64,000 nucleotides of DNA. Origin: Candidatus Altimarinota bacterium. Its GTDB lineage: Bacteria > Patescibacteriota > Gracilibacteria > BD1-5 > UBA6164. Position 1 is the first letter of the stretch. Every line of letters starts with the position of its first letter. The stretch is taken from NCBI GenBank assembly GCA_943356435.1, contig CALREY010000001.1, positions 1 to 64,000 of the forward strand, in the 5' to 3' direction. Both the position numbers and the translations under genes were made by a program. Below, piece after piece: positions 1 to 64,000 of this stretch. The notes below the pieces were generated by a model. That model saw only the letters and a list, made by a program, of their open reading frames with translations, did not search any database and was not told the DNA's origin.

Positions 1-879
1 CATAATTGTTCCACTATAACTATCTTGTAATCATTTCAATAATTGTACTCTATGACTATAATCTGTCTTGTCTATCAATGATGCACAACTCCCTGTATCA
101 CTATATGATGCTAGTTTATTTGGTGTGAATTCAAATCATCAATCATACCTAAATTTACTAGTTTTAAATGAACTTGGTAAATTGTTAAATCATCTATATA
201 CCAATTTTTTTTGCGTAACTATTTGTTGTAAATCTGTTACACTTGTATCATTTGTTATTATTCATGGTAGACTTAATACTGTACATAGATTTCAGCTAAG
301 TGTCTTGGTCATTTGTCCATTATAATTTCATGAGGTATATGCTGTTGCTTCTGTTGTTCAGGCATTTGCTTTGTTCTGCTCCTTCCATAATTTTAGGGAA
401 GGTTGGGATGGGTTAAGTACCATTTCATCTCCTTCAACCATTCATCATATCTCATATTCATTTTTTGTATTTATTACTGAATATGTATACTCTTTATCCG
501 ATAATGGATCTGTTGGGATTTTATTCAATTTATCTGTATTTGTAAATACTGTTTCTCAAAATATTCACTGATTCCATACCACAGAACCACTGTATAATAT
601 ATTTACTCAATCTGTTGGATTTGGATATTTCCCTGCATCCAATTGAAATAATTCCAAGCTAGATTTTATAGATGATATATCACTTATCCTACTACTATCT
701 CTAGCATCTGCACTATATCCACTCAGTGATATAAATGCTATTGTTCACAATATTGCTAGTATTGATATTACAACTATCAGTTCTACTAATGTGAATCCTT
801 GTATATTGTAGCCTCCTTCCTTTTTAAAAGGAAGGAATTTAGGATGGATTATTTTTAGGTTTATTTTTTGTTTATTCAT
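1..879 (-). CDS. type IV pilin-like protein, C-terminus beyond the window
   Basis: Reads open for 293 codons to the window edge with TGA as Gly. A 28-residue leader ends in IQG, then FTLVELIVVISILAIL, the class III (prepilin) signal with Glu at +5. This predicts processing by a PilD-type peptidase and assembly into a pilus or pseudopilus. Further on comes the pseudopilin-like RISDISSIKSSLELFQLDAGKYP, which is where type IVa/GspG-like pilins have the alpha1 helix end and a proline-rich turn. The middle (NPSQPSLKLWKEQNKANA) is encoded by a palindromic repeat and is missing from the paralogue at 5237-6121. The leader also carries a palindrome-encoded stretch (KFLPFKKEGGYN). It closely resembles the pilin at 2259-3989. 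Whether it also had a FISUMP-like C-terminus cannot be seen. Confidence 0.9.
811..848. repeat. palindromic element inside the pilin leader
   Basis: Perfect inverted repeat CCTTCC-TTTTTAAAA-GGAAGG (814-834) followed by GAATTTAGGATGG. It lies in frame in the pre-cleavage leader of the first pilin and resembles the intergenic elements at 26616, 31348, 38006 and 57721 in design (CT-rich arm, A/T loop, AG-rich arm, AATTTAAGG-like tail). Confidence 0.7.
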
Positions 880-955
880 TTTATTTAATTTTTAATTAAT
901 CTTATTAAGTATATTGAAATATAAAATAATTAAAAATATTTTGTTCAAAATAAAA

Positions 956-986
956 TTGACTTATTTTGAATTTAATTAATTATACT
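956..986 (+). promoter_or_regulatory. candidate promoter of htrA
   Basis: TTGACT at 956-961 and TATACT at 981-986, spacer 19 nt, about 80 nt before the htrA start. The spacer is longer than ideal, so this is a moderate call. Confidence 0.4.
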
Positions 987-1067
987 ATTTATAAAAATTT
1001 CTTAACTTATTCTTAAAAATAAGTATTATATTATAAGTTATAACTATTTATCAATTAATCAGACTAT

Positions 1068-2228
1068 ATGGACAATAAAAACAAAATAATAATAACAATC
1101 ACTACCCTAATGATATTTCTATCAATAATTTCTGGTGTAATATGAAGTATTATTTTTAATAAATATTTAAATAATCATAAAATAACAGAAGTAGCTACAA
1201 AAGAAACTAAAGTAGTAGAAAAAATCACTAACATAACAGACTTACAAAGTGAAATAACAAAAATAGTAAAAGATGTATCTCCATGAGTAGTAAGTATAGT
1301 AATAAAAAAAGATTTATTGGTATATAGAAATTCGCCATTTTGATTTTTCTCAAATCCTATATGAAGTGTAAATCAAAAAGTATGATGAGGAACATGATTT
1401 TTCATTACAAAAGACTGAAAAATAATTACAAACAAACATGTTATAAGCGACAGTCAAGCTACTTACACGGTTATAACTAATGATAATATAGAATATGATG
1501 CTAAAGTAATAGCAACTGATCCAAATAATGACTTAGCAATATTGGAAATAATAGACGATAAAAAAGAATTCAAAACTCTAGATTTCGTAAATAAAATAGA
1601 TGAAATAAATGTGTGACAATTTGCAATAGCTATGTGAAATGCATTATCAGAATTCCAAAATTCTGTTTCTCTATGAGTAATAAGCTGAAAAAATAGAAAT
1701 ATAAATGATTGAAATAATATGATTTCGTGATTAATTCAAACTGATGCTGCTATCAATCCAGGTAATAGCTGATGACCACTTATAAATCTAGATTGAAAAG
1801 TAATGTGAATAAATACAGCTATAATTCAATGAAGTGAATGACTATGATTTTCTATATGATTGACAAAAAACAAAATAGACTATATGTTAAAGTCTATTAG
1901 TAAATACTGAGTAATAAAAAAACCATATATTTGAATAAATTATATAGCAATAAATGAAGAGGTACAAAAACAAAATAATCTAAAAACTAATACTTGACTG
2001 TATGTAGTGAAACAAGAATGAAGTGTAGTGAATTGAAGTCCTGCAGATGCAGAATGAATAAAACCTGGAGATATAATTACAAAAATAGATTGAGTAAATA
2101 TATGAGCAAATTATGACTTGAATCAATTTATTCAGTGAAAAATACCTGGAGATATTATTAGACTTACAATTATTAGAGATTGAGAGGCAGCAGAAATAAA
2201 TATAGATATGATGTTATGAGAGGCATAA
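1068..2228 (+). CDS. htrA: HtrA/DegP-type serine protease with PDZ domain
   Basis: 386 residues. An N-terminal membrane anchor (residues 6-28, IIITITTLMIFLSIISG) is followed by a trypsin-like domain with the complete triad: His124 in TNKHVIS, Asp155 in DPNNDLAIL and Ser234 in NPGNSGGPL. One C-terminal PDZ domain follows (about 285-380, GIKPGDIITKIDG). Two of the active-site glycines are TGA codons, which is direct support for TGA=Gly. The length and single PDZ match the DegS/HtrA-like membrane-anchored family. It degrades or refolds damaged envelope proteins outside the membrane. It stands alone between divergent pilin genes and ends in a terminator hairpin. Confidence 0.96.
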
Positions 2229-2233
2229 AAAAA

Positions 2234-2257
2234 GAAGCAATTAATTGCTTCTTTTTT
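2234..2257. terminator. bidirectional terminator between htrA and a pilin gene
   Basis: GAAGCAATTAATTGCTTC stem (2234-2251) flanked by A-run and T-run, between convergent htrA and the 2259-3989 gene. Confidence 0.8.
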
Positions 2258-2258
2258 G

Positions 2259-3989
2259 TTAATTTTTTATACAACGCACACTATAACCATATGATCTTCA
2301 ATTTAATTCAGTAGTAGATATAAAATTATCTAAAAACCTTAATGTATAAGCATATAATCAACTATTTGTACTTGATCTATAATATCAAACTCCTGCTTGA
2401 TCATAATAATTTCAATTAGCTCAATGACGCCAACCAGCAGATGGTAATTTTAATTTACTTTTCATTGAATTTACAGTATTAACATTATCAGCACAACTTG
2501 TTCATGATATTAAATTACATGCAGATAACCATTCAGGTTGACTAGGTACATGCCATCATGATGAACATGGTCATTGTCTAGCTGAAGTATTTGTACCTGC
2601 AGGATTATCTGTAATATTTCACCATGCATCGTTATTTTGAGGTGCTTGCCAATCCCAATTAGATCAAAATCAAGTATTTAATGCATTAGTAAAAGTAGTA
2701 TCATTTTTTCACCATTGATAATAATCTCAAATCCATGTATTTCATAAATTACAATTATTAACTGTTCACGCACAATAAATTGGTGCAGTTGTTCAATCCC
2801 GTACTGTTGTTGCTCATAGATTTTTACATGACCATGTTTGTCAATTTGATAAAGTAATGCTTTCTAATCATGTAGTACATTCAGTAGCAGTTACACAAGC
2901 AGTTCAATTCCATCCTTGTCATGAAGTACAAGTAGTATTTCAACCACCTCAGCTACTACTACTTGAAACACTAGTAACAGCATTTACAATAATATCAGCT
3001 CAAAGAGTATTGTTTACGAAATTAGCTCCATAAGCTATTACTTCACTACTTGGTGAACTAGTATTTATTGTTAAAGCTACTATATTTTGTATTTCTCATA
3101 CACTTTGTACTAGAGTACCACTATATGAATTTTGTAATCATTGTAATAACTGTACTCTTGCTGTTGTTCATGAATTTGTTTTTGCAGTCAGTGCTTCACA
3201 GCTTCATGTATCTGTATATGCGATTAATTGACTTGTAGTGAAATCAAATCATCAGTCATGTTTGAATTTACTTTCTTTAAATGAACTTGGTAGATTCTTA
3301 TATCCATTATAAACAAGTCATTTATTTGTAACTATTTGTGATAAATCTGTTGTAGTAGTTACATCATTTGCTATTATTGTAGGTATTCATATCATTGAAC
3401 ACGTTGTTCATGATAATGATTTTGCCATTGTTCCATTATAATTTCATGTTGTATAGGCTTTTGCTTCTACTGTTCATGCATTTGCTTTGTTCTGCTCCTT
3501 CCCTAATTTTAGGGAAGGTTGGGATAGGTTAAGAGAAATAGTATCCCCTTCCAATAATCATGCTAATTCATATTCATTTTGTTTATTTATCACTGAATAT
3601 GTATACTCTTTATCTGTTAATGCATCTTTTGGTATTTTATCTAGTTTACTCAGATTTGCATATACTGTTTCTCAGAATGTTCATTGTTTCCATACTACTG
3701 ATCCACTATATGTTACTGATACTCAGTTTGTTGGTAATGGATACTTCCCTGCATCTAAGTTATACAATTCTAATGACGATCTCATCGTAGATATATCACT
3801 TATTCTAGTACTATCTCTAGCATCTGTACTATATCATTGTAAGCTTATGAATGATATTGTTCATAATATTGCTAATATAGTTATTACTACTATTAGTTCT
3901 ACCAATGTAAAGGCTTTATTAGTTTTTTTATTGTAGCCTTCCTCCCTAATATTAGGGAGGAAATTCAATGGTGGGTTAAGTTTGTGCAT
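2259..3989 (-). CDS. pilin-like protein with C-terminal FISUMP domain
   Basis: 576 residues. The prepilin signal is KKTNKA then FTLVELIVVITILAIL, so the residue before the cleavage site is Ala rather than the usual Gly. A pilin-like region follows to about residue 330, then a Ser/Gly linker at about 345-358. The Cys-rich C-terminal part (about 370-576) has GWHVPSQPEW, LKLPSAGWR and a terminal GYSVRCIKN, the signature of the Fibrobacter succinogenes major paralogous domain (TIGR02145/FISUMP). It is therefore probably a pilus-borne tip or surface-binding protein; that role is inference. The leader and the middle both contain palindrome-encoded segments. Its pilin part is colinear with the 5237-6121 protein apart from those insertions. 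Confidence 0.9.
3493..3533. repeat. palindromic element inside pilin coding sequence
   Basis: CCTTCCCTAATTTTAGGGAAGG (3497-3518) followed by TTGGGATAGGTTAAG. The equivalent lies at 376-420 in the first pilin. It encodes LSQPSLKLGKEQNKANA and is absent from the third pilin at the same alignment position. Confidence 0.75.
3936..3980. repeat. palindromic element inside the pilin leader
   Basis: Inverted repeat CCTCCCTAATATTAGGGAGG (3941-3960) with tail AATTCAATGGTGGGTTAAG. It encodes NFLPNIREEGYN in the leader peptide of the FISUMP pilin. Confidence 0.75.
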
Positions 3990-4043
3990 AATAATATAAT
4001 ATGAAAATATATAATTTTAAAACTATAAAATTATATAAGAAAA

Positions 4044-4080
4044 AAAGAAAATATAAATAATATTTATATTTTCTTTTTGA
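4044..4080 (-). terminator. terminator of pilT
   Basis: Long AT stem AAAGAAAATATAAATA / TATTTATATTTTCTTT downstream of the PilT stop. Confidence 0.65.
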
Positions 4081-4110
4081 CTTTTTTGTATTTTATTTAT
4101 TAATACTTTA

Positions 4111-5157
4111 TTATCCTTGATCTTTGAAGTAATTAATATAATCTGCTTCCTTTATCAATCATCTATCTCTCAATATTTCAGCATATTTTTGCATATGTAT
4201 CATTCAATAATTTGAACCTGTTTCTATATATGTAAACATTTGATTTATATTTCAGTTTCTTATCAAATTCTTTATTCAAGTATTTACTATCATTAATTCA
4301 AAGATTCATATTCTACCTCATCAGATTTTTGGAATAAGTCTTTGTGATAATACTCATTTTAATGATTCTGATAATTTTTCTCTCACTAATGGTTGAGATT
4401 CTATTGGGAAAAAACTAATCAATCTATTAACTGTTTGTATAGAACTAGAAGTATGTAGAGTAGATATAACTAAATGCCCTGTTTCAGCTAATTCTAATGC
4501 TGATTGTACTGTTTCTCTATCTCTCAGCTCTCATATCATAATAATATTTGGATCTTCTCTCAGTGACGATCTAAGTGCATCTCTAAAACTATTTGTATCT
4601 ATTCATACTTCTCTTTGTGAAAAAAGAGATTTCTTATCCTCAAATATAAATTCTACTGGATCCTCAATAGTAAGTATATGCTCTCATCTCTCACTATTTA
4701 TTTTTTCTAGAATTGAAACCATAGTTGTAGACTTACCTGCTCAAGTTGGTCAAGTAATCAAAACTAATCAACTTTTTAATTCAGTAAACAATTTAGTTGC
4801 AGGTGGTAATAATAATTCTTCCATTGTCATAACTTTGTTTGAAATTCTTCTCATAACAAAAGATATTTTTCATAGTCTAAAAAAGGCATTTACCCTAAAT
4901 GATACTCAATCAGTATGTACATAAGCGAAATCAAGCTCATGATTAATCAAAAACTTATTTATATTTTCTTTATTTGATTTCAATAATATTACAAGTATTT
5001 CTTTTATTTTTTGTAAATCAATAATTCAAAAAGAATCTACTATAGATAATACTCAATCTATTCTATAAGATATTTTATTAGTTTCAGAAATATGAATATC
5101 TGATGCATTATGTTTTATTGCATAATCAAATATTGATAATATAAAATCGTTATTCAT
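4111..5157 (-). CDS. pilT: PilT-type twitching motility ATPase
   Basis: 348 residues, the normal PilT size. An N-terminal PAS-like domain has SDIHI. Walker A GPTGAGKST is at about 136-144, followed by the Asp box TIEDPVEF, Walker B IIMIGELRDRET and the His box STLHTSS. The AIRNLIRE motif typical of PilT appears as VNTGIKNLIRNGNINQM. It powers pilus retraction at the cytoplasmic side of the inner membrane. It lies between two pilin genes on the same strand, but each gene has its own terminator, so a single operon is not obvious. Many Gly residues, including one in the Walker A motif, are TGA. Confidence 0.95.
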
Positions 5158-5208
5158 TTTTTATTAGATGTAAATAATATAAAAAATTATAACATATAAA
5201 ATTAAAAA

Positions 5209-5246
5209 AAACAAATAATCAAATCATAAAAATGAATTATTTGTTT
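5209..5246 (-). terminator. terminator overlapping the third pilin stop
   Basis: AAACAAATAAT ... ATTATTTGTTT inverted repeat that overlaps the last codons of the pilin at 5237-6121. Confidence 0.55.
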
Positions 5247-6121
5247 AAGTTGTTTACGAAGTTAATTGAATAATTGTTTACTTCATTACTAGGATTATTT
5301 TCATCTATATTTAAGTCAATTATATTACTTATTTCTCACTCTTTATAAAGTATTGTATTACTGTAAGAATCTTGTATTCATTTCAATAATGATACTTTTT
5401 CCAATGTTGCTGAATTTGAACTACTAAATAATTCTTCACATTTATCATTATTAGAATAAACTAATAAATTATCAGATAAAAAATCAAATCCTCAAAACAT
5501 AAATAATTTAGTATTTTTATAAGATGATGGTAAATTATTATATCAATTATATACCAACCATCAATTATCATGTAATTCTACAAAATCAGTAGAATAATCT
5601 AAATCGCTAGAAATAATACTCGGAACAACTAATATATTACAATTATTTCATGATACTACTTTTGAAACAATACCATTATAATTTCCTGATACCATAGCTT
5701 TTACTTTATCTTCATCACCTTCAATAATTCATGATACTTCATATTCAGTTCCATTTTGAGAAACAGAATAAGTATATTCTTTATCTAATAAAGGATCTTT
5801 TGGTATTTTATCCAACTTTGAAACATTAGTAAAAACTGACTTTCATAATGTTCATTGATTCCAAACAGTAGCTCAACTATAAGTAACATTTATTCAGTTT
5901 GATGGAATTGGGTATTTTCATGCTTCTAATTCATATAATTCCATAGATGTGATTACATTTGAAATATCCGATATTCTGACACTGTCTCTAGAATTAGAAT
6001 TGTATCACCTAAAAGACATAAATGCAATAGTTCATAAAATAGCTAATATAGTAATAACTACAATTAACTCAACCAAAGTAAATGCAGATTTATTTGACTT
6101 ATTTATAGAACTATTATTCAT
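5237..6121 (-). CDS. type IV pilin-like protein
   Basis: 294 residues. A short 14-residue leader ends in KSA, then FTLVELIVVITILAIL with Glu at +5. The residue before the cleavage site is again Ala. The rest follows the other two pilins closely: LGTIAFMSFRGYNSNSRDSVRIS, MELYELEAGKYP, KIPKDPLLDKEYTYSV, LPSSYKNTK. It has no FISUMP domain and no palindrome-encoded insertions, so it serves as the unmodified reference copy. It is probably a major or minor pilin; the sequence does not say which. Confidence 0.9.
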
Positions 6122-6304
6122 ATTAATATATATAAACTAAATTATTAATGTAATTATAGTATTTTTAACAATAAATAAATAGATAATTTAATTTCATATT
6201 GACAGAATTAATTATTATATGTTTAATAAAAATTAATAAAATATTTTGATTTATATAACAAAATAAACTATAATATGTTGGTATTTTATTTATAATTTAA
6301 AAAT

Positions 6305-7390
6305 ATGACAACACAAACAAAACAAGTTCAAGTTGAAGAAGAAAAAAAACTTAGTTTAACAGCTGCTGAAGTAACAGAAGTAGAATGAGTGTTTCAAGAT
6401 GCTAAAGATTTCAGAACTATCTGAGAAAGAATCACTGCTCCTCTAGATAGTATCATTTCTGAAACTGCAAAAATTATAGACAAAGACCCTATAATGAATG
6501 TAAGTAATGAATTAGAAAAAATGAATGGTGAAGTACAAGATGTCTATAAAGATATTATAGACAACGACTGAACATTTATGAAAATAATGAAATCAATACC
6601 TCTAGTTTGAACAATTGCCTCTTCTATAGATAATAAAGTCGACGAAGCAAAATTCAATATGAAAAGTATGGAATGAAAAATCGGAGTAATATTTTCATGA
6701 TTTGATCAATCATATGAATCAATAAATACATCGATAGATATGCAAAAACAATTCGTAGACTGAATAGAAGCAAATCTATGAAAAGTAGTAGCATACAAAG
6801 AATTTATACAAGTAAAAATAGAAGATTTCAAAGCTAGATTAGCACAAACTACTGACCCAGATGAAAAAATGAAATTAGAAATGTTTATCAGAAATGTAGA
6901 ATATTTCCAAAGTAATTTGATAGTGCTTATTGGAAATCTGGATATGGCTAAAAAGAGATTACTTATGAGACTGGATTCAGCAAACAAATTATCTCTTGCG
7001 ATGAATTCATCTAGACCAATATTCAAAACACTATTATCAACTGCCTTAATAGAATCATCTAGTCAAAAAGCTATTGATGCATCTATGAAAGCTATGGATG
7101 TAATGTGATCAACAATAGATAAAATGTCTTCAGAATTGACTGACAAAGCTATTGCATCAGCAAAAAAATCAGAAGAAATGGCAGCAAAACCAGTATTATC
7201 AAATACTGTATTTATAGAAAATGTTACTAAATTAAAAAATCATTTTGATGAAATAGATGATTTCAGAATAAAAGTAAAACAAGAAGCAGAAAAAGAAAAA
7301 GAATTATTTAATGAAGCAAAAACAAAACTAGACAATATAAAAGTATTATCAAAAGAAAACCAAGAAGAACTAGCAAAAGAACTTAATTAA
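6305..7390 (+). CDS. TelA-family protein (toxic anion resistance family)
   Basis: 361 residues, almost entirely helical. The run FMKIMKSIPLVGTIASSID and the following long coiled coil match the TelA/KlaA family (PF05816). TelA proteins are named for tellurite resistance, but their molecular role is unresolved; in firmicutes they affect envelope stress and antibiotic tolerance. This is the first gene of a three-gene operon: the next start is 5 nt after its stop. A possible promoter (TTGACA at 6199, TTTAAT 17 nt later) lies upstream. An oxyanion-resistance role is not shown by the sequence. Confidence 0.85.
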
Positions 7391-7395
7391 AAATT

Positions 7396-8631
7396 ATGCT
7401 TACAAAAACTAATACATACTCAAGTGAAAAAAATGATTTAGAGATAAGTCATTCTTTTTCTGTACCTGAGAATATAAAAAGTCATATAAATGATAGATGA
7501 TTTTATTTATATGAATGGATATGAAGCCAAGATGTAAAAGCTAGTATAGAAAGAGATTTTTTGAAGTATATCAAAAAATTATGAATTGTATTTGCAGTAA
7601 TTCTAATAATACCTAGTGCTATATTATTTTTAGCTAAAGATATAGCATTATTTATAATATTTTTTGTATGATTTTTATGAATTATAAACTTTATATTCAT
7701 ATTTATGCTTACTATATTAGCTATTAAAAGGTCTTCTATACTTAGAAAAAATGCTTTTGTTTTGATTACTGATTCTTCTATTTCTATTAACTGAAAAATA
7801 GAAAAATTAAACAATTATGATATAAATAATGATTGAAAAATAGCTAAAATATCAGAATTATTCGAAGAAGAATTATTCAAAGAATCAAATATAGAAAAGA
7901 CAAAAAAATCATTTTTCAAACAAGTAATGGATAATATATGAGAATGATATTCATTTATATTTAGAATATGAAAATGAAATAGTAAAAATTCATGACAATT
8001 AGTATTACTATTATTAGCTTTGTATACTGTATATGCACTTTCACTTTGATTGATATATTTTGTAGGAATAATATTTGTGTGGTTTTTTTGAAATATATTA
8101 ACTGCAATAAATAAAAAAATATTACTTCTAAAATGACACAAAATAACAAGTATAAATAAACATTTCGAAGATATTGATAATTATTCTAAATTACTAGTAA
8201 ATGAAAAAGAAAACTTATCAAATCTGTTAACAAATGCGATGAATAATGATTGGAAAGACTGATTACTTACAGATATAAATAAATGACTCGAAGAAATAAA
8301 CCAAAATGCAGATAGTTCTATAAATACTAATATAAAATTAAAAGAAGAAATAAATACTTCTGAATATAAAGAAATGTTTAATTTTTCTATATATAATTCT
8401 TGGATAAAAAGACAAATTATTACTCCCCTAGCACAAATAAGCGAATTATTAAGTAAAAACCTAAATATACTCTCAAATAGCAAACAAAATATAGAAAAAC
8501 AAATATTAGAAACAACTGACCCATCTCTGAAATGACCACTTGTAGCAAGTAAAACAAGAGTAGAAATGAAAATAGTAGAAATACAAAAACATTTAGAAAA
8601 AATAAATATTTATATTGATAAATTGAAGTAA
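7396..8631 (+). CDS. unknown membrane protein with coiled coil, TelA operon
   Basis: 411 residues, no family recognised with certainty. Two hydrophobic helices lie at about 57-105 and two more at about 195-235 (LVLLLLALYTVYALSLGLIYF). A long charged helical C-terminus follows (about 245-411). The layout of paired membrane helices followed by a helical tail recalls XpaC-like partners of TelA in firmicutes, but I cannot confirm the family. It starts 5 nt after telA and ends 2 nt before the AAA+ gene, so the three are almost surely cotranscribed and probably work together at the membrane. Confidence 0.75.
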
Positions 8632-8633
8632 AC

Positions 8634-9959
8634 ATGACAAAAGATACATGATTTGATGCATTTTTCAGAGCAGTTACATCTTCTCCTGAATTCAAAACTG
8701 CAGCAGAAAAAGATTATATATGAGATTTCAAAAAATGATTGGATGAAATGGAGCAAAATTTAAAAAATGCATCTAAAATATCTGATACTTTTAATGATGC
8801 ATTTAATACTCCAGAAGCAATAGAAGCAGGAGAAAATTATTCTAGTTCTTATACTCCATATATAAATAAAACTGAAGAAACTGCAACTAAAGAAATAAAA
8901 CTAGATATACAATATTTTGAAAATAAAAATCCTGCTACATTTTGATTCAATTGAGTCGCATGAATGGCAGAATTAAAAGAAAATCTGAGAGAATGTTTTA
9001 TCAGACCACTTAAATTTAAATTTTTGGTACAAAAATTGGAAGAAGATAATTTATCCCCTCCCCCTTCGGGTACTCCCCTAGATAAGGGGAGAAATAAGGA
9101 TGATACAAAAAATTCAAAAAAAGATGCAAAAAATGAATTGTATAAACAAATAAATGATGCATATAAAAAATTCAATGTTAACATACCTACTTGATTACTT
9201 TTTTATGGTCCTCCAGGTACAGGTAAAACATTTATAACAAAAAAATTAGCAGAAGAATTATGAGCATGACTTATAAAAAAATCTGTATGAGAATTTGGTT
9301 CTAGTTATATTCACCAAACATCTAATAATATAAAAAGCTTTTTCAAACAAGCTAAAGAAGCAAGTGAAAAATGACCAATTATACTATTTTTGGATGAGAT
9401 TGATTCCCTACTATCTAAAAGAACTGATAATATAGATGCAAATAAAGCTGAAGAAGTTTCTCAATTTTTACAAGAATTTAATGCACTAGAAGAAGCTCCA
9501 AACTTGATAGTAATAGCTGCTACAAATAGACCAGATCACTTGGATAGTGCTATACTTAGATCATGAAGATTTGATAAAAAAGTATATATCTGAGCTCCTG
9601 ACTATATTGCTAGAAAAGAATTATTTCAAATAAATATAGAAAAAGTAAATAGACCACATAAAGAGCTAGATTATGATAAATTAGCAGAGTTAAGCGACTG
9701 ATATGTATCAGCAGATATAGAAGCTATATGTGATGAAGTATCTCGTGATGCAAGTAAATCTATACTAGATTTAGCAAATATGGTAGATAATGAAAATGCA
9801 AATTTTGACAAAATAAAAGAACAATTGGATGATAGTATAATAACTATGGAATTATTAGAACAAGCGATAAAAGAAACTACTTCATCTATAAAATATACAG
9901 ATATGTCTATATATGAGGATTGGTTAAAAGAAGAAAAAAAAGAAACAGTTAGAGTTTAA
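8634..9959 (+). CDS. AAA+ ATPase (FtsH/SpoVK-like module)
   Basis: 441 residues. An N-terminal region of about 90 residues is followed by an AAA core: Walker A GPPGTGKT (192-199), Walker B IILFLDEIDSLL, sensor 1 AATNRPDHLDSA, arginine finger and box VII region LRSGRFDKKVYIGAP, then the lid helical domain. There is no protease domain, so it is a remodelling ATPase, not FtsH. Residues about 140-157 (LSPPPSGTPLDKGRNKDD) are encoded by a palindromic repeat element and enlarge the stretch before Walker A. It is the last gene of the TelA operon and ends in a strong hairpin that overlaps its stop codon. Confidence 0.92.
9054..9099. repeat. palindromic element inside the AAA+ gene
   Basis: CCCCTCCCCCTTCGGGTACT then CCCCTAGATAAGGGGAGAAATAAGG. 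The same architecture as the intergenic copies at 31348 (CCCTCCCCCTGCGGGGACT then CCCTTTGGAAAAGGGAGAA) and 26616. It keeps the reading frame. Confidence 0.85.
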
Positions 9960-9978
9960 ACTCTAACTGTTTCTTTTT
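9937..9978. terminator. bidirectional terminator, TelA operon and C39-like gene
   Basis: Perfect palindrome centred at 9957/9958 (GAAACAGTTAGAGTTT and its complement) with flanking A-run and T-run; the stop codon of the AAA+ gene is within it. Confidence 0.85.
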
Positions 9979-10943
9979 TAATCATTTAATTTCTCATCTG
10001 TATCAAAAGCCATTTCATCAAATTTGTTATCCATTGTGTATAACAATTTAGATATCAATAGTGAAATATTTTCATCTTTATTATTGCTTTTCTTTCTCAG
10101 ATTTTGAGAAACTATTTTTAATATATTTTTTTTATTATTTGGATTTTTTTCTATTAATTCATCTAACCTATTCATAAATAATTTAGATTTTTCAGTGAAA
10201 TATATATCTTGAAAATCTAATTTATTTTGATTTAATTTTCATTCTAGTAACAATATTTTGTTTCAATTCTCTCTTATTCATTTTATAATTATACTATTTT
10301 CATACTTATAATTAGCTCATTTAGAAGTACCAGGATCAAAACTTACAATATTTATTTTATCATATCAAACCAAATCAATTACATGATAAGAATCAGTAGT
10401 TTGATTAAAATTTGGATTTCAAAGTGTAAGTGTATTAGAAGGTGCTATAACTATATAGTCATGTGCTATCAAATACCTAATTGTTTCTATACTTGGATTT
10501 TTTATTATATGACTAGTTTTATTATCATATCAATAAAATCAAATAGCCAATTCTTGCATTTTTTCTATACTTATATCCCTTAAATAAGTTATATTAGAAT
10601 TTTTATTATGCTTTTTGTCCTTGATTATTCACATTTTTAATTCCTCATAATTATTCATATTTTCGAATTCTCTGTCAGCAGAATTGAAATCAAAATAAAC
10701 ATTATTTGTATTTGCATTAGCAATAAAAAGTGCAGCTTCTTCACAGGATTCATTATTTTTATCCCAGTTTTCCTTGGTTTTCAAAGGAGCTTGAACCATA
10801 AATCTTAAATTATCTATATTGTAATAATTATAAAATTTATAGTTTCATATATTATTTCTTATTGTAATATCTTCAAACTCATATCAGTAACTATTATTAC
10901 ATATAAAAAACAATACAGTTAACAACAAAAATTTCTTTAACAT
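9978..10943 (-). CDS. secreted C39-like cysteine peptidase (copy A)
   Basis: 321 residues. A Sec signal peptide (MLKKFLLLTVLFFICNNSYG) is followed by QAPLKTKENWDKNNESCEEA, the catalytic-Cys region of the Peptidase_C39_2 fold, and later DSYHVIDLVGYD with the catalytic His and FDPGTSKG. The C-terminal about 90 residues are charged and helical (SQNLRKKSNNKDEN) without a known domain. It probably cleaves extracellular or periplasmic substrates; no substrate can be named. It is a paralogue of the next gene upstream (11215-12225). Confidence 0.82.
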
Positions 10944-11178
10944 TAAAATAAATTTTATGAAATAAAATTAATAAGTACATTCATAAATTTATCGATATAA
11001 AATTTGGAATATTATTTTTTTAATAACCAGAAATCTATTTATTCTAGTAAAAATAAAAAATTAATTAATATATAATTGGTAAAAAAAACTATTCCATTTT
11101 TCATATTAATTAAATAAAAAGTAATTACAAATATAAATTTTTTAATGATTTTACATTTATTATTTATAATTTTTAATA
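10944..11178. other. AT-rich intergenic stretch
   Basis: About 235 nt between the two C39-like genes. Only A/T tracts are seen; the promoter of the downstream gene must lie here but no clear -35/-10 pair stands out. Confidence 0.5.
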
Positions 11179-11217
11179 AAAAAAGATTATATTACTATGT
11201 AATATAATCTTTTTTTA
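11179..11217 (-). terminator. terminator of C39-like copy B
   Basis: AAAAAAGATTATATTAC / GTAATATAATCTTTTTTT hairpin just downstream of the stop. Confidence 0.8.
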
Positions 11218-12225
11218 TTTTATAAAATGTTTCTTTAATTTATCAGATAAATAAGTTACATTTCACTTTTTTTCTTCTATTATTTTTAATTTTTCATCCA
11301 ATTTAACTGTCAATGCAGATAATAATTTAGAATTTTCATCTACTACATTATTCTCTTTTGGCTTTTTCAAATTAGCTAATATATTTCTCAATGCTTGTTC
11401 TTGTGTCTTTGTATTACTATCTAATATTTTATTTATTCTAGCATATACCAAATTCACTTTTCTTTCTATTGTTACTTTTTCATTAATATCATTAAATGCA
11501 ATTTTAGCTTTATTTATTTTTCATTCTAATACCAATATATTATCTCAATTTTCTTGAATTCATTTTAAAACATTTTGAAATGGATATTTATAAAATGCTC
11601 ATTTTGATGTACCTGGATCAAATGTAATGAAATTTTGTTCATCATATCAAACTAAATCTATTACATGATATGAATTTGTTAATAGATTGAAATTTGGATT
11701 TCAAAGTGTTTTTGTATATGAAGGAACAATTATTATAAAATCATTTGATAATAAATATTTAACAGTTTCCAAAGTAGGATTGCTTATAATATGACTATTA
11801 TTATCATTGTAACCATAATATGATTTAGCTAAATCATGAATTTCATTAATAGTGATATCTCTCAAATATAATTTACCAGATTCAACATTATGAACTTTAT
11901 TTCTTTCTATTCATATTTTAAATTCTTGATAATCATTCATAGCATCTATTTCTTTATCAGCAGAATATTTATCGAAATTAATACTATTTATATTAAAATG
12001 TGACATCATTAAAGAAGCCTCTTCACATGACTCATAGTTTTTTCACCAGTTATCTTTAGTCCCTAATGGAGCTTGAGCAGTAAAATTTATATTTTGAATT
12101 AAATGAGAGCTAGAATAAGTATAATTTCAAACATATTTTTTAAATGAAGAATCACTGAAATTGTATGAATATGAAAAATTGTATGTTAATAATAAAGTTA
12201 TTAATACTAAAAATCTAAAAAACAT
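11215..12225 (-). CDS. secreted C39-like cysteine peptidase (copy B)
   Basis: 336 residues. A signal peptide (MFFRFLVLITLLLTYNFSYS) is followed by QAPLGTKDNWGKNYESCEEA (catalytic Cys), SHIISNPTLETVKYLL and NSYHVIDLVGYDEQNF with the catalytic His, then TFDPGTSKGA. The tail is longer and helical with repeated charged residues (ENSKLLSALTVKLDEK). It is clearly a tandem duplicate of 9978-10943, with the catalytic segments most conserved and the tails most diverged. This suggests two peptidases with the same catalysis and different tethers or substrates (inference). Confidence 0.82.
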
Positions 12226-12239
12226 CGAAATATCTGTAA

Positions 12240-12671
12240 TTAAAATAAAGTAAGTAGGTCTAAAATCTGAGAATAAACATCTCAAGAAATTTTTGAAATT
12301 TCGTCTTTAGTAAACCATTTATAATCATAAATCTCCTCCTTTTGTACGATAAGCTCTCATGAGACAACTTCAGCAACAAAAATAAACTCTAATTTAGTAA
12401 GTTCTCCATGTTTTGGACTAGTATAATTTATAGTATAAACACTAAGAGGCTTAGGAAATTCGGTTATGTGGGAGTAATTTAGATATTTATTAGGATTTGT
12501 CAATTTTATTTTCAAATTAAATTCTTCTTTTATCTCCCTTTCTATTGCTTCAAATATCGTCTCATTGGCTTCTATATGTCATCCTGGCAATGTCCACTTT
12601 GTATTTTCGTTATGTCTAACTAACAATATTTTTTCTTTGTCCAACAAGAAACATCTTACCACTTGTTTCAT
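12240..12671 (-). CDS. Nudix hydrolase
   Basis: 143 residues. The Nudix box reads GGHIEANETIFEAIEREIKE followed by EFNL. The last Gly of the consensus box is Asn here, a tolerated change. It hydrolyses nucleoside diphosphate-linked compounds; the substrate (for example an oxidised dNTP) cannot be told from the sequence. It starts after a 107-nt gap from the 12779 gene and ends 14 nt before the C39-like gene, so it may be cotranscribed with it. Confidence 0.9.
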
Positions 12672-12778
12672 ATAGTGAAATTATTATAAATAAGTATTCT
12701 AAGAATATTGTAAAAAAATAAAGATTTTATACAAGATTTGTTTGAAATATATGTATTTGTTGTATAACTAAATATTAT

Positions 12779-13243
12779 CTAATATTTTTTATATATTATT
12801 ACATCATTGGAGTTCCTATAAAATATGTATTTATGATTTAATTTATATAAATTATTAATTATTTTTTTTAAAAAAATATTAAAGAAGTCTAATAATATTA
12901 AAAAAATCAATAATGATGTTAATACAGAAATAATAAATTCAAAAATTAAAATAGTATTAATCCAAACAATTATTCAAAATGCAAATCATAAAAAAAATAA
13001 ATAGGAAATAAAATATATCAAAAAATAATTATATATACTATAATTATATATTTTTTCTACATCAATTTTCTGCAATTTTTTATCAAATACTATTAATTCT
13101 TCATTTTTATCAGGTCTATATATAGAAACTAAAATAAAAAGCTTATTTTTTTTACTATCCCCTAATACATAATTCTGATTATTTTTGAAATTATCAGAGA
13201 TTAAATTCAATATTTCATCATCACTTTTTGTTAATGTATTCAT
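12779..13243 (-). CDS. unknown small membrane protein
   Basis: 154 residues, no recognised family. The N-terminal 70 residues are soluble (DEILNLISDNFKNNQNYVLG); then two hydrophobic helices (about 70-92 and 93-118) and a lysine-rich C-terminus. It is the last gene of the cluster 12779-15917, 7 nt after the M50-like gene. Confidence 0.65.
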
Positions 13244-13250
13244 AATTTAA

Positions 13251-13892
13251 TTATTTTTTAAATATTATTCTCAGATTGATTCATGTAATAATTAGTACAA
13301 TAATTAACCACATATACATCCAAAACACTTGAGGTAAAACTATAAATATTTCACTGAACTTGGACAAATCAGAACTTGGTCATACATTGAAATCTTGGAT
13401 AATATATAATAGTGAGCTGATTCATAAAAATTGAAGTATTATAGAATCATATTGCACTTTTTTTGCTAAAAATATTAGGAATCAAGCAATTAATAATAAA
13501 ATAATACTTGTCAAAAATGAATTGAACCAAAATATAGATGTAAAAATCATGAGTCCAGAAATAACATATATTATAAGTTCTGAATATTTATCACTTTTTG
13601 CTCCTACATATAATAGTAAATTTCAAAATATAGCACTTCAAATATATCATCACATCAGTATAATACTTCTTATTCATCCAGCAGTAGTAGCATATCAGCT
13701 ACCATCACTATTTATTTGAATAGAATCTACTGCTCATCAAGTAATAATAGCAAAAAAACTATGTCCAAATTCATGTAAAAAAGTCACTAATAAAGTGATT
13801 GGGTAAACTATGTAGTTTCAATATGGAATAAAGTATTTTAATAATAAATATATTATTAATAATACTGATAATGTTGCTAATTTATTTTTCAT
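13251..13892 (-). CDS. M50-type (site-2 protease-like) membrane protease
   Basis: 213 residues. The zinc-binding motif HEFGH sits inside a membrane segment (LLVTFLHEFGHSFFAIITGG), followed by GSGYATTAGG and several more hydrophobic helices, as in the M50B group (PF13398). The second metal ligand is not obvious. Such proteins cut membrane-embedded substrates. Gene spacing is 1 nt after the upstream gene and 7 nt before the downstream one, so it belongs to this cluster. Many of its glycines, including ones near the active site, are TGA. Confidence 0.82.
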
Positions 13893-13893
13893 A

Positions 13894-14691
13894 TTAAAAC
13901 ATTTTAAAAAATAATTCTAGTCTATTTTTGTATTGTTCAAATGTATTATTGTGTATTTTTTCAACATATTCTAATCTGTTTTTAATTAATTGTTTATGCG
14001 ATTCATATACTTCATCATCAAATTTTTCTTCTAATTCATTTTGTATTTCATCTGTTTTTTCCATATTTTCATACATCACATAAACTAAATAAATGAAATA
14101 TAAAAAAATAGAATACAATTTGTAATAATAATCTGATTTTTCTATACTTAATTCAAATGTAGAATCTGAAAATTTAGTTATAAATTCTTCAACTATTACT
14201 ATTCAATCACTTGATTCAAATGCTTCCCTAATATTTTCTATATCTGAGAAATCATAGTTTGGATATATTTTAGTTCTAAAAATACCTGTTGTATAATAAA
14301 GTGAATTATTTATATCTATCAAAAATTCCTTTTCTGTTAATCCATCAAAACATTCAAAAATATTGTTCAAAAACTTTACAGCTCCCTGTCTATGTTCATT
14401 ATCTACTAAAAATATCTCATTTATAATAATGTCCAATTTAAAAATAGGTAAATGATACTGATTTGTTTGAGTGTCTATAATGTAATAAAAATTAATACTT
14501 CATAGACTGTCTTCTAAAATAAAACTCAAATGATTATAATTTCAAACATCTCTTGTTTCACTTTGAAATCTCAGTCAATCAAATTGCACTGATTTTTCTA
14601 TTTTTTTGATAACAGAAATAAGAGCCATTTTTTCTTTTCATAAATCCAAAAATGGTGTATTGAAACGGTAAATTGAAGCAATATTAAGCAT
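13894..14691 (-). CDS. unknown protein
   Basis: 265 residues, not recognised. Predicted soluble and mixed alpha/beta, with one hydrophobic stretch at about 195-213 (YKLYSIFLYFIYLVYVMYEN) that may be a membrane helix, then an acidic coiled-coil C-terminus. Its start is 2 nt after the stop of the upstream gene and its stop is 1 nt from the M50-like start, so translation is probably coupled. Confidence 0.65.
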
Positions 14692-14693
14692 TA

Positions 14694-15209
14694 TTATTTT
14701 ATAATAAATATATAAATTAAATAAATTAATCAGTTAATTAAAAAAGTAAAAAATATTGATAATAGAAAATTTCTTAAATCATTATTTAAAATACTACTAT
14801 TATAATCTCTAAATGAGATCAATTTACTTTCATATGAATTTGATAGGCTTTTTCTAAATCAAAGAATTGTAACTTTTATATGTTTAAAATCATAGTAAAA
14901 ATTTACTAAAGATTTACTAAAAATAAAATATATAAATAAATATAAAAATATTTTTTCAAATGAATCTTTAAATATGAATAGAATCCAAGAACAAAGAATA
15001 AATATTAATAAATGTAACAAAAAAAGTACAAAAAAATGACTTTTAGTTTTAATAAAATAATACATAAACATTGAAATAAAATGTTTAAATCAAAATAAAT
15101 TTTCATCAAAATACATATTAAAAATTAATTTAATTTTAATTCTATTATTGATAATATAATTTTGATTATTTAAATTATTTATATTTGATAGTTCACTATG
15201 ATAAAGCAT
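14694..15209 (-). CDS. unknown membrane protein
   Basis: 171 residues. Two strongly hydrophobic hairpin segments lie at about 47-72 and 78-95, and a hydrophobic C-terminal segment ends in FLINGLIYLIYIFIIK. That last Gly is an in-frame TGA, so under the standard code the protein would lose its C-terminal helix. No family recognised. It lies between two unknown genes with spacings of 2 and 9 nt. Confidence 0.65.
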
Positions 15210-15218
15210 ATTTTTATA

Positions 15219-15917
15219 TTAAATTTTAGATTCTTCCCATACATCTACATATCATTTATCAGTATTTACTTTGAAATTAGTTCTTTCAAATGATTTAGGC
15301 ACACCTCAAATATGTAGTATTTTCAAACTAAAACTACCACTTTGATATTTCTTTTCTTCGTCTGCTTCAGTATTATTTCAAATAGCAAAATCAAGTAAAT
15401 ACCATTCATCTGTAGTTTTGTTGTATACACATTTAAAAAATGCTTCTAGTTCTTCTATTTTTTCATCTACTTTTTGCATTGATTGAGTATTTAATACTAT
15501 TGTTTTAAATACTCCGTCTTCTTTTGCATTTATTACTATAGCATCAACAGTATTAAATATTAGATTTACTTCATCTGTAAATAGTCTATATTTTTTTTCT
15601 GTTTTGATATTTATCACATCTATAAAATTCTTATCTCCTCACAATAAACTTCATCTTTCCCCTACAGCTATTACAATATCATCTGTTTCTAAGAATATTT
15701 CAGTATTATCAAATTGTTTATTTTTTAAAGGAAATATTTTTGTCCCTCTATCTTCTAATCAATCATTGAAATAACAATCAGTTCTTTCAAATTTGAAATG
15801 ATAAGGACCAAAACTATCACTAGCGAATTCTATATTAAATTCTCATTTCATTCAAAGTGAGAATTTGTTTTTATTTACCACTATTTTCTCAACTGATTTT
15901 TTTATTATTTTTCACAT
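15219..15917 (-). CDS. unknown protein, first gene of the cluster
   Basis: 232 residues starting ATG TGA AAA (Met-Gly-Lys). No signal peptide or membrane helix, mostly beta-strand-like alternation (EIFLETDDIVIAVGERGSLL, VDAIVINAKEDGVFKTIVLN). FKFERTDCYFNDG near the N-terminus and SFERTNFKVNTDKG near the C-terminus look alike, which may reflect an internal duplication. No family recognised. It starts the run of five closely spaced genes down to 12779. Confidence 0.65.
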
Positions 15918-15980
15918 ATATAATTTAGATAATTTTATAAAATAAAATATTAGATAAATAATAACATATATTTAAAAATA

Positions 15981-16022
15981 AAACAAAATAAAAAGCTATA
16001 ATTATAGCTTTTTATTTTGTTT
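15981..16022 (-). terminator. terminator of the DUF218 gene
   Basis: AAACAAAATAAAAAGCTATAA and its complement, a 21-bp perfect palindrome with T-runs. Confidence 0.8.
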
Positions 16023-16707
16023 TTTCTAGTATTCATTTTTTTGCTTCATTTATTTTTTCATCTGTTACTATTTCTATCTTTTCTCATAGGAATTTTGGCT
16101 TTGATTTAAATATTTCTACATCCAAGAAAGCCTTTAACCTAGCTAATAATTCTCTCCTATTATAATAACTTTCATTCATATATTTTTGCAGATTTGTTTC
16201 TACTCATAGAGTTTTTATTCACAATTTTTGTCATATATACATAGCTCTTTTTAAGTGAAAATCTTGAGTAAACAATACCAATTTTTCTACTCAAAATACC
16301 ATTTTTGCTCTATACAAAGAATCATAAGTATCAAATCAAGCATAATCCAAATATATATCATCTTCATCTACTCATAATTCTACCAAATACTTCTTCATTG
16401 CAAAAGGCTCATTATAATCACTATGTGAGTTATCTCCTGATACTATTATTTTTTCTATTTTTCATTCATGGTATGCTTTATAAGCTACTTTCAATCTATC
16501 TTTTAAGATATCTGATGGAGTTTTATTTTTGATTATTGAGGCTCAAAAGACTAGTCATACATAGTTTTTTTCCAATCATTCCACATCATAAAAATAATTT
16601 ATTTTTGAAAAACTAAGCACATAAAAATTTATTGCATATATGCTTACTGCAATAAGTCAAAAAAATAAAAATATAAACAATGTTAAATGTAGTAACTTTT
16701 TTTTCAT
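16012..16707 (-). CDS. SanA/YdcF-like DUF218 protein
   Basis: 231 residues. An N-terminal membrane helix is followed by the DUF218 core: GLVFGASIIKNKTPSDILKD, EKIIVSGDNSHSDYNE and DTYDSLYRAKMVFGVEKLVLFTQ with FHLKRA. This family (SanA, ElyC, YdcF) acts at the membrane in envelope integrity in Enterobacteria, and the biochemical activity is not settled. It is 3 nt after a small membrane protein gene and shares its transcript. Confidence 0.88.
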
Positions 16708-16710
16708 AAA

Positions 16711-16863
16711 TTATTTAAGTAAATATTCAAATTTCTGATAAATTAATGGAATTAACATAACTATAAATACACAAATTAAAAATAATATTCTAGACTTAGT
16801 AAATAATGGTTTAGGAACATCATTTTCAGGTGAAATTGATGATACATTTTGATCTTCAGACAT
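16711..16863 (-). CDS. small single-pass membrane protein
   Basis: 50 residues: an acidic N-terminus (MSEDQNVSSISPENDVPKP), then one membrane helix (RILFLICVFIVMLIPLIY) and a short tail. Its spacing of 3 nt to the DUF218 gene and the terminator behind the upstream gene mark it as the first gene of that operon. Function unknown. Confidence 0.6.
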   Translation of the reverse strand: MSEDQNVSSISPENDVPKPLFTKSRILFLICVFIVMLIPLIYQKFEYLLK

Positions 16864-16864
16864 A

Positions 16865-16907
16865 AAAAAGACTTAATATATAATTATTACATTTTAAGTC
16901 TTTTTTT
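16865..16907 (-). terminator. terminator downstream of miaA
   Basis: AAAAAGACTTAA ... TTAAGTCTTTTT. A-run on one side and T-run on the other; in minus orientation it follows the miaA stop. Confidence 0.7.
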
Positions 16908-16922
16908 AATTTTTTCAATAGA

Positions 16923-17906
16923 TTATATATTTTTCTCTGGTTCATATTTCCTAAACCATGTTAACTGCTTTTTTGCATAATTTCTATTGTTTTTTTGTAC
17001 CAATTCTATTGTTTCTTGTAAATCTAGTTTAATACCCTGTTTTTCTTTTTCTCAAATATTTAATTTCTTATCTGAGATATTTTCTAATCATAAATCTAGA
17101 ATAAAATTTACGACTTCTTTGTATCAAATTGTTTGCAATCAAAATGAATCTTTATCATATATTTTCAACAATTCTTTTACTTCTTCTATTAATCAATCAT
17201 CAAACATTTGTTTAACTCTTTTATCTATGTTTTCATAGAGTTTTTCCCTATTTCAATCATAAGGTGTTAAAAATAATGTATCATATTTCAAATGTTTTTC
17301 TTCTCTGAATTCTGTCTTGGATTTTCCAGTTAACATCTTCACTTCTAATGCCCTTACTACATATCTAATATTATTTGGATGAAGTTCATTTGCATATTCT
17401 GGATCAATCTCTAGTAATTTATTATATACATATTCATTTCAATATTTTATTGCTTCTTGTTCTAATTTATCTCTCAACTCTTCATCTGCAGGAATAGCAG
17501 GAATATTGAAATCATAAATCAAACTATCTATGTACAATCAAGTTCCTCAGCATAATATTGGTATTTTTCATTTATTATGTATCTCTTTTATAATTTTTTC
17601 CGCATCTTTTTTGAATTCTCATACAGAATATTGTTTATCAGGAGTAATTATATCAATCATATGATGCTTCACTCAGTCCATTTCTCATATAGTTACCTTC
17701 CCTGTTCAGATATCTAGTCATATAAAAATCTGTCTAGAATCAGTAGAAATAATTTCAGAATTTATATATTTAGCTATTTCTAAACTTAGTCATGTCTTTC
17801 ATGAAGCTGTGGGTCAATATATAACGATAATTTTCTTTTTTTCTATATCAATTTTACTTGATTTATTTTTTTCTAAAAAACATTTTACTTTTTCAATAAA
17901 AATCAT
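16923..17906 (-). CDS. miaA: tRNA dimethylallyltransferase
   Basis: 327 residues, normal length for MiaA. The P-loop IYGPTASGKTGLSLEIAK near residue 28 is followed by STDSRQIFIGLDIGTGKV, with the catalytic Asp/Ser-Arg region, and HHMIDIITPDKQYSV. LCGGTGLYIDSL and the tRNA-binding insertion lie further on, and QTIGYKEVVN and RNYAKKQLTWFRK near the end are typical. It transfers a dimethylallyl group to A37 of tRNAs that read UNN codons. Roughly half of the conserved glycines, including the first P-loop Gly, are TGA. Confidence 0.96.
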
Positions 17907-17988
17907 AATATTCTGTTACGCAAATATATATTTAAATATATGAAATAAGCCAAAAAATCAAGAAAAAATATTTTTTTGAAAAAAAGTT

Positions 17989-18016
17989 TTGACTTAAAAA
18001 AGTTTTTTGCTAATAT
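17989..18016 (+). promoter_or_regulatory. promoter of the tRNA-Thr gene
   Basis: TTGACT at 17989 and TAATAT at 18011, 16-nt spacer, 33 nt before the tRNA. Confidence 0.6.
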
Positions 18017-18048
18017 GTGTCTCGCTAAATAATTATGAATTATTTATT

Positions 18049-18124
18049 GCCACCATAGCTCAGTTGGTAGAGCATTCGCCTTGTAAGCGAACGGTCATCG
18101 GTTCAATTCCGATTGGTGGCTCCA
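18049..18124 (+). tRNA. tRNA-Thr (TGT)
   Basis: Acceptor GCCACCA / TGGTGGC, D-arm AGCTCAGTTGGTAGAGC, anticodon stem TTCGC/GCGAA around loop CTTGTAA (anticodon TGT), T-arm GGTTCAATTCC, CCA encoded at 18122-18124. Confidence 0.97.
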
Positions 18125-18144
18125 TTCTAAATATAAAATTACGA

Positions 18145-18199
18145 ATTACGAGTTTAAAATAAAATTCTTATCTTTGATTCGTAACTCGTAATTTTTTTT
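18145..18199 (+). terminator. terminator after tRNA-Thr
   Basis: ATTACGAG / CTCGTAAT stem followed by seven T. Confidence 0.6.
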
Positions 18200-18213
18200 A
18201 GAAAACTTTTTCT

Positions 18214-18298
18214 GGGCAGATTCCAGAGTGGCCAAATGGGACGGACTGTAAATCCGTTAGCTCAGCTTTCGGGGGTTCGACTCCCTCTCTGCCCACCA
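18214..18298 (+). tRNA. tRNA-Tyr (GTA)
   Basis: Acceptor GGGCAGA / TCTGCCC; anticodon stem ACGGA/TCCGT with loop CTGTAAA (GTA); long variable arm as in class II tRNA-Tyr; encoded CCA. Confidence 0.97.
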
Positions 18299-18318
18299 TA
18301 AAAAAAATGAAAAATTAT

Positions 18319-18344
18319 AATTACGGATACAGTTCGTAATTTTT
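18319..18344 (+). terminator. terminator after tRNA-Tyr
   Basis: AATTACG / CGTAATT stem followed by T-rich sequence. Confidence 0.5.
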
Positions 18345-18355
18345 AGTTTAATTAA

Positions 18356-18440
18356 GCCCGGGTGATGGAATTGGTAGACATGTTGGTCTTAGAAACCAAT
18401 GCTTAATCGCGTGCGAGTTCGATTCTCGCCTCGGGCACCA
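18356..18440 (+). tRNA. tRNA-Leu (TAG)
   Basis: Acceptor GCCCGGG / CTCGGGC with one G-U pair; anticodon loop CTTAGAA (TAG, reads CUA); long variable arm as in class II tRNAs; encoded CCA at 18438-18440. Confidence 0.97.
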
Positions 18441-18558
18441 TATCTTCGCTCTATGAGCTACGAATGGCGCAGCCAAATTATATTTAGCTATGCTACTCAA
18501 TTACCAAATATATTATATTTTTGATTCGTACTTTGGCGAACAAATTAAAAAAAAGATT

Positions 18559-18771
18559 ATGAAAACAGGAATACATCCAAATACTAATAACATAACAATT
18601 ACTTGTTCATGTGGTAAAGAATTTAATGTAAAATCTACTATTGCAGATACAAAAGTGGAAATATGTTCAGCTTGTCACCCATTCTATACTGGTGAACAAA
18701 GAATTCTTAAAACTGGTGCAGTTGATAAATTCTACGCAAGAATGAAAAAATCAGAATGACTTAAAAAATAG
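18559..18771 (+). CDS. rpmE: 50S ribosomal protein L31, zinc-binding type
   Basis: 70 residues. The start ATG AAA ACA GGA ATA CAT CCA fits the KxGIHP start of L31. The zinc-binding Cys pairs are CSC and CSAC in TCSCGKEF and EICSACHPFYTG. The last Gly (SEGLKK) is TGA, and the other four Gly codons are GGN. It forms part of the bridge between ribosomal subunits. An in-frame upstream ATG at 18490 would add 23 residues with no L31 match and was rejected. Confidence 0.95.
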
Positions 18772-18778
18772 TAATTCA

Positions 18779-18819
18779 CAAATAAAAGCTAATTTTCAAA
18801 AATTAGCTTTTATTTTTTA
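18779..18819 (+). terminator. terminator of rpmE
   Basis: AATAAAAGCTAATTTT / AAAATTAGCTTTTATT hairpin with T-run. Confidence 0.85.
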
Positions 18820-18827
18820 TAAAAATC

Positions 18828-18856
18828 TTGACTTATTATAATATATTGTATATAAT
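18828..18856 (+). promoter_or_regulatory. promoter of the toxin-antitoxin operon
   Basis: TTGACT (18828-18833) and TATAAT (18851-18856) with an ideal 17-nt spacer. The following ATATAATTATAATTATAT is repetitive and palindromic and overlaps the start site region, as expected for an autoregulated toxin-antitoxin operator (inference). Confidence 0.75.
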
Positions 18857-18889
18857 TATATACATAATTTAATATATAATTATAATTAT

Positions 18890-19180
18890 ATGCAAAAAAT
18901 AATACAAAACAAATATATATCTTCAACAGACTTAAAAAATAAAACTAAAGATGTATTAGATATAACTGAATCATTGGGGGAAGTTTTTATTATGAATAAT
19001 AATAAGCCAAGAGCAGTTTTGATAAGTGTAGAAAGATATAATTATATAAATAACTTTCATATACCTGAAGTAGAACCAGATGATTGGGAAAAACAATCTA
19101 TAGAAAATTATATAATGAATGAAAAAAATTGAAAAAATGAATACATAGATGAAGATGAATTTTTTAGATGACTTAAATAA
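18890..19180 (+). CDS. Phd/YefM-type antitoxin
   Basis: 96 residues. The N-terminus (KYISSTDLKNKTKDVLDI, then ITESLGEVFIMNNNKPRAVLISVERYNYI) is the Phd/YefM DNA-binding fold. The C-terminal part is acidic (EVEPDDWEKQ, YIDEDEFFRGLK), the toxin-neutralising tail. It contains two TGA-Gly codons and one GGG, so it is adapted to the code. The toxin gene starts 5 nt downstream. Confidence 0.88.
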
Positions 19181-19185
19181 ATGAT

Positions 19186-19446
19186 ATGTATAGAGTAATA
19201 TTTGACAAAAAAGTATTAAAATTTTTAGAGAAGCATAAATGAGAATTTTTAGTAGAAAAGCTTAGAGAAATAATAACTATTTTGAAAGAAAATCCCTACA
19301 AAAATAACCTAGATATAAAAATATTAAAATGAACTAATTGATTTTATAGACTAAGAGTTTGAAAATATAGATTTATATATGAAATAATAGATAAGGAATT
19401 AATTATAAGATTTATCAATTCAGATAAAAGATGAGATATTTATTAA
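19186..19446 (+). CDS. RelE/ParE-family toxin
   Basis: 86 residues starting at the second ATG after the antitoxin stop; the ATG at 19181 runs into TAA after five codons. The core LKGTNGFYRLRVGKYRFIYEI and the end LIIRFINSDKRGDIY are the RelE/ParE fold (ribosome-dependent mRNA interferase or gyrase poison, which cannot be told apart here). All five Gly codons of the protein are TGA, so the toxin would be truncated if read with the standard code. Confidence 0.9.
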
Positions 19447-19461
19447 ATTAATATAAAAATC

Positions 19462-19488
19462 TTGACTTATATAATTTTTAAATATAAT
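19462..19488 (+). promoter_or_regulatory. promoter of rplJ-rplL
   Basis: TTGACT at 19462, TATAAT at 19483, 15-nt spacer, just before the L10 leader. Confidence 0.55.
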
Positions 19489-19498
19489 TACATTACTT

Positions 19499-19626
19499 TC
19501 TATGTCAAAGACAGTGGGCACACAATAAGACCTACCGAGATTATAGAGGAAAAGTTTTAATAAAATTAGAATTTATAATAAAACTAAGTCCTTTTTCTTT
19601 GATACAAAAAAGAAAAGGACTTTTTT
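19499..19626 (+). promoter_or_regulatory. ribosomal protein L10 leader with attenuator
   Basis: CAAAGACAGTGGGC ... AAGACCTACCGAGAT matches the core of the L10 leader (the L10-L12 binding site that mimics 23S rRNA). A terminator-like hairpin (AAGTCCTTTTTCTTT / AAAGAAAAGGACTT plus T-run, 19586-19626) follows. Excess L10-L12 would bind the leader and repress its own operon. The assignment rests on sequence similarity by eye; a covariance-model scan would settle it. Confidence 0.75.
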
Positions 19627-19660
19627 AGAAAGTAATTTTGTATATCATAATAAAAATACT

Positions 19661-20221
19661 ATGGCTGTTACTAAACAACAAAAAGTAGAGATACTAAATG
19701 AGTTAGTTGAAAAATTTAAAGAAGCTAAATCTATCGGTTTTGCTACTACTACTACAATGACTGTAGAAGAATTTGCAGGATTAAGAAAAAGTTTAAGAGA
19801 AGTAAATGCATCATACACTCTAGCTAAAAAAACTCTTATGAGAAAAGCTTTAAAAGAAGCTTTAAATATTGATTTCGATTTATCAAATTTAGAAGGTCAA
19901 ATTGGTGCTGTATGTTCTAACGACGATGCAGTTGCTGGTTTAGCTAAAGTTAATGACTTAGTAAAATCATCTAAAGGTGAAAAAATTAACTGGGCTGCTT
20001 CTGTATTCGAAGGAAATTTCAAAGATTTAGAAGAAACAAAAATTATTGCAGGTCTACCTTCAAGAGAAACATTACTTGCAAGATTACTTGGTTCTATGAT
20101 GTCTCCTCTTTCTGGAATGGCAAGATTCTTTGATGCTGCTGCTAAAGAACTTGAAACTCAAGGAAAAGAAACTGTTGGTCAATTAGAAGGAAAAAAAGAA
20201 GAAGCTACTACTGAAGCTTAA
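19661..20221 (+). CDS. rplJ: 50S ribosomal protein L10
   Basis: 186 residues. TKQQKVEILNELVEKFKEAK at the N-terminus and SYTLAKKTLMRKALKEA are typical for L10, followed by an LEGQIGAV core and the alanine/glutamate-rich helix that binds L7/L12 dimers. About 13 Gly, all GGT or GGA and none TGA, unlike most neighbours. It anchors the L7/L12 stalk on 23S rRNA. No Shine-Dalgarno is seen before the ATG. Confidence 0.97.
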   Translation: MAVTKQQKVEILNELVEKFKEAKSIGFATTTTMTVEEFAGLRKSLREVNASYTLAKKTLMRKALKEALNIDFDLSNLEGQIGAVCSNDDAVAGLAKVNDLVKSSKGEKINWAASVFEGNFKDLEETKIIAGLPSRETLLARLLGSMMSPLSGMARFFDAAAKELETQGKETVGQLEGKKEEATTEA

Positions 20222-20235
20222 TTAATAATTGGTAT

Positions 20236-20368
20236 GTTGTCCCGCTTAAGCGGGACAATAACTAACTATTAATTAGTTAGGTCATCCTGAACTTGATTCA
20301 GGATCTCAGAAGTATTACTTCTGAAGTTCGATTTGAGATTCTGAAATAATTTCAGAATGACAAACAAA
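20236..20368. repeat. composite inverted repeat between rplJ and rplL
   Basis: Three hairpins in a row: GTCCCGC-TTAA-GCGGGAC (20239-20256), a hairpin starting GTCATCCTGAACTTGATTC, and one ending in CTGAAATAATTTCAGAATGAC. The last two are themselves inverted copies (CATCCTGAA ... TTCAGGATCTC against GAGATTCTGAA ... TTCAGAATGAC). It is GC-richer than its surroundings and looks like a mobile palindromic unit rather than a simple terminator. It separates two genes that normally sit directly adjacent. Confidence 0.7.
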
Positions 20369-20398
20369 TATTATTTTATATTATATAATTATTAAAAA

Positions 20399-20773
20399 AT
20401 GGCTGAATTAAGTAAAAATGCTGCTCAAATTTTAGAGTTAGTTAAAGGTTTAACTATTGTTGAATTAAATGAATTAGTTTCTGCAATGGAAGAAGAATTT
20501 GGTGTTTCTGCTGCTGCTCCTGTAATGGTTGCTGCTGCTGGTGGTGATAGTGAAGAAGCTGTTAAATCAACTTTCAATGTTGAATTAACTAACGCTGGAG
20601 CATCTAAAATCGGTGTAATTAAAGTTATTAGAGAAATTACTGGTCTTGGTTTAAAAGAAGCTAAAGATTTAGCTGATAACGGAGGTACAGTTAAAGAAAA
20701 TGCATCTAAAGATGAAGCTGAAGAAATCAAAGCTAAATTAGTAGAAGCTGGAGCAACTGTTGAATTAAAATAA
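20399..20773 (+). CDS. rplL: 50S ribosomal protein L7/L12
   Basis: 124 residues. The N-terminal dimerisation helix ([20 protein letters not shown]), the Ala/Gly hinge ([14 protein letters not shown]) and the globular domain with [20 protein letters not shown] match L7/L12. Gly codons are all GGN, not TGA. It recruits translation factors as part of the stalk. The preceding 5' end is A-rich with no Shine-Dalgarno. Confidence 0.98.
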
Positions 20774-20778
20774 TTATA

Positions 20779-20806
20779 AAAAGCTAGATTAATATCTAGC
20801 TTTTTT
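20779..20806 (+). terminator. terminator of rplL
   Basis: AAAAGCTAGAT / ATCTAGCTTTTTT hairpin right after the stop. Confidence 0.85.
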
Positions 20807-20830
20807 ATATGAAAAAAAATTAAACCAAGA

Positions 20831-20864
20831 AAAAAGAAGGCTTCTTTCAGCCTTCTTAATTTTT
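20831..20864 (-). terminator. terminator of the PEP-CTERM gene
   Basis: AAGAAGGCT / AGCCTTCTT stem with A-run and T-run, 16 nt past the PEP-CTERM stop in minus orientation. Confidence 0.6.
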
Positions 20865-20879
20865 TCTCCTTTTTTTTTG

Positions 20880-21488
20880 TTAGATTGCAACTTTTTTGAA
20901 GTGCAACGAATTTTTTTTGGTCATGGTGTAAAAACCAGCCAATCCGAGTAACAACAATGGAATGCTGCCAGGCTCAGGAACAGTTGACGTTTGATCTACA
21001 TATGGAGCAATATTTGCTCCTTTAACATAAATGTTATAGTCACCGGTCTCATGTTTAGAGAACGATCCTGTTGCATTTTGTGCAAAGGTAGCTGCCAAAG
21101 ACTTACGTTGTTGATGGTCATTCCAGTTTTCACTGCTGAATGCAGAGATAGTCAGGATGTAATTACCAACAAGGTTTGTCATTCTCAGACTTGAATCCCA
21201 GGCTTCTTGTAACACATGGTTCAAACCAGCATTTGCACCACCATATGTAGAGCCGTGATCGTCGTTCCATGCTATCTGATTACCTAATGAATCAAACAAT
21301 CCGAGAATTGGGTCAAACCCAGGACCAAAACTATCGGTCCAGATGTTCACTGTTGAAGGTGAAGTCACTGTGAATTGAATCGAATCATAATCTCCGCGGT
21401 TAAGCAAAGTACCATCATAGTTCAACGTTAATGCACTCGCTAACTGGCTAACCAATAGCAAGCTTACAGCAAGCATTATTTTTTTCAT
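20880..21488 (-). CDS. PEP-CTERM sorting domain protein, foreign in composition
   Basis: 202 residues. A Sec signal peptide (MKKIMLAVSLLLVSQLASA) and a C-terminal PEP-CTERM tripartite tail: VPEPGS, hydrophobic helix IPLLLLGLAGFYTM, basic KK. Such tails are processed by exosortase in Gram-negative bacteria. The body (GDYDSIQFTVTSPSTVNIWT, DPILGLFD, ISAFSSENWN) resembles the DVUA0089 group of PEP-CTERM proteins. No TGA occurs in frame although the protein has about 17 Gly, and its GC content is visibly higher than its neighbours'. No exosortase is seen in the window. It is probably a recent transfer from a proteobacterium-like donor, or an assembly join. Confidence 0.88.
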   Translation of the reverse strand: MKKIMLAVSLLLVSQLASALTLNYDGTLLNRGDYDSIQFTVTSPSTVNIWTDSFGPGFDPILGLFDSLGNQIAWNDDHGSTYGGANAGLNHVLQEAWDSSLRMTNLVGNYILTISAFSSENWNDHQQRKSLAATFAQNATGSFSKHETGDYNIYVKGANIAPYVDQTSTVPEPGSIPLLLLGLAGFYTMTKKNSLHFKKVAI

Positions 21489-21564
21489 CTAAATCTCCAA
21501 AATTTTGTTTTTGTTTCAACACGAATATATATATATTTACTCATTATTTCTAACAAGTAATTAC

Positions 21565-21591
21565 ATTATACATAAAATTTACAATTGTCAA
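21565..21591 (-). promoter_or_regulatory. candidate promoter of the PEP-CTERM gene
   Basis: On the minus strand TTGACA (21586-21591) and TATAAT (21565-21570) with a 15-nt spacer, about 75 nt before the start. Confidence 0.5.
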
Positions 21592-21659
21592 GTGTTTTTT
21601 TAAAAAATAAATAAATATTTGATTTTTTTCAATGTGAACATAAAATTAAAGATATTTTT

Positions 21660-21733
21660 TCGCAATTCGCCAAGCGGTAAGGCCGAGGACTCTGAATCCT
21701 CTATCGTGGGTTCGAATCCCTCATTGCGAACCA
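21660..21733 (+). tRNA. tRNA-Gln (CTG)
   Basis: Acceptor TCGCAAT / ATTGCGA; anticodon stem GAGGA/TCCTC with loop CTCTGAA (CTG); T-arm GTGGGTTCGAATCCCTC; encoded CCA. CTG (not TTG) is an odd choice in so AT-rich a genome; a TTG tRNA must exist elsewhere. Confidence 0.95.
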
Positions 21734-21812
21734 TATAACACAAAGATTCGAAAGGAGGTTTTTGCAAAGCAAAATTTAATTGCGACGAATAGGAGCAATT
21801 AAAACGGATGGC

Positions 21813-21848
21813 CGACCCGAAGGGCGCCGAATCCCTCATTGCGAACCA
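21813..21848 (+). repeat. duplicated 3' end of tRNA-Gln
   Basis: GAATCCCTCATTGCGAACCA at 21828-21847 repeats the last 20 nt of tRNA-Gln (21714-21733) exactly, with a GC-rich flank (GGCCGACCCGAAGGGCGCC). The 94-nt gap between copies has no gene. This is the layout left by integration at, or duplication of, a tRNA 3' end. Confidence 0.85.
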
Positions 21849-21894
21849 TAAAAATAAAATATATTAAAATAAAATAATTAATTAATTATATATA

Positions 21895-22974
21895 ATGAAC
21901 AAAGCTCTATTCTGAATATCATCACTATGACTATGACATGCAACTAGGACTTTGGTAATAATTAATTATTACTTAGATAAGTGATATGAAATAGATATAA
22001 TTAGTTTTTGAAATACACTAAATTATCTAAAAATAGAATTAAATTGAAAAAAAATTAATTTTATAGAGCTAGAAGATTACCCTTTACTTGAAAGATGAAA
22101 TGGAATAAAATTCTATTATTATTTAATTCAAGATTTAATAAAAACAAATATAACAATTAGAAAAGAGAAAAAATTCATAAAAAACATAGATAATAAATAT
22201 GATTTCATATTTTCTGATGGTAGATATTGATTATATTCAAAAGAAATTCCATGCTTTTTGCTTACACATCAATTGTCATTTATAATGCCAAAAAGACTAT
22301 GATTATTTAAACTGATTAGTGATTTATTCAATTATTGGAATTTTAAGAGATTTACATTTATTTTTATACCAGATTATGAAAATATAAATGAATCATTGGC
22401 ATGAAAACTATCGCATCCAATACGGATTAATAAAATAAATCATAAATATATTTGAATATTATCATCATTTAACAATAATACAAATGATGAAGAAATAGAT
22501 TATTTATTTAGTATTAGTTGATATTTATTGGATGAAAAGAAAAAATTTATAGACAGATTGATAAATGAGGCTAAAACATTAAGTGGTAAAAAAGTATTTA
22601 TACTATGAGATACAAGTGAAAAATACATAAAAAATATAGAAAATAATATTACAATATATTCATTTGTTAACTGAGAAGAGAGAGAAAAATTATTTTTAAA
22701 ATCAAAAATAATAATATCTAGAACATGATACACTACAATAATGGATTTAGCAGAATTATGAAAAAAAGCTATACTATTCCCTACACAAAACCAAACAGAA
22801 CAAGAATATTTAGCAAGATATTTAAATGAAAATAAGCTATATGTAATATGAAGTGAAGAAAGTGAATTGAATAATCTAGTTAGTAAATTGGATAATTCAA
22901 ATATTTACAATCCAATACACAAATCACAAAAATCAATAATTGAAATAGACAATATAATTAATAAATATTTATAG
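21895..22974 (+). CDS. MurG-like glycosyltransferase (GT-B fold)
   Basis: 359 residues. The N-terminal GISSLGLGHATRTL is the GxGHxxR donor or acceptor loop of MurG/GT28-type enzymes. The C-terminal half has ISRTGYTTIMDLAELGKKAILFP then TQNQTEQ, the nucleotide-sugar binding signature. It is not MurG itself; the sugar and acceptor are unknown. It starts a three-gene operon with a DedA-like protein and a second glycosyltransferase. Confidence 0.85.
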
Positions 22975-22975
22975 A

Positions 22976-23554
22976 ATGCTTGAATATGCACTACATTTTT
23001 ACAATACCTATACTTCTATATTTTATATAATACTTTTTTTTGCTGTTATATTTGAGTGACCAATTACTATTCTAACTCTAAGTATCATAGCTCCTACTAT
23101 AAATATATCTATCCTAAGTGTTTATATTTTTGCATTTATATGAGAGTTATTATGAGATACATTTCATTATGTTGTATGAAGATTCTATAAGAAAAATTTT
23201 ACGAAAGACAAAAAATTTGAACTATTTGAAAAAATAGAATCAAAAATACGCGATGAATCAATATTTGAAAAATTATTAGTTATTAAATATACACCTCCGA
23301 TTACAAGTATCTGATTATTCTATTTATGATTTCAAAGAACAAATTTCAAAAAATTTTTACTAAGTATAACTATTTTTTGATTATTGAACTCTCTAATTAT
23401 CACATTAATTTGATATAACTTTTGAGTATATTTCGCAAACCAAGAAAGATTAGAATACATTGTAGCTTGAGTGATGTTTTGATTTTTGTTATTATATTTG
23501 CTTATTAGATTGATAAGGACTTACTTTATAAAAAACATATTAAATGGAAAATAA
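22976..23554 (+). CDS. DedA/VTT-type membrane protein
   Basis: 192 residues, starting 1 nt after the glycosyltransferase stop. Several hydrophobic helices; VIFEGPITILTLSIIAP at the N-terminus and GELLGDTFHYVVGRFY match the DedA (VTT) pattern of re-entrant helices. DedA proteins flip phospholipid or undecaprenyl-phosphate carriers, which fits the sugar transferases around it. The second conserved Arg-rich segment is weak. Confidence 0.75.
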
Positions 23555-24218
23555 AATACCAAAAACTATACATTATTGTTGGTTTGGAAGATGAAAAAAA
23601 TCAGAAAAAATAATGAAATGTATAGAATCTTGGAAAAAATATTGTCCAGATTATGAAATAATAGAGTGGAATGAAGATAATTTCGATGTAAATATTAACA
23701 ATTATGCAAAAAAATATTATCATAAAAAAGATTGGGCTTTCGTAGCTGACTATGCTAGAATGAATGTACTCTTTAATCATTGATGAATATATTTTGATAC
23801 AGATGTAGAAGTAATAAAAAATATAGATAATTTGCTATTTAATGAAGCATTTACATGATTTCAAGACAAATTCAGTATATGATGAGCAATATTATGATCA
23901 AAAAAATGAAATAAGATAATTAAAGAAATACTCGATTATTATGAAACAAAAAAAATTAAAACAATTCTACCAAATCTACTTAATAGAATATTTAAAAGAC
24001 ATACTAATCTAAAATATTGTGAAAATACTCAAGTAATAGAATGATTCAGTATTTATCCTAAAGAGTATTTTTATCCATATGCATACTATGAGAGAGCTCA
24101 AGATATGGAAATAACAAATAATACTTATACAATTCACCATTATGATGCTACTTGGTTACCAAAAATAGTAATAATTGTATTGTTTCCAATCATAGGATAT
24201 ATCTCGAAATATTTATAA
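23544..24218 (+). CDS. capsular polysaccharide-type glycosyltransferase (OCH1-like)
   Basis: 224 residues, overlapping the DedA gene by 11 nt. IPKTIHYCWFG at the N-terminus, ADYARMNVL and GGIYFDTDVEV with the DXD motif are those of the GT32-like sugar-binding family. It adds a sugar to a surface glycan or glycolipid; exact substrate unknown. The operon ends in the hairpin at 24232-24258. Confidence 0.9.
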
Positions 24219-24231
24219 AACAAGCAAACAA

Positions 24232-24258
24232 AAAAGGGAGAAAATCTCCCTTTTTTAT
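24232..24258. terminator. terminator of the glycosyltransferase operon
   Basis: AAAAAGGGAGA / TCTCCCTTTTTT stem. Confidence 0.85.
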
Positions 24259-24277
24259 TTATAGAAAATCAAAATTG

Positions 24278-24610
24278 TTATATAACAATATATTCCAAAT
24301 TTGAAATTCTTTTATGCTCGTAACCTGCTACTGGTTTTTTATCAACAAAACCAATTACATAGATATCTACATATTTTCCACGATTTTCTACTGCAAATTT
24401 TTCAGCATATTTCCATGCTTCGTCTTCTGACTTGATATTAATCTTGCCATAATGAGGAAAAAAGTGCAATTCATCAAACTCCTTGTAACAAATATCAAAT
24501 CCATTTGTCACTTCAGTACTAACTACTAAAGAGGTTAATACATTGGAAGCTTTATCAAGTAAATTTTGAAAAGCATCGTTGTTTGGCAAATCAGTAAATT
24601 CGTACAACAT
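24278..24610 (-). CDS. unknown protein free of TGA codons
   Basis: 110 residues, no family recognised. Acidic, with EDEAWKYAEKFAVENRGKYVD and VIGFVDKKPVAGYEHKRI. All five Gly codons are GGN. It is preceded by AAGGGAGG 8 nt before ATG, a strong Shine-Dalgarno; most other genes here lack one. Codon use and signal differ from the neighbours, which suggests a recent arrival, but a small native gene cannot be excluded. Confidence 0.7.
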   Translation of the reverse strand: MLYEFTDLPNNDAFQNLLDKASNVLTSLVVSTEVTNGFDICYKEFDELHFFPHYGKINIKSEDEAWKYAEKFAVENRGKYVDIYVIGFVDKKPVAGYEHKRISNLEYIVI

Positions 24611-24685
24611 AACTAACCTCCCTTGTAATTTTAATTAATGGTGTTTCTATATTATAAACACTAATTTTAAAAAAGCTAGTTTATT

Positions 24686-25930
24686 TTAAAAAATTATTTT
24701 AAACTCACTTCCCTTACCAAGTTCGCTATTTAATCTTATTTTCCACTTATATATTTCTGCTATTTTTTTAACAAGAGACAATCATATACCATGACCTTCA
24801 TTATTTCTACATTTTGCTCACATGAAAAACCTATCAAAAATTCTCTCTTTATTTTCAGGACTTATTCCTATACCATTATCTTTTATTATCAACTTATCAC
24901 TTAATAATGTTATCTCTATTTTTCATCATTTATCTGTATATTTTATTGCATTTCATAATAGATTCGAAAACAAAATGTAAAAATATTGTCTATTAATTGT
25001 TAATTTCTTATAGAAATTTTTATTAAAAATCATTTCTATATCTTTCTTATCTGCTTCTGTCTTGAAATCTTTTATTATTAATTCTATTTCATCGCCTACT
25101 TCTACTTTTTCTCTCACTTCTGATGAATTAATATTTGATAATTCAACCAAGCTTTCTATCAAATGATTCAATCTAGTTATTTCATTCAATCATTCTAATA
25201 CTAATTCCTCATCGAAATTTTTTGTTTCTTTTATTAATTGTAAATTGGAATGTATAACTGATATAGGTGTTTTTAGCTCATGACCAGCATTGTGAATAAA
25301 ATCCTGCATATCATTCAAACTATTTTCTACTGGTTCTAGATTTTTTGATACAAATTTATATCAAGCATAGAAAAACAAAATAGAAAAAAGTGACATTATC
25401 CATACAAATCAAAGCAAATCTCTCAAATAATCATAAAAACCATATCTCAGATTTTTTATAAATAATACATCATAATTTATATTATTATCTATTAGTTCTA
25501 TTTTTTTAACTAGATATCAATTTTTTTGCACAGTTTCACCATACATATCATCATCAAGTATAGTTTGTATAAAACTTAGTCTCAAATCATCTACTACATT
25601 ACTAAATACCAACTCTCTCTTTTGCTTATTTATAATAAGTAAATTTACGAAATCATCATTATTATGCTTATCTATATTGAAATTTTTTCCTGTTCACATT
25701 TTGTATAGTCTACTACCTACATCATAATTTATCACAAATTCTTTTATAGAAACAAATTTTTCTTCAATAGTATCAGTTAAAATATTAAATTTATGTTCCT
25801 CATCGTATATATAATTATAATATTTTACAGTAAAAAACACTCATTCTAATAAAACTGCTATACCAAAAACAAGCAAAGTAAATATAACTGTTAATCTTTT
25901 TTTTGTATTATTTAAACCTATATTTATCAT
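24686..25930 (-). CDS. sensor histidine kinase
   Basis: 414 residues. Two membrane helices (about 11-34 and 178-200) enclose an extracytoplasmic sensor of about 140 residues. HNAGHELKTPIS has the phospho-accepting His (about 217); then the HATPase domain with LLGNAIKYTDKG (N box), IKDNGIGI (G1) and GHGIGLSLVKKI (G2). The response regulator gene ends 1 nt upstream of its start, so both are one operon. The signal sensed cannot be told. Confidence 0.93.
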
Positions 25931-25931
25931 A

Positions 25932-26594
25932 TTAATTTATTATATATCAAAATCACTTTTTTGTTTCTATCAAGTCTTTTCACAATTTTTTTCTCAGGTA
26001 TCATATATAAACATCCACAGTTTTACTAAACATCAAATCTCCATCAAATTCTCACCAAACATGCTCATACAACTCCTGTCTAGATACTACTTTTCACATA
26101 TTTTGAGCCAAATACTTAAATAAATTGAACTCCAAATTTGATAAACTTATTTTTTCTTTTCATTTATATACTTGTATTTCTTCCAAATCTATAACGAAAT
26201 CATTTACATTTATTTTTGTATTTGATTTATTTTTTAGATTTCTTCTAGTCAATGTATGCAACCTAGCTACCAATTCATCATAATCAAAAGGCTTTGATAA
26301 ATAATCATCTGCTCACAGATTCAGTCACTCTATTATATCAGATTTAGATGACCTCGAAGTCAGCATAATAATAGGCACTTCCTTACCCTTTTCTCTCAGA
26401 TTTTTACATATTTCCATACCATCCATAAGTGGAAGATTTATATCCAAAATAATAGCATCATAAAAGATAGTAGATGCCTTATGCAACCCATCTTTTCAAT
26501 CAAAACTTACATCCGATTGAATATCTTTTATAGCTAAATACCTAACTAAATTTCTAGATAATATTTCATTGTCTTCTATGATTAGTACTTTCAT
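25932..26594 (-). CDS. OmpR-family response regulator
   Basis: 220 residues. Receiver domain with [20 protein letters not shown] (phospho-accepting Asp about 51), LTSRSSKSD and the Lys in LSKPF; then a winged-helix DNA-binding domain ([35 protein letters not shown]). It is cotranscribed with the histidine kinase behind it. Targets unknown. Confidence 0.95.
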
Positions 26595-26615
26595 GTGATT
26601 CTTTGGTTAATAATT

Positions 26616-26696
26616 AATCCCTCCCTCTCCACTGCTTTACGAGTACTCCCTTTGTCCTAAAGGATACATTTCAATAAAAAGGGAGAAATTTAAGGA
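26616..26696. repeat. dispersed palindromic element
   Basis: AATCCCTCCCTCTCC ... GTACTCCCTTTGTCC then AAAAAGGGAGAAATTTAAGG. The longest intergenic copy of this family; it sits upstream of the response regulator. Confidence 0.75.
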
Positions 26697-26743
26697 ATAA
26701 TTAATCAAATAATATCTATACAATATAAGAAACAAGTAAGTAA

Positions 26744-27127
26744 TTATATGTTATCTATTGCCATTATTAATTGTTTTTCCAATTTTTGAGCTAGTTCGCT
26801 TAATTCTGGATTATTCAGAAATCACATAGTATGACTAGGTTTTATAGCTGATACGTATACTTTGTCAGATTTTTTGTATATTATAATATTGCATGGGAAA
26901 AATAAACCTATTTCATATTCTATTGCTAATGCTTCACTAGCAAAATAGGGATTACATGCTCAAATAACTACGTATTCTTGGATTTCTTTTCAAGTTTTTT
27001 TTATTCTATCTTGTACATCAATAGTATTTATTACTCAAAATCATTGCTCCTGCAAGCTAAATTTCACATCATCTAATGCTTCTGAAAATCAAGTCTGTAA
27101 TTCTCTAGTGTATCAAAATTTATCCAT
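26744..27127 (-). CDS. DUF302 protein
   Basis: 127 residues. FSEALDDVKFSLQEQGFGVI, then VVIGACNPYFASEALAIEYEIG and LFFPCNIIIYK match the DUF302 family; the CNP motif and PCN are characteristic. The molecular role of the family is unknown. It has no membrane helix or signal peptide. Confidence 0.9.
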
Positions 27128-27226
27128 ATTAAAAGTTTAAAATTTATTATCTAAGTAATATTCTAAAAAATTAGAATAAAGTCAAAAGATTTTTCATAAC
27201 TAGCTAAATATAAAATATATTAAAAT

Positions 27227-27256
27227 AACAAAAAAATAGACATAAATGTCTATTTT
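27227..27256 (-). terminator. terminator of the MshEN-like gene
   Basis: AAAATAGACAT / ATGTCTATTTT stem followed (minus strand) by a T-run. Confidence 0.75.
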
Positions 27257-28116
27257 GTCATCTTACGAATTGATGGATGCAATGCTTCATATGCCCAAGG
27301 ATCTGAATCGTCATTTTGTTCTACAATTTCTGGTGTAATTTGTTTACTAGCTCAAAATATTCTAGTAAATTTATCATCATCCATAGTATCTTCTCATACT
27401 TCTATTCATGTATTAAATTTACTTGTTCATCTATCATTTGCCATTACTCTCATAACACTCAATTTTTGCAATCACAATATATCTTTCAAAACAAATGAAT
27501 CAATATAATCTGGTTTACTTGATTTGAATATTCATACTTTTCATCTTTTTTTTGAATTCAATAAATCTATCAGCATCTGATTATTTCATTTTTTTCTCAT
27601 TGTTTGTTGCATTTCCAGCAATTCAGGTAATTCGTGTTGATCTATCAATCCTTTACTCAATAATATTTCTCACACTCTCAATCTAACTCTAGAATTTTCT
27701 AAAAATTCTATTAATTCAGATGATGATATTACGTCATTACTTAACAATATATCTCAAAATAATACTTTATTATCAATTCTTCTAGTATCATAAAATATAT
27801 CTAACGAATTATCCAATTCTCAACTAGATAATTTATGAGATACTAGCAATTGTTCTCACAATCTTAGTGGAAATCATTTAGAATTCAGAAATGTTAAAAA
27901 TTGTTCTTTTGATGCAAATCTCTGATTTATAGTCTTATTTTTGAACAATATATCACCTATACTAGCATTTATACCTCTTATTTTTTGTTTATTTTGTATC
28001 TCAAAAATTTGATTTACTATTTCTGGTGTAAATCAAAAAGTTTGTCTAAGTAGATTAGCAAAAAAATTATTGCTAGATTCAGAATTATCTATATGATTAG
28101 ATAGATTTAAACTCAT
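27250..28116 (-). CDS. protein with four MshEN/GspE-N-like repeats
   Basis: 288 residues. Four degenerate repeats of the form GxILLSxxxIxxxEL: SIGDILFKNKTINQ, RLGEQLLVSHKLSSGEL, LFGDILLSNDVISSSEL and RVGEILLSKGLIDQHEL. This is the pattern of the N-terminal domain of GspE/PilB-like ATPases (MshEN), some of which bind cyclic di-GMP. There is no ATPase domain. Its upstream neighbour is an HD-GYP protein, which makes a c-di-GMP link plausible but unproven. A candidate promoter (TTGACA 28181, TATAAT 28159, 16-nt spacer) lies upstream. Confidence 0.6.
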
Positions 28117-28204
28117 ATTTTTATAAATATTATAATGATATATTAAAAATATAAATATATTATATATTATTTATATTAATTGTCAAGAGAATATTAGTAA
28201 TAAA

Positions 28205-28230
28205 AAATACCAGTTTTTAACATGGTATTT
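28205..28230 (-). terminator. terminator of the HD-GYP gene
   Basis: AAATACCA / TGGTATTT stem past the HD-GYP stop; T-run on the minus strand. Confidence 0.6.
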
Positions 28231-28238
28231 ATATTGTT

Positions 28239-29300
28239 TTAATTTATTTTTTCTATACTATTATCATCATAAAGTCATCTAATTCATACAAATTCATAAT
28301 AATGTTCTAAAAATATATCAAGTATTTTAGGATCGAAATCTACACCTCTCAATTTTTGCATTACTTCTTTTATTTCATCATAAGTAATTTCTTCCACATT
28401 ATCAGTTTTGATAGAATCAAATGAATCTATAATATTTACAATTTTTGCTTCTAGTGGTATATCATCTCATGATAATCAATCATTATATCATGTTCAATCG
28501 TATTTTTCATGATGATACAAAACAATATTTTTTATTAAATCTAGAGCATCGATACCAGAAAATATAAAAGACAATTTATCAACTATTTCTGCTCAATAAA
28601 TAGTATGAAGTTTCATAATATCATATTCATCTTTATCTAGTGGTGTCTTTTTTAATAATATGGAATCAGGTATCCTGATTTTTCATATATCATGTAATTG
28701 AGCTGCTATTTTTATTTTTTCACAATAATCTTTATTTTTTCACAATAAACTAGCCAAATAACTAGTTAATTCTCCTACTCTAATTGTATGCTCCAATGTA
28801 TCGTTATCTTTCATCCCAACTATTTGATTGATTATATTTATATCTCTAGTAATAATTTGTTTTAAATGAGAATTATAATCCTCAGGACTAATAAAACAAA
28901 ACTCAAAATCATTAGTATTTTGTAAATATCTTACTACTAAATATTTTAATCAATTTGAAATTGTAATACTTGTATAAATTTCTTTTCAAGCATCATTTTT
29001 TGCTTCTTCTAAATATTTAAACAATTTAATATTATCATCATCAGTAAACATTTGAGTTTCTCAAATAAGTTTACTTAATTCAGGACTCATAAATTTGATA
29101 ATAATAGTATTCGGTGTAGATTCTACTACTGATGCAAAATTATTTTTTGACATCAAAGATATATATCTCAAATCTTTATCAACAAAATTTTTATTATCCA
29201 ACAAAATCTGAAAAATAACTTTGAATCTATCAAAGTGTTCTTCTTTTAATACTTGAGGTTTTATTTCATTATTTTGCTTATTACATATGAAGTTGAACAT
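28239..29300 (-). CDS. HD-GYP domain protein
   Basis: 353 residues. The N-terminal half is unknown. The C-terminal half is an HD-GYP phosphodiesterase: HTIRVGELTSYLA, HDIGKIRIPDSIL with the HD pair, HTIYGAEI, HHEKYDGTGYNDG with a GTGY in place of GYP, and SGDDIPLEAKI. HD-GYP domains hydrolyse cyclic di-GMP. GTGY instead of GYP is a common variant and does not by itself prove inactivity. No GGDEF protein is seen in this window. Confidence 0.85.
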
Positions 29301-29560
29301 ATTTTATTATTTATAAATATAGTATTAATAATAATAATACCATATAATAAAAATTGCTGCAAATATATGAATATAAAAATATTTTTTTTTTTAAAATGAA
29401 TAGGTGTTCGTGGTTTAGAGTTTCATTACTCACCCATTCCTCCTTCAGTCATTATTTTTGTGTTTTACAACTTTTTCATTACTCACCCTTGAATTCCCTC
29501 TCTAACTTTAGAGAGGGAGGCTGCAATTAGTTGTTTTGGGTTTTATAGTGGTTTAGTTTT
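29301..29560. repeat. intergenic repeat region
   Basis: Contains TTTCATTACTCACCC twice (29427 and 29466 region) and a palindromic element CCCTCTCTAACTTTAGAGAGGG near 29494-29516. No gene is seen in the 260 nt. Confidence 0.6.
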
Positions 29561-30388
29561 TTAATTATATTTTAATTTTTTATTTTCTTCTAAAATATTA
29601 GTATTAGAAACTACTTTTTTATTTGTTTCTTTTTCTAATTGTTTTCTTGCTACTCCTGCTACATTTCATCATCTTTTGCTTACTTTTTTTATTTCATCAA
29701 ATCAAATACTATCTTCTTCTTTTATTATTTCTGTAGTTGATGCTTCAGCTAACATATTAAAAACAAGCTCTAGATTAGTCATATTATCTTTTAATGATTC
29801 TTTTTTTAATCATTTCAAATCCTTATATTCACTAGTTGTCATATCAGACCATCATTTCAATATCTCATTTGTTAAAATAGCATATTCTGTTCATTGTTTA
29901 ACTCATCTATCATTCCATTCTCAAGTAAGCTCTTTTCTAACATCTATTGATTTAAGTCTTTGCTTTATCCAATCTTCACTATATCATTTTTTTCTATAAT
30001 TTGAAATAGCTCTTTCAAAAGCTAGCTCTGGATCATATATTTCATTTATCCTCTCATCTCAAACCTTAGCAAGCCACATTTTAAATGGTTCTGCTTTTTT
30101 ACTAGGAATACTTTGTATAAGTCTTAAAATAGTTTTTGTATCTCATACATCTGTTAATCTCATTTTTCAATCTAATGATTTCATTTTCAACTGGTTACAA
30201 TTTGTAACCGTTTCATTTGCTCATTCTTTTAAAAGTCTATGTTTAAGAACTTTCCAATAATTTCTAGAATCATCAGAAACATCTAATGCTCAAATAATAT
30301 CCACTATAGAAAAATACCAATCTCAATTTTCACTATCCCATACTTTTCTGATTTCCTTTTGTTCGAAAATTGCTAACTTAGTTTCCAT
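29561..30388 (-). CDS. BRO-N domain protein, antirepressor-like
   Basis: 275 residues. IRKVWDSENGDWYFSIVDII then SDDSRNYWKVLKHRL match the BRO-N domain (phage antirepressor and bacteriophage-like regulators), followed by DAGDTKTILRLIQSIPS-like LTDVGDTKTILRLIQS and a helical C-terminus. Homologues are often called DNA-damage-inducible or virulence RhuM-like proteins. A candidate promoter (TTGACT at 30440, TATAAT at 30419, 15-nt spacer, minus strand) lies upstream. Genes of this type travel with phage and defence islands; this one sits at the edge of one. Confidence 0.78.
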
Positions 30389-30448
30389 AATATAGATTTA
30401 ATTTTTAAATATAACTATATTATATACTTTTTATATACTAGTCAAGTT

Positions 30449-31255
30449 TTATTTGATTTTTTTGAAGATGAAAAGATGTTCGTGCATAATAAGTAAGAAG
30501 TTTGCTTCTTTAGATTTTTTTACCCAAAATCATGTAGCTTTACAATTATGTTGTACTTTTATAATGTCTTCTTTTAGTGCAAATCATACATTTAAAAATC
30601 TCTCCATTACTTTGAATGCTAATGGTTGATACATCTTCTCTCTTCTAGTATCTCACATCAACACAGCACAGTATTTTCATGGTTTTAATACTCTATAACT
30701 CTCTTTTGCTATCTTTTCTATCTCATCGCAAAATTTATCTATATTATGTATATTTGATAAGTCTTCTTTTATTTTTCAATCACTATATTTAATAATATCT
30801 ACATAAGGTGGATGCATTAAAACAAAATCTATACTTTCTTTTTTTAATTCTTTATTTTTCTCAGTTGCATCTCTATGAATTATTTTCACTTTTCACCATT
30901 TATTTTTTTTCAATTCGTGTTTTTCTAGACAATCATTTATCTCTTCCATTTCAATATTTGAAAAATCAAGCAAACTTTCTGTCAAAGCTATTGCTTCAGG
31001 ATTTATATCATAACAAAGTAAATTCCTATTTAATAACTTAGCTTCTATTGCCGTAGTACCTCAACCAATCATAGGATCTAATAGATAATCTCACTCTTTA
31101 GAATATCTAAGAATCAGATTTCTAACTACTTCTGGTGACCAATTTCATCTATATTTACTATTATGAGTAATCCAATTCCCTCTTCTAGGAAATGACCATA
31201 CAGTAGAACATTCTTGTTCGAAATCTAGTGGTGGTAGTTTTAATTTTTTAGCCAT
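30449..31255 (-). CDS. DNA methyltransferase, orphan
   Basis: 268 residues. YLLDPMIGCGTTAIEAKLL carries the SAM-binding DPxxGxGT motif, and VLMHPPYVDIIKYSD has a catalytic (D/N/H)PPY-type motif. It is an amino-methylating (N4-C or N6-A) enzyme of the N4/N6 MTase superfamily; the target sequence is unknown. No endonuclease sits next to it, so it is either an orphan regulatory methylase or the trace of a lost system. The first residue of the motif IV (H rather than D or N) is unusual. Confidence 0.85.
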
Positions 31256-31347
31256 AAAAAAATACTTAATAGTTATATACTTTATATATACTTATTAAAT
31301 ATTAATTTGCAAGTTTATTTTGAAAAAATCATTTAGACTATGGTTTT

Positions 31348-31392
31348 AATCCCTCCCCCTGCGGGGACTCCCTTTGGAAAAGGGAGAAATTT
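31348..31392. repeat. dispersed palindromic element
   Basis: AATCCCTCCCCCTGCGGGG then ACTCCCTTTGGAAAAGGGAG with tail AAATTTA, between the methylase and the HTH pair. Confidence 0.8.
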
Positions 31393-31402
31393 ATATAGAC
31401 AA

Positions 31403-31783
31403 TTAAATATAAGTAGGTTCTAAATATTGTTTGAAGTATTGTTTTGGATTTTTTAAATATCAGTTTATTTCTCAGATTTTTACATACATGTATAAATCTA
31501 CATCTGGTAGAAAATCTATATATTCATATAATAAATTTTCAAGTGGCTCTTTTGAAAAATAAACATTTTTTAATTCATATCACCTCTTGTCACTTATTTT
31601 TTCAGAAAAATACCAGTCCCAATTTCTTTTTCAAGGAAAAACAAAATATGTCATATCCAGTTTATCTATCTCTTCCTCTGTAAGTCATTCTTGAAAAACT
31701 AATAAACAAAATAAGTATTTAACTTTTATGATTTCAGTGTAATTTTCTAAATCATTATAAGATACTCTTTTTAGGATTTTCAT
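31403..31783 (-). CDS. unknown protein paired with an HTH protein
   Basis: 126 residues, no recognised family. Aromatic and acidic (KRNWDWYFSEKISDKRGYEL, LLYEYIDFLPDVDLYMYVK). It overlaps the upstream HTH gene by 29 nt in another frame. Overlapping HTH plus small partner is the layout of type II toxin-antitoxin or control modules, but nothing in the sequence shows toxicity. Confidence 0.65.
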
Positions 31784-31973
31784 CTTTTTCTTGTAATAAA
31801 ATAATAATTTCAAGTCAAAGAAAATCAAGAATTTTTTGTAATGTTGGATTATCAAAATTTTTAGTTCTTATGGCTTTATAAAAATTTTGTCTAGAAATAT
31901 CCAATTCATTATAAACATAACTTTGTTTTAAGTTTTGCTTAATCAAAAACTCTTTTATTTGTTTCTCTAACAT
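31755..31973 (-). CDS. small HTH (XRE-like) DNA-binding protein
   Basis: 72 residues. QNLKQSYVYNELDISRQNFY, then KAIRTKNFDNPTLQKILDFLGL, is a helix-turn-helix of the phage Cro/XRE kind. It is followed by the overlapping 126-residue gene and may control this pair. Confidence 0.75.
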
Positions 31974-32028
31974 AGTTATTTTATTTACTTTTTAAAATAT
32001 ATCAACTAATTTAGTTTACATTTTATTA

Positions 32029-32634
32029 TTACAGATACCATAATTCTTCCCTATTTGAATTATAATTCTTATGATTTCTATTATCTTCTTTTGTATATGA
32101 TACTTTAGGTGGTTGTCATCTACAAACACTCATAACTAAATTGTCTATTTCTTTTCAATCACATAAAAATTGTCTAATCCATCAGTGTAAAAATAATGTT
32201 TTAGGATTAAATTTACTTTTATTATCTGGATAATTAAAATCTTGTTCTATTAAAAACAATAAATATAAAGTAGTTATAACATCTAAATCATACAAAAAAT
32301 GTGTAAATTCAATATGACTTAATTTATTTATTTCTAAACTAAAATCTTTCTTATAAAAAATATTATCAAATAATAATAATAAATATTCTTTATATTCACT
32401 ATTTGATCTTACTCTTAAATTTAAATCAATCATAACAATTAAATGATTTGGTCTAAATTCTCTACCATTTTCTAATTTTAGATAAATTTGGAAATTTTTT
32501 TCTACTTCATAATCTTTAAATTGTATTTCTGGTCTATATATATAAATTTCTAAATCATTTCTTTTAAATATAGTTTCTCTTTCTCAAATTCCTAAATTTT
32601 TAACTTGTTCTAATATACAATTATAATCTATCAT
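32029..32634 (-). CDS. unknown protein in restriction cassette
   Basis: 201 residues, no recognised family. Soluble, basic in the C-terminus (WIRQFLCDGKEIDNLVMSV, CRGQPPKVSYTKEDNRNHKN). It starts 1 nt after the DpnII-family gene, so it is part of that operon and is probably an accessory of the restriction-modification cassette, though the sequence does not show how. Confidence 0.65.
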
Positions 32635-32635
32635 T

Positions 32636-33505
32636 TTACTTTATTAATTCATCTAAAATACCACTTCTTAACATCTCTAAATTATATATATTTCAATCAG
32701 TAGAATTATATGTTTCTTCTAATGGTTTCATAGCAGTTTTCCACCCTAATCAATCAGTAACCCAAAACATTTGTATTCATTGATTTTGTAAAAATTTATA
32801 CAAGTAATTGAATTCTCATGCAACTGATTTAAGTTTACTTCCACCTCATCCATAAAAATTTGTTTCAAAAATATATACTTTTTCTCAAGTAAATATTGCG
32901 AAATCAAATCTCCTACTTGATTTATCACTCTCTACATTTACTCACCAATTTTCACTCATCCATTTTGCTGTTGCTTGGTCTTTGTAAGCAAATCATTTAT
33001 TATTACAAAAGTCTATAATAAAATCCAAAACTAGATTTTCCATCAAAGTACCACTTCTATTTTTACGAGCATTTGAATCAAGTCATGTTTCTATTCAAAA
33101 AACATAATCATTCAGATTAGAAATATGTTTGTTTTCAAATACATTTTTCAATCAACTTTCATTAAAAAAAGTAATTAATTTTTCTTCTATTTCTTTTGTT
33201 AGTTCAATTTTTTTATCAAACAAAAAATATACATTTTCAATAACTTTAGTATTTTTGTTCAAACAAATACTAAATTTTTCTCTTACAGCTAAAAGTATAG
33301 GTAATACTCACCTAGTTTCTGGATAAGTTTTCACTAATTCTAAAAATTTAGCTTCAATGTCTTTTTCTCAAAGCAAAGAATTAAGTATGTTCAAAGATAC
33401 TTTTATATTAAAAGTATTGTTTTTGATTTTTGGAAAATCACAGTAAAAATCCCATGTGAAGATTGTGGGAGTGAATGTGGATGTTAGGATTTGGAATGTG
33501 TGCAT
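32636..33505 (-). CDS. DpnII-family type II restriction endonuclease
   Basis: 289 residues, the usual size. The pattern ARKNRSGTLMENLVLDFI, then RRFDFAIFTGEKVYIFETNF and YGGGGSKLKSVAGEFNYLY, is that of the DpnII family (PF04556); D, E and N of RFDF...IFETN form the nuclease core. DpnII enzymes cut unmethylated GATC; the Dam-like methylase in the same cassette would protect the host. Several of the glycines of the YGGGGSK segment are TGA. Confidence 0.9.
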
Positions 33506-33508
33506 TAT

Positions 33509-34178
33509 TTAAAGTTTTATATATAATTTATTTTTCTCATTTTTAGTAATTGATTCATCGAATAATAATGTATCTAAAAATAACGAATCAACTTTATATT
33601 CAATATATTTTTCATAGTAAAAGGATTTTATAATAAATAATATAAATTGAAATGGAGTTAAAGGTGATGAAACAGTAATTCTACAATTTTTATATCATCA
33701 AAATGTTAAATGTGAATAAGAATGGTCATATTCTTTAAAACTTGGATCATTTAAATTGAAATCAAATCTAATAGGTGTAGAAACATTATCCTTATAAATT
33801 AAATCTCAAAACATTCTCATTCAATAAATTCTTTCTTCATATTCTTCAGGATCTTCTCATAATTGAATAGTATTTATGTTAGGATAATAGGTTAATCTAT
33901 GAGATTCAATATTTTTTCAATTTCATGAGAATTTATACATCATTTGTATTATTCATCCATCAAGTAAAATGAAATTATAATTTTCATTTTCAATAATTAA
34001 ATCATAAATATATTTGTAATCCTCCTTTTTTAATTCGTAGCTAATTCATTTATAATTTCTCCAAATTAGTAGATTGCCATTTATAATTGGAAAATTATTA
34101 ACTTTAAGTAAAGATAGTTCTGATAATTTTTGTGTAATTAAATATATATCCTTATAAATTTTATTAATTCTCGCCATC
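33509..34178 (-). pseudogene. DUF2290 protein with a one-base frameshift
   Basis: The long frame reads ...LITQKLSELSLLKVNNFPII... to HSYSHLTFGGYKNCRI then TVSSPLTPFQFILFII, which is the DUF2290 family, about 220 residues. It has no start codon in frame. The ATG at 34178, which follows AAAGG and reads MARINKIYKDIY, is in another frame; deletion of one T from the TTTT at about 34139-34142 (minus strand) joins the two into a normal DUF2290 start. Either a frameshift inactivates the gene, or this is an assembly error in a homopolymer. DUF2290 lies between the helicase and the DpnII-like gene. Confidence 0.7.
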
Positions 34179-34196
34179 CTTTAAAAATTGTTTAAT

Positions 34197-36386
34197 TAAA
34201 AGTTTTATTTCTTCTGGATAATCTTCTATATTAGACTTTCCATTTTTGATTTTTGCTAATATATTTATAAAATCATATGCTGACTTTATTTCTCATTTAA
34301 AATTTTTATTATCTTTTAAATCAATACTTCTATAAATTGTGTTCATTTTATTAATGTCTTCTAGTGATGGATATACAAAAACCAATTTATAATCATTTTG
34401 TATTAACTTTTCATGTTCATCTTTTAAAAATTTAAAATTTTCTCAAATACCACAGATTTCTACAACTCACTTACTTCTCGTAATTGCAGTAAATAAAGCA
34501 TTTCTTTTCTTTTTTAATTCAAATGCATCGTTAATTTCTCATTTATAAGAATTCTCTGCTCATATTATATAAACTTTTCATACCTCATTTCATTTAGCCC
34601 TATATATTCATGCAATAGTTATACAATCATCTTTATAAAAGATATCAGGGTTATCCTCTCATGCATAATAAGTTTTTATTCATTTTTCAAAAAGTTTTCA
34701 TGAAATTAATCAATTTAATTTTTTAGTATCTTTCCAATTTGATAAATATATAACTAATATATCATTTGGCAATAAATCCTCATTTTTTATATCATTTTCT
34801 ATACTATTTGAAACATATTTTCATTCATCTTCTAATGTGGAAAAATGATTAAATTTTACAAAATCATTTTTTCAATAATATTCATTAAAATATTCTGGAC
34901 TTGAATCATTATCTCTATAAAGTGATACAGAGTTTCAAGATATTAATTCAGATTTTGATTTATATCAAATATTTCACCATAAACTTTTATCATCAAAAAA
35001 TTGAACTAATCACTCATTCCTATATATTCAAAATCAAAGTCAATGAGCAGATGTAATAAGTTCTTTGGAATTTCTATAACATTTATATAAAATTAAGTCT
35101 TGTTTATCAACATTTTCAATTTTTTCTCAAAAAATACCTTCCGGATCTGAGAGAAATGAACCTTCATCTAATTTCTGTAATTCATCATAAGCATATATTA
35201 ATCTTCTTTTATTTGTGTCTGAAGTAGGTATTAAAATTTTATAACATAATTTTAAAAATGATTCTGATAAATCTTGAGCTTCATCTACAAAGATAATATC
35301 ATATTCTCAATAAATAATATTTCCATTTTTTTCAATACTTAAAAGTTCATTATATAATTTGTTACATATTGCATCTAATTCAGTTGTATTATTATTATAA
35401 GCTAATATTTTAGCTTGGTTAAAATTAGAATAATTTAACCCATATTTTTTTGTCAAATTAAAATATATTCATGCTCATTCTTTTTCACTTCACCATGCAT
35501 GTATAATTTTTATTTTACCCCAATCAGGTTTTTTACTAGCTTTTGAATAACAAAAGTTTTCTATTAAATCTTTAAACTGTTGTTTTAGTGAACGAGAATG
35601 GAATGTTACAGCTATCTTAGCTTCTGGTCTCATTATATGATACAATGCAACTTTTAATGCGATTATTATAGTCTTTCCAGATCAAGCTAATCATCTAATT
35701 CTTTGTATTCATTCAAAAAAACTAATAACTGCATTTTCTTGTCTAGAATCTAAATTAGCTATCTGTTCTTCTATTTTATTCAACTTATCTCACAAGCTTC
35801 ATGTTTTAGTTATATTTCTTTTCCTAGAAGGCTTTAAATTAATAATATCTTGTATCAATGAAAGTGCAATTTCAAACTTCTTATCCTGTATTATTTCAAT
35901 ATTTTCATTAATTCTAACTGATAAACTTTCTTTATCTAGTGCAAAAGGAAAATTTTGTATTATATCTTTTTTAAAAATTCACTTTTCAGATTGGAATTCA
36001 GAAAAAATATTTTTATACTCCATTAATGAATATGTAATAACGCTTATTTTAATATTTAGTCAACCTGTATTTTCATCATAAAATAAATCACTACTCAATA
36101 ATTTCTGAGTTAAAATTCTTTTTAACTCTTTTTGCCTATTTTCTTCATAATCTAAAATTTCTTTACTTGGTTTTTCCAATAAACTAAAAACAAAAACTCA
36201 ATAACTTTTACTTATTAATAAAGCATCTATTTTTTCTAAACCATTTCTTAAATTTACTAAAGGATATCATAAATATAATATTCAATTTTTATCAGAGCTA
36301 GAAAAAAATTCAAACAAGTCAATTTTTAATTTATCACTTACTATTTTCTTATCATCACAAATAATAGATTCCCTAATATCTAACAT
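34197..36386 (-). CDS. SF1 (UvrD-like) helicase of the restriction cassette
   Basis: 729 residues. An N-terminal region has IDALLISKSYGVFVFSLLE, which resembles the NERD nuclease-related fold but without a complete acidic site. The P-loop is IRGLAGSGKTIIIALK (about 230), Walker B FVDEAQDLSES and, in the second half, IAGIYRAKGNEVGKVYIIGAE (motif V region) and RNALFTAITRSKGVVEICG (motif VI). It is a DNA-unwinding or translocating ATPase. It ends 18 nt before the DUF2290 start and begins 18 nt after the Dam-like gene. One P-loop Gly is TGA. Confidence 0.9.
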
Positions 36387-36403
36387 ATTAATAATATTAA
36401 AAA

Positions 36404-37366
36404 CTAATAATTCATCACCACAATTTCATCAACTTCACCTCTACCACTTCCCTTACTATTCACATTCCTCCTTGCCTTCACTATTTCAAACCTATATCAC
36501 TCAAATAATTCTCTAATAAATGGAGTATTATGATTTGATAACATTACTTTGCATCATCTGTTGTCTAACTCTACAAATACATCTCTAAGTTTTGATTGCA
36601 TATCACGACCAAATCAGTTTTCGTTGTAGCTTGTGAAGTTTGCACTTTCTGTAAGTACATCGTATGGTGGGTCAAAGTAGACAAAATCTCATGTTTGTGC
36701 TTTGTCTAATACTTTTTCAAAACTTTGAAGTTTGATTTCTGCTTTTGTTTCTTTTAATAATCTAGAAGCATTTAGTATGTTTTCTTTTTGGACTATATCA
36801 GGATTTGAATATTTTCAAAATGGTACATTAAATTGTCACTTACTATTTACTCTGTATAAACCATTGAAACAAGTTCTATTCATATAAATAAATCTCCCTG
36901 CTCTTTCAATTTTTGTAAAATTATTTAGTCATCATTCTAGCCTATCCCATGCTCTTATTTCTTCAAATCTCTCTTTTGATATTTCTTGATTTTCTAAAAA
37001 TTTTATCAAATCCTTTGGCTTTGATTTAATTACTTGATACAAGTTTATTAATTCTGCATTTACATCTGATAAGAAACTCTTTTCTTTCTGTAAATTAAAA
37101 AACACTGCTCCTCATCATAAAAATGGTTCGAAATAATTATTATAATCACTTGGAAAAAGTCTTTTGAATTGTTCTATTAATTGTCTTTTTCATCATACCC
37201 ATTTCACAAATGGTTTAGCATTTATTATATCTTTATTCTCTATAAAAAAGGCTTTAGCATCAAATTCATTTATAAATTTCATATGCTCCAACCATGATTT
37301 AACTTTCTGAAAATCAATTCATAATTCAATAGAAAATTTCAAACTTTGCAAAGCTATTGTAGTCAT
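36404..37366 (-). CDS. dam: Dam-type adenine DNA methyltransferase (D12 class)
   Basis: 320 residues with an N-terminal extension of about 50 residues not seen in Dam. PFVKWVGGKRQLIEQF, FEPFLGGGAVFFNLQ and FVYFDPPYDVL (motif IV DPPY) are the signature of the D12/Dam N6-adenine class. Dam enzymes methylate GATC, the site cut by DpnII-type enzymes, so with 32636-33505 it forms a coherent restriction-modification pair. The link to GATC is inferred from the families. Confidence 0.92.
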
Positions 37367-37441
37367 AAAAATTCAGATTAATTTTAATTAAACACACTAT
37401 ACAATTTTATCCCAAAAAATCAAAATTGTTTGAAACAAAAT

Positions 37442-37470
37442 TTGACTTTTACCATCATTACAAATATAAT
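37442..37470 (+). promoter_or_regulatory. strong promoter of a small RNA
   Basis: TTGACT (37442) and TATAAT (37465) with the ideal 17-nt spacer on the plus strand, opposite to the genes around it. No gene follows. Confidence 0.65.
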
Positions 37471-37476
37471 AGATTT

Positions 37477-37560
37477 ACATTTTGGGGATTTCCCATCGAT
37501 TGGAGTAGAAATACTCCATGATAATTATTAAAGATTTAAGAGTTTCTTAAGTCTTTTTTT
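37477..37560 (+). ncRNA. candidate small RNA antisense to the mazF 3' end
   Basis: From the predicted start after the promoter at 37442-37470, about 80 nt run to a 10-bp intrinsic terminator (AAGATTTAAG-AGTTT-CTTAAGTCTT plus seven T, 37531-37560). On the way are GGGGATTTCCC and GGAGTAGAAATACTCC stem-loops. No reading frame longer than 10 codons lies here. The last part is complementary to the last codons of mazF. The RNA may be a regulator of the toxin or an unrelated sRNA; only sequence signals support it. Confidence 0.5.
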
Positions 37561-37917
37561 AATTTTATTGAAATCTGTTTCATCTATTTCTCACATCTTT
37601 CTTTGAAATCTTGCATTATCAAACATTCTAATTTGATATAATAATGCAGTAAAATCTTCTCAACTTTGCTTATAGTTAGCATACCATGTTCAATATTTTA
37701 TTTTAGAACTGAGTGGAATTCAAATAAAAGTTTTAGAAGATAATTTTTTTAAAATTAATACTGGTCTTCTAAAATTATCTCATTTTCAACAAGATTCTTG
37801 TTTTATATTTAATCACAATGAAACCCACCATATTTGTCATTCATTAAAATAAATATCACTATTAATTGTTTCAATTTCTTTTTTATATTCATTCCACTTA
37901 TCAAAATCTTTCTCCAT
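37528..37917 (-). CDS. MazF/PemK-family toxin, no antitoxin beside it
   Basis: 129 residues. GQIWWVSLGLNIKQESCGKG, then FRRPVLILKKLSSKTFIGIP and LYQIRMFDNARFQRKMGEID match the PemK/MazF fold, an endoribonuclease that cuts mRNA. Neither neighbour encodes an obvious MazE-like antitoxin: upstream is an intergenic repeat, downstream is the Dam gene 160 nt away. A candidate antisense RNA overlaps its 3' end. Confidence 0.88.
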
Positions 37918-38005
37918 ATTCACATTTTAAATTCTAAATATTTTTATATATACTCAATATATACATAAAATCAAATTTAAATAAATATTTTAAAATATAT
38001 TATAT

Positions 38006-38045
38006 TTCTCCCTTTTAAAAGGGAGTACCCCGCAAGAGTGAGTTA
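38006..38045. repeat. dispersed palindromic element
   Basis: TTTCTCCCTTTTAAAAGGGAG then TACCCCGC; inverse orientation relative to 31348. Lies between mazF and the giant surface protein gene. Confidence 0.75.
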
Positions 38046-38090
38046 TGAAACAAAAAAAGACACTTAAGCTTTCACTTAAATGTCTAAAAA

Positions 38091-41000
38091 TTATTTCAAT
38101 TTCGAAATCTCTTTTGATAATCATAGTTTCAAATAACCAAATATTCTAGTTATTTTTTTATTATTTTTATGAGATTCTATTATTTTTTCATTTTTTAAAT
38201 ATAGATTGTATAGTGCTTGAGATTTGTTTTCTGGGTCTTTTATAGATGCTACTCTTTTAACTACTTTGTTTATCATAGTTTTATAATTACTAGAAACATC
38301 TGTATAATTTACTTCCCTTTGCAAATCTGAAATCATTTCTTCTATATATTTTGCTTTTATTATCCATCTACCAGCAGTTCCTCAGATAGGTGTACAAGTA
38401 AATAGTGTCAGATTTTTACCAAATCATGGTTTCAAAACTGAAGTATCATTATTAGGAGTATTGTATGATTCTGTTACTATATATCTATATCTCATATACT
38501 CACCATTTGAGTTTTTTTCATATATCCATACTTCCTCATTTTTATCTAGTTCTATTATTTTTTGAAAATGTGTTTTGTATCTACCATCATCATCATTCCA
38601 ATAAGAACTATGTCAAAATACTACTTTGTTTCACAATTCACCATATCATTTATCACTTGTACCTGGGTATTCTACTACTCAAGTTTTTAGATAATTATTT
38701 ACATTTATTTCCCTACCATTTATCATACTTTCGAAATCCTTACTATTCTCAGTAACAGTATTTATAGGAACTACCAATCAATTACTTGGTACTACTATAT
38801 ATTTAGAAGCATTTTTATCAGCATCTATTAATACTTGTTTCCAATAGTCTAGCTCAGTATTAGTACTTCATGCTAATCTGAAACTTGATTCATCAGGTAG
38901 TGATGTATTTACTTTGCTATTTGATTTTGTAGTTACTCTTGAAGCTATTGGTGTACCAGTTTTTGGTAGTACACTAGGTAAAGCTTTCAATAATGAATTA
39001 CCTACCAAATCATCACTTTTTAATAACTCATTTAATAATTTTTGTTTCTCTTCATATTGAGTCATGAACTCTTTTACTGGAGATTTATCGAAATTTGTTA
39101 TTTTATTTTGTGGTTTTTCTTCTTCAGGAATATTTTGTTTTTCCTTTGTTTCTTTTACTGGAGTTTCTTTGATGATTTTTTTATTATCTGCTATATCACA
39201 AGATTTTCATAAATCACCTCACTCACAGCTTACATTGTCAGCTCTATACCATATGTAGTTACCTGCTGCATTCTTCTTGCATATTAGATCTGCAGGAGTA
39301 CATTTAGGTATTACTGTTGTACTAGAACCTCACATACCTCATTTTACTGGTACACTCACAATTATTAATTCATTACTTACTGTTTGAGAACTTATTCATT
39401 CTTCTATAGTTCATGTAATAGTTGTTTTTACTTTACTTCAAACTACTCATACTGCTTTAGATTTAAATGAGAAATGTTCAGTCACATCTGGTCATATAGT
39501 TATGATTGTAAATGTGATTTTTCAAATAGTATCATCTATTACTATAGACCCTGTATCTACCAAACTACCAGTATCGAAATCTAGACTTCCAGATTCATAA
39601 GTCACTGTTCAAGTATTGTATAATAATTCTACTTGCAAGTTTGTACCTGTAGATGTTCCAGTATTTTTAATACTTGAAGTATGAGTGATATATTCATTTA
39701 CATATAGACTTCATCCATTGTCATCAGTTTCGAGAGATGTAGTAGATAGATTTGGTGCTACTACTGTGAAGCTCACATTTGGGCTTCCTCATATAGCTCA
39801 TTCTACTGTATCTCATACTACTGCTATTGTATTTATATTTGTTCATCCAGGAGTCAATCTGTTTGTCATTATTTTGTATACAATAGTTTTTGATTGTCAT
39901 ATTGCTATATTTACAGCTGTAACTGATAATTGTCAGTTGTTATATGTTCATCCAGTAGAAGTATAATTACTAGATGATCAACCAGGAATAGTTTGTAATA
40001 TAAATGTAGAACCAGATAAATAATTCGGAATATCAATAGTAACAGGAATATTAGTCAATGCTACATTTCAAGTATTAGTTAATGTAACTGTATAAGTATA
40101 ATATTCTTCTGATAAATGGCTTCCAGAATTATCATCTACTACTGATATACTTTCATCCAAAATTGCATCTTGATATGTAAATGATGTATTATCTATTGAT
40201 TTATAATCATTTATTCATCCATTACCATTTCTCTCTGTATTATTAGTATTTCATACTAATACTTGAGAATAAGTACCTGTTTGAGAAGTATAAATCAGAT
40301 CTCATGTCAGAGTTAGTATATCTCCCAAGTTTTGACTACCATTTACTTTTGCAAATATTTCAAATGTAAGTGGATTTCCAGTATTTACTGGTAATCTATC
40401 TACATAAAAAGTGTTTCCAGTTTTTGATAGATTTACTGCTCATCAAGTATTAGTAATATTTAATGCTCAAGTATAACTTACTCCAGAAGGTAAAAATGTA
40501 GCTAAATCTAAATCAAATCAATCAGTTGTTCCAGTATTAGTTAGAGAAAATGTATATTTTACTTGTGATGTTTCATGAGTAAATACATTAGTTATATCTA
40601 GATTTATACTTGGTTCTTTTATAGTGATAGGCAGAGTTTGAGCTGTTTTTTGACTACTGCTATTATAGTTTGCTATTACATTGTGTATTTTTGTTACTCA
40701 GTCATTATTTATAGAAGTATTGAATACAACAGTATCAAAATCTATATATAAATATTCTGTTACATTATTATCTACATCTGAATTTACTAAATCACTTAGA
40801 TTCCATAACATTCATGTAGAAGTGAATGTTGGTTGTTCTGCTCCAGAGAATACTACTCATGTACTTGTAGTAATATTTATAGAACCAGTATCTACACCTA
40901 CTCAAGATGGTAATAAATCTTGTATTTCTAGTGAATTAGTTGTTCATTCTGCTATAGGGATTCTAATAGTATAGCTTGATACATCTCATATTTTTACTTG

Positions 41001-44000
41001 GTCAGAAGTATTTAGAATAGCTGCTATTCATCATGCTACTATTACTTGTAAACTATCTGTAGATGATACAGTTGGATATGCTCTTTCATAAGAATTTGAT
41101 CCTGAAGCAGAAGTGTAATCCACTGATGCTGTTCAAGTAATTATTTGTCATGCTGTAACAGTATTTTTTAGTATAGAATTGTATGAATATGTGATAGTAT
41201 CTCATATATTTAACACTGATGTACCACTAGAAGTATAATAATTTACTCAAGTAGATGTCAAATAACTAGATTGATAATCATTCCATACTACATCATAAGC
41301 AGGAGCTGTTCAGTTATTAGTTATTGTGATAGTAGTAAGTGCTGTATCTCAAGCATCTCAATTGTTTATATCATAAGTTTTAGATATTGTTAGATTTGGT
41401 TCTACTATATCTAGATTTGTAGTTGTACTTACACTATGAGTTGTTTGCCAAGTACCTGTTGCAGTAGACAATCATTTTTGTTGTCCAGATGTCAAAAGTA
41501 CATTGTCTATAACTACAAGTTCAGAATAAACATCTATAGTTTTTACACCATTTGTTCATGGATTTGAGATATCTCATAAAGTATATGTAATAGTATTATC
41601 AGGACTTATAACTATTCAAGATAAACTATGACTTACAACAGATGCTCAAATACTACCAGATAGAAATTTGTATCCTGCAGGAAGACTTTGTTTGATAGTT
41701 AATCAAGTGAAAGTAGACTCAGGAATAGTCAATGTAGTTTTATAAGTAGCTTGTTCTCATATATGTAAATCATATAATGATAAGTTAAATTTACCTGTTC
41801 AAGTATTAGAGTCATCAGTACTAGTCAAAGTATGAGTGATAGCTAGATTGTTAACAGTGAAATTTACAGTTGAGCTACCAGTATAAGTTTTTTCATATAC
41901 TGAATTATTAGCATCAAGTGAGCTATATGATATATTTGCAGTATTTGGTATTACTAGAGATGGAGTTATATCATCATTTACTAATGCTTGAAAAGTAATA
42001 CTTTTTGTTCCAGAAATATTTAATTGTCCTAATGTTACACCACTTCATGACAAGAAATCAGACTCAGATCATGTAAATCAATTGAGTACTAGACTACCAG
42101 TAACGAAAGTGAAATGAGAATTCAGAGTATCAGTAAGAGCTAAATCATAAGCATTCGCATTACCATTATTTGTTAACGATATTGTATAATTAATTGTATC
42201 ACCAGCATCTCAAGTAGTAGGAGTAACAGATTTGTTTACTAATATATTTGGTTGTGTAACTGATACATTTTTAGTTGCTGCTTTATTAGTAGCATTGTAA
42301 TTGAATGTTCATGTAGTTACTTTTGAACCATTTGTAGCACCAGTTTTAGTTTTATATGTAGTATAAATAACTATTGTTTCTATACCTGTTCAAGTATCAG
42401 AATTATTAATTGTTCAAAAATTTACTGTATTTCATGTAAATGTTGTACCAGTAGAAAAACTCAGACTTCCACTATATCATACAACTGTTCCAGTCAAAAA
42501 TTGTAAATTTGCATTTGCAGTATCTACAAAAGTAGAATTATTATATCTACCTCCTGGAAGTGTGATAATATTTTCATATACTGAATCTTCTCATATTTCT
42601 AGATTTGTAGTAGTACTTCATGACTCAGTAGTGGACAATAGATTTCTAACTAATGTAGGTTGTTTAGTAGTAAAACTAGAACTAGAAGTAAGTGGTCAGA
42701 AATTGTTTACTCAGTTTGCAGGAGCATCCTTACTAGAATAATAATTAAGAGTTACTGTATTTACTTTAGTTAAACTATTGATTAATATTCCAGTTCATAC
42801 ATTTACAGAATAATTGATTGTTACACTTGTATGTTTTGGTAATATTGATCTACCAAGTGTTGCTCAAGTGTTGAATTCGATGTTCAAAATATTTCCAGAT
42901 TGAGTCACAGCTTGGTTTGCTAAACTGAATCATGAACCAGCCATACTGAAACTTTGAAGTGTTAAATCACTAGGTAAAGTATCTATTATATCATCTACAT
43001 ATGCAGCTGCTTCTCAAGTATTGTTTAATACTATTTTGTAGTCTACATTACTACCTGCTTCTATATTTGTACCTGACATAGTTTTAGTCAATGTTACAGC
43101 TGGTAATGCAATATCAAACGGTACTTCAAAAATATCTAGATTACTAATTGATCATACATCATTTTTGAAATGTGCTATAGACACATTTTTTTCTGGTAAA
43201 AATCATTCATTGTTATAGCCACTTGGTTTAGCTGGTAATATATCTACTGAAAATATAACTGAAAATGTTTTTGCAGTATTTCATTCTCATAAATCGAAAT
43301 CTATATTATTAGCAGGAGAAGTAGATATCCAAGAACTATTTGGCATTGTAGTTCATGATAGAGTTAATCAATTGAAATTTGTATCTGCATTTCAATCATC
43401 ATTATTATCATTTATTGGAACTAGATTATTATTTATATCTCTAAGTGTTGGATTAGTTTGAAACGCTATATCATATACACTATTATTTGGTCATGTTAAT
43501 AATGGTAAAGCATCTCTCACAAATGCTCAAGTAGACAATACATTTGGAAAATCCATTACTAGTCAAAATGTCAACTTAGAACCTACTGGTAATTTTGTAT
43601 TTGCTGGTAGTGGATTTGCGTGATTATATATAGTTGTATCTGGTAATTCTATAGAGATTAATCTTTTTTCATTAGTTGGACTAGGTGCTTTTATACTTGA
43701 TGATGCAGTATAAGTAACTGAAGAATCAATTATACTATTATCAGTATATCACCATTCTGCATTATTTGTACTATCTGAAATAGTTCAAAAAAATGTAGCA
43801 GTATTAGTTAGAGTTTCTGTATTTTCATAGTTTTGCTCACCTGGTCATTCAAAAACACCATCAACAGTAGCATCATAAGTAATAGTTAAATGGTCATCTG
43901 ACTTTACTTCTCATGAATTCAGTCTCCACAAAATAGTTGTATCACCATTTGCATCTACACTATTTGATATATATGTTAGAGGACTTCATATTCCAGTATT

Positions 44001-45275
44001 TAGACTAGAAACAGTTCCTGAAAATGTAAGTCAATCAGGTAATTTATCACTTATATATGTACCAGAAGCAGATGTAGAAAATGCTACATTTTTAGCAACA
44101 TCTAGTCATATAGTATATCTCACAGATTCTCAGATAACTGGAGAAGATTTATTTACAGATTTAGATAATTCTGCATATCATAGTTTTTGATCATGAGTTT
44201 TTTCTCATACTACAGTTCAAGTATTTATAGCTATATTTGTAGTACCATCATTCCAAGTTCAATCTATTTGTTGATTTACTCTATTAACTGAACTAGTTCT
44301 ATCAAGTATTACTGAACCTGTATCTAGTAAAATAGTTCATCCTGTATAAGCATTTATAGGAAATGCTAGAGCAAGTGTTTTATAAGAAATATTTACGTTT
44401 GAGTTCATAGGTACAGTAATACCTGATAAATCTAGAGTTACTTCTCAAGGGTTTGGAGTATCATAACTTACAGAAATACTTCCTACTCATCCAGTAGCAG
44501 TAAATCATACAAATTTTCTATTATTTGGTATTACATCTACTACATGTATATTATTCAATTGTCATAAACTATTTCCATGAACAGTAATAGTATTAGAATA
44601 CTCATTACCTATTAATCACAATCAAGCTCAAGATTTAGATATATCATAAGGTATGAAGCTTGTTACAGCATTAGCGTATGTTAATGTTGAATAATTTGCA
44701 GCAGTAATATTATTAGGAAATGTTAAATCACTAGGATCTGTAACAGAATTTGATACATCTACTCATCCAGGAAGTGTTCAACCTGGTGCTCATATAGGCA
44801 CCGCTCATCTACCATAGATATTATCATTAGCATATCATAATACTTTTATATTATAATTTGTGAATAATGAAGCACTATTTGCTGATTTAAGTGTAACACT
44901 ATATGATTTACTACTTCACTTAGTTAAAAAATCTTGTGTCTGAAAAAAGTATAATATTCAACCAGTATATGATACATTTCTAACAGGAGTTCAAAGCCCT
45001 CCATTTCATGAAATAAATGTAATTCAAGTAGGTACATTTAAAATAAATCAATTTTTAAATGCATCTCACTCTGAACTATTATTATTAGTTAATGTAAAAT
45101 TGTAATTGAAATTACTTCATATAATAGCACCTGATGATACACTAGGTGTAACAGTCAGATTTAGATTAGCAGTTCCGTCAATATCCACTGCATAAGTAGT
45201 TCCAATATTATTTAAAGGAATCAAATTAAAAACAAGTAAAAAAAGAAACAATTTAGCTAATGATTTTTTAAGCAT
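38091..45275 (-). CDS. giant surface protein with LPKTG motif and sortase domain
   Basis: 2394 residues, open throughout with TGA=Gly. A Sec signal peptide (MLKKSLAKLFLFLLVFNLIP) starts it; the ATG at 45326 upstream would break this. The body consists of many DUF11-like beta modules (GDTINYTISLTNNGNANA, GDTALTTITITNNGTAPA). A charged linker (KETPVKETKEKQNIPEEE) precedes LPKTG at residues 2103-2107. A sortase fold then follows, with His2222 in VVFGHSSYW, Cys2294 in LTLFTCTP and Arg2303 in GTAGRW. There is no C-terminal hydrophobic anchor. The product is a long adhesin that carries both a sorting signal and its enzyme on one chain, probably outside the membrane. It is likely the cell's largest surface adhesin. 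Start chosen by the signal peptide. Confidence 0.88.
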
Positions 45276-45462
45276 AATAATTGTTAAAAAGTAAAGGTTT
45301 ACTATGTAAATATAAGAGAAAATCACGCAAAAAAAAATTTATTTTTAAATTAAAATAGACATAAAATATATTTAACTTATAATAATAATTTAAATATGAT
45401 ATATTTGCATTATTTACATTAAAGTGCTAAAATTATTTAAATATAATTATTATCTAAAAAAT

Positions 45463-47490
45463 ATGAAAATCTGAATAAAAACATCACTAGTAATAATTTT
45501 AATCATCGCAGCTGCAACTGGGTATTATTTTTGGGACAAAGATAAAAAAGCTAAATTGGCAAAAGAAGAAGCTGCAAAAATGGAATACTCTGTAAAAATA
45601 TGAGATATAAAAACTGAAGTAAAAGTAACAGGTATAGCAAAACTAGCCAATGAACAAAATCTTTCATTCTGATTGGAATGAAAGATTACAAAAGTGTCTG
45701 TAAAAGTATGAGATGAAGTAAAAGCAGGACAAATATTAGCAGAACTAAATATGGATGATTATCAAAATGCTATTGATAGTGCAAAACTAGAACTAGAAAA
45801 TGCTAAAATATGATTAACTAAACTATTGAACAATGATACTTCCCTAAGAGAAGCTCAAATCAAATCACAAATAAATGAAATAAATTCAAATCATAGAGTA
45901 GAAATAGAACAAAAAAATATTCTTAGAAACCAACTAGAAACAGCAATAGCTCAAAAAAGAGATAGTTTAACACAATTAAAAAGAGATTTCGAAACAGAGA
46001 AAAAAAATCTAGAAATAGCTAAATCAGGTGTAAATGTAACTACAAATGTAGAAACAAAACAAACAGAAAGTAGATTAATAGCTCGTAAACAATCTATAGA
46101 ATCTATAAATAATTCACTTAACTCATGATTATGAGACATAGAACAAATAGTAGAATCAGTAGACAAAATATATGGAGTAAGTAATGAATTCAAATATGAA
46201 AATGACTCATTTGAAAATTATTTATGAGCAAAAGACAGCTGACTAAAAAGCAAAACAGAAGCTTATATTTTGGACTGATACAATCTAATAAAAAAATATA
46301 AAGAACAATTTAAAAATCTAAATAATGAAATAAGTGATGAAGAAATAAAAAATATAGTACAAAATTATTATATTGATACAAAAGTGTTAGTAGATATGTG
46401 TGATACTGCTATGAATTCTCTAGATAAATCTATAGAATCAGTTTGAAGCTTATCAAAAACAAATATAGAATGATACAAAGCAACTGTAAATGCTTCTAGA
46501 GCAAGTGCAGTATCTATTAGAAAACAATTAGAATGATTTTCTGCATCTATAAATGCATTTAGTTCTGATATTGACCAAAAAGACCAACTAAATATATCTA
46601 TAGAACAAAAAAACTTAGATATAGATAAAAAAGTAGCATCATTAAAAAAATTGATGGAACAAATAGATTTATTAACAAAAGAAATAGACGACCAAGAAAT
46701 AGATAATCAAAATCAATTGAATAGAAAAATCACTCAAAATGATACTATGCTAGAAAAAATAGATGTATTGAATAAAGAGTTACAAGATTTGAGAGATGGA
46801 GCTGATCAAAATGATATAAGACAGCAACAAAATATGATAAAACAAGCTGAACTAAAAATAGATAGAACAAACGAACAAAAAGATAATTACCAAATCATAG
46901 CAGATTTTGATGGAAGAGTTCGTAGTATAGACATAGTAGAATGAGAACAATACAAATTAACAGATAAAAAATACATAGTAGTAGAAAATCCAAATCTAAT
47001 AGAGTTAGAGCTTCAAGTAAGCCAAATAGATATAGTAAATATAAGAGAAAAAAATACTGCAGTAGTTACTTTTGATGCATATCCTAATAAAGCTATAAAC
47101 ACTTATATAAGTAATAGAAGTGTAAATCCTGAAGCAAATGGTAGATGATGATTTTATTACAAAGCTACTATAGTTTTAAACAAACAAGAACTAGAAATAC
47201 TTGCATGAATGACAGCTGTAGTAAACATACTTACTCAAAAAGCAGAAAGTGTTACATTAATCCCTTCTCTATCTATCATACAAGAATGAGAAAAAAAATA
47301 TGTATACAAAAAATCTGAAAATCAAGAATACAAAAAACATGAAATAAAAACTTGAATAGTAAACAATTTTCAAGCAGAAGTATTAGAATGATTGAAACCA
47401 GGAGATATAATAAAAGTGTCATGATTGGATGATGAAACTCTTAAAAATATGTGAATAGATGAAAAAAGTGGAAGTATTTTTTGAGGATAA
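45463..47490 (+). CDS. HlyD/MacA-like membrane fusion protein
   Basis: 675 residues, about 300 more than MacA. One N-terminal membrane helix (KTSLVIILIIAAATGYYFW). The biotinyl-lipoyl half-motifs are KITKVSVKVGDEVKAGQILA and, near residue 480, YQIIADFDGRVRSIDIVEGE. Between them lies an unusually long coiled coil (about 110-450). A beta-barrel follows with VVTFDAYPNKAI and LAGMTAVVNILT. It links an ABC exporter to the outside; the long coiled coil would reach further from the membrane than in MacA. First gene of the operon with the ABC genes. Confidence 0.9.
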
Positions 47491-47513
47491 TAAAATAAAT
47501 CTAAACTAAAAAA

Positions 47514-48182
47514 ATGATAGAAATAAATAAATTAACAAAGTCATACATTATTTGATGAGTATCAAGTATGATTTTGAAATGAATTGATCTAAAAATAGAA
47601 GATTGAGATTTTGTAGCTGTTATGTGACCATCATGATCTGGTAAATCTACACTTATGAATATGATTTGAATATTAGATATTCCTAGTACTTGAGAATATA
47701 TATTTCAATGAACAAATGTAGCAAATTTTACTGAAGATGAACAAGCTATTTTTCGTAGAGACAAAATCTGATTTATATTTCAATGATACAATTTATTAGC
47801 CAAATTACCTGCTCGGGAACAAGTCGCACTACCTTTGGCTTACAAGTGATGGTCAAATAGTAAAAGACAAGAGAGAGCTATTGAAGTATTAAAAGAAGTA
47901 TGATTATGAGATAAAATAAATCACACTCCTGATATGCTATCTGGATGACAACAACAAAGAGTCTGTATAGCTAGAGCTCTAGTTTGCGACCCAGCATTAC
48001 TTTTAGCTGATGAACCTACATGAGCATTGGATAGCGTAACAAGCACTGAAGTGTTAAAAATATTCACCGATTTAAATAAAAAAGGTAAAACAATTATAAT
48101 GATTACTCACGATGCAGAAGTAGCTGCATATGCGAAAAGAATAGTACGTATAAAGGATGGATTAATTAATAATGAAATATAA
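47514..48182 (+). CDS. ABC transporter ATPase (MacB/LolD type)
   Basis: 222 residues. Walker A MGPSGSGKST, Q-loop GFIFQGYNLL, signature LSGGQQQRVCIARAL, Walker B LLLADEPTGALD and H-loop MITHD. All fits the LolD/MacB subgroup. It powers the exporter made of the flanking genes. Walker A and the signature contain TGA-Gly. Confidence 0.97.
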
Positions 48183-48184
48183 CA

Positions 48185-49399
48185 ATGTCATTTTTTCAAC
48201 AAATAATACAAGCTTGGAGAAACCTTCGTTCTAGAAAGATGAGGTCTTTTTTGAGTATATTATGACTTGTAATATGAGTATTTTCTGTTACCGTTATGGT
48301 ATCTGTTTGAGAATGATTACAAAAAAATATATTATGAGAATTCGAAGACTCTACAACAAATACTATTACAATAATAGCATGAAAATCATTTAATCCATTT
48401 GAAACTCAGAGAAATGCAGAAATACCTTGATTTACAGAATCAGATATTGCATTCTTCAAAAACTCGATGTGATTTATAAAAAAAGTTACACCTATGGCAG
48501 AATTAACAGAAGATGTAATAATAAAGTGAGAAAAAGTAACTGATACACGTACAATTGCAGGTAGTAAAGAATATATGGATATAGAATGATTTGATTTACT
48601 TGCATGAAGAGAGTTAAATCAAGACGATTTAGATAATTATAAAAATGTACTGATAATAAGTGAGAATGTAGTAACTGATTATTTAAAAGGTACAAACGAA
48701 GAAGCAATTTGAAAAGAAATATTAATATGAGATCAATATTTCACAATAGTATGAGTTATAGAAAGTAGAGGTGGATGAATAATAGATGTGAAGGTATTAA
48801 TAGTACCAATTACAACAGCTCAGAAAAAAATAACAGCAAATCCATTTTATCCATTCTTGGTATTTGAAATAGATGAAAGTATAGCAAATAGTGAAGCTGT
48901 AAAAATGGCTAAATATACATTATTAAAGTGGCAATGAGCCAGTCATATGGATGATGCATTATTTCAAGTAATTTCTACTGAGACACTAGTAGAACAAATA
49001 TCAAATGTTACGAATATGCTACAATTAGCATTATTATGAATATGAGCAATATCATTACTTGTTTGAGGTATATGAGTAATGAATATAATGCTTGTATCTG
49101 TTACAGAAAGAACAAGAGAAATATGAATCAGAAAAGCTATATGAGCTAGATATTCAGATATATTATTACAGTTTTTGACTGAGTCAGTTATGTTATGATT
49201 ACTCTGATGTATAGTATGAGTACTATTAAGTCGGTTAGCTATCTTGTGACTACAAAAATTAGATGTACCAGCATTATTAAATCTAAAAACAATATTAATA
49301 GCAGTAATATTTTCATGATGAACATGAGTAATATTCTGAGTATGACCTGCTAGAAAAGCTGCAAAAATGAAACCTATTGATGCTCTAAGATTTGAATAA
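48185..49399 (+). CDS. MacB/FtsX-type ABC permease
   Basis: 404 residues, starting 2 nt after the ATPase. RKMRSFLSILGLVIGVFSVT is the N-terminal helix; a periplasmic domain of about 200 residues follows, then three helices near the C-terminus with [20 protein letters not shown] and IRKAIGARYSDI. This is the MacB-FtsX superfamily. Together with the fusion protein it forms a mechanotransmission exporter, probably for peptides or lipoproteins. The substrate is unknown. Confidence 0.95.
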
Positions 49400-49402
49400 A
49401 AA

Positions 49403-49432
49403 AAGAATATGTTTCACATATTCTTTTTTTAT
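49403..49432. terminator. terminator between the exporter operon and the DedA-PAP2 gene
   Basis: AAAAGAATATG / CATATTCTTTTTTT stem between convergent genes. Confidence 0.85.
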
Positions 49433-51552
49433 TCTTTATTTATATTTATTAGATAAGCATTTCAATCACTGAAAAACTCATCTCAAAATATATTTTTTCA
49501 TTTATATTCATCTGTTATTTTAATTTTTTTGTATGTAGAAATATCTTTGGTATCTAGTAAATCACTAAATATGTATTCCCTTTCTTTATTTACATCTGGA
49601 CTTATCTTGTGTGTGAAATACCACCATTTCAATCAGTCATCAAATACTCAAACACCTACATAAATAAAATATCAGTTATACAAATAATCACTTTTCCAAA
49701 TTCTTATATGATGTCTATATCTAATATTTTTCTCATTTATACTTTTTTGAAAAGAAAAATTTTGTGTCTTATTATTCCAGAAAAGTGGAGTTATAGGTGC
49801 TTTGTCATAAGATTTTTGAAAAAGTAAATTTCAAAGCATACTTTTGATAGATTTATAATTCAGTTTATCTGCATCTTCCCAATCTGCTTTTAAAAATATA
49901 TTTTTTACTTCTTCATCGTTTTTAGCTAGAAATATAAAGTTTATATTTTCTGCATTTTCTCACATGAAATCTTGAGAAAATTTAAACGAATTTTGTTTAA
50001 ATACTTCGCTAGTATCACTTATACTTATTTCTTTTATATTAAATTTGCTAATATCTGAAATTTTATATGGAAATAGTAAATTATAAATGATAAAAAATAA
50101 ACTAGATATAATTCAAAATAAAACTAATATTTTTTTCTTATTTATTCTCAAATCAAATTCTTTTTTATTTTTATACTTTATATTCAAATACTGAACCAAT
50201 CAAATAGAAAACAATAACCATACTCATCATATCAAATATCATCACAGTACATCACTCAAATAATGAACACATAAATACAATCTAGCAAATCATATAATAA
50301 AAAATAAAAATAAATATATAAAAAAATAATTTATTTTAGTTTTCCATTTTTTTGAATTATTAATAATTATCCGAAATAAATATCAATAAAAAGAAAGTGT
50401 AATAACAGCATGTAAACTAGGAAAACTATATCATTGCTCAGTATATACTGCTAGTTCTGGTCTATTATGATGAAAAAAATTCTTGAGTATAAATCACGTA
50501 AAAACACTTCAAAATAATGATAAATATAATCATATTAACTCATTTTTTTTATTAGTTATATACAAATATATAGATGCAAAAATAGAAAAAAATATTATTA
50601 TTAATTCCCTTCATAAAGCACTAATCCAAAGGAAAAAATTAACAAGTAAATTATTTCTAAATGCATAAAAAAACTCTGACAATCTCATATCCAATCATAC
50701 AATTATATCTGATGTAAATATGTCTTCTATAAGTCAGATAAATGTAAGCAACAAATATGTAATCAAAATAGACAATACAGTCAAAGGTAATCAACTAAAT
50801 TCATCTTTTTTGAATCTATTTTTTAGAAATCTGATTTTTTTAGGATAATTTTCTATAATTTTTTTTACAAAATTAATATTTACAACAATTCTTATTAAAA
50901 ATTTAAATATAGATAAAATATATAAAAATACTTCTTTTCAATACTCTATTATTAAATATTTAATATAAGTAAAAAATAATAAAATCAAAAATAATACTAG
51001 TACAAAATATGAAAATTTATCAATCCACAATTGTGCTAATGATAAAGAATATGAAAAAATATATGGTACACCAATGAAAACAAAACACCATATAATATTT
51101 CATATAATAGTAAAAATAATGAACTTCAAAAACTTCATATGATTTACTCCAGATAGAAAAAATATTACTTCTTTAAATACTGGAACAAGTCTTCAAATAG
51201 TTAAAGTTTTAAAAGCATTATTCTCTATTACATATTTACTTTTTTGTATACTTTTTAGCTTAAATATCTTAAATACTTTATCAATATTTTTCTTATTATA
51301 ATTCAGTCATATAAAATAACTGGCTATATTTCATGTAAGTAGTCACAAAAATCAACTTATAAAAATATATTTTACATCCAATCAATTTTGAGCAGAAAAA
51401 AAAGAAACAAGCAATACTATTGTGGTTCCAGGAATCAAAAAAGCAGTATATATGATAGTTTCTAATAAAGTAATTAGGAATACAAACAAATAAACTCATT
51501 GTCATAAATGAGTTATGTAAGGAACAATATTATTAATGAAATCTCAAATCAT
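49429..51552 (-). CDS. DedA-PAP2 fusion with LssY-like C-terminus
   Basis: 707 residues. The N-terminal DedA part has LLETIIYTAFLIPGTTIVLL and GLLTGNIASYFIG, then FKTLTIGRLVPVFKEVIFFL. The middle is a PAP2 phosphatase: KNFFHHNRPE (KxxxxxxRP), YSFPSLHAVITLS (PSxH) and GFARLYLCVHYLSDVLGG (SRxxxxxHxxxD with A-R). The C-terminal 190 residues (GLKWWYFTHKISPDVNKERE) look like the LssY C-terminal domain. Such fusions recycle or dephosphorylate lipid carriers. In the PAP2 motif the usual Ser is Ala (FARL). Confidence 0.87.
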
Positions 51553-51691
51553 CTATATAAAAATTTAAAAATCAAGCGTTATATCGTATATTATATTCTA
51601 ATATTTATATATGTAAACAAAACTAAGTATAATTCTATATATTAGTATAAAAATAATATATATTTGAATATTTATGAAAAAATAGTTGTAA

Positions 51692-51715
51692 TAAAAAACT
51701 GACTAAGTTTAATTT

Positions 51716-51731
<16 letters not shown>
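51692..51731 (-). terminator. terminator of the PEP-synthase-like gene
   Basis: AAAAAACTGACTTAG-like stem (AACTGACTAAGTTTAATTTC / TAAGTCAGTTTTTT) at the end of the gene. Confidence 0.7.
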
Positions 51732-54370
<2,639 letters not shown>

Positions 54371-54461
54371 AAATTTTTTTTATATGAGTAATTAATTTTA
54401 TTATAAAAAAAAACTCATTTTAGTAAAATAAGTTTAAAAAAAACTGGAATAATTTTTATTA

Positions 54462-54575
54462 TTAATATCAAATCTTATCCAACTTATCAGATATTTTTTC
54501 TAATTTATTTACTATTTGTTTATCATTCATTATCTCATCAATTGAAATTCCTATATGTGTTTTTAAATTTTTCAT
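54462..54575 (-). CDS. possible small protein
   Basis: 37 residues: MKNLKTHIGISIDEIMN then KQIVNKLEKISDKLDKIG. Amphipathic helices, one TGA-Gly. It is 88 nt upstream of the PEP-synthase-like gene. No homology seen; may be chance. Confidence 0.3.
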
Positions 54576-54708
54576 AAAATATATAATTAAAATGTATATG
54601 AATATATATAATTAATTTTATAAATTATTCAAAATAAATAATTAAATTTCTTGAATAATTAATATAAAACATTAAAATTTAATTAATTTACTATATTACA
54701 AAAAAAAT

Positions 54709-55224
54709 ATGAAAAAATTATTAGTATTTATAATTATATCGTTTTTATTTACTCTTTCATTTAATATTTCATATGCTTGATGCTACCCTAATGAATCTAT
54801 TATGTCAAAAATAAAAATAAAACCTAAAACTCCATGTATAGATGTTCTTTATACAAGTGATTGTACTTGAGGTATTTCACTTCTTGTAGGTATTAAGTGT
54901 GAAAAAGATTATTATATATTAGATGAAAAAAAAGAAAAAATAAAACTTGAATCTCAAACAAATTTTACATGATATAATAAAGTATACGAGGACTATACGA
55001 TTCCTCAATATCCATTTTATAAATGGAAAAGACAGATTATAAACAAGGATAATCCTAATGAAATATATTATGTGTATTGAAAAATTTATTATATATATTT
55101 ATACACAATAGAAAAAATAATTTATATTATATTTATACTATTTATATTCACAATTTTATATAAAAAATGAATTCATAAAAAATTATTATTAAAAATTAAA
55201 AATATAAAAAATAAAACCACGTAA
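54709..55224 (+). CDS. secreted membrane-anchored protein with cysteines
   Basis: 171 residues. A Sec signal peptide (MKKLLVFIIISFLFTLSFNISYA), then a small ectodomain with four cysteines (AGCYPNES, TPCIDV, SDCTGG, IKCEKD) that could form two disulfides, then a membrane helix (YIIFILFIFTILY) and a basic tail. No family recognised. It is monocistronic. Confidence 0.7.
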
Positions 55225-55271
55225 TTAAGATGTTTTATTATACAAAATTTTGTTAAAATTTAAAATAATAT

Positions 55272-55337
55272 ATGAAAAACATAATAATCAAAATAATTAT
55301 CTTGCTTCAAATTATAATTTGAATTAAAAGAATATAA
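55272..55337 (+). CDS. possible 21-residue hydrophobic peptide
   Basis: MKNIIIKIIILLQIIIG then IKRI, with one TGA-Gly; followed by a strong hairpin at 55393. Size and hydrophobicity recall membrane toxic peptides, but nothing else supports it. Confidence 0.25.
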
Positions 55338-55392
55338 TAAGTTAAAATCAAAAAGGCTTTTTCAAATTAAAATAAAACCTCTCAACAAAAAA

Positions 55393-55429
55393 ACAGGCTT
55401 AGAGTGCAATCTAAGCCTGCTTTATTTTT
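55393..55429 (+). terminator. terminator before the tandem repeat
   Basis: CAGGCTTAGA / TCTAAGCCTG stem and T-rich tail. Confidence 0.8.
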
Positions 55430-55439
55430 ATCTTTATTG

Positions 55440-55501
55440 TGTATTATGGCCGTGCCATTTGAAACTTTAGTGTATTATGGCCGTGCCATTTGAAACTTTA
55501 G
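55440..55501. repeat. tandem 31-nt repeat next to tRNA-Lys
   Basis: Two identical copies of a 31-nt unit beginning TGTATTATGGCCGTGCCATT, followed by TGTAAAATGG. Each unit contains a palindrome (ATGGC-CGT-GCCAT). It lies directly beside the 3' end of tRNA-Lys. Confidence 0.85.
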
Positions 55502-55508
55502 TGTAAAA

Positions 55509-55584
55509 TGGTGGGACATCCGGGGCTCGAACCCAGGACCTTCTCCTTAAAAGGGAGCTGCTCTACCTACTGAGCTAATATCCC
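55509..55584 (-). tRNA. tRNA-Lys (TTT)
   Basis: Minus strand: acceptor GGGATAT / ATGTCCC, D-arm AGCTCAGTAGGTAGAGC, anticodon loop CTTTTAA (TTT), T-arm GGTTCGAGCC, encoded CCA. Confidence 0.96.
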
Positions 55585-55683
55585 ATTTCTTCTAAAGCTC
55601 GTGTATTGTATTAAAAAAAAATATAATTGCAAATTTTTTTTATATTTTATTTAATTATAATATAAAATAAATAGTTAATCAAA

Positions 55684-55719
55684 TAAAATAGGTATTTATG
55701 AGAAAAATACCTATTTTAA
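55684..55719 (-). terminator. terminator of the CDF gene
   Basis: AAAATAGGTATTT / AAATACCTATTTT stem. Confidence 0.75.
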
Positions 55720-55732
55720 ATTCTGATTATTT

Positions 55733-56746
55733 TTAGTTCAATTCTATATCAATATGCTTTACACATGGGTATTTCATCTGAATATCTTTTTCTATTTTAT
55801 CTATTTCTTTTCAAATTATTCTAGGTAATCTGTCTGCATAATCTACACAGAATTTCAAAAATTCATTGTAGTCTTCTTTTATGTATTCATACTCATCCTT
55901 GAAATATCAGTTTTGGTTTATTTCTCTCATTAGTGATGAACCATTGAATTCGGCTTCTACTTTTATTATATAACTATCTATATCTAAAACTACTGATTTG
56001 AATTCTATTACCTTTTCTATTAGAGGACAAGTTTCTATATATTCTATTAATTCTTCTTTTACATCTTCGTCTATAGACATTCATAATAAATAGTCTTTAT
56101 TTTCAAGTATAAGAGTAAATGCAACAACTCATAAAAGTATTCAGATAATTATAGATCATATAGAATCATAGAATGTATGACCTGTTAATGATGTAAGCAA
56201 TATACTTATAAACGCTACAACTATTCATAATACAGCAACAGAATCTTCTAATATTACTGCTTTTGAAGCATTATCTGAGATTTTAACTGATTCAATCAAT
56301 CATTCATCTTTATTATATATTGATTTAATAGCAATTCATAAAGTAATAGATTCTATGATAAATGATGCTATAAGTATTAAATATGTATAGAAATAATCTG
56401 TACCATGCATTACACTTGAATTTAACAATCATTCTATTCAATGATATACAGTAACTCATGCTCATATAAAAAATATACCACAAGCAGATAATATAGCCCA
56501 AAAAAATCTCTCTTTTCAATATCAATATTCGAAATCTCCATCAGCAGTTTTCTTTGACTTTTTTATTCATACCATTAATAATACTTGATTCATTGTATCA
56601 GCTACACTATGTATAAATTCTGAAAACAATGAACCTGATCCAGACATCAAAAATCAAACAAATTTAAGAATAGTAACAATTAAATTTCAAATTATAGCTG
56701 ATAAAACAGCAGTAGATCAATGGGCTTTTTCCTGGGTGGTAGGCAT
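55733..56746 (-). CDS. cation diffusion facilitator (CDF) transporter
   Basis: 337 residues. Six membrane helices with SGSGSLFSEFIHSVADTMNQ (metal-binding D in helix 2, with H preceding), FWAILSACGIFF, KAVILEDSVAVLGIVVAF (helix 5 ED...) and a C-terminal cytosolic domain (CPLIEKVIEFKSVVLDID, ending VKHIDIELN). CDF proteins export Zn, Mn or Fe; the metal cannot be told. Some members of this branch are annotated as cobalt/zinc/cadmium efflux. Confidence 0.9.
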
Positions 56747-56835
56747 ATAAGTAATAAATATTTAAATATAAAAACAATTAATTAAAATTGAATTATAGCA
56801 AAGATATCAATAAAGTAAAATATATTATAAATAAA

Positions 56836-57702
56836 TTATATTTTTCTCTTTGCAGAGAGCTTTTCTCCATCATACTCTACTATATTAGTAATAGTATCTC
56901 CATCATAAACAAATAAATCTACTCAAATAGGAAAATCAAATTTTTGCACTACTTGTAATCAATTATTTATTTTTTCTAATACTTCATTCGAAAGAGTTAT
57001 AAAACTCTTGTTTTTGAATAATTCTTTAATCTCAAATGATTTTTCTTTATCGAAATCATCCAAATTTTGTGAAAATGATATATCTAGACTTCATATCTTT
57101 GTTCTTCTCAATTGTGTTACATATCATCAAGTTCATAACAATTCTCATAAATCATAAGCTATACTTCTGATGTATGTTCATGCACTTACTACTGCTCTTA
57201 TCTTAGCACTAGGATATGAATACTCTAATAATTCTACTTCTTTTATTATTACTTCCCTAGATTTCATTTCAAATTCTTCTCATGACCTTATTTTGTCCAA
57301 TGCCTTTTTTCATCACAACTTCAATGCAGAATATTTAGGTGGTATTTGAGATATTGTACCTGTAAATTTTTGCTTTAACAATGATTCTATTTTTTCTCTA
57401 GTTATACTTTTTTCAGCATTTTTCTTAGCATCATCTGATATAAAATCTACTTGAGTTCATAAATCATATGATGGAGATATTCAATCAAAATTTACAGTAA
57501 AAATATATTCCTTAGTATCTTTTTCAAAATATGGAATAAGTTTCGTATAATTTCAAACAGCAACTAAAAGACCTCCTGTTGCCAGAGGGTCTAGTGTTCA
57601 AGTATGTCACATTTTTGAAGTGTTTAATTTCTTTCTAAGTATTCTAATAACATCAAAACTAGTAACATCAAGAGGTTTATCAATTAAATAAAATTTATTC
57701 AT
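56836..57702 (-). CDS. truB: tRNA pseudouridine(55) synthase
   Basis: 288 residues. MGHTGTLDPLATGGLLVAVG carries the catalytic Asp; then QIPPKYSALKLGGKKALDKI, and RAVVSAGTYIRSIAYDLG are the RNA-binding motifs of TruB. It makes pseudouridine at position 55 in the T-loop of all tRNAs. Several glycines are TGA. Confidence 0.97.
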
Positions 57703-57720
57703 TCTTTTGTATTATGGTCT

Positions 57721-57765
57721 ATTCCCCCTCCTTACGAAGGAGGGGGTTAGGGGGTGGTTTTGAGG
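57721..57765. repeat. dispersed palindromic element
   Basis: CCCCCTCCTT-ACG-AAGGAGGGGG then TTAGGGGGTGG; between truB and lepB. Confidence 0.8.
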
Positions 57766-57766
57766 G

Positions 57767-58417
57767 TTAATAATCAAAATTACTTGGTGAATCAAAAAAT
57801 CTAGGTTTTGAATCTATTCATAGATTTGGTTGCATAAATGAAAAAGATTTGAAATTGAAATATCATAAATCCAAAAATACTCTACCAGTTATATCATCCT
57901 CTTTTATGAAATTATCTCTTCACTCTATCGCACAACTAGAAAAACATTCTCTAGAATCTGTTGAATGATTTCTATTATCTCACATTACGAAATACTGCCC
58001 TTCTCATACTGTGTATTGATGCATTACCTTACTTCATCATACAAAAGTAAATCATTTATTTTCACTATTCAAATATTTCTCATCCAATTCTATATATTCT
58101 CACATTCATCATTTCTTTAAGAAAACTTTACCTTCTTCTATTTTCACGATATCTCATGGAATTCAAATAATTCTTTTTAAAAAATATTTCCTTTCATCAC
58201 TTATATATGGTTTAAATACAATTACATCTCATCTACTTGGTTCTGATAAATAATATGATAATCTATCTACAATTATAAACTCTTTATCAAAATATGACGA
58301 ATACATTGATTGACCATTTATTTGAAATGGCATTGCTAAAAATGTCTTTATTATTACTACTACCACAACTATAAATACTAAATCCTTGAAAAAATCTATT
58401 ATATCATTTTTATCCAT
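57767..58417 (-). CDS. lepB: signal peptidase I
   Basis: 216 residues. One N-terminal helix (DLVFIVVVVVIIKTFLAM), then the catalytic Ser in INGQSMYSSY and the catalytic Lys in KYFLKRIIGIPGD. GQYFVMGDNRNHSTDSRE closes the domain. It removes Sec signal peptides; needed for the many secreted proteins encoded around it. A short extra C-terminal tail (NLGIDSKPRFFDSPSNFDY) is unusual. Confidence 0.96.
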
Positions 58418-58486
58418 TATTATTATTTTCAGTTAAATTTATATTAATCAATATCTATTATACTCTTATATAAATAATTGCAATAA

Positions 58487-58519
58487 AAAAATACTCTAAA
58501 AATTTAGAGTATTTTAATT
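58487..58519 (-). terminator. terminator of the PKD protein gene
   Basis: AAATACTCTAAA / TTTAGAGTATTT stem overlapping the stop codon, with T-run. Confidence 0.8.
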
Positions 58520-61500
58520 ATTTAGAAGTATTTCAATCATTATTATCTCAAGAAGTTTGAAGCCAATCAGGAATTTTCATTCAATCATCCCATAATTCAC
58601 TTGCTACATCTTTTTCATTATTTGTAGTTGTAATATTTTTATCATCTTCTTGTTTTGTTTGTTTTTTTACTACTACTTCTTTTGTTTTATTTTTTTTATG
58701 AGTAGTTTTTTCTTCTTTTTTTTCTTCTTTCTTTACTTCCTTTTTTTCTTCCACTTTTGGAGTTTCCATTTTTGGAGTTTCCATTTTAATTTCTTCTTTT
58801 TTAGTTTCTTTTACTACTTCATCACTAAAACTTCATTTTAACCAATCTGGTATATTATCATCTTGTTTTTTTGAAGTTTCTTCTACTTTTTTCACTTCAT
58901 CAAAACTTCATTTCAACCAATCTGGTATATTATCAGTTTCGATTTTAGTTACTTCTTCTAAATTTTCAGATTTTGCTTCTTGTTTTACTACTTCAGTTTT
59001 TACTTCTGCTTTTGGCTCAGTTTTAACTTCTTCTGTAAAACTTCATTTTAACCAATCTGGTACGTTTTCAGTTTTTGTTTCTTGTTTTACTTCTTCTTTC
59101 TTAACTTCTACTTTTGGCTCTTCTTTTTTTATTTCTGCTTTAGCTTCAGTTTTTACTTCTTCTGTAAAACTTCATTTTAACCAATCTGGTACATCTTCAG
59201 TTTTTGTTTCTTGTTTTACTTCTTCTTTCTTAACTTCTGCTTTAGCTTCAGTTTTTACTTCTTCTGTAAAACTTCCTTTCAACCAATCAGGAACATTTTC
59301 AGTTTTAGTTTCTTGTTTCACTTCCACTGCTTTTTCCTCTACTTTTACTTCTTCTTTTTTGATTTCAGGTTTTGATTCAGTTTTTACTTCTTCTGTAAAA
59401 CTTCATTTCAACCAAGAAGGTACATCTTCATTTTTTGTTTCTTGTTTCACTTCCACTATTTTTTCTTCTACTTTTACTTCTTCTTTTTTGATTTCTTCTT
59501 TTTTAATATCATTTAATATATCAGCGAATCAATCATCTTTTACTTCAGTTTTTGTTTTTTTAACTCCTGATGTTTTTTCAATGATAAAATCTTGAAATCA
59601 TATATTTTTATCCTTATTTACGATTATATAATAAATAAAATAAATAAGTACTATTAATCAAAATCATATAAATATGTAGAATAACCATTTAAGTATATTT
59701 ATGAATAAATCCATAAAATTACTTGTAGAAGTATTTGTATTTTCTACTGCTGTAGTTGTAGTTTCAGTTTTTGGAATATTTGCTACTCAACCATATACAA
59801 GAGTTTTTAATATAGCTTTGAAATCAGTTTTTTGTTTTGCTGTCATTACTTTATCATCAGCTATAGCTTTTAATATTTCAGTTCATAAAACTTTGTTTTC
59901 ATCTATATTATCATTATTTTTAATAGTTTCTAATTTAGCTACTAAATCTGCGTAACAATTAGCTTCTTTTCCAGTTTTAGCATCTTTACAAACTATAGTT
60001 TGAGGAATCAAGTTTTTTAATGCAGTAAATGCAATTGATTTTTCACTTTTATCTGCTTGATCATCTACTAATAATGATTCTAATAAATTGATTATATCAT
60101 CAGATTTTTCTATTTTTGATTCTTCTATATATCATTCAAATTCTAAAATTACATTTGTTTTTTCTCTATTATCAAACCAATTTTCTTGCAATTTTTGTAC
60201 ATACATCATTGCTTTCAATTTGTTTTCTTTAGGTAAATTACCTACATATTCTTTTAATTTTTCTATTTTTAATTTGATAGATGTAGATACTCATTTGAAA
60301 ACAATATTTTTTAAGTCTATATTTGATGCTTCTATATATGTTTTTATAATTGTTACATCTTTAGTAGCAATAATCTCATTTTTAGCATTTTTTATATATA
60401 CTCTTATTTTTTGAGTTTTATTTTCATTTAATGATACATTTATAATAGAACCAGATGTATATGAATTAAAATTTGAATTATCTTCATCATCATCACTTGT
60501 TCCATTTAGGTCTGAATCATTTTCAATATCATTATCAATAACATAATTAGTTATTTCTCAATTACTTTCTCATAAATAAATAAATACGCTATCACCATTT
60601 TTTTCTAATATTATTTCATTTTTATCATTTACTGATGGTGAAGAAAACATTACTAATCAATTTTTTCTTGCTACAACAGTATTTTTTAGATTTTTTGTTA
60701 CTTTTTGACTTATATCTTTTACTTTAGTTCAATCAGTAATTTTTAAATTTACTATATGTGATACTTTGTTATCTTTATATTCATGAGTGAAATTACTACT
60801 ATTTTTTATAATAGTACCATCACCTAAATTCCATTCTGATGAATCAGTAGTTCATCTACTTTTATCAAAAAATACAAATTTATTTCAAATAGAAATATAT
60901 CAGAAATCTGGACTTAATACATTTGATACATCAACAGTAACACTTTTTGTATTACTAAATCATTTATATTTTACTTTTACTTTTGCATGTTTTTCTCCTG
61001 AAGATATATATTTATAAGAAGTTTTTCATGTAGTTGTTTCTTTATCATAAAATCCATCTCAATCAAAATCCCAAGAATAAGTTGCCTTATTTGTTATATC
61101 TTGACCTAATATATTTTCTACTTCTGCTATGAAATTGATTTCATCTCAGATTGATACTGATGAGTCATCTACTGATAATTTTACTAGTGGAGTATTTAAA
61201 TTATCTCAAGTAAGAGTAACAAAATACTTAGCACCTGTTATTTCTTCAGAAGTTATTCTATCTTCATTGTTATCTTTCATTACTACTACAAAGTAATAAT
61301 TTCAAGTTACTTTTGGTAATACAAAACTAGTACTTGATAATTTTGTAGCTCTATATTCTTGTGGTTCAGAATCTACATCTGTATAATAATACCATAGATA
61401 TGATTGAATAACTCAATCTCTATCTTTTGCTCATAGTGCAGATACATTTACTACTACTGGATCAGTTTTATCATCTACTACTTTCACATCAACTGATGAT

Positions 61501-63641
61501 AAAGTAGGTTTCAAATTTCTAACATCTACATTTATAGTTGTACTATGTGTTTTTCAATTTGCATCACTTTTAACAGTTAATTTAACTGGGAAACATCCTA
61601 ATTCATCGAATTTTTTAGTAAACTCAGCAGAATTTTTGAAATCCTCATTTCATACTTTCCATGAATAAGTTAATCCTGTATTTTTACCTGTAATATCAAT
61701 ACTTTCATTTCCAGAAAATAATACACTATCAACTCTATTAACTATATATGCTCATCATACACAAGCTTCATCATCAAATGCAATATTATTTTTTGATGAA
61801 TCAGTTATATTAATAAATGAATATGGAGCATCAGAATCTCATACATATACACTTTTTGTATAAGTATTTGTATTATCATTAGCATCAATTACTTTTAATT
61901 TTACATTGAAAACTCAACTTTTATCATAAGAATGTGATATATTTCATTCATTTCATCAAATAGTACTTCCATCTCAGAAATCCCATTCAAAAAATTTAGC
62001 TGCAGGAGATTCAGTTACAAATCTAACTTTACTAGTTCTTTGTGCTACTCTAGGAAATATAAAGAAATCAACAGAAAGTAGTGATTTGATTTGTACTTTG
62101 TCTTTCTTTTGTGAAATAATACTATCTGGATCTTCTACATCCAATGCTACTGAATGATCTCAAATAGAATCAAAAGTATAATAACCTGTCGATCAATTAT
62201 AATTTGGTTCTTCTAATTCTACTCTTTCTCCATCTATTACCCAAGAAAATTTCAATTTTCAATCATCAGACACATCTGGATCATAACTTTTAGATGCATC
62301 TAAAAATACTCTATTTGGTTTGTTTGTTTGAGGTATTGTACTAATGAAATTAGCTACTGGTGATCTAGAATTAATATATATTATTCTAGAATCAGTATCC
62401 ATTTGACCTGATGGTTCAGTTACATTCATTTTTACATTATATTTTCATTTTTCATTAAATATGTATGTAAACAATGTACCTGCTTTTCTAAATATTACAG
62501 AATCTTTAGCTAAATCTATTATTTCCCATGAATAACTTAGATTTTTATCATTTCCAGAATTTTGAGCTGAAAATGTGAATTTATCTCACATAAATCAATC
62601 TTCTGAATTTGTTTTGATTGTTGCAATTGGATTATGTATACTTATGATAAATTTTTTCTCTACTTTTTTTAATTCATTTGTTTGTAAAGTAAGTGTTACT
62701 GGAAAATCTCATTCTCTAGCATATATTACTCTCTCTACTTTTGGATATCATACATTTTCTCTTACTACACCATTTCAGAAATCCCAAGTTGTTTTTGCAA
62801 ATTTTGCTCATGATGTAGGTGTTGAGCTAGTAGCATCAAATAATAATCAATATCTAGCATCATCAGGAGTAAATTTGATTACTTCACTATTTTGTAAATC
62901 TACTCAATTTACTTTTAATATAATTGAAGCAATTTTTTCTTTTACTACTACATCAGCTCTAGAAGAAAATGGTAATACATCTGTATATCATGCTTCGTTT
63001 TTATGAGCAGAAGATACATCTAAAAATACTGAGAAAGTTCATTCTTCTCTGAAAACATGTGAAATAGATAATCAATTACCTAATACTACTTTTCTACCAT
63101 TTTCATACATCCACCATGTATAATTATATGTTGGAATTTTTGTTCCTGTTGGATCTACTATATTACTTCATCTCAAAGTCACTGTTAAAGGTGCATTACC
63201 TGTACTAGGAAACGATTCTACTTTTCATTTTATTGATTGAATAGATGTTTTATCCAAGAAGTTTTCTATTGCTACTTCTATTGCTCAATAATTAGAAGTG
63301 TTATTTGGATATAATATTCCTCTATCAATTGCAGTTTTTAAATAATTGTAATAATTTTTGTTACTTAAAGTATCAGGTAAATAGTTATACCCTTGTTTTG
63401 CGTAAGTTAAAATTTGTTTAGCAGAATTTACATCAATCTTACCATCCAATTCATATTTATTTCTAAAAATAAAGAATGAATCAGTCATTTTATACCTAAA
63501 TTCATTGAATGTACCTTTATCAACCTGTCTTAATTGTGTATAGACAGGTTCTTCATTTGCAGCGTATGTAAAACTGCTATTGTAGGCAATAGCAAGGGAA
63601 ATAAGCAGGAATATAAGTTTTACTCTTTTAAACATAATCAT
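58518..63641 (-). CDS. PKD-repeat membrane protein with repetitive cytosolic tail
   Basis: 1707 residues. A signal peptide (MIMFKRVKLIFLLISLAIAY) is followed by about ten PKD-like beta modules (KTTWDFGNGVVREN, FEWDFGDGSTIGGN, YSWDFDGDGFYDKE). A helical stalk comes next, then one membrane segment at about 1312-1345. The cytosolic tail of 360 residues is rich in Lys and Glu and has seven copies of a (V/I)PDWLKGSFTEEV-like motif, the last degenerate (IPDWLQTSG). In six full copies the motif Gly is TGA five times and GGA once (59274-59276). Tails of this sort look like docking strings. A second start two codons downstream (MFKRVK) is possible. Confidence 0.87.
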
Positions 63642-63794
63642 TTTTTATAAAATAGTTGTTTAGTAAATATTAACACAAAATAAGATTATATGCAAAAAAA
63701 CGAACTAATTTTTTAAAATATATTTTTTTTTTGATTAAAATAGAACTATAAATAAAATAATAAAAAGTTACTAAATTAGTTCGAACTATAAAAA

Positions 63795-64000
63795 ATGAAA
63801 TTAACAAATATACTCTACCCGGTAATACTCATGTTAACCATATGAGTTCCAGTAACTAGGTATTATGCAAGCACACCTGATATAAATGCTTGTGTACTGG
63901 ATTATGTAGATAATCTAGAAGAAAGTAACTACAAATGATATATGTATGATATAAATGGAGTAAAACATATAGAACCTCTGAACTCTAGCATGAACGATAG
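63795..64000 (+). CDS. secreted protein, N-terminus only
   Basis: 68 codons to the window edge. Starts MKLTNILYPVILMLTIGVPV, a Sec signal peptide, then RYYASTPDINACVLDYVD and TGA-Gly codons. The rest is outside the window and no family can be assigned. It is divergent from the PKD gene, with a 153-nt AT-rich spacer that must hold both promoters. Confidence 0.6.

Follow-up and report, generated by a model that had tools for sequence, protein, structure and literature searches.

How a gene written in the standard code came to lie in the chromosome of a bacterium that reads TGA as glycine, and what its product might do there, is the question raised by an open reading frame located between rplL and tRNA-Gln in the analyzed window. 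The window is the whole stretch of 64,000 nucleotides under study and forms part of a 197 kb contig (G000:C1) of a 1.55 Mb genome (G000) that is 90% complete. A preliminary description of this DNA had reported, in the same place, a PEP-CTERM gene with a Sec signal, about 17 glycine codons and no TGA, flanked by promoter and terminator signals, and each of these elements was found again (Table 1).

The open reading frame is intact under the standard code, with 17 Gly codons and no internal TGA. The C-terminus of the protein, in which a PEP motif is followed by a hydrophobic helix and a basic end, scored above the curated cut-offs of both Pfam PF07589 (22.6 bits, cut-off 20.7) and TIGR02595 (22.7, cut-off 16). 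The body was assigned to the DVUA0089 family NF038127 (E 2e-19, 70.4 bits with a cut-off of 29), while its Pfam match was of the PPC type and weak. The best of the further profile matches, which included the flocculation protein PepA and FxDxF families, stayed below cut-off. The signal peptide was predicted on the basis of composition, as residues 1-20 make up the most hydrophobic stretch of the protein, after MKK and ending with LASAL. The AlphaFold model of the 202-aa protein was of low confidence (pLDDT 54) and the comparison with solved structures gave no meaningful match.

Table 1. Features of the PEP-CTERM gene and of its two flanks (positions in the window).
Feature	Position	Strand	Remarks
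PEP-CTERM / DVUA0089-family gene	20880..21488	(-)	202 aa, standard-code, TAA stop
Predicted Sec signal peptide	21429..21488	(-)	about residues 1-20 (MKKIMLAVSLLLVSQLASAL)
PEP-CTERM sorting tail	20907..20981	(-)	VPEPG, hydrophobic helix, basic residues
Shine-Dalgarno GGAGA	21494..21498	(-)	almost absent from native genes (2/105)
Sigma-70 type promoter	21565..21591	(-)	perfect TTGACA-15-TATAAT
Post-stop motif AAAAAGGAGAAAAAATT	20858..20878	(-)	adjoins the stop codon and precedes the terminator; Shine-Dalgarno-like (AAAAAGGAGAAAAATT)
Terminator hairpin with T-run of the PEP-CTERM gene	20834..20857	(-)	usable in either direction
rplL	20399..20773	(+)	native, one flank of the docking site; own terminator 20778-20805
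tRNA-Gln(CTG)	21660..21733	(+)	native, other flank of the docking site

The composition of the gene was compared with a reference set of 105 native open reading frames from the genus, in which 1727 of 2431 glycines (71%) are encoded by TGA. The GC content of the gene is about 0.41 relative to 0.25 ± 0.04 in the native set, and its GC3 of 0.37 exceeded the values of all 105 frames (0.14 ± 0.04, maximum 0.28). Given the native usage, the occurrence of TGA at none of 17 Gly codons has p ~1e-9. The native rplJ and rplL genes are, however, likewise TGA-free (13 and 11 Gly, respectively), but with GC3 of just 0.10 and 0.07. Because of these two genes, the missing TGA was dropped as a sole proof of foreignness.

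The same site was then followed in four congeners. In two of them, G380 and G381, the rplL–tRNA-Gln site is occupied by another PEP-CTERM gene of the DVUA0089 family, and the three site proteins of G000, G380 and G381 are pairwise 31-49% identical. Congener homologues scored 37.6 and 31.4 bits against NF038127. Between G000 and G381, rplL is 99% identical and the flanking proteins 82-99%, whereas the PEP proteins share only 34-38% (36% in the comparison with the flanking proteins). rplL and tRNA-Gln lie 886 nt apart in the window, and their spacing in G380 is 830 nt. It is 51 nt in G382 and 59-104 nt in four other, insert-free family members, and this short spacing in five family members was read as the empty docking site. 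No PEP-CTERM gene was found at this site in G379. In G381, the 1.5 kb examined contained no tRNA-Gln, and rplL is accompanied by a 47-aa AT-rich remnant, in which a signal peptide is fused to a PEP-like tail and the same flanking motifs are present. This remnant is an older, decayed copy of the PEP-CTERM gene.

Two congeners are listed as MAGs of Candidatus Gracilibacteria, each with an assembly of its own (JAQTXG and JAUXPL), and the SR1 label used in the preliminary description had to be abandoned. The same comparison bears on the alternative raised there, an assembly or binning chimera, in which a fragment of another bacterium would have been joined to the contig. A chimera would account for the sharp composition break over ~600 bases, but would need two joins within 900 bases. 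MAGs that were assembled independently have homologous yet non-identical genes in this place, and together with the AT-rich relic there this leaves a chimera hardly any probability and practically rules it out. Native homologues in relatives had been considered as well. The genus does contain homologues, yet these appear as foreign as the gene in the window and not native, which refutes a one-off transfer into the strain and not transfer as such.

Several elements of the flanks are shared between genes. The post-stop motif with its Shine-Dalgarno-like part is common to the tRNA-site genes of the congeners, one other paralogue and the relic, the genes being otherwise divergent; outside the window, its copies lie 3' of the PEP genes in stretches L052, L053, L051 and L004. 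The Rfam search of the flanks for structured RNA returned tRNAs only. In two tRNA-Gln-site genes, a perfect 14-bp palindrome, CAAATACGTATTTG, is located between the promoter and the start codon (L053, 5' of 8131, and L052, 5' of the gene 4143-4688), and possibly represents an operator. On the other side of the site, the 3' end of tRNA-Gln (CGAATCCCTCATTGCGAACCATA, 21713-21735) is exactly duplicated 115 bp downstream, at 21828-21850, and is followed by glycosyltransferase and DedA-like genes (21895-24218), which are missing from that place in G380 and G381. The repeat and the extra genes resemble the remains of an integration event at the tRNA.

Profile searches revealed a total of 12 sorting-tail genes in three species of the genus, nine of them beyond the rplL–tRNA-Gln trio. 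They are distributed over two shared sites and other places, with up to five genes per genome. The second shared site is flanked by a spermidine-synthase-like gene and by LysM genes. It is occupied by a tandem array of three genes in G381 and of two in G380, and G000 has a single gene there. This single gene (G000:C6:58046-58432) encodes a 128-aa protein with a VPLPA-type tail scoring below the curated cut-off; its frame stops at TGA, and the native reading of this codon as Gly would add 11 residues. The tRNA-site gene of G381 also ends with TGA, immediately followed by TAA. A third gene family occupies other places in G380 and G381. None of the three families was detected at strong scores in the other genomes of the family and order that were searched. 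Phage cargo was dropped as an explanation, as none of the families has viral or phage relatives.

The marks of foreignness extend to the whole set. TGA was observed at 0 of 216 Gly codons across 11 of the 12 sorting-tail genes, and their GC3 ranges from 0.21 to 0.39 in comparison with 0.14 for native genes. A Shine-Dalgarno sequence precedes all 12 genes and only two of the 105 native frames (Fisher p ~1e-14). Its near absence from native genes indicates that translation in the genus seems to be initiated without such a sequence; 16S, sought for the anti-Shine-Dalgarno, was absent from all five MAGs. Perfect sigma-70 hexamers, counted as a further foreign feature, were identified upstream of six of the 12 genes. 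No sigma-54 (-24/-12) site was found upstream of any of the 12, every candidate having at least 3 mismatches in 10 positions.

A view of the code in which these genes diverged was provided by silent Gly changes at aligned codons, counted in the tandem pairs G381 C37a/b and G380 C56a/b. All 23 silent swaps between the tandem PEP copies were of the GGN-GGN type and none involved TGA, whereas 72 of 85 silent swaps between native orthologues of different species involved TGA and 13 did not, the latter comparisons overlapping and their counts being non-independent. The tandem copies thus separated either while housed in a cell with the standard code or while selection forbade TGA. Together with GC3, the Shine-Dalgarno sequences and the standard-code stops, this result supports a foreign origin of the gene and reinforces the foreign composition noted in the preliminary description.

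Selection against TGA is part of another explanation, in which the genus made one ancestral acquisition, followed by vertical inheritance, very fast divergence and tandem duplication, with TGA avoidance and Shine-Dalgarno sequences being selected for strong expression. The same two sites are occupied in three species, and such placement could mean a single old acquisition with fast divergence. The highly expressed rplJ and rplL, being TGA-free as well, are also in agreement with this explanation, as are two elements common to G380 and G381 genes. The first is a 19-nt leader, AACATTCTTTCCTAGGAGA, present in five of these genes. A scan of genome contigs matched it in the two congeners and in one Nonlabens contig, which is about the number expected by chance, and the restriction of the leader to the genus counts against capture, as it would be odd if donors were common. 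The second is a covarying 3' hairpin found in four PEP-CTERM genes (L049:8420-8485, L049:9255-9320, L050:2299-2360 and L050:3163-3235), with the conserved core GCATT...TAATYGTC and both partners altered in 4 of its 11 pairs; no Rfam match was obtained for it. However, the low GC3 of rplJ and rplL means that expression fails to explain GC3 values of up to 0.39, TGA serves as a stop in two of the genes, and the PEP proteins of G000 and G381 have diverged far more than their flanks. A single ancestral acquisition was considered unlikely, and the TGA stops, the high GC3 and the codon swaps are more simply read as repeated entry from bacteria with the standard code.

Repeated entry could in principle also be neutral, with host DNA taken up constantly, genes present only briefly and PEP-CTERM genes having no role. 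On contig C6, ~3 kb from the VPLPA gene near the second site, a purM-like gene (L120:11834-12973, minus strand) has 33 Gly codons, all GGN with no TGA, a GC3 of 0.22 and the Shine-Dalgarno sequence GGAGG. These foreign marks indicate that capture was not limited to PEP-CTERM genes. The decayed copy in G381 and the presence of ComEC and pili in related bacteria are likewise compatible with passenger DNA. Against it, the PEP-CTERM gene stood alone as a foreign-looking gene across the 64-kb window plus 20 kb of adjoining sequence. In addition, members of this class, grouped in three families that share one function, turn up repeatedly at the same sites, and their frames, promoters and tails are intact. 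Passenger DNA was therefore regarded as improbable.

The absence of exosortase, reported earlier for the window, was found to extend to the whole genome and four congeners. The search for EpsH (PF09721) gave no match at E≤10 in G000 and none at E≤0.1 in the congeners, a result of a single profile applied to MAGs that are 81-96% complete, for which the control genomes constitute a weak test. The suggested transfer from a gammaproteobacterium-like host held with respect to foreign origin, but no gammaproteobacterial donor could be shown. A scan by exact peptides, which covered 84,980 species as well as viral contigs, phages and plasmids, detected no close relative. The best relative in the collections searched, of the DVUA0089 type, was 31% identical over residues 57-193.

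These observations are probably best explained by the repeated capture of proteobacterial-type matrix-protein genes at docking sites, with membrane-anchored surface products acting in adhesion to the host matrix. The gene in the window would be a captured single-gene cassette for an extracellular-matrix protein of the proteobacterial type, and in the best reading its capture was fairly recent. Cells of the TGA=Gly genus would repeatedly take such genes from bacteria using the standard code, probably their own hosts, and retain them at a small number of docking sites, among them the rplL–tRNA-Gln site and the intergenic site on contig C6, where resident copies would later be replaced, duplicated or decayed. 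The shared sites, the common leader and the covarying 3' hairpin suggest that newcomers replace or join residents, perhaps via recombination in shared flanks. A sigma-70 promoter, a Shine-Dalgarno sequence and a terminator of its own belong to each gene.

The predicted product would be exported by Sec and retained in the membrane through its uncut C-terminal helix, as the tail is expected to stay as a membrane anchor when there is no exosortase to cut it. Patescibacteria are regarded as lacking an outer membrane, and the displayed domain would thus face outward directly. A surface domain resembling the host matrix would aid adhesion to, or blending into, that matrix. In Proteobacteria, PEP-CTERM proteins are proposed to be cleaved by exosortase and then to become part of the extracellular matrix, with pepA involved in floc formation (PMC9850573, PMC1569441). 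The JAEDAM01 epibiont, one of the TGA=Gly Gracilibacteria, lives within clusters of Zoogloea, a floc former (PMC11393006). The epibiont in Zoogloea clusters and the floc-forming PEP-CTERM proteins favor a putative role in host-matrix adhesion. A far more speculative scheme, to which very little probability was assigned, would place the surface-protein cassettes in a two-way pool shared by epibiont and host, where selection for function in both cells would block adaptation to the epibiont code. A cassette of this pool would consist of a sigma-70 promoter, a Shine-Dalgarno sequence, a frame with no TGA sense codons and its own terminator, and would be kept readable in the standard code.

At the level of the phylum, 12 of 379 Patescibacteria genomes had TIGR02595 matches above the cut-off; within the class of the window, such matches were limited to this genus among the genomes sampled. 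In other Patescibacteria (stretches L106-L119), 8 of 12 PEP-CTERM genes had a higher GC3 than every neighboring open reading frame (p ~1e-6 under exchangeability, with several genes coming from one genome and protein composition uncontrolled). The PEP-CTERM gene L114:7437-8309 has a GC3 of 0.82 relative to 0.37 in its neighbors. Judging from such composition, other members of the phylum may capture matrix-protein genes as well. The case described here is that of a recoded, genome-reduced epibiont which would repeatedly gain one functional class, matrix or surface proteins, at fixed sites, and it offers a sequence-level clue to how such cells may attach to the host matrix or move within it. Matching cassettes to donors could be a route to finding hosts, and the Gly-codon swap test could serve as a simple clock for the entry of genes into a TGA=Gly genome. 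The occurrence of PEP-CTERM genes in the absence of exosortase also raises the question of whether an unprocessed tail can be of use.

The closest known counterpart is the PEP-CTERM/exosortase (EpsH) system of Proteobacteria, with which these genes share the signal peptide, the diverse body, the organization as single-gene units and the VPEP or VPLPA tail with a helix and a basic end. Unlike in that system, no exosortase was detected here and the host is a Patescibacterium; moreover, most proteobacterial PEP-CTERM genes have a sigma-54 promoter with a PrsR site, whereas the promoters found here are of the sigma-70 type. The DVUA0089 type gene is located on a Nitratidesulfovibrio vulgaris plasmid that also encodes an EpsH homologue (PMC1569441), of which there was no detectable counterpart in this genus. 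Orphan PEP-CTERM genes without EpsH are known from Chlorobium tepidum (PMC1569441) and are similar in having sorting tails and no detectable exosortase, but there two genes were read as a degenerate system, whereas here up to five genes per genome are intact and apparently renewed. Standard-code-compatible phages of Gracilibacteria and Absconditabacteria (PMC10746230) provide another parallel, since their DNA avoids in-frame TGA beside a TGA=Gly cell. The genes described here differ from them in being single chromosomal genes with no adjoining phage genes and no viral relatives. Finally, horizontally acquired genes of Patescibacteria (PMC12455944), for which uptake by pili and ComEC was proposed, are also foreign genes in streamlined genomes, but in the genus studied here one kind of gene reappears at set positions and turns over between close species.

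Follow-up and report, generated by a model that had tools for sequence, protein, structure and literature searches.

A giant adhesin with an LPKTG motif and a sortase in the same chain: a likely self-processing natural fusion in Gracilibacteria

Introduction

Sortases and their substrates are usually regarded as separate partners. An ordinary LPXTG protein has a hydrophobic tail, which keeps the motif near the membrane where the sortase can reach it. Gracilibacteria and Absconditabacteria are tiny and probably host-dependent bacteria that are thought to live on other bacteria, and their genetic code is code 25, in which TGA encodes glycine.

The closest described systems are engineered. STEPL (sortase-tag expressed protein ligation; Warden-Rothman 2013) uses a protein-LPETG-SrtA fusion which, according to the account given of it in PMC11561820, cleaves itself and transfers the protein. 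The autocyclases are also engineered fusions, and both intramolecular and intermolecular paths have been shown for them (PMC9985607). The protein described here displays the same order of parts in one chain, i.e. substrate, LPXTG, linker and sortase. In STEPL and the autocyclases the sortase cuts its own chain and hands the protein to an amine, and by analogy the present protein would do the same. However the engineered fusions were made from SrtA, whereas this protein is natural and secreted, has a sortase of another clade and carries a giant adhesin as its cargo.

The sortase domain has its best structural and profile matches among sortases of class C (pilin type) and class D (LPxTA type), with which it shares the fold, the His-Cys-Arg triad and the TCTP signature. 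Those sortases are separate proteins, typically with a transmembrane (TM) segment of their own, whereas the present domain falls below every curated NCBIfam class cut-off (class D, C and E models, E-values 6.5e-7 to 1e-3) and has a helical bundle at its C-terminal end. The LPXTG cell-wall sorting signal (TIGR01167/PF00746) is likewise found behind extracellular repeats, but it continues with a hydrophobic segment and a basic tail; here a sortase domain is found instead. Dedicated sortase-substrate gene pairs, e.g. a class GN sortase with an LPGTG protein, place the enzyme beside the substrate, as do the split loci L165 and L167 described below. AbpA and SrtB are a dedicated substrate and sortase encoded side by side (PMC4974636). 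Such pairs consist of two polypeptides, whereas substrate and enzyme are one polypeptide in the present case.

The original prediction for this locus knew of no described example of the layout. For natural proteins this holds as far as open-access full texts were searched, in which no natural sortase-substrate fusion was found, but it does not hold for engineered proteins, as protein-LPETG-SrtA fusions exist. One Gracilibacterium paper names a sortase in passing only, and another attributes host attachment to pili and VCBS proteins. Sortase systems as such are already known; the present protein is best read as a self-contained natural counterpart of the STEPL and autocyclase fusions.

The gene and its product

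The DNA analyzed, termed the window, is a stretch of 64,000 nt. The fusion gene starts at ATG, and its frame is open only when TGA is read as a sense codon (Table 1). Code 25 is preferred over table 4 because the glycine of the sortase signature FGHSSY is encoded by TGA; table 4 gives FWHSSY at the same spot. A plus-strand reading of the interval, as well as translation with tables 11 and 4, were discarded.

Table 1. Features of the fusion gene and its product, with nucleotide positions in the window
Feature	Position	Strand	Basis or remark
Adhesin-LPKTG-sortase gene, 2394 aa, code 25	38091..45275	-	120 in-frame TGA codons as Gly; relatives
Signal peptide, residues about 1-30 (MLKKSLAKLFLFLLVFNLIPLNNIGTTYA, then VD after the cut)	45186..45275	-	Top hydrophobic stretch of the protein; cut site placed by eye
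Repeat region, residues about 31-1985, DUF11-type extracellular repeats	39321..45185	-	PF01345, TIGR01451
Helix ahead of the motif, residues 2066-2086	39018..39080	-	AlphaFold2 model, H26-46
LPKTG sorting motif, residues 2103-2107; extended P-x-x-L-P-x-T-G from Pro2100	38955..38969	-	
Linker, residues 2108-2157, begins TPIASR	38805..38954	-	Homologous to the N-terminal end of mature unfused sortases; low pLDDT at start
Sortase barrel, residues 2158-2311	38343..38804	-	NCBIfam, AlphaFold2, fold search, profile match
His2222 codon	38610..38612	-	FGHSSY; profile alignment
Cys2294 codon, nucleophile	38394..38396	-	TLFTCTP; profile alignment
Arg2303 codon	38367..38369	-	GTAGRW; profile alignment
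C-terminal helical bundle, residues 2313-2392	38100..38339	-	Common to unfused sortases and the sortase-less relative L052

The original prediction described a single chain that contains both an LPKTG motif and a sortase domain, and this is confirmed, as are the residue positions it gave for the motif and the catalytic triad. Its observation that the hydrophobic tail is missing is also borne out. The 287 aa that follow LPKTG contain neither a hydrophobic segment nor a basic tail, and over the last 150 aa the 19-residue Kyte-Doolittle mean never exceeds 0.72, compared with maxima of 1.93 and 2.39 in the tails of two ordinary LPXTG proteins from this genome. A signal peptide is present as judged by hydropathy and inspection, and there is no second stretch that resembles a membrane span. 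The repeats match PF01345 in seven stretches (E-value = 3.1e-32) and TIGR01451 (1.5e-23). The LPxTG pattern occurs once in the chain, where 0.08 occurrences are expected from composition.

The sortase domain

Pfam PF04203 does not detect the window protein. Three fused relatives are over its cut-off (L038, 3e-11; L042, 6e-15; L067, 6e-10), and in these the sortase is in one open reading frame with SdrD_B, DUF7507 or cadherin-like repeats. A family profile made from 23 relatives matches solved class C and class A sortases with a best E-value of 3.5e-13. The catalytic His, Cys (TLxTC) and Arg are invariant in the family and line up with those of the solved sortases.

The AlphaFold2 model of residues 2041–2394 has a pLDDT of 83.9 and a pTM of 0.74, with a value of about 90 in the barrel; one helix precedes the motif, and the C-terminal end forms a helical bundle. 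In a fold comparison with the PDB, class C sortases rank first (2xwg, 2.3e-10; prob 1.00), followed by SrtA and SrtE. Neither of the two conditions that would have refuted the original prediction, a buried motif or an unassembled active site, is seen: the model has a complete active site, and the motif lies outside of any folded domain. LPKTG and the ten residues that follow it are modelled with low confidence and without secondary structure (pLDDT 63 for model positions 61–70 and 45 for positions 71–80).

Fused and unfused relatives

Relatives were sought with the last 314 residues in 48 genomes of the same family, and a class-wide search added more. The family search gave about 18 close relatives with 34%–58% identity; most of the 48 genomes also hold a distant TM-anchored sortase. 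Among the genomes, those with names are Candidatus Gracilibacteria, Absconditabacterales and Peribacteria. Altogether 20 fusions of the same layout are found in several families of the class, with lengths of up to 3451 aa, some of them ended by contig edges. Their cargoes vary and include DUF11, SdrD_B, cadherin-like and Ser/Gly-rich repeats. The genome of the window has a second fusion (C12), a 983-aa frame with LLKTGTP. Outside the class, a search of 380 genomes of the phylum gave no fusion of this clade with E ≤ 1e-30.

All 20 fusions have an LPXTG-like motif (L[PLA]x[TS]G) at 43–66 residues upstream of the sortase core, i.e. LPKTG, LPRTG, LPQTG, LPETG, LLKTG, LAQTG, LARTG or LPQSG, although the conservation of the L, T and G columns is in part a product of the search pattern. 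A proline at position -3 of the motif (18/18) and the TPI that follows the glycine are also conserved, and neither was built into the pattern. In contrast, none of the unfused relatives (about 25, with chain lengths of 280–430 aa) has LPXTG at that place.

One of the 20, L160, is counted as fused with reserve, as its frame seems to be shifted relative to an upstream 876-aa open reading frame, and its motif (LPQTGIP) was added to the set by hand. The frame change in L160 (positions 1487–5214) is between the 876-aa adhesin frame and a 559-aa sortase frame and is either real or an assembly error.

Several candidate motifs were rejected. ILVSG in L168 is false and falls within a signal peptide. 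LPNTGVSISRK in the genome of the window (L152) is in a 35-aa frame and was judged a chance match. The extended P-x-x-L-P-x-T-G was dropped as a system-specific signature because ordinary anchors share it and the counts of the family pattern are near those of the control.

The seam between adhesin and sortase

When the fusions are aligned with secreted unfused sortases, the glycine of LPXTG falls, with no gap, on the residue that directly follows the signal peptide of the unfused sortases. The fused L048, G-TPLSERGIATIYN...TPPTW, and the unfused L170, A-LTPISQKGVPID...TPPTW, align without a gap as far as the conserved TPPTW. Fused and unfused paralogues from one genome match likewise, i.e. L162, GTPIDLLKNKGV...LTEQYDWI, and L163, AATPVEELAKVGV...LTEQYDWI. 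Unfused secreted relatives display LTPKxEKGV, LTPISQKGV or ATPVEELAKVGV directly behind the signal peptide, and in the fusions the equivalent segment is directly behind the T of the motif, LPxT-GTPISxR. Inheritance from the mature N-terminus of unfused sortases accounts for the conserved TPIxxR behind the motif. A cut between T and G would therefore yield a sortase with an ordinary mature N-terminus and glycine as its first residue.

Phylogeny and split forms

In a maximum-likelihood tree of the sortase core these sequences form a clade apart from the TM-anchored housekeeping sortases (support 100/100). The best tree has seven changes between the fused and unfused states, of which at least four fall on branches with strong support. 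Across independent pairs the motif always goes with the fusion and never against it; the four strongly supported pairs are too few for p<0.05. This repeated joining and splitting offers natural controls for telling substrate residues from enzyme residues.

Another family of the class, f5, has adhesins of 2561 aa (with DUF11 repeats) and 1636 aa in which LPETG is found 30–31 aa from the C-terminal end with no TM tail. The tail-less LPETG adhesin genes of L165 and L167 are followed by small genes, which encode membrane proteins in L165, and then by two secreted sortases of the clade. Partial or variant split forms are present in L164, L168 and L171.

L036 (positions 722–2289) is a TM-anchored sortase inside the fused clade (support 100/97) with a degenerate motif, IPQTR. 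Directly upstream is the gene for a secreted Ser/Gly-rich protein with NSIPTKIPTTGVSISR-stop / SIPTKIPTTGVSISR-stop (IPTTGVSISR-stop) as its C-terminal end. To judge from these sequences, L036 is a natural fission of a fusion in which the motif is kept solely by the substrate half and is dead in the enzyme half. Both the motif and the sortase are absent from L052 of the same genus (positions 8860–10584), which keeps the C-terminal helices and a helix resembling the one before the motif. The C-terminal bundle may serve a separate function. An assembly error is possible at the L052 locus.

In L174 and L176 divergent sortases adjoin secreted proteins of about 340 aa, which have LPSTGSEKVTYRRNELNK or LPSTGGPETTYRWVELNK at the C-terminal end.

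The two secreted sortases behind tail-less LPETG adhesin genes stand in tandem (L165, positions 833–4501; L167, 994–4300; L171, 994–4693; also L164, L166 and L168). The sequence around the catalytic cysteine is FGCTHG in the first and FACTEG in the second. Two membrane-protein genes are located between adhesin and sortases in L165, and none of the four small L165 gene products matches an NCBIfam family. These loci are possibly pilus-like assembly clusters.

Proposed mechanism and alternatives

That motif and sortase act as one functional unit, as originally predicted, is well supported by the presence of the motif in every fusion, its absence from the unfused relatives, its retention by the adhesin in split and broken-apart forms and its position at the seam. 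The joint loss of motif and sortase in L052, the fold and triad, the flexible motif region, and the self-cleavage and transfer seen with engineered fusions of this layout point the same way. In our judgement these comparisons make it very probable that the motif is functionally paired with the sortase of this clade. It is also probable, again as a judgement, that the fused sortase itself processes the motif. The window protein is read as a sortase substrate that is naturally fused to its own dedicated sortase and processes itself, and this reading as a whole is considered likely.

The chain would be exported by Sec through its signal peptide. The C-terminal sortase would then take the LPKTG of its own chain (in cis, over the flexible linker) or that of a neighbour (in trans), and cis cleavage over a linker of 45–50 residues is sterically plausible; engineered fusions with this order of parts cut in cis and act in trans as well. 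Cys2294 would attack between Thr2106 and Gly2107, and the adhesin would be held as a thioester until an amine in the envelope of the bacterium itself accepts it, either on a stem peptide of peptidoglycan or on another surface protein. What is released would be a mature soluble enzyme, G-TPIASR..., made up of the sortase and its helical tail. In this way the fused sortase would replace the membrane-spanning tail, keeping the motif beside an enzyme. Attachment to the bacterium's own envelope is judged to have a slightly less than even chance, and the acceptor may be its own peptidoglycan, another adhesin (giving a polymer) or a host surface. Fusions with LLKTG, LAQTG, LARTG or LPQSG count against self-processing, as do L040 and L046, which are unfused sortases inside the fused clade and have no visible substrate beside them.

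The main alternative is that the housekeeping sortase cuts LPKTG, and that the fused sortase serves other substrates and merely stands in the place of the tail. It is the main one because the genome of the window encodes one housekeeping sortase, bound to the membrane by a TM segment (G000:C6), and two ordinary LPXTG-TM-Lys proteins, a 232-aa frame with LPQTGPGEFMM... at C2 (G000:C2:81502, L141) and a 237-aa frame with LPATGPETIII... at C9 (G000:C9:24703, L155). The motif context P-x-x-L-P-x-T-G is also alike, e.g. PKKLPQTG in a standard protein. However chains that have lost the sortase or are no longer fused to it (L036, L159, L052) also lack the motif, which in the fusions falls exactly on the sortase seam, and the split relatives have adjacent sortases of this clade and not a TM tail. 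Cleavage by the housekeeping sortase is thus considered unlikely.

The two ordinary LPXTG proteins were found by inspection with code 25. A TIGR01167 search had given ordinary LPXTG anchors in two of the 48 genomes and none in the genome of the window, which is an undercount as the proteins at C2 and C9 were missed, and the earlier view that ordinary LPXTG proteins are lacking was dropped. Glycines recoded as TGA may explain these misses, in which case genomes with code 25 may hold more LPXTG proteins than are counted.

A further reading, which we regard as decidedly unlikely, is that the fusion acts off the cell, where the repeats would dock on a host or prey bacterium and the sortase would bond the adhesin to amines on the host surface or to further copies of the adhesin. 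If true, this would provide a covalent epibiont-host tether or a polymer, with free sortase released at contact.

The best structural matches, class C sortases, have an N-terminal lid, and LPKTG could similarly be a pseudosubstrate that lies in the groove and keeps the enzyme off without being cleaved. In the profile alignment, however, the lid of 2xwg (ILDPWLES) aligns downstream of LPxTG, opposite TLPxxxxFRLAG. Nearly every fusion has an intact scissile T-G, with S-G in a single case, and separate adhesins keep it at their C-terminal end as well, where there is no need for a lid. A pseudosubstrate role is accordingly very unlikely.

Hydrolysis alone, by which the adhesin would be shed or the fusion would export a soluble sortase on a carrier, agrees with the lack of a membrane anchor on either product and with the cleaved-type signal peptides of the secreted unfused relatives, but it is highly improbable, as characterised sortases are transpeptidases, the cargoes are surface-type repeats and shedding needs no LPXTG enzyme.

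With self-processing as the favored reading, nature appears to have built a self-ligating fusion that protein engineers also built. It would be a possible and testable way for Gracilibacteria and Absconditabacteria to fix giant adhesins without a membrane-spanning tail, and the family represents new sortases for single-chain protein ligation.

Neighborhood of the gene

A PemK/MazF-like toxin gene is located just downstream of the fusion gene (37528–37923, minus strand). Divergent from the fusion gene, at 45424–49399 of the plus strand, are genes for a MacA-like adaptor of unusual length (688 aa), an ABC ATPase and a MacB permease. A second giant surface-type protein, of 1707 aa and with PKD repeats, is encoded nearby at 58518–63641 of the minus strand.
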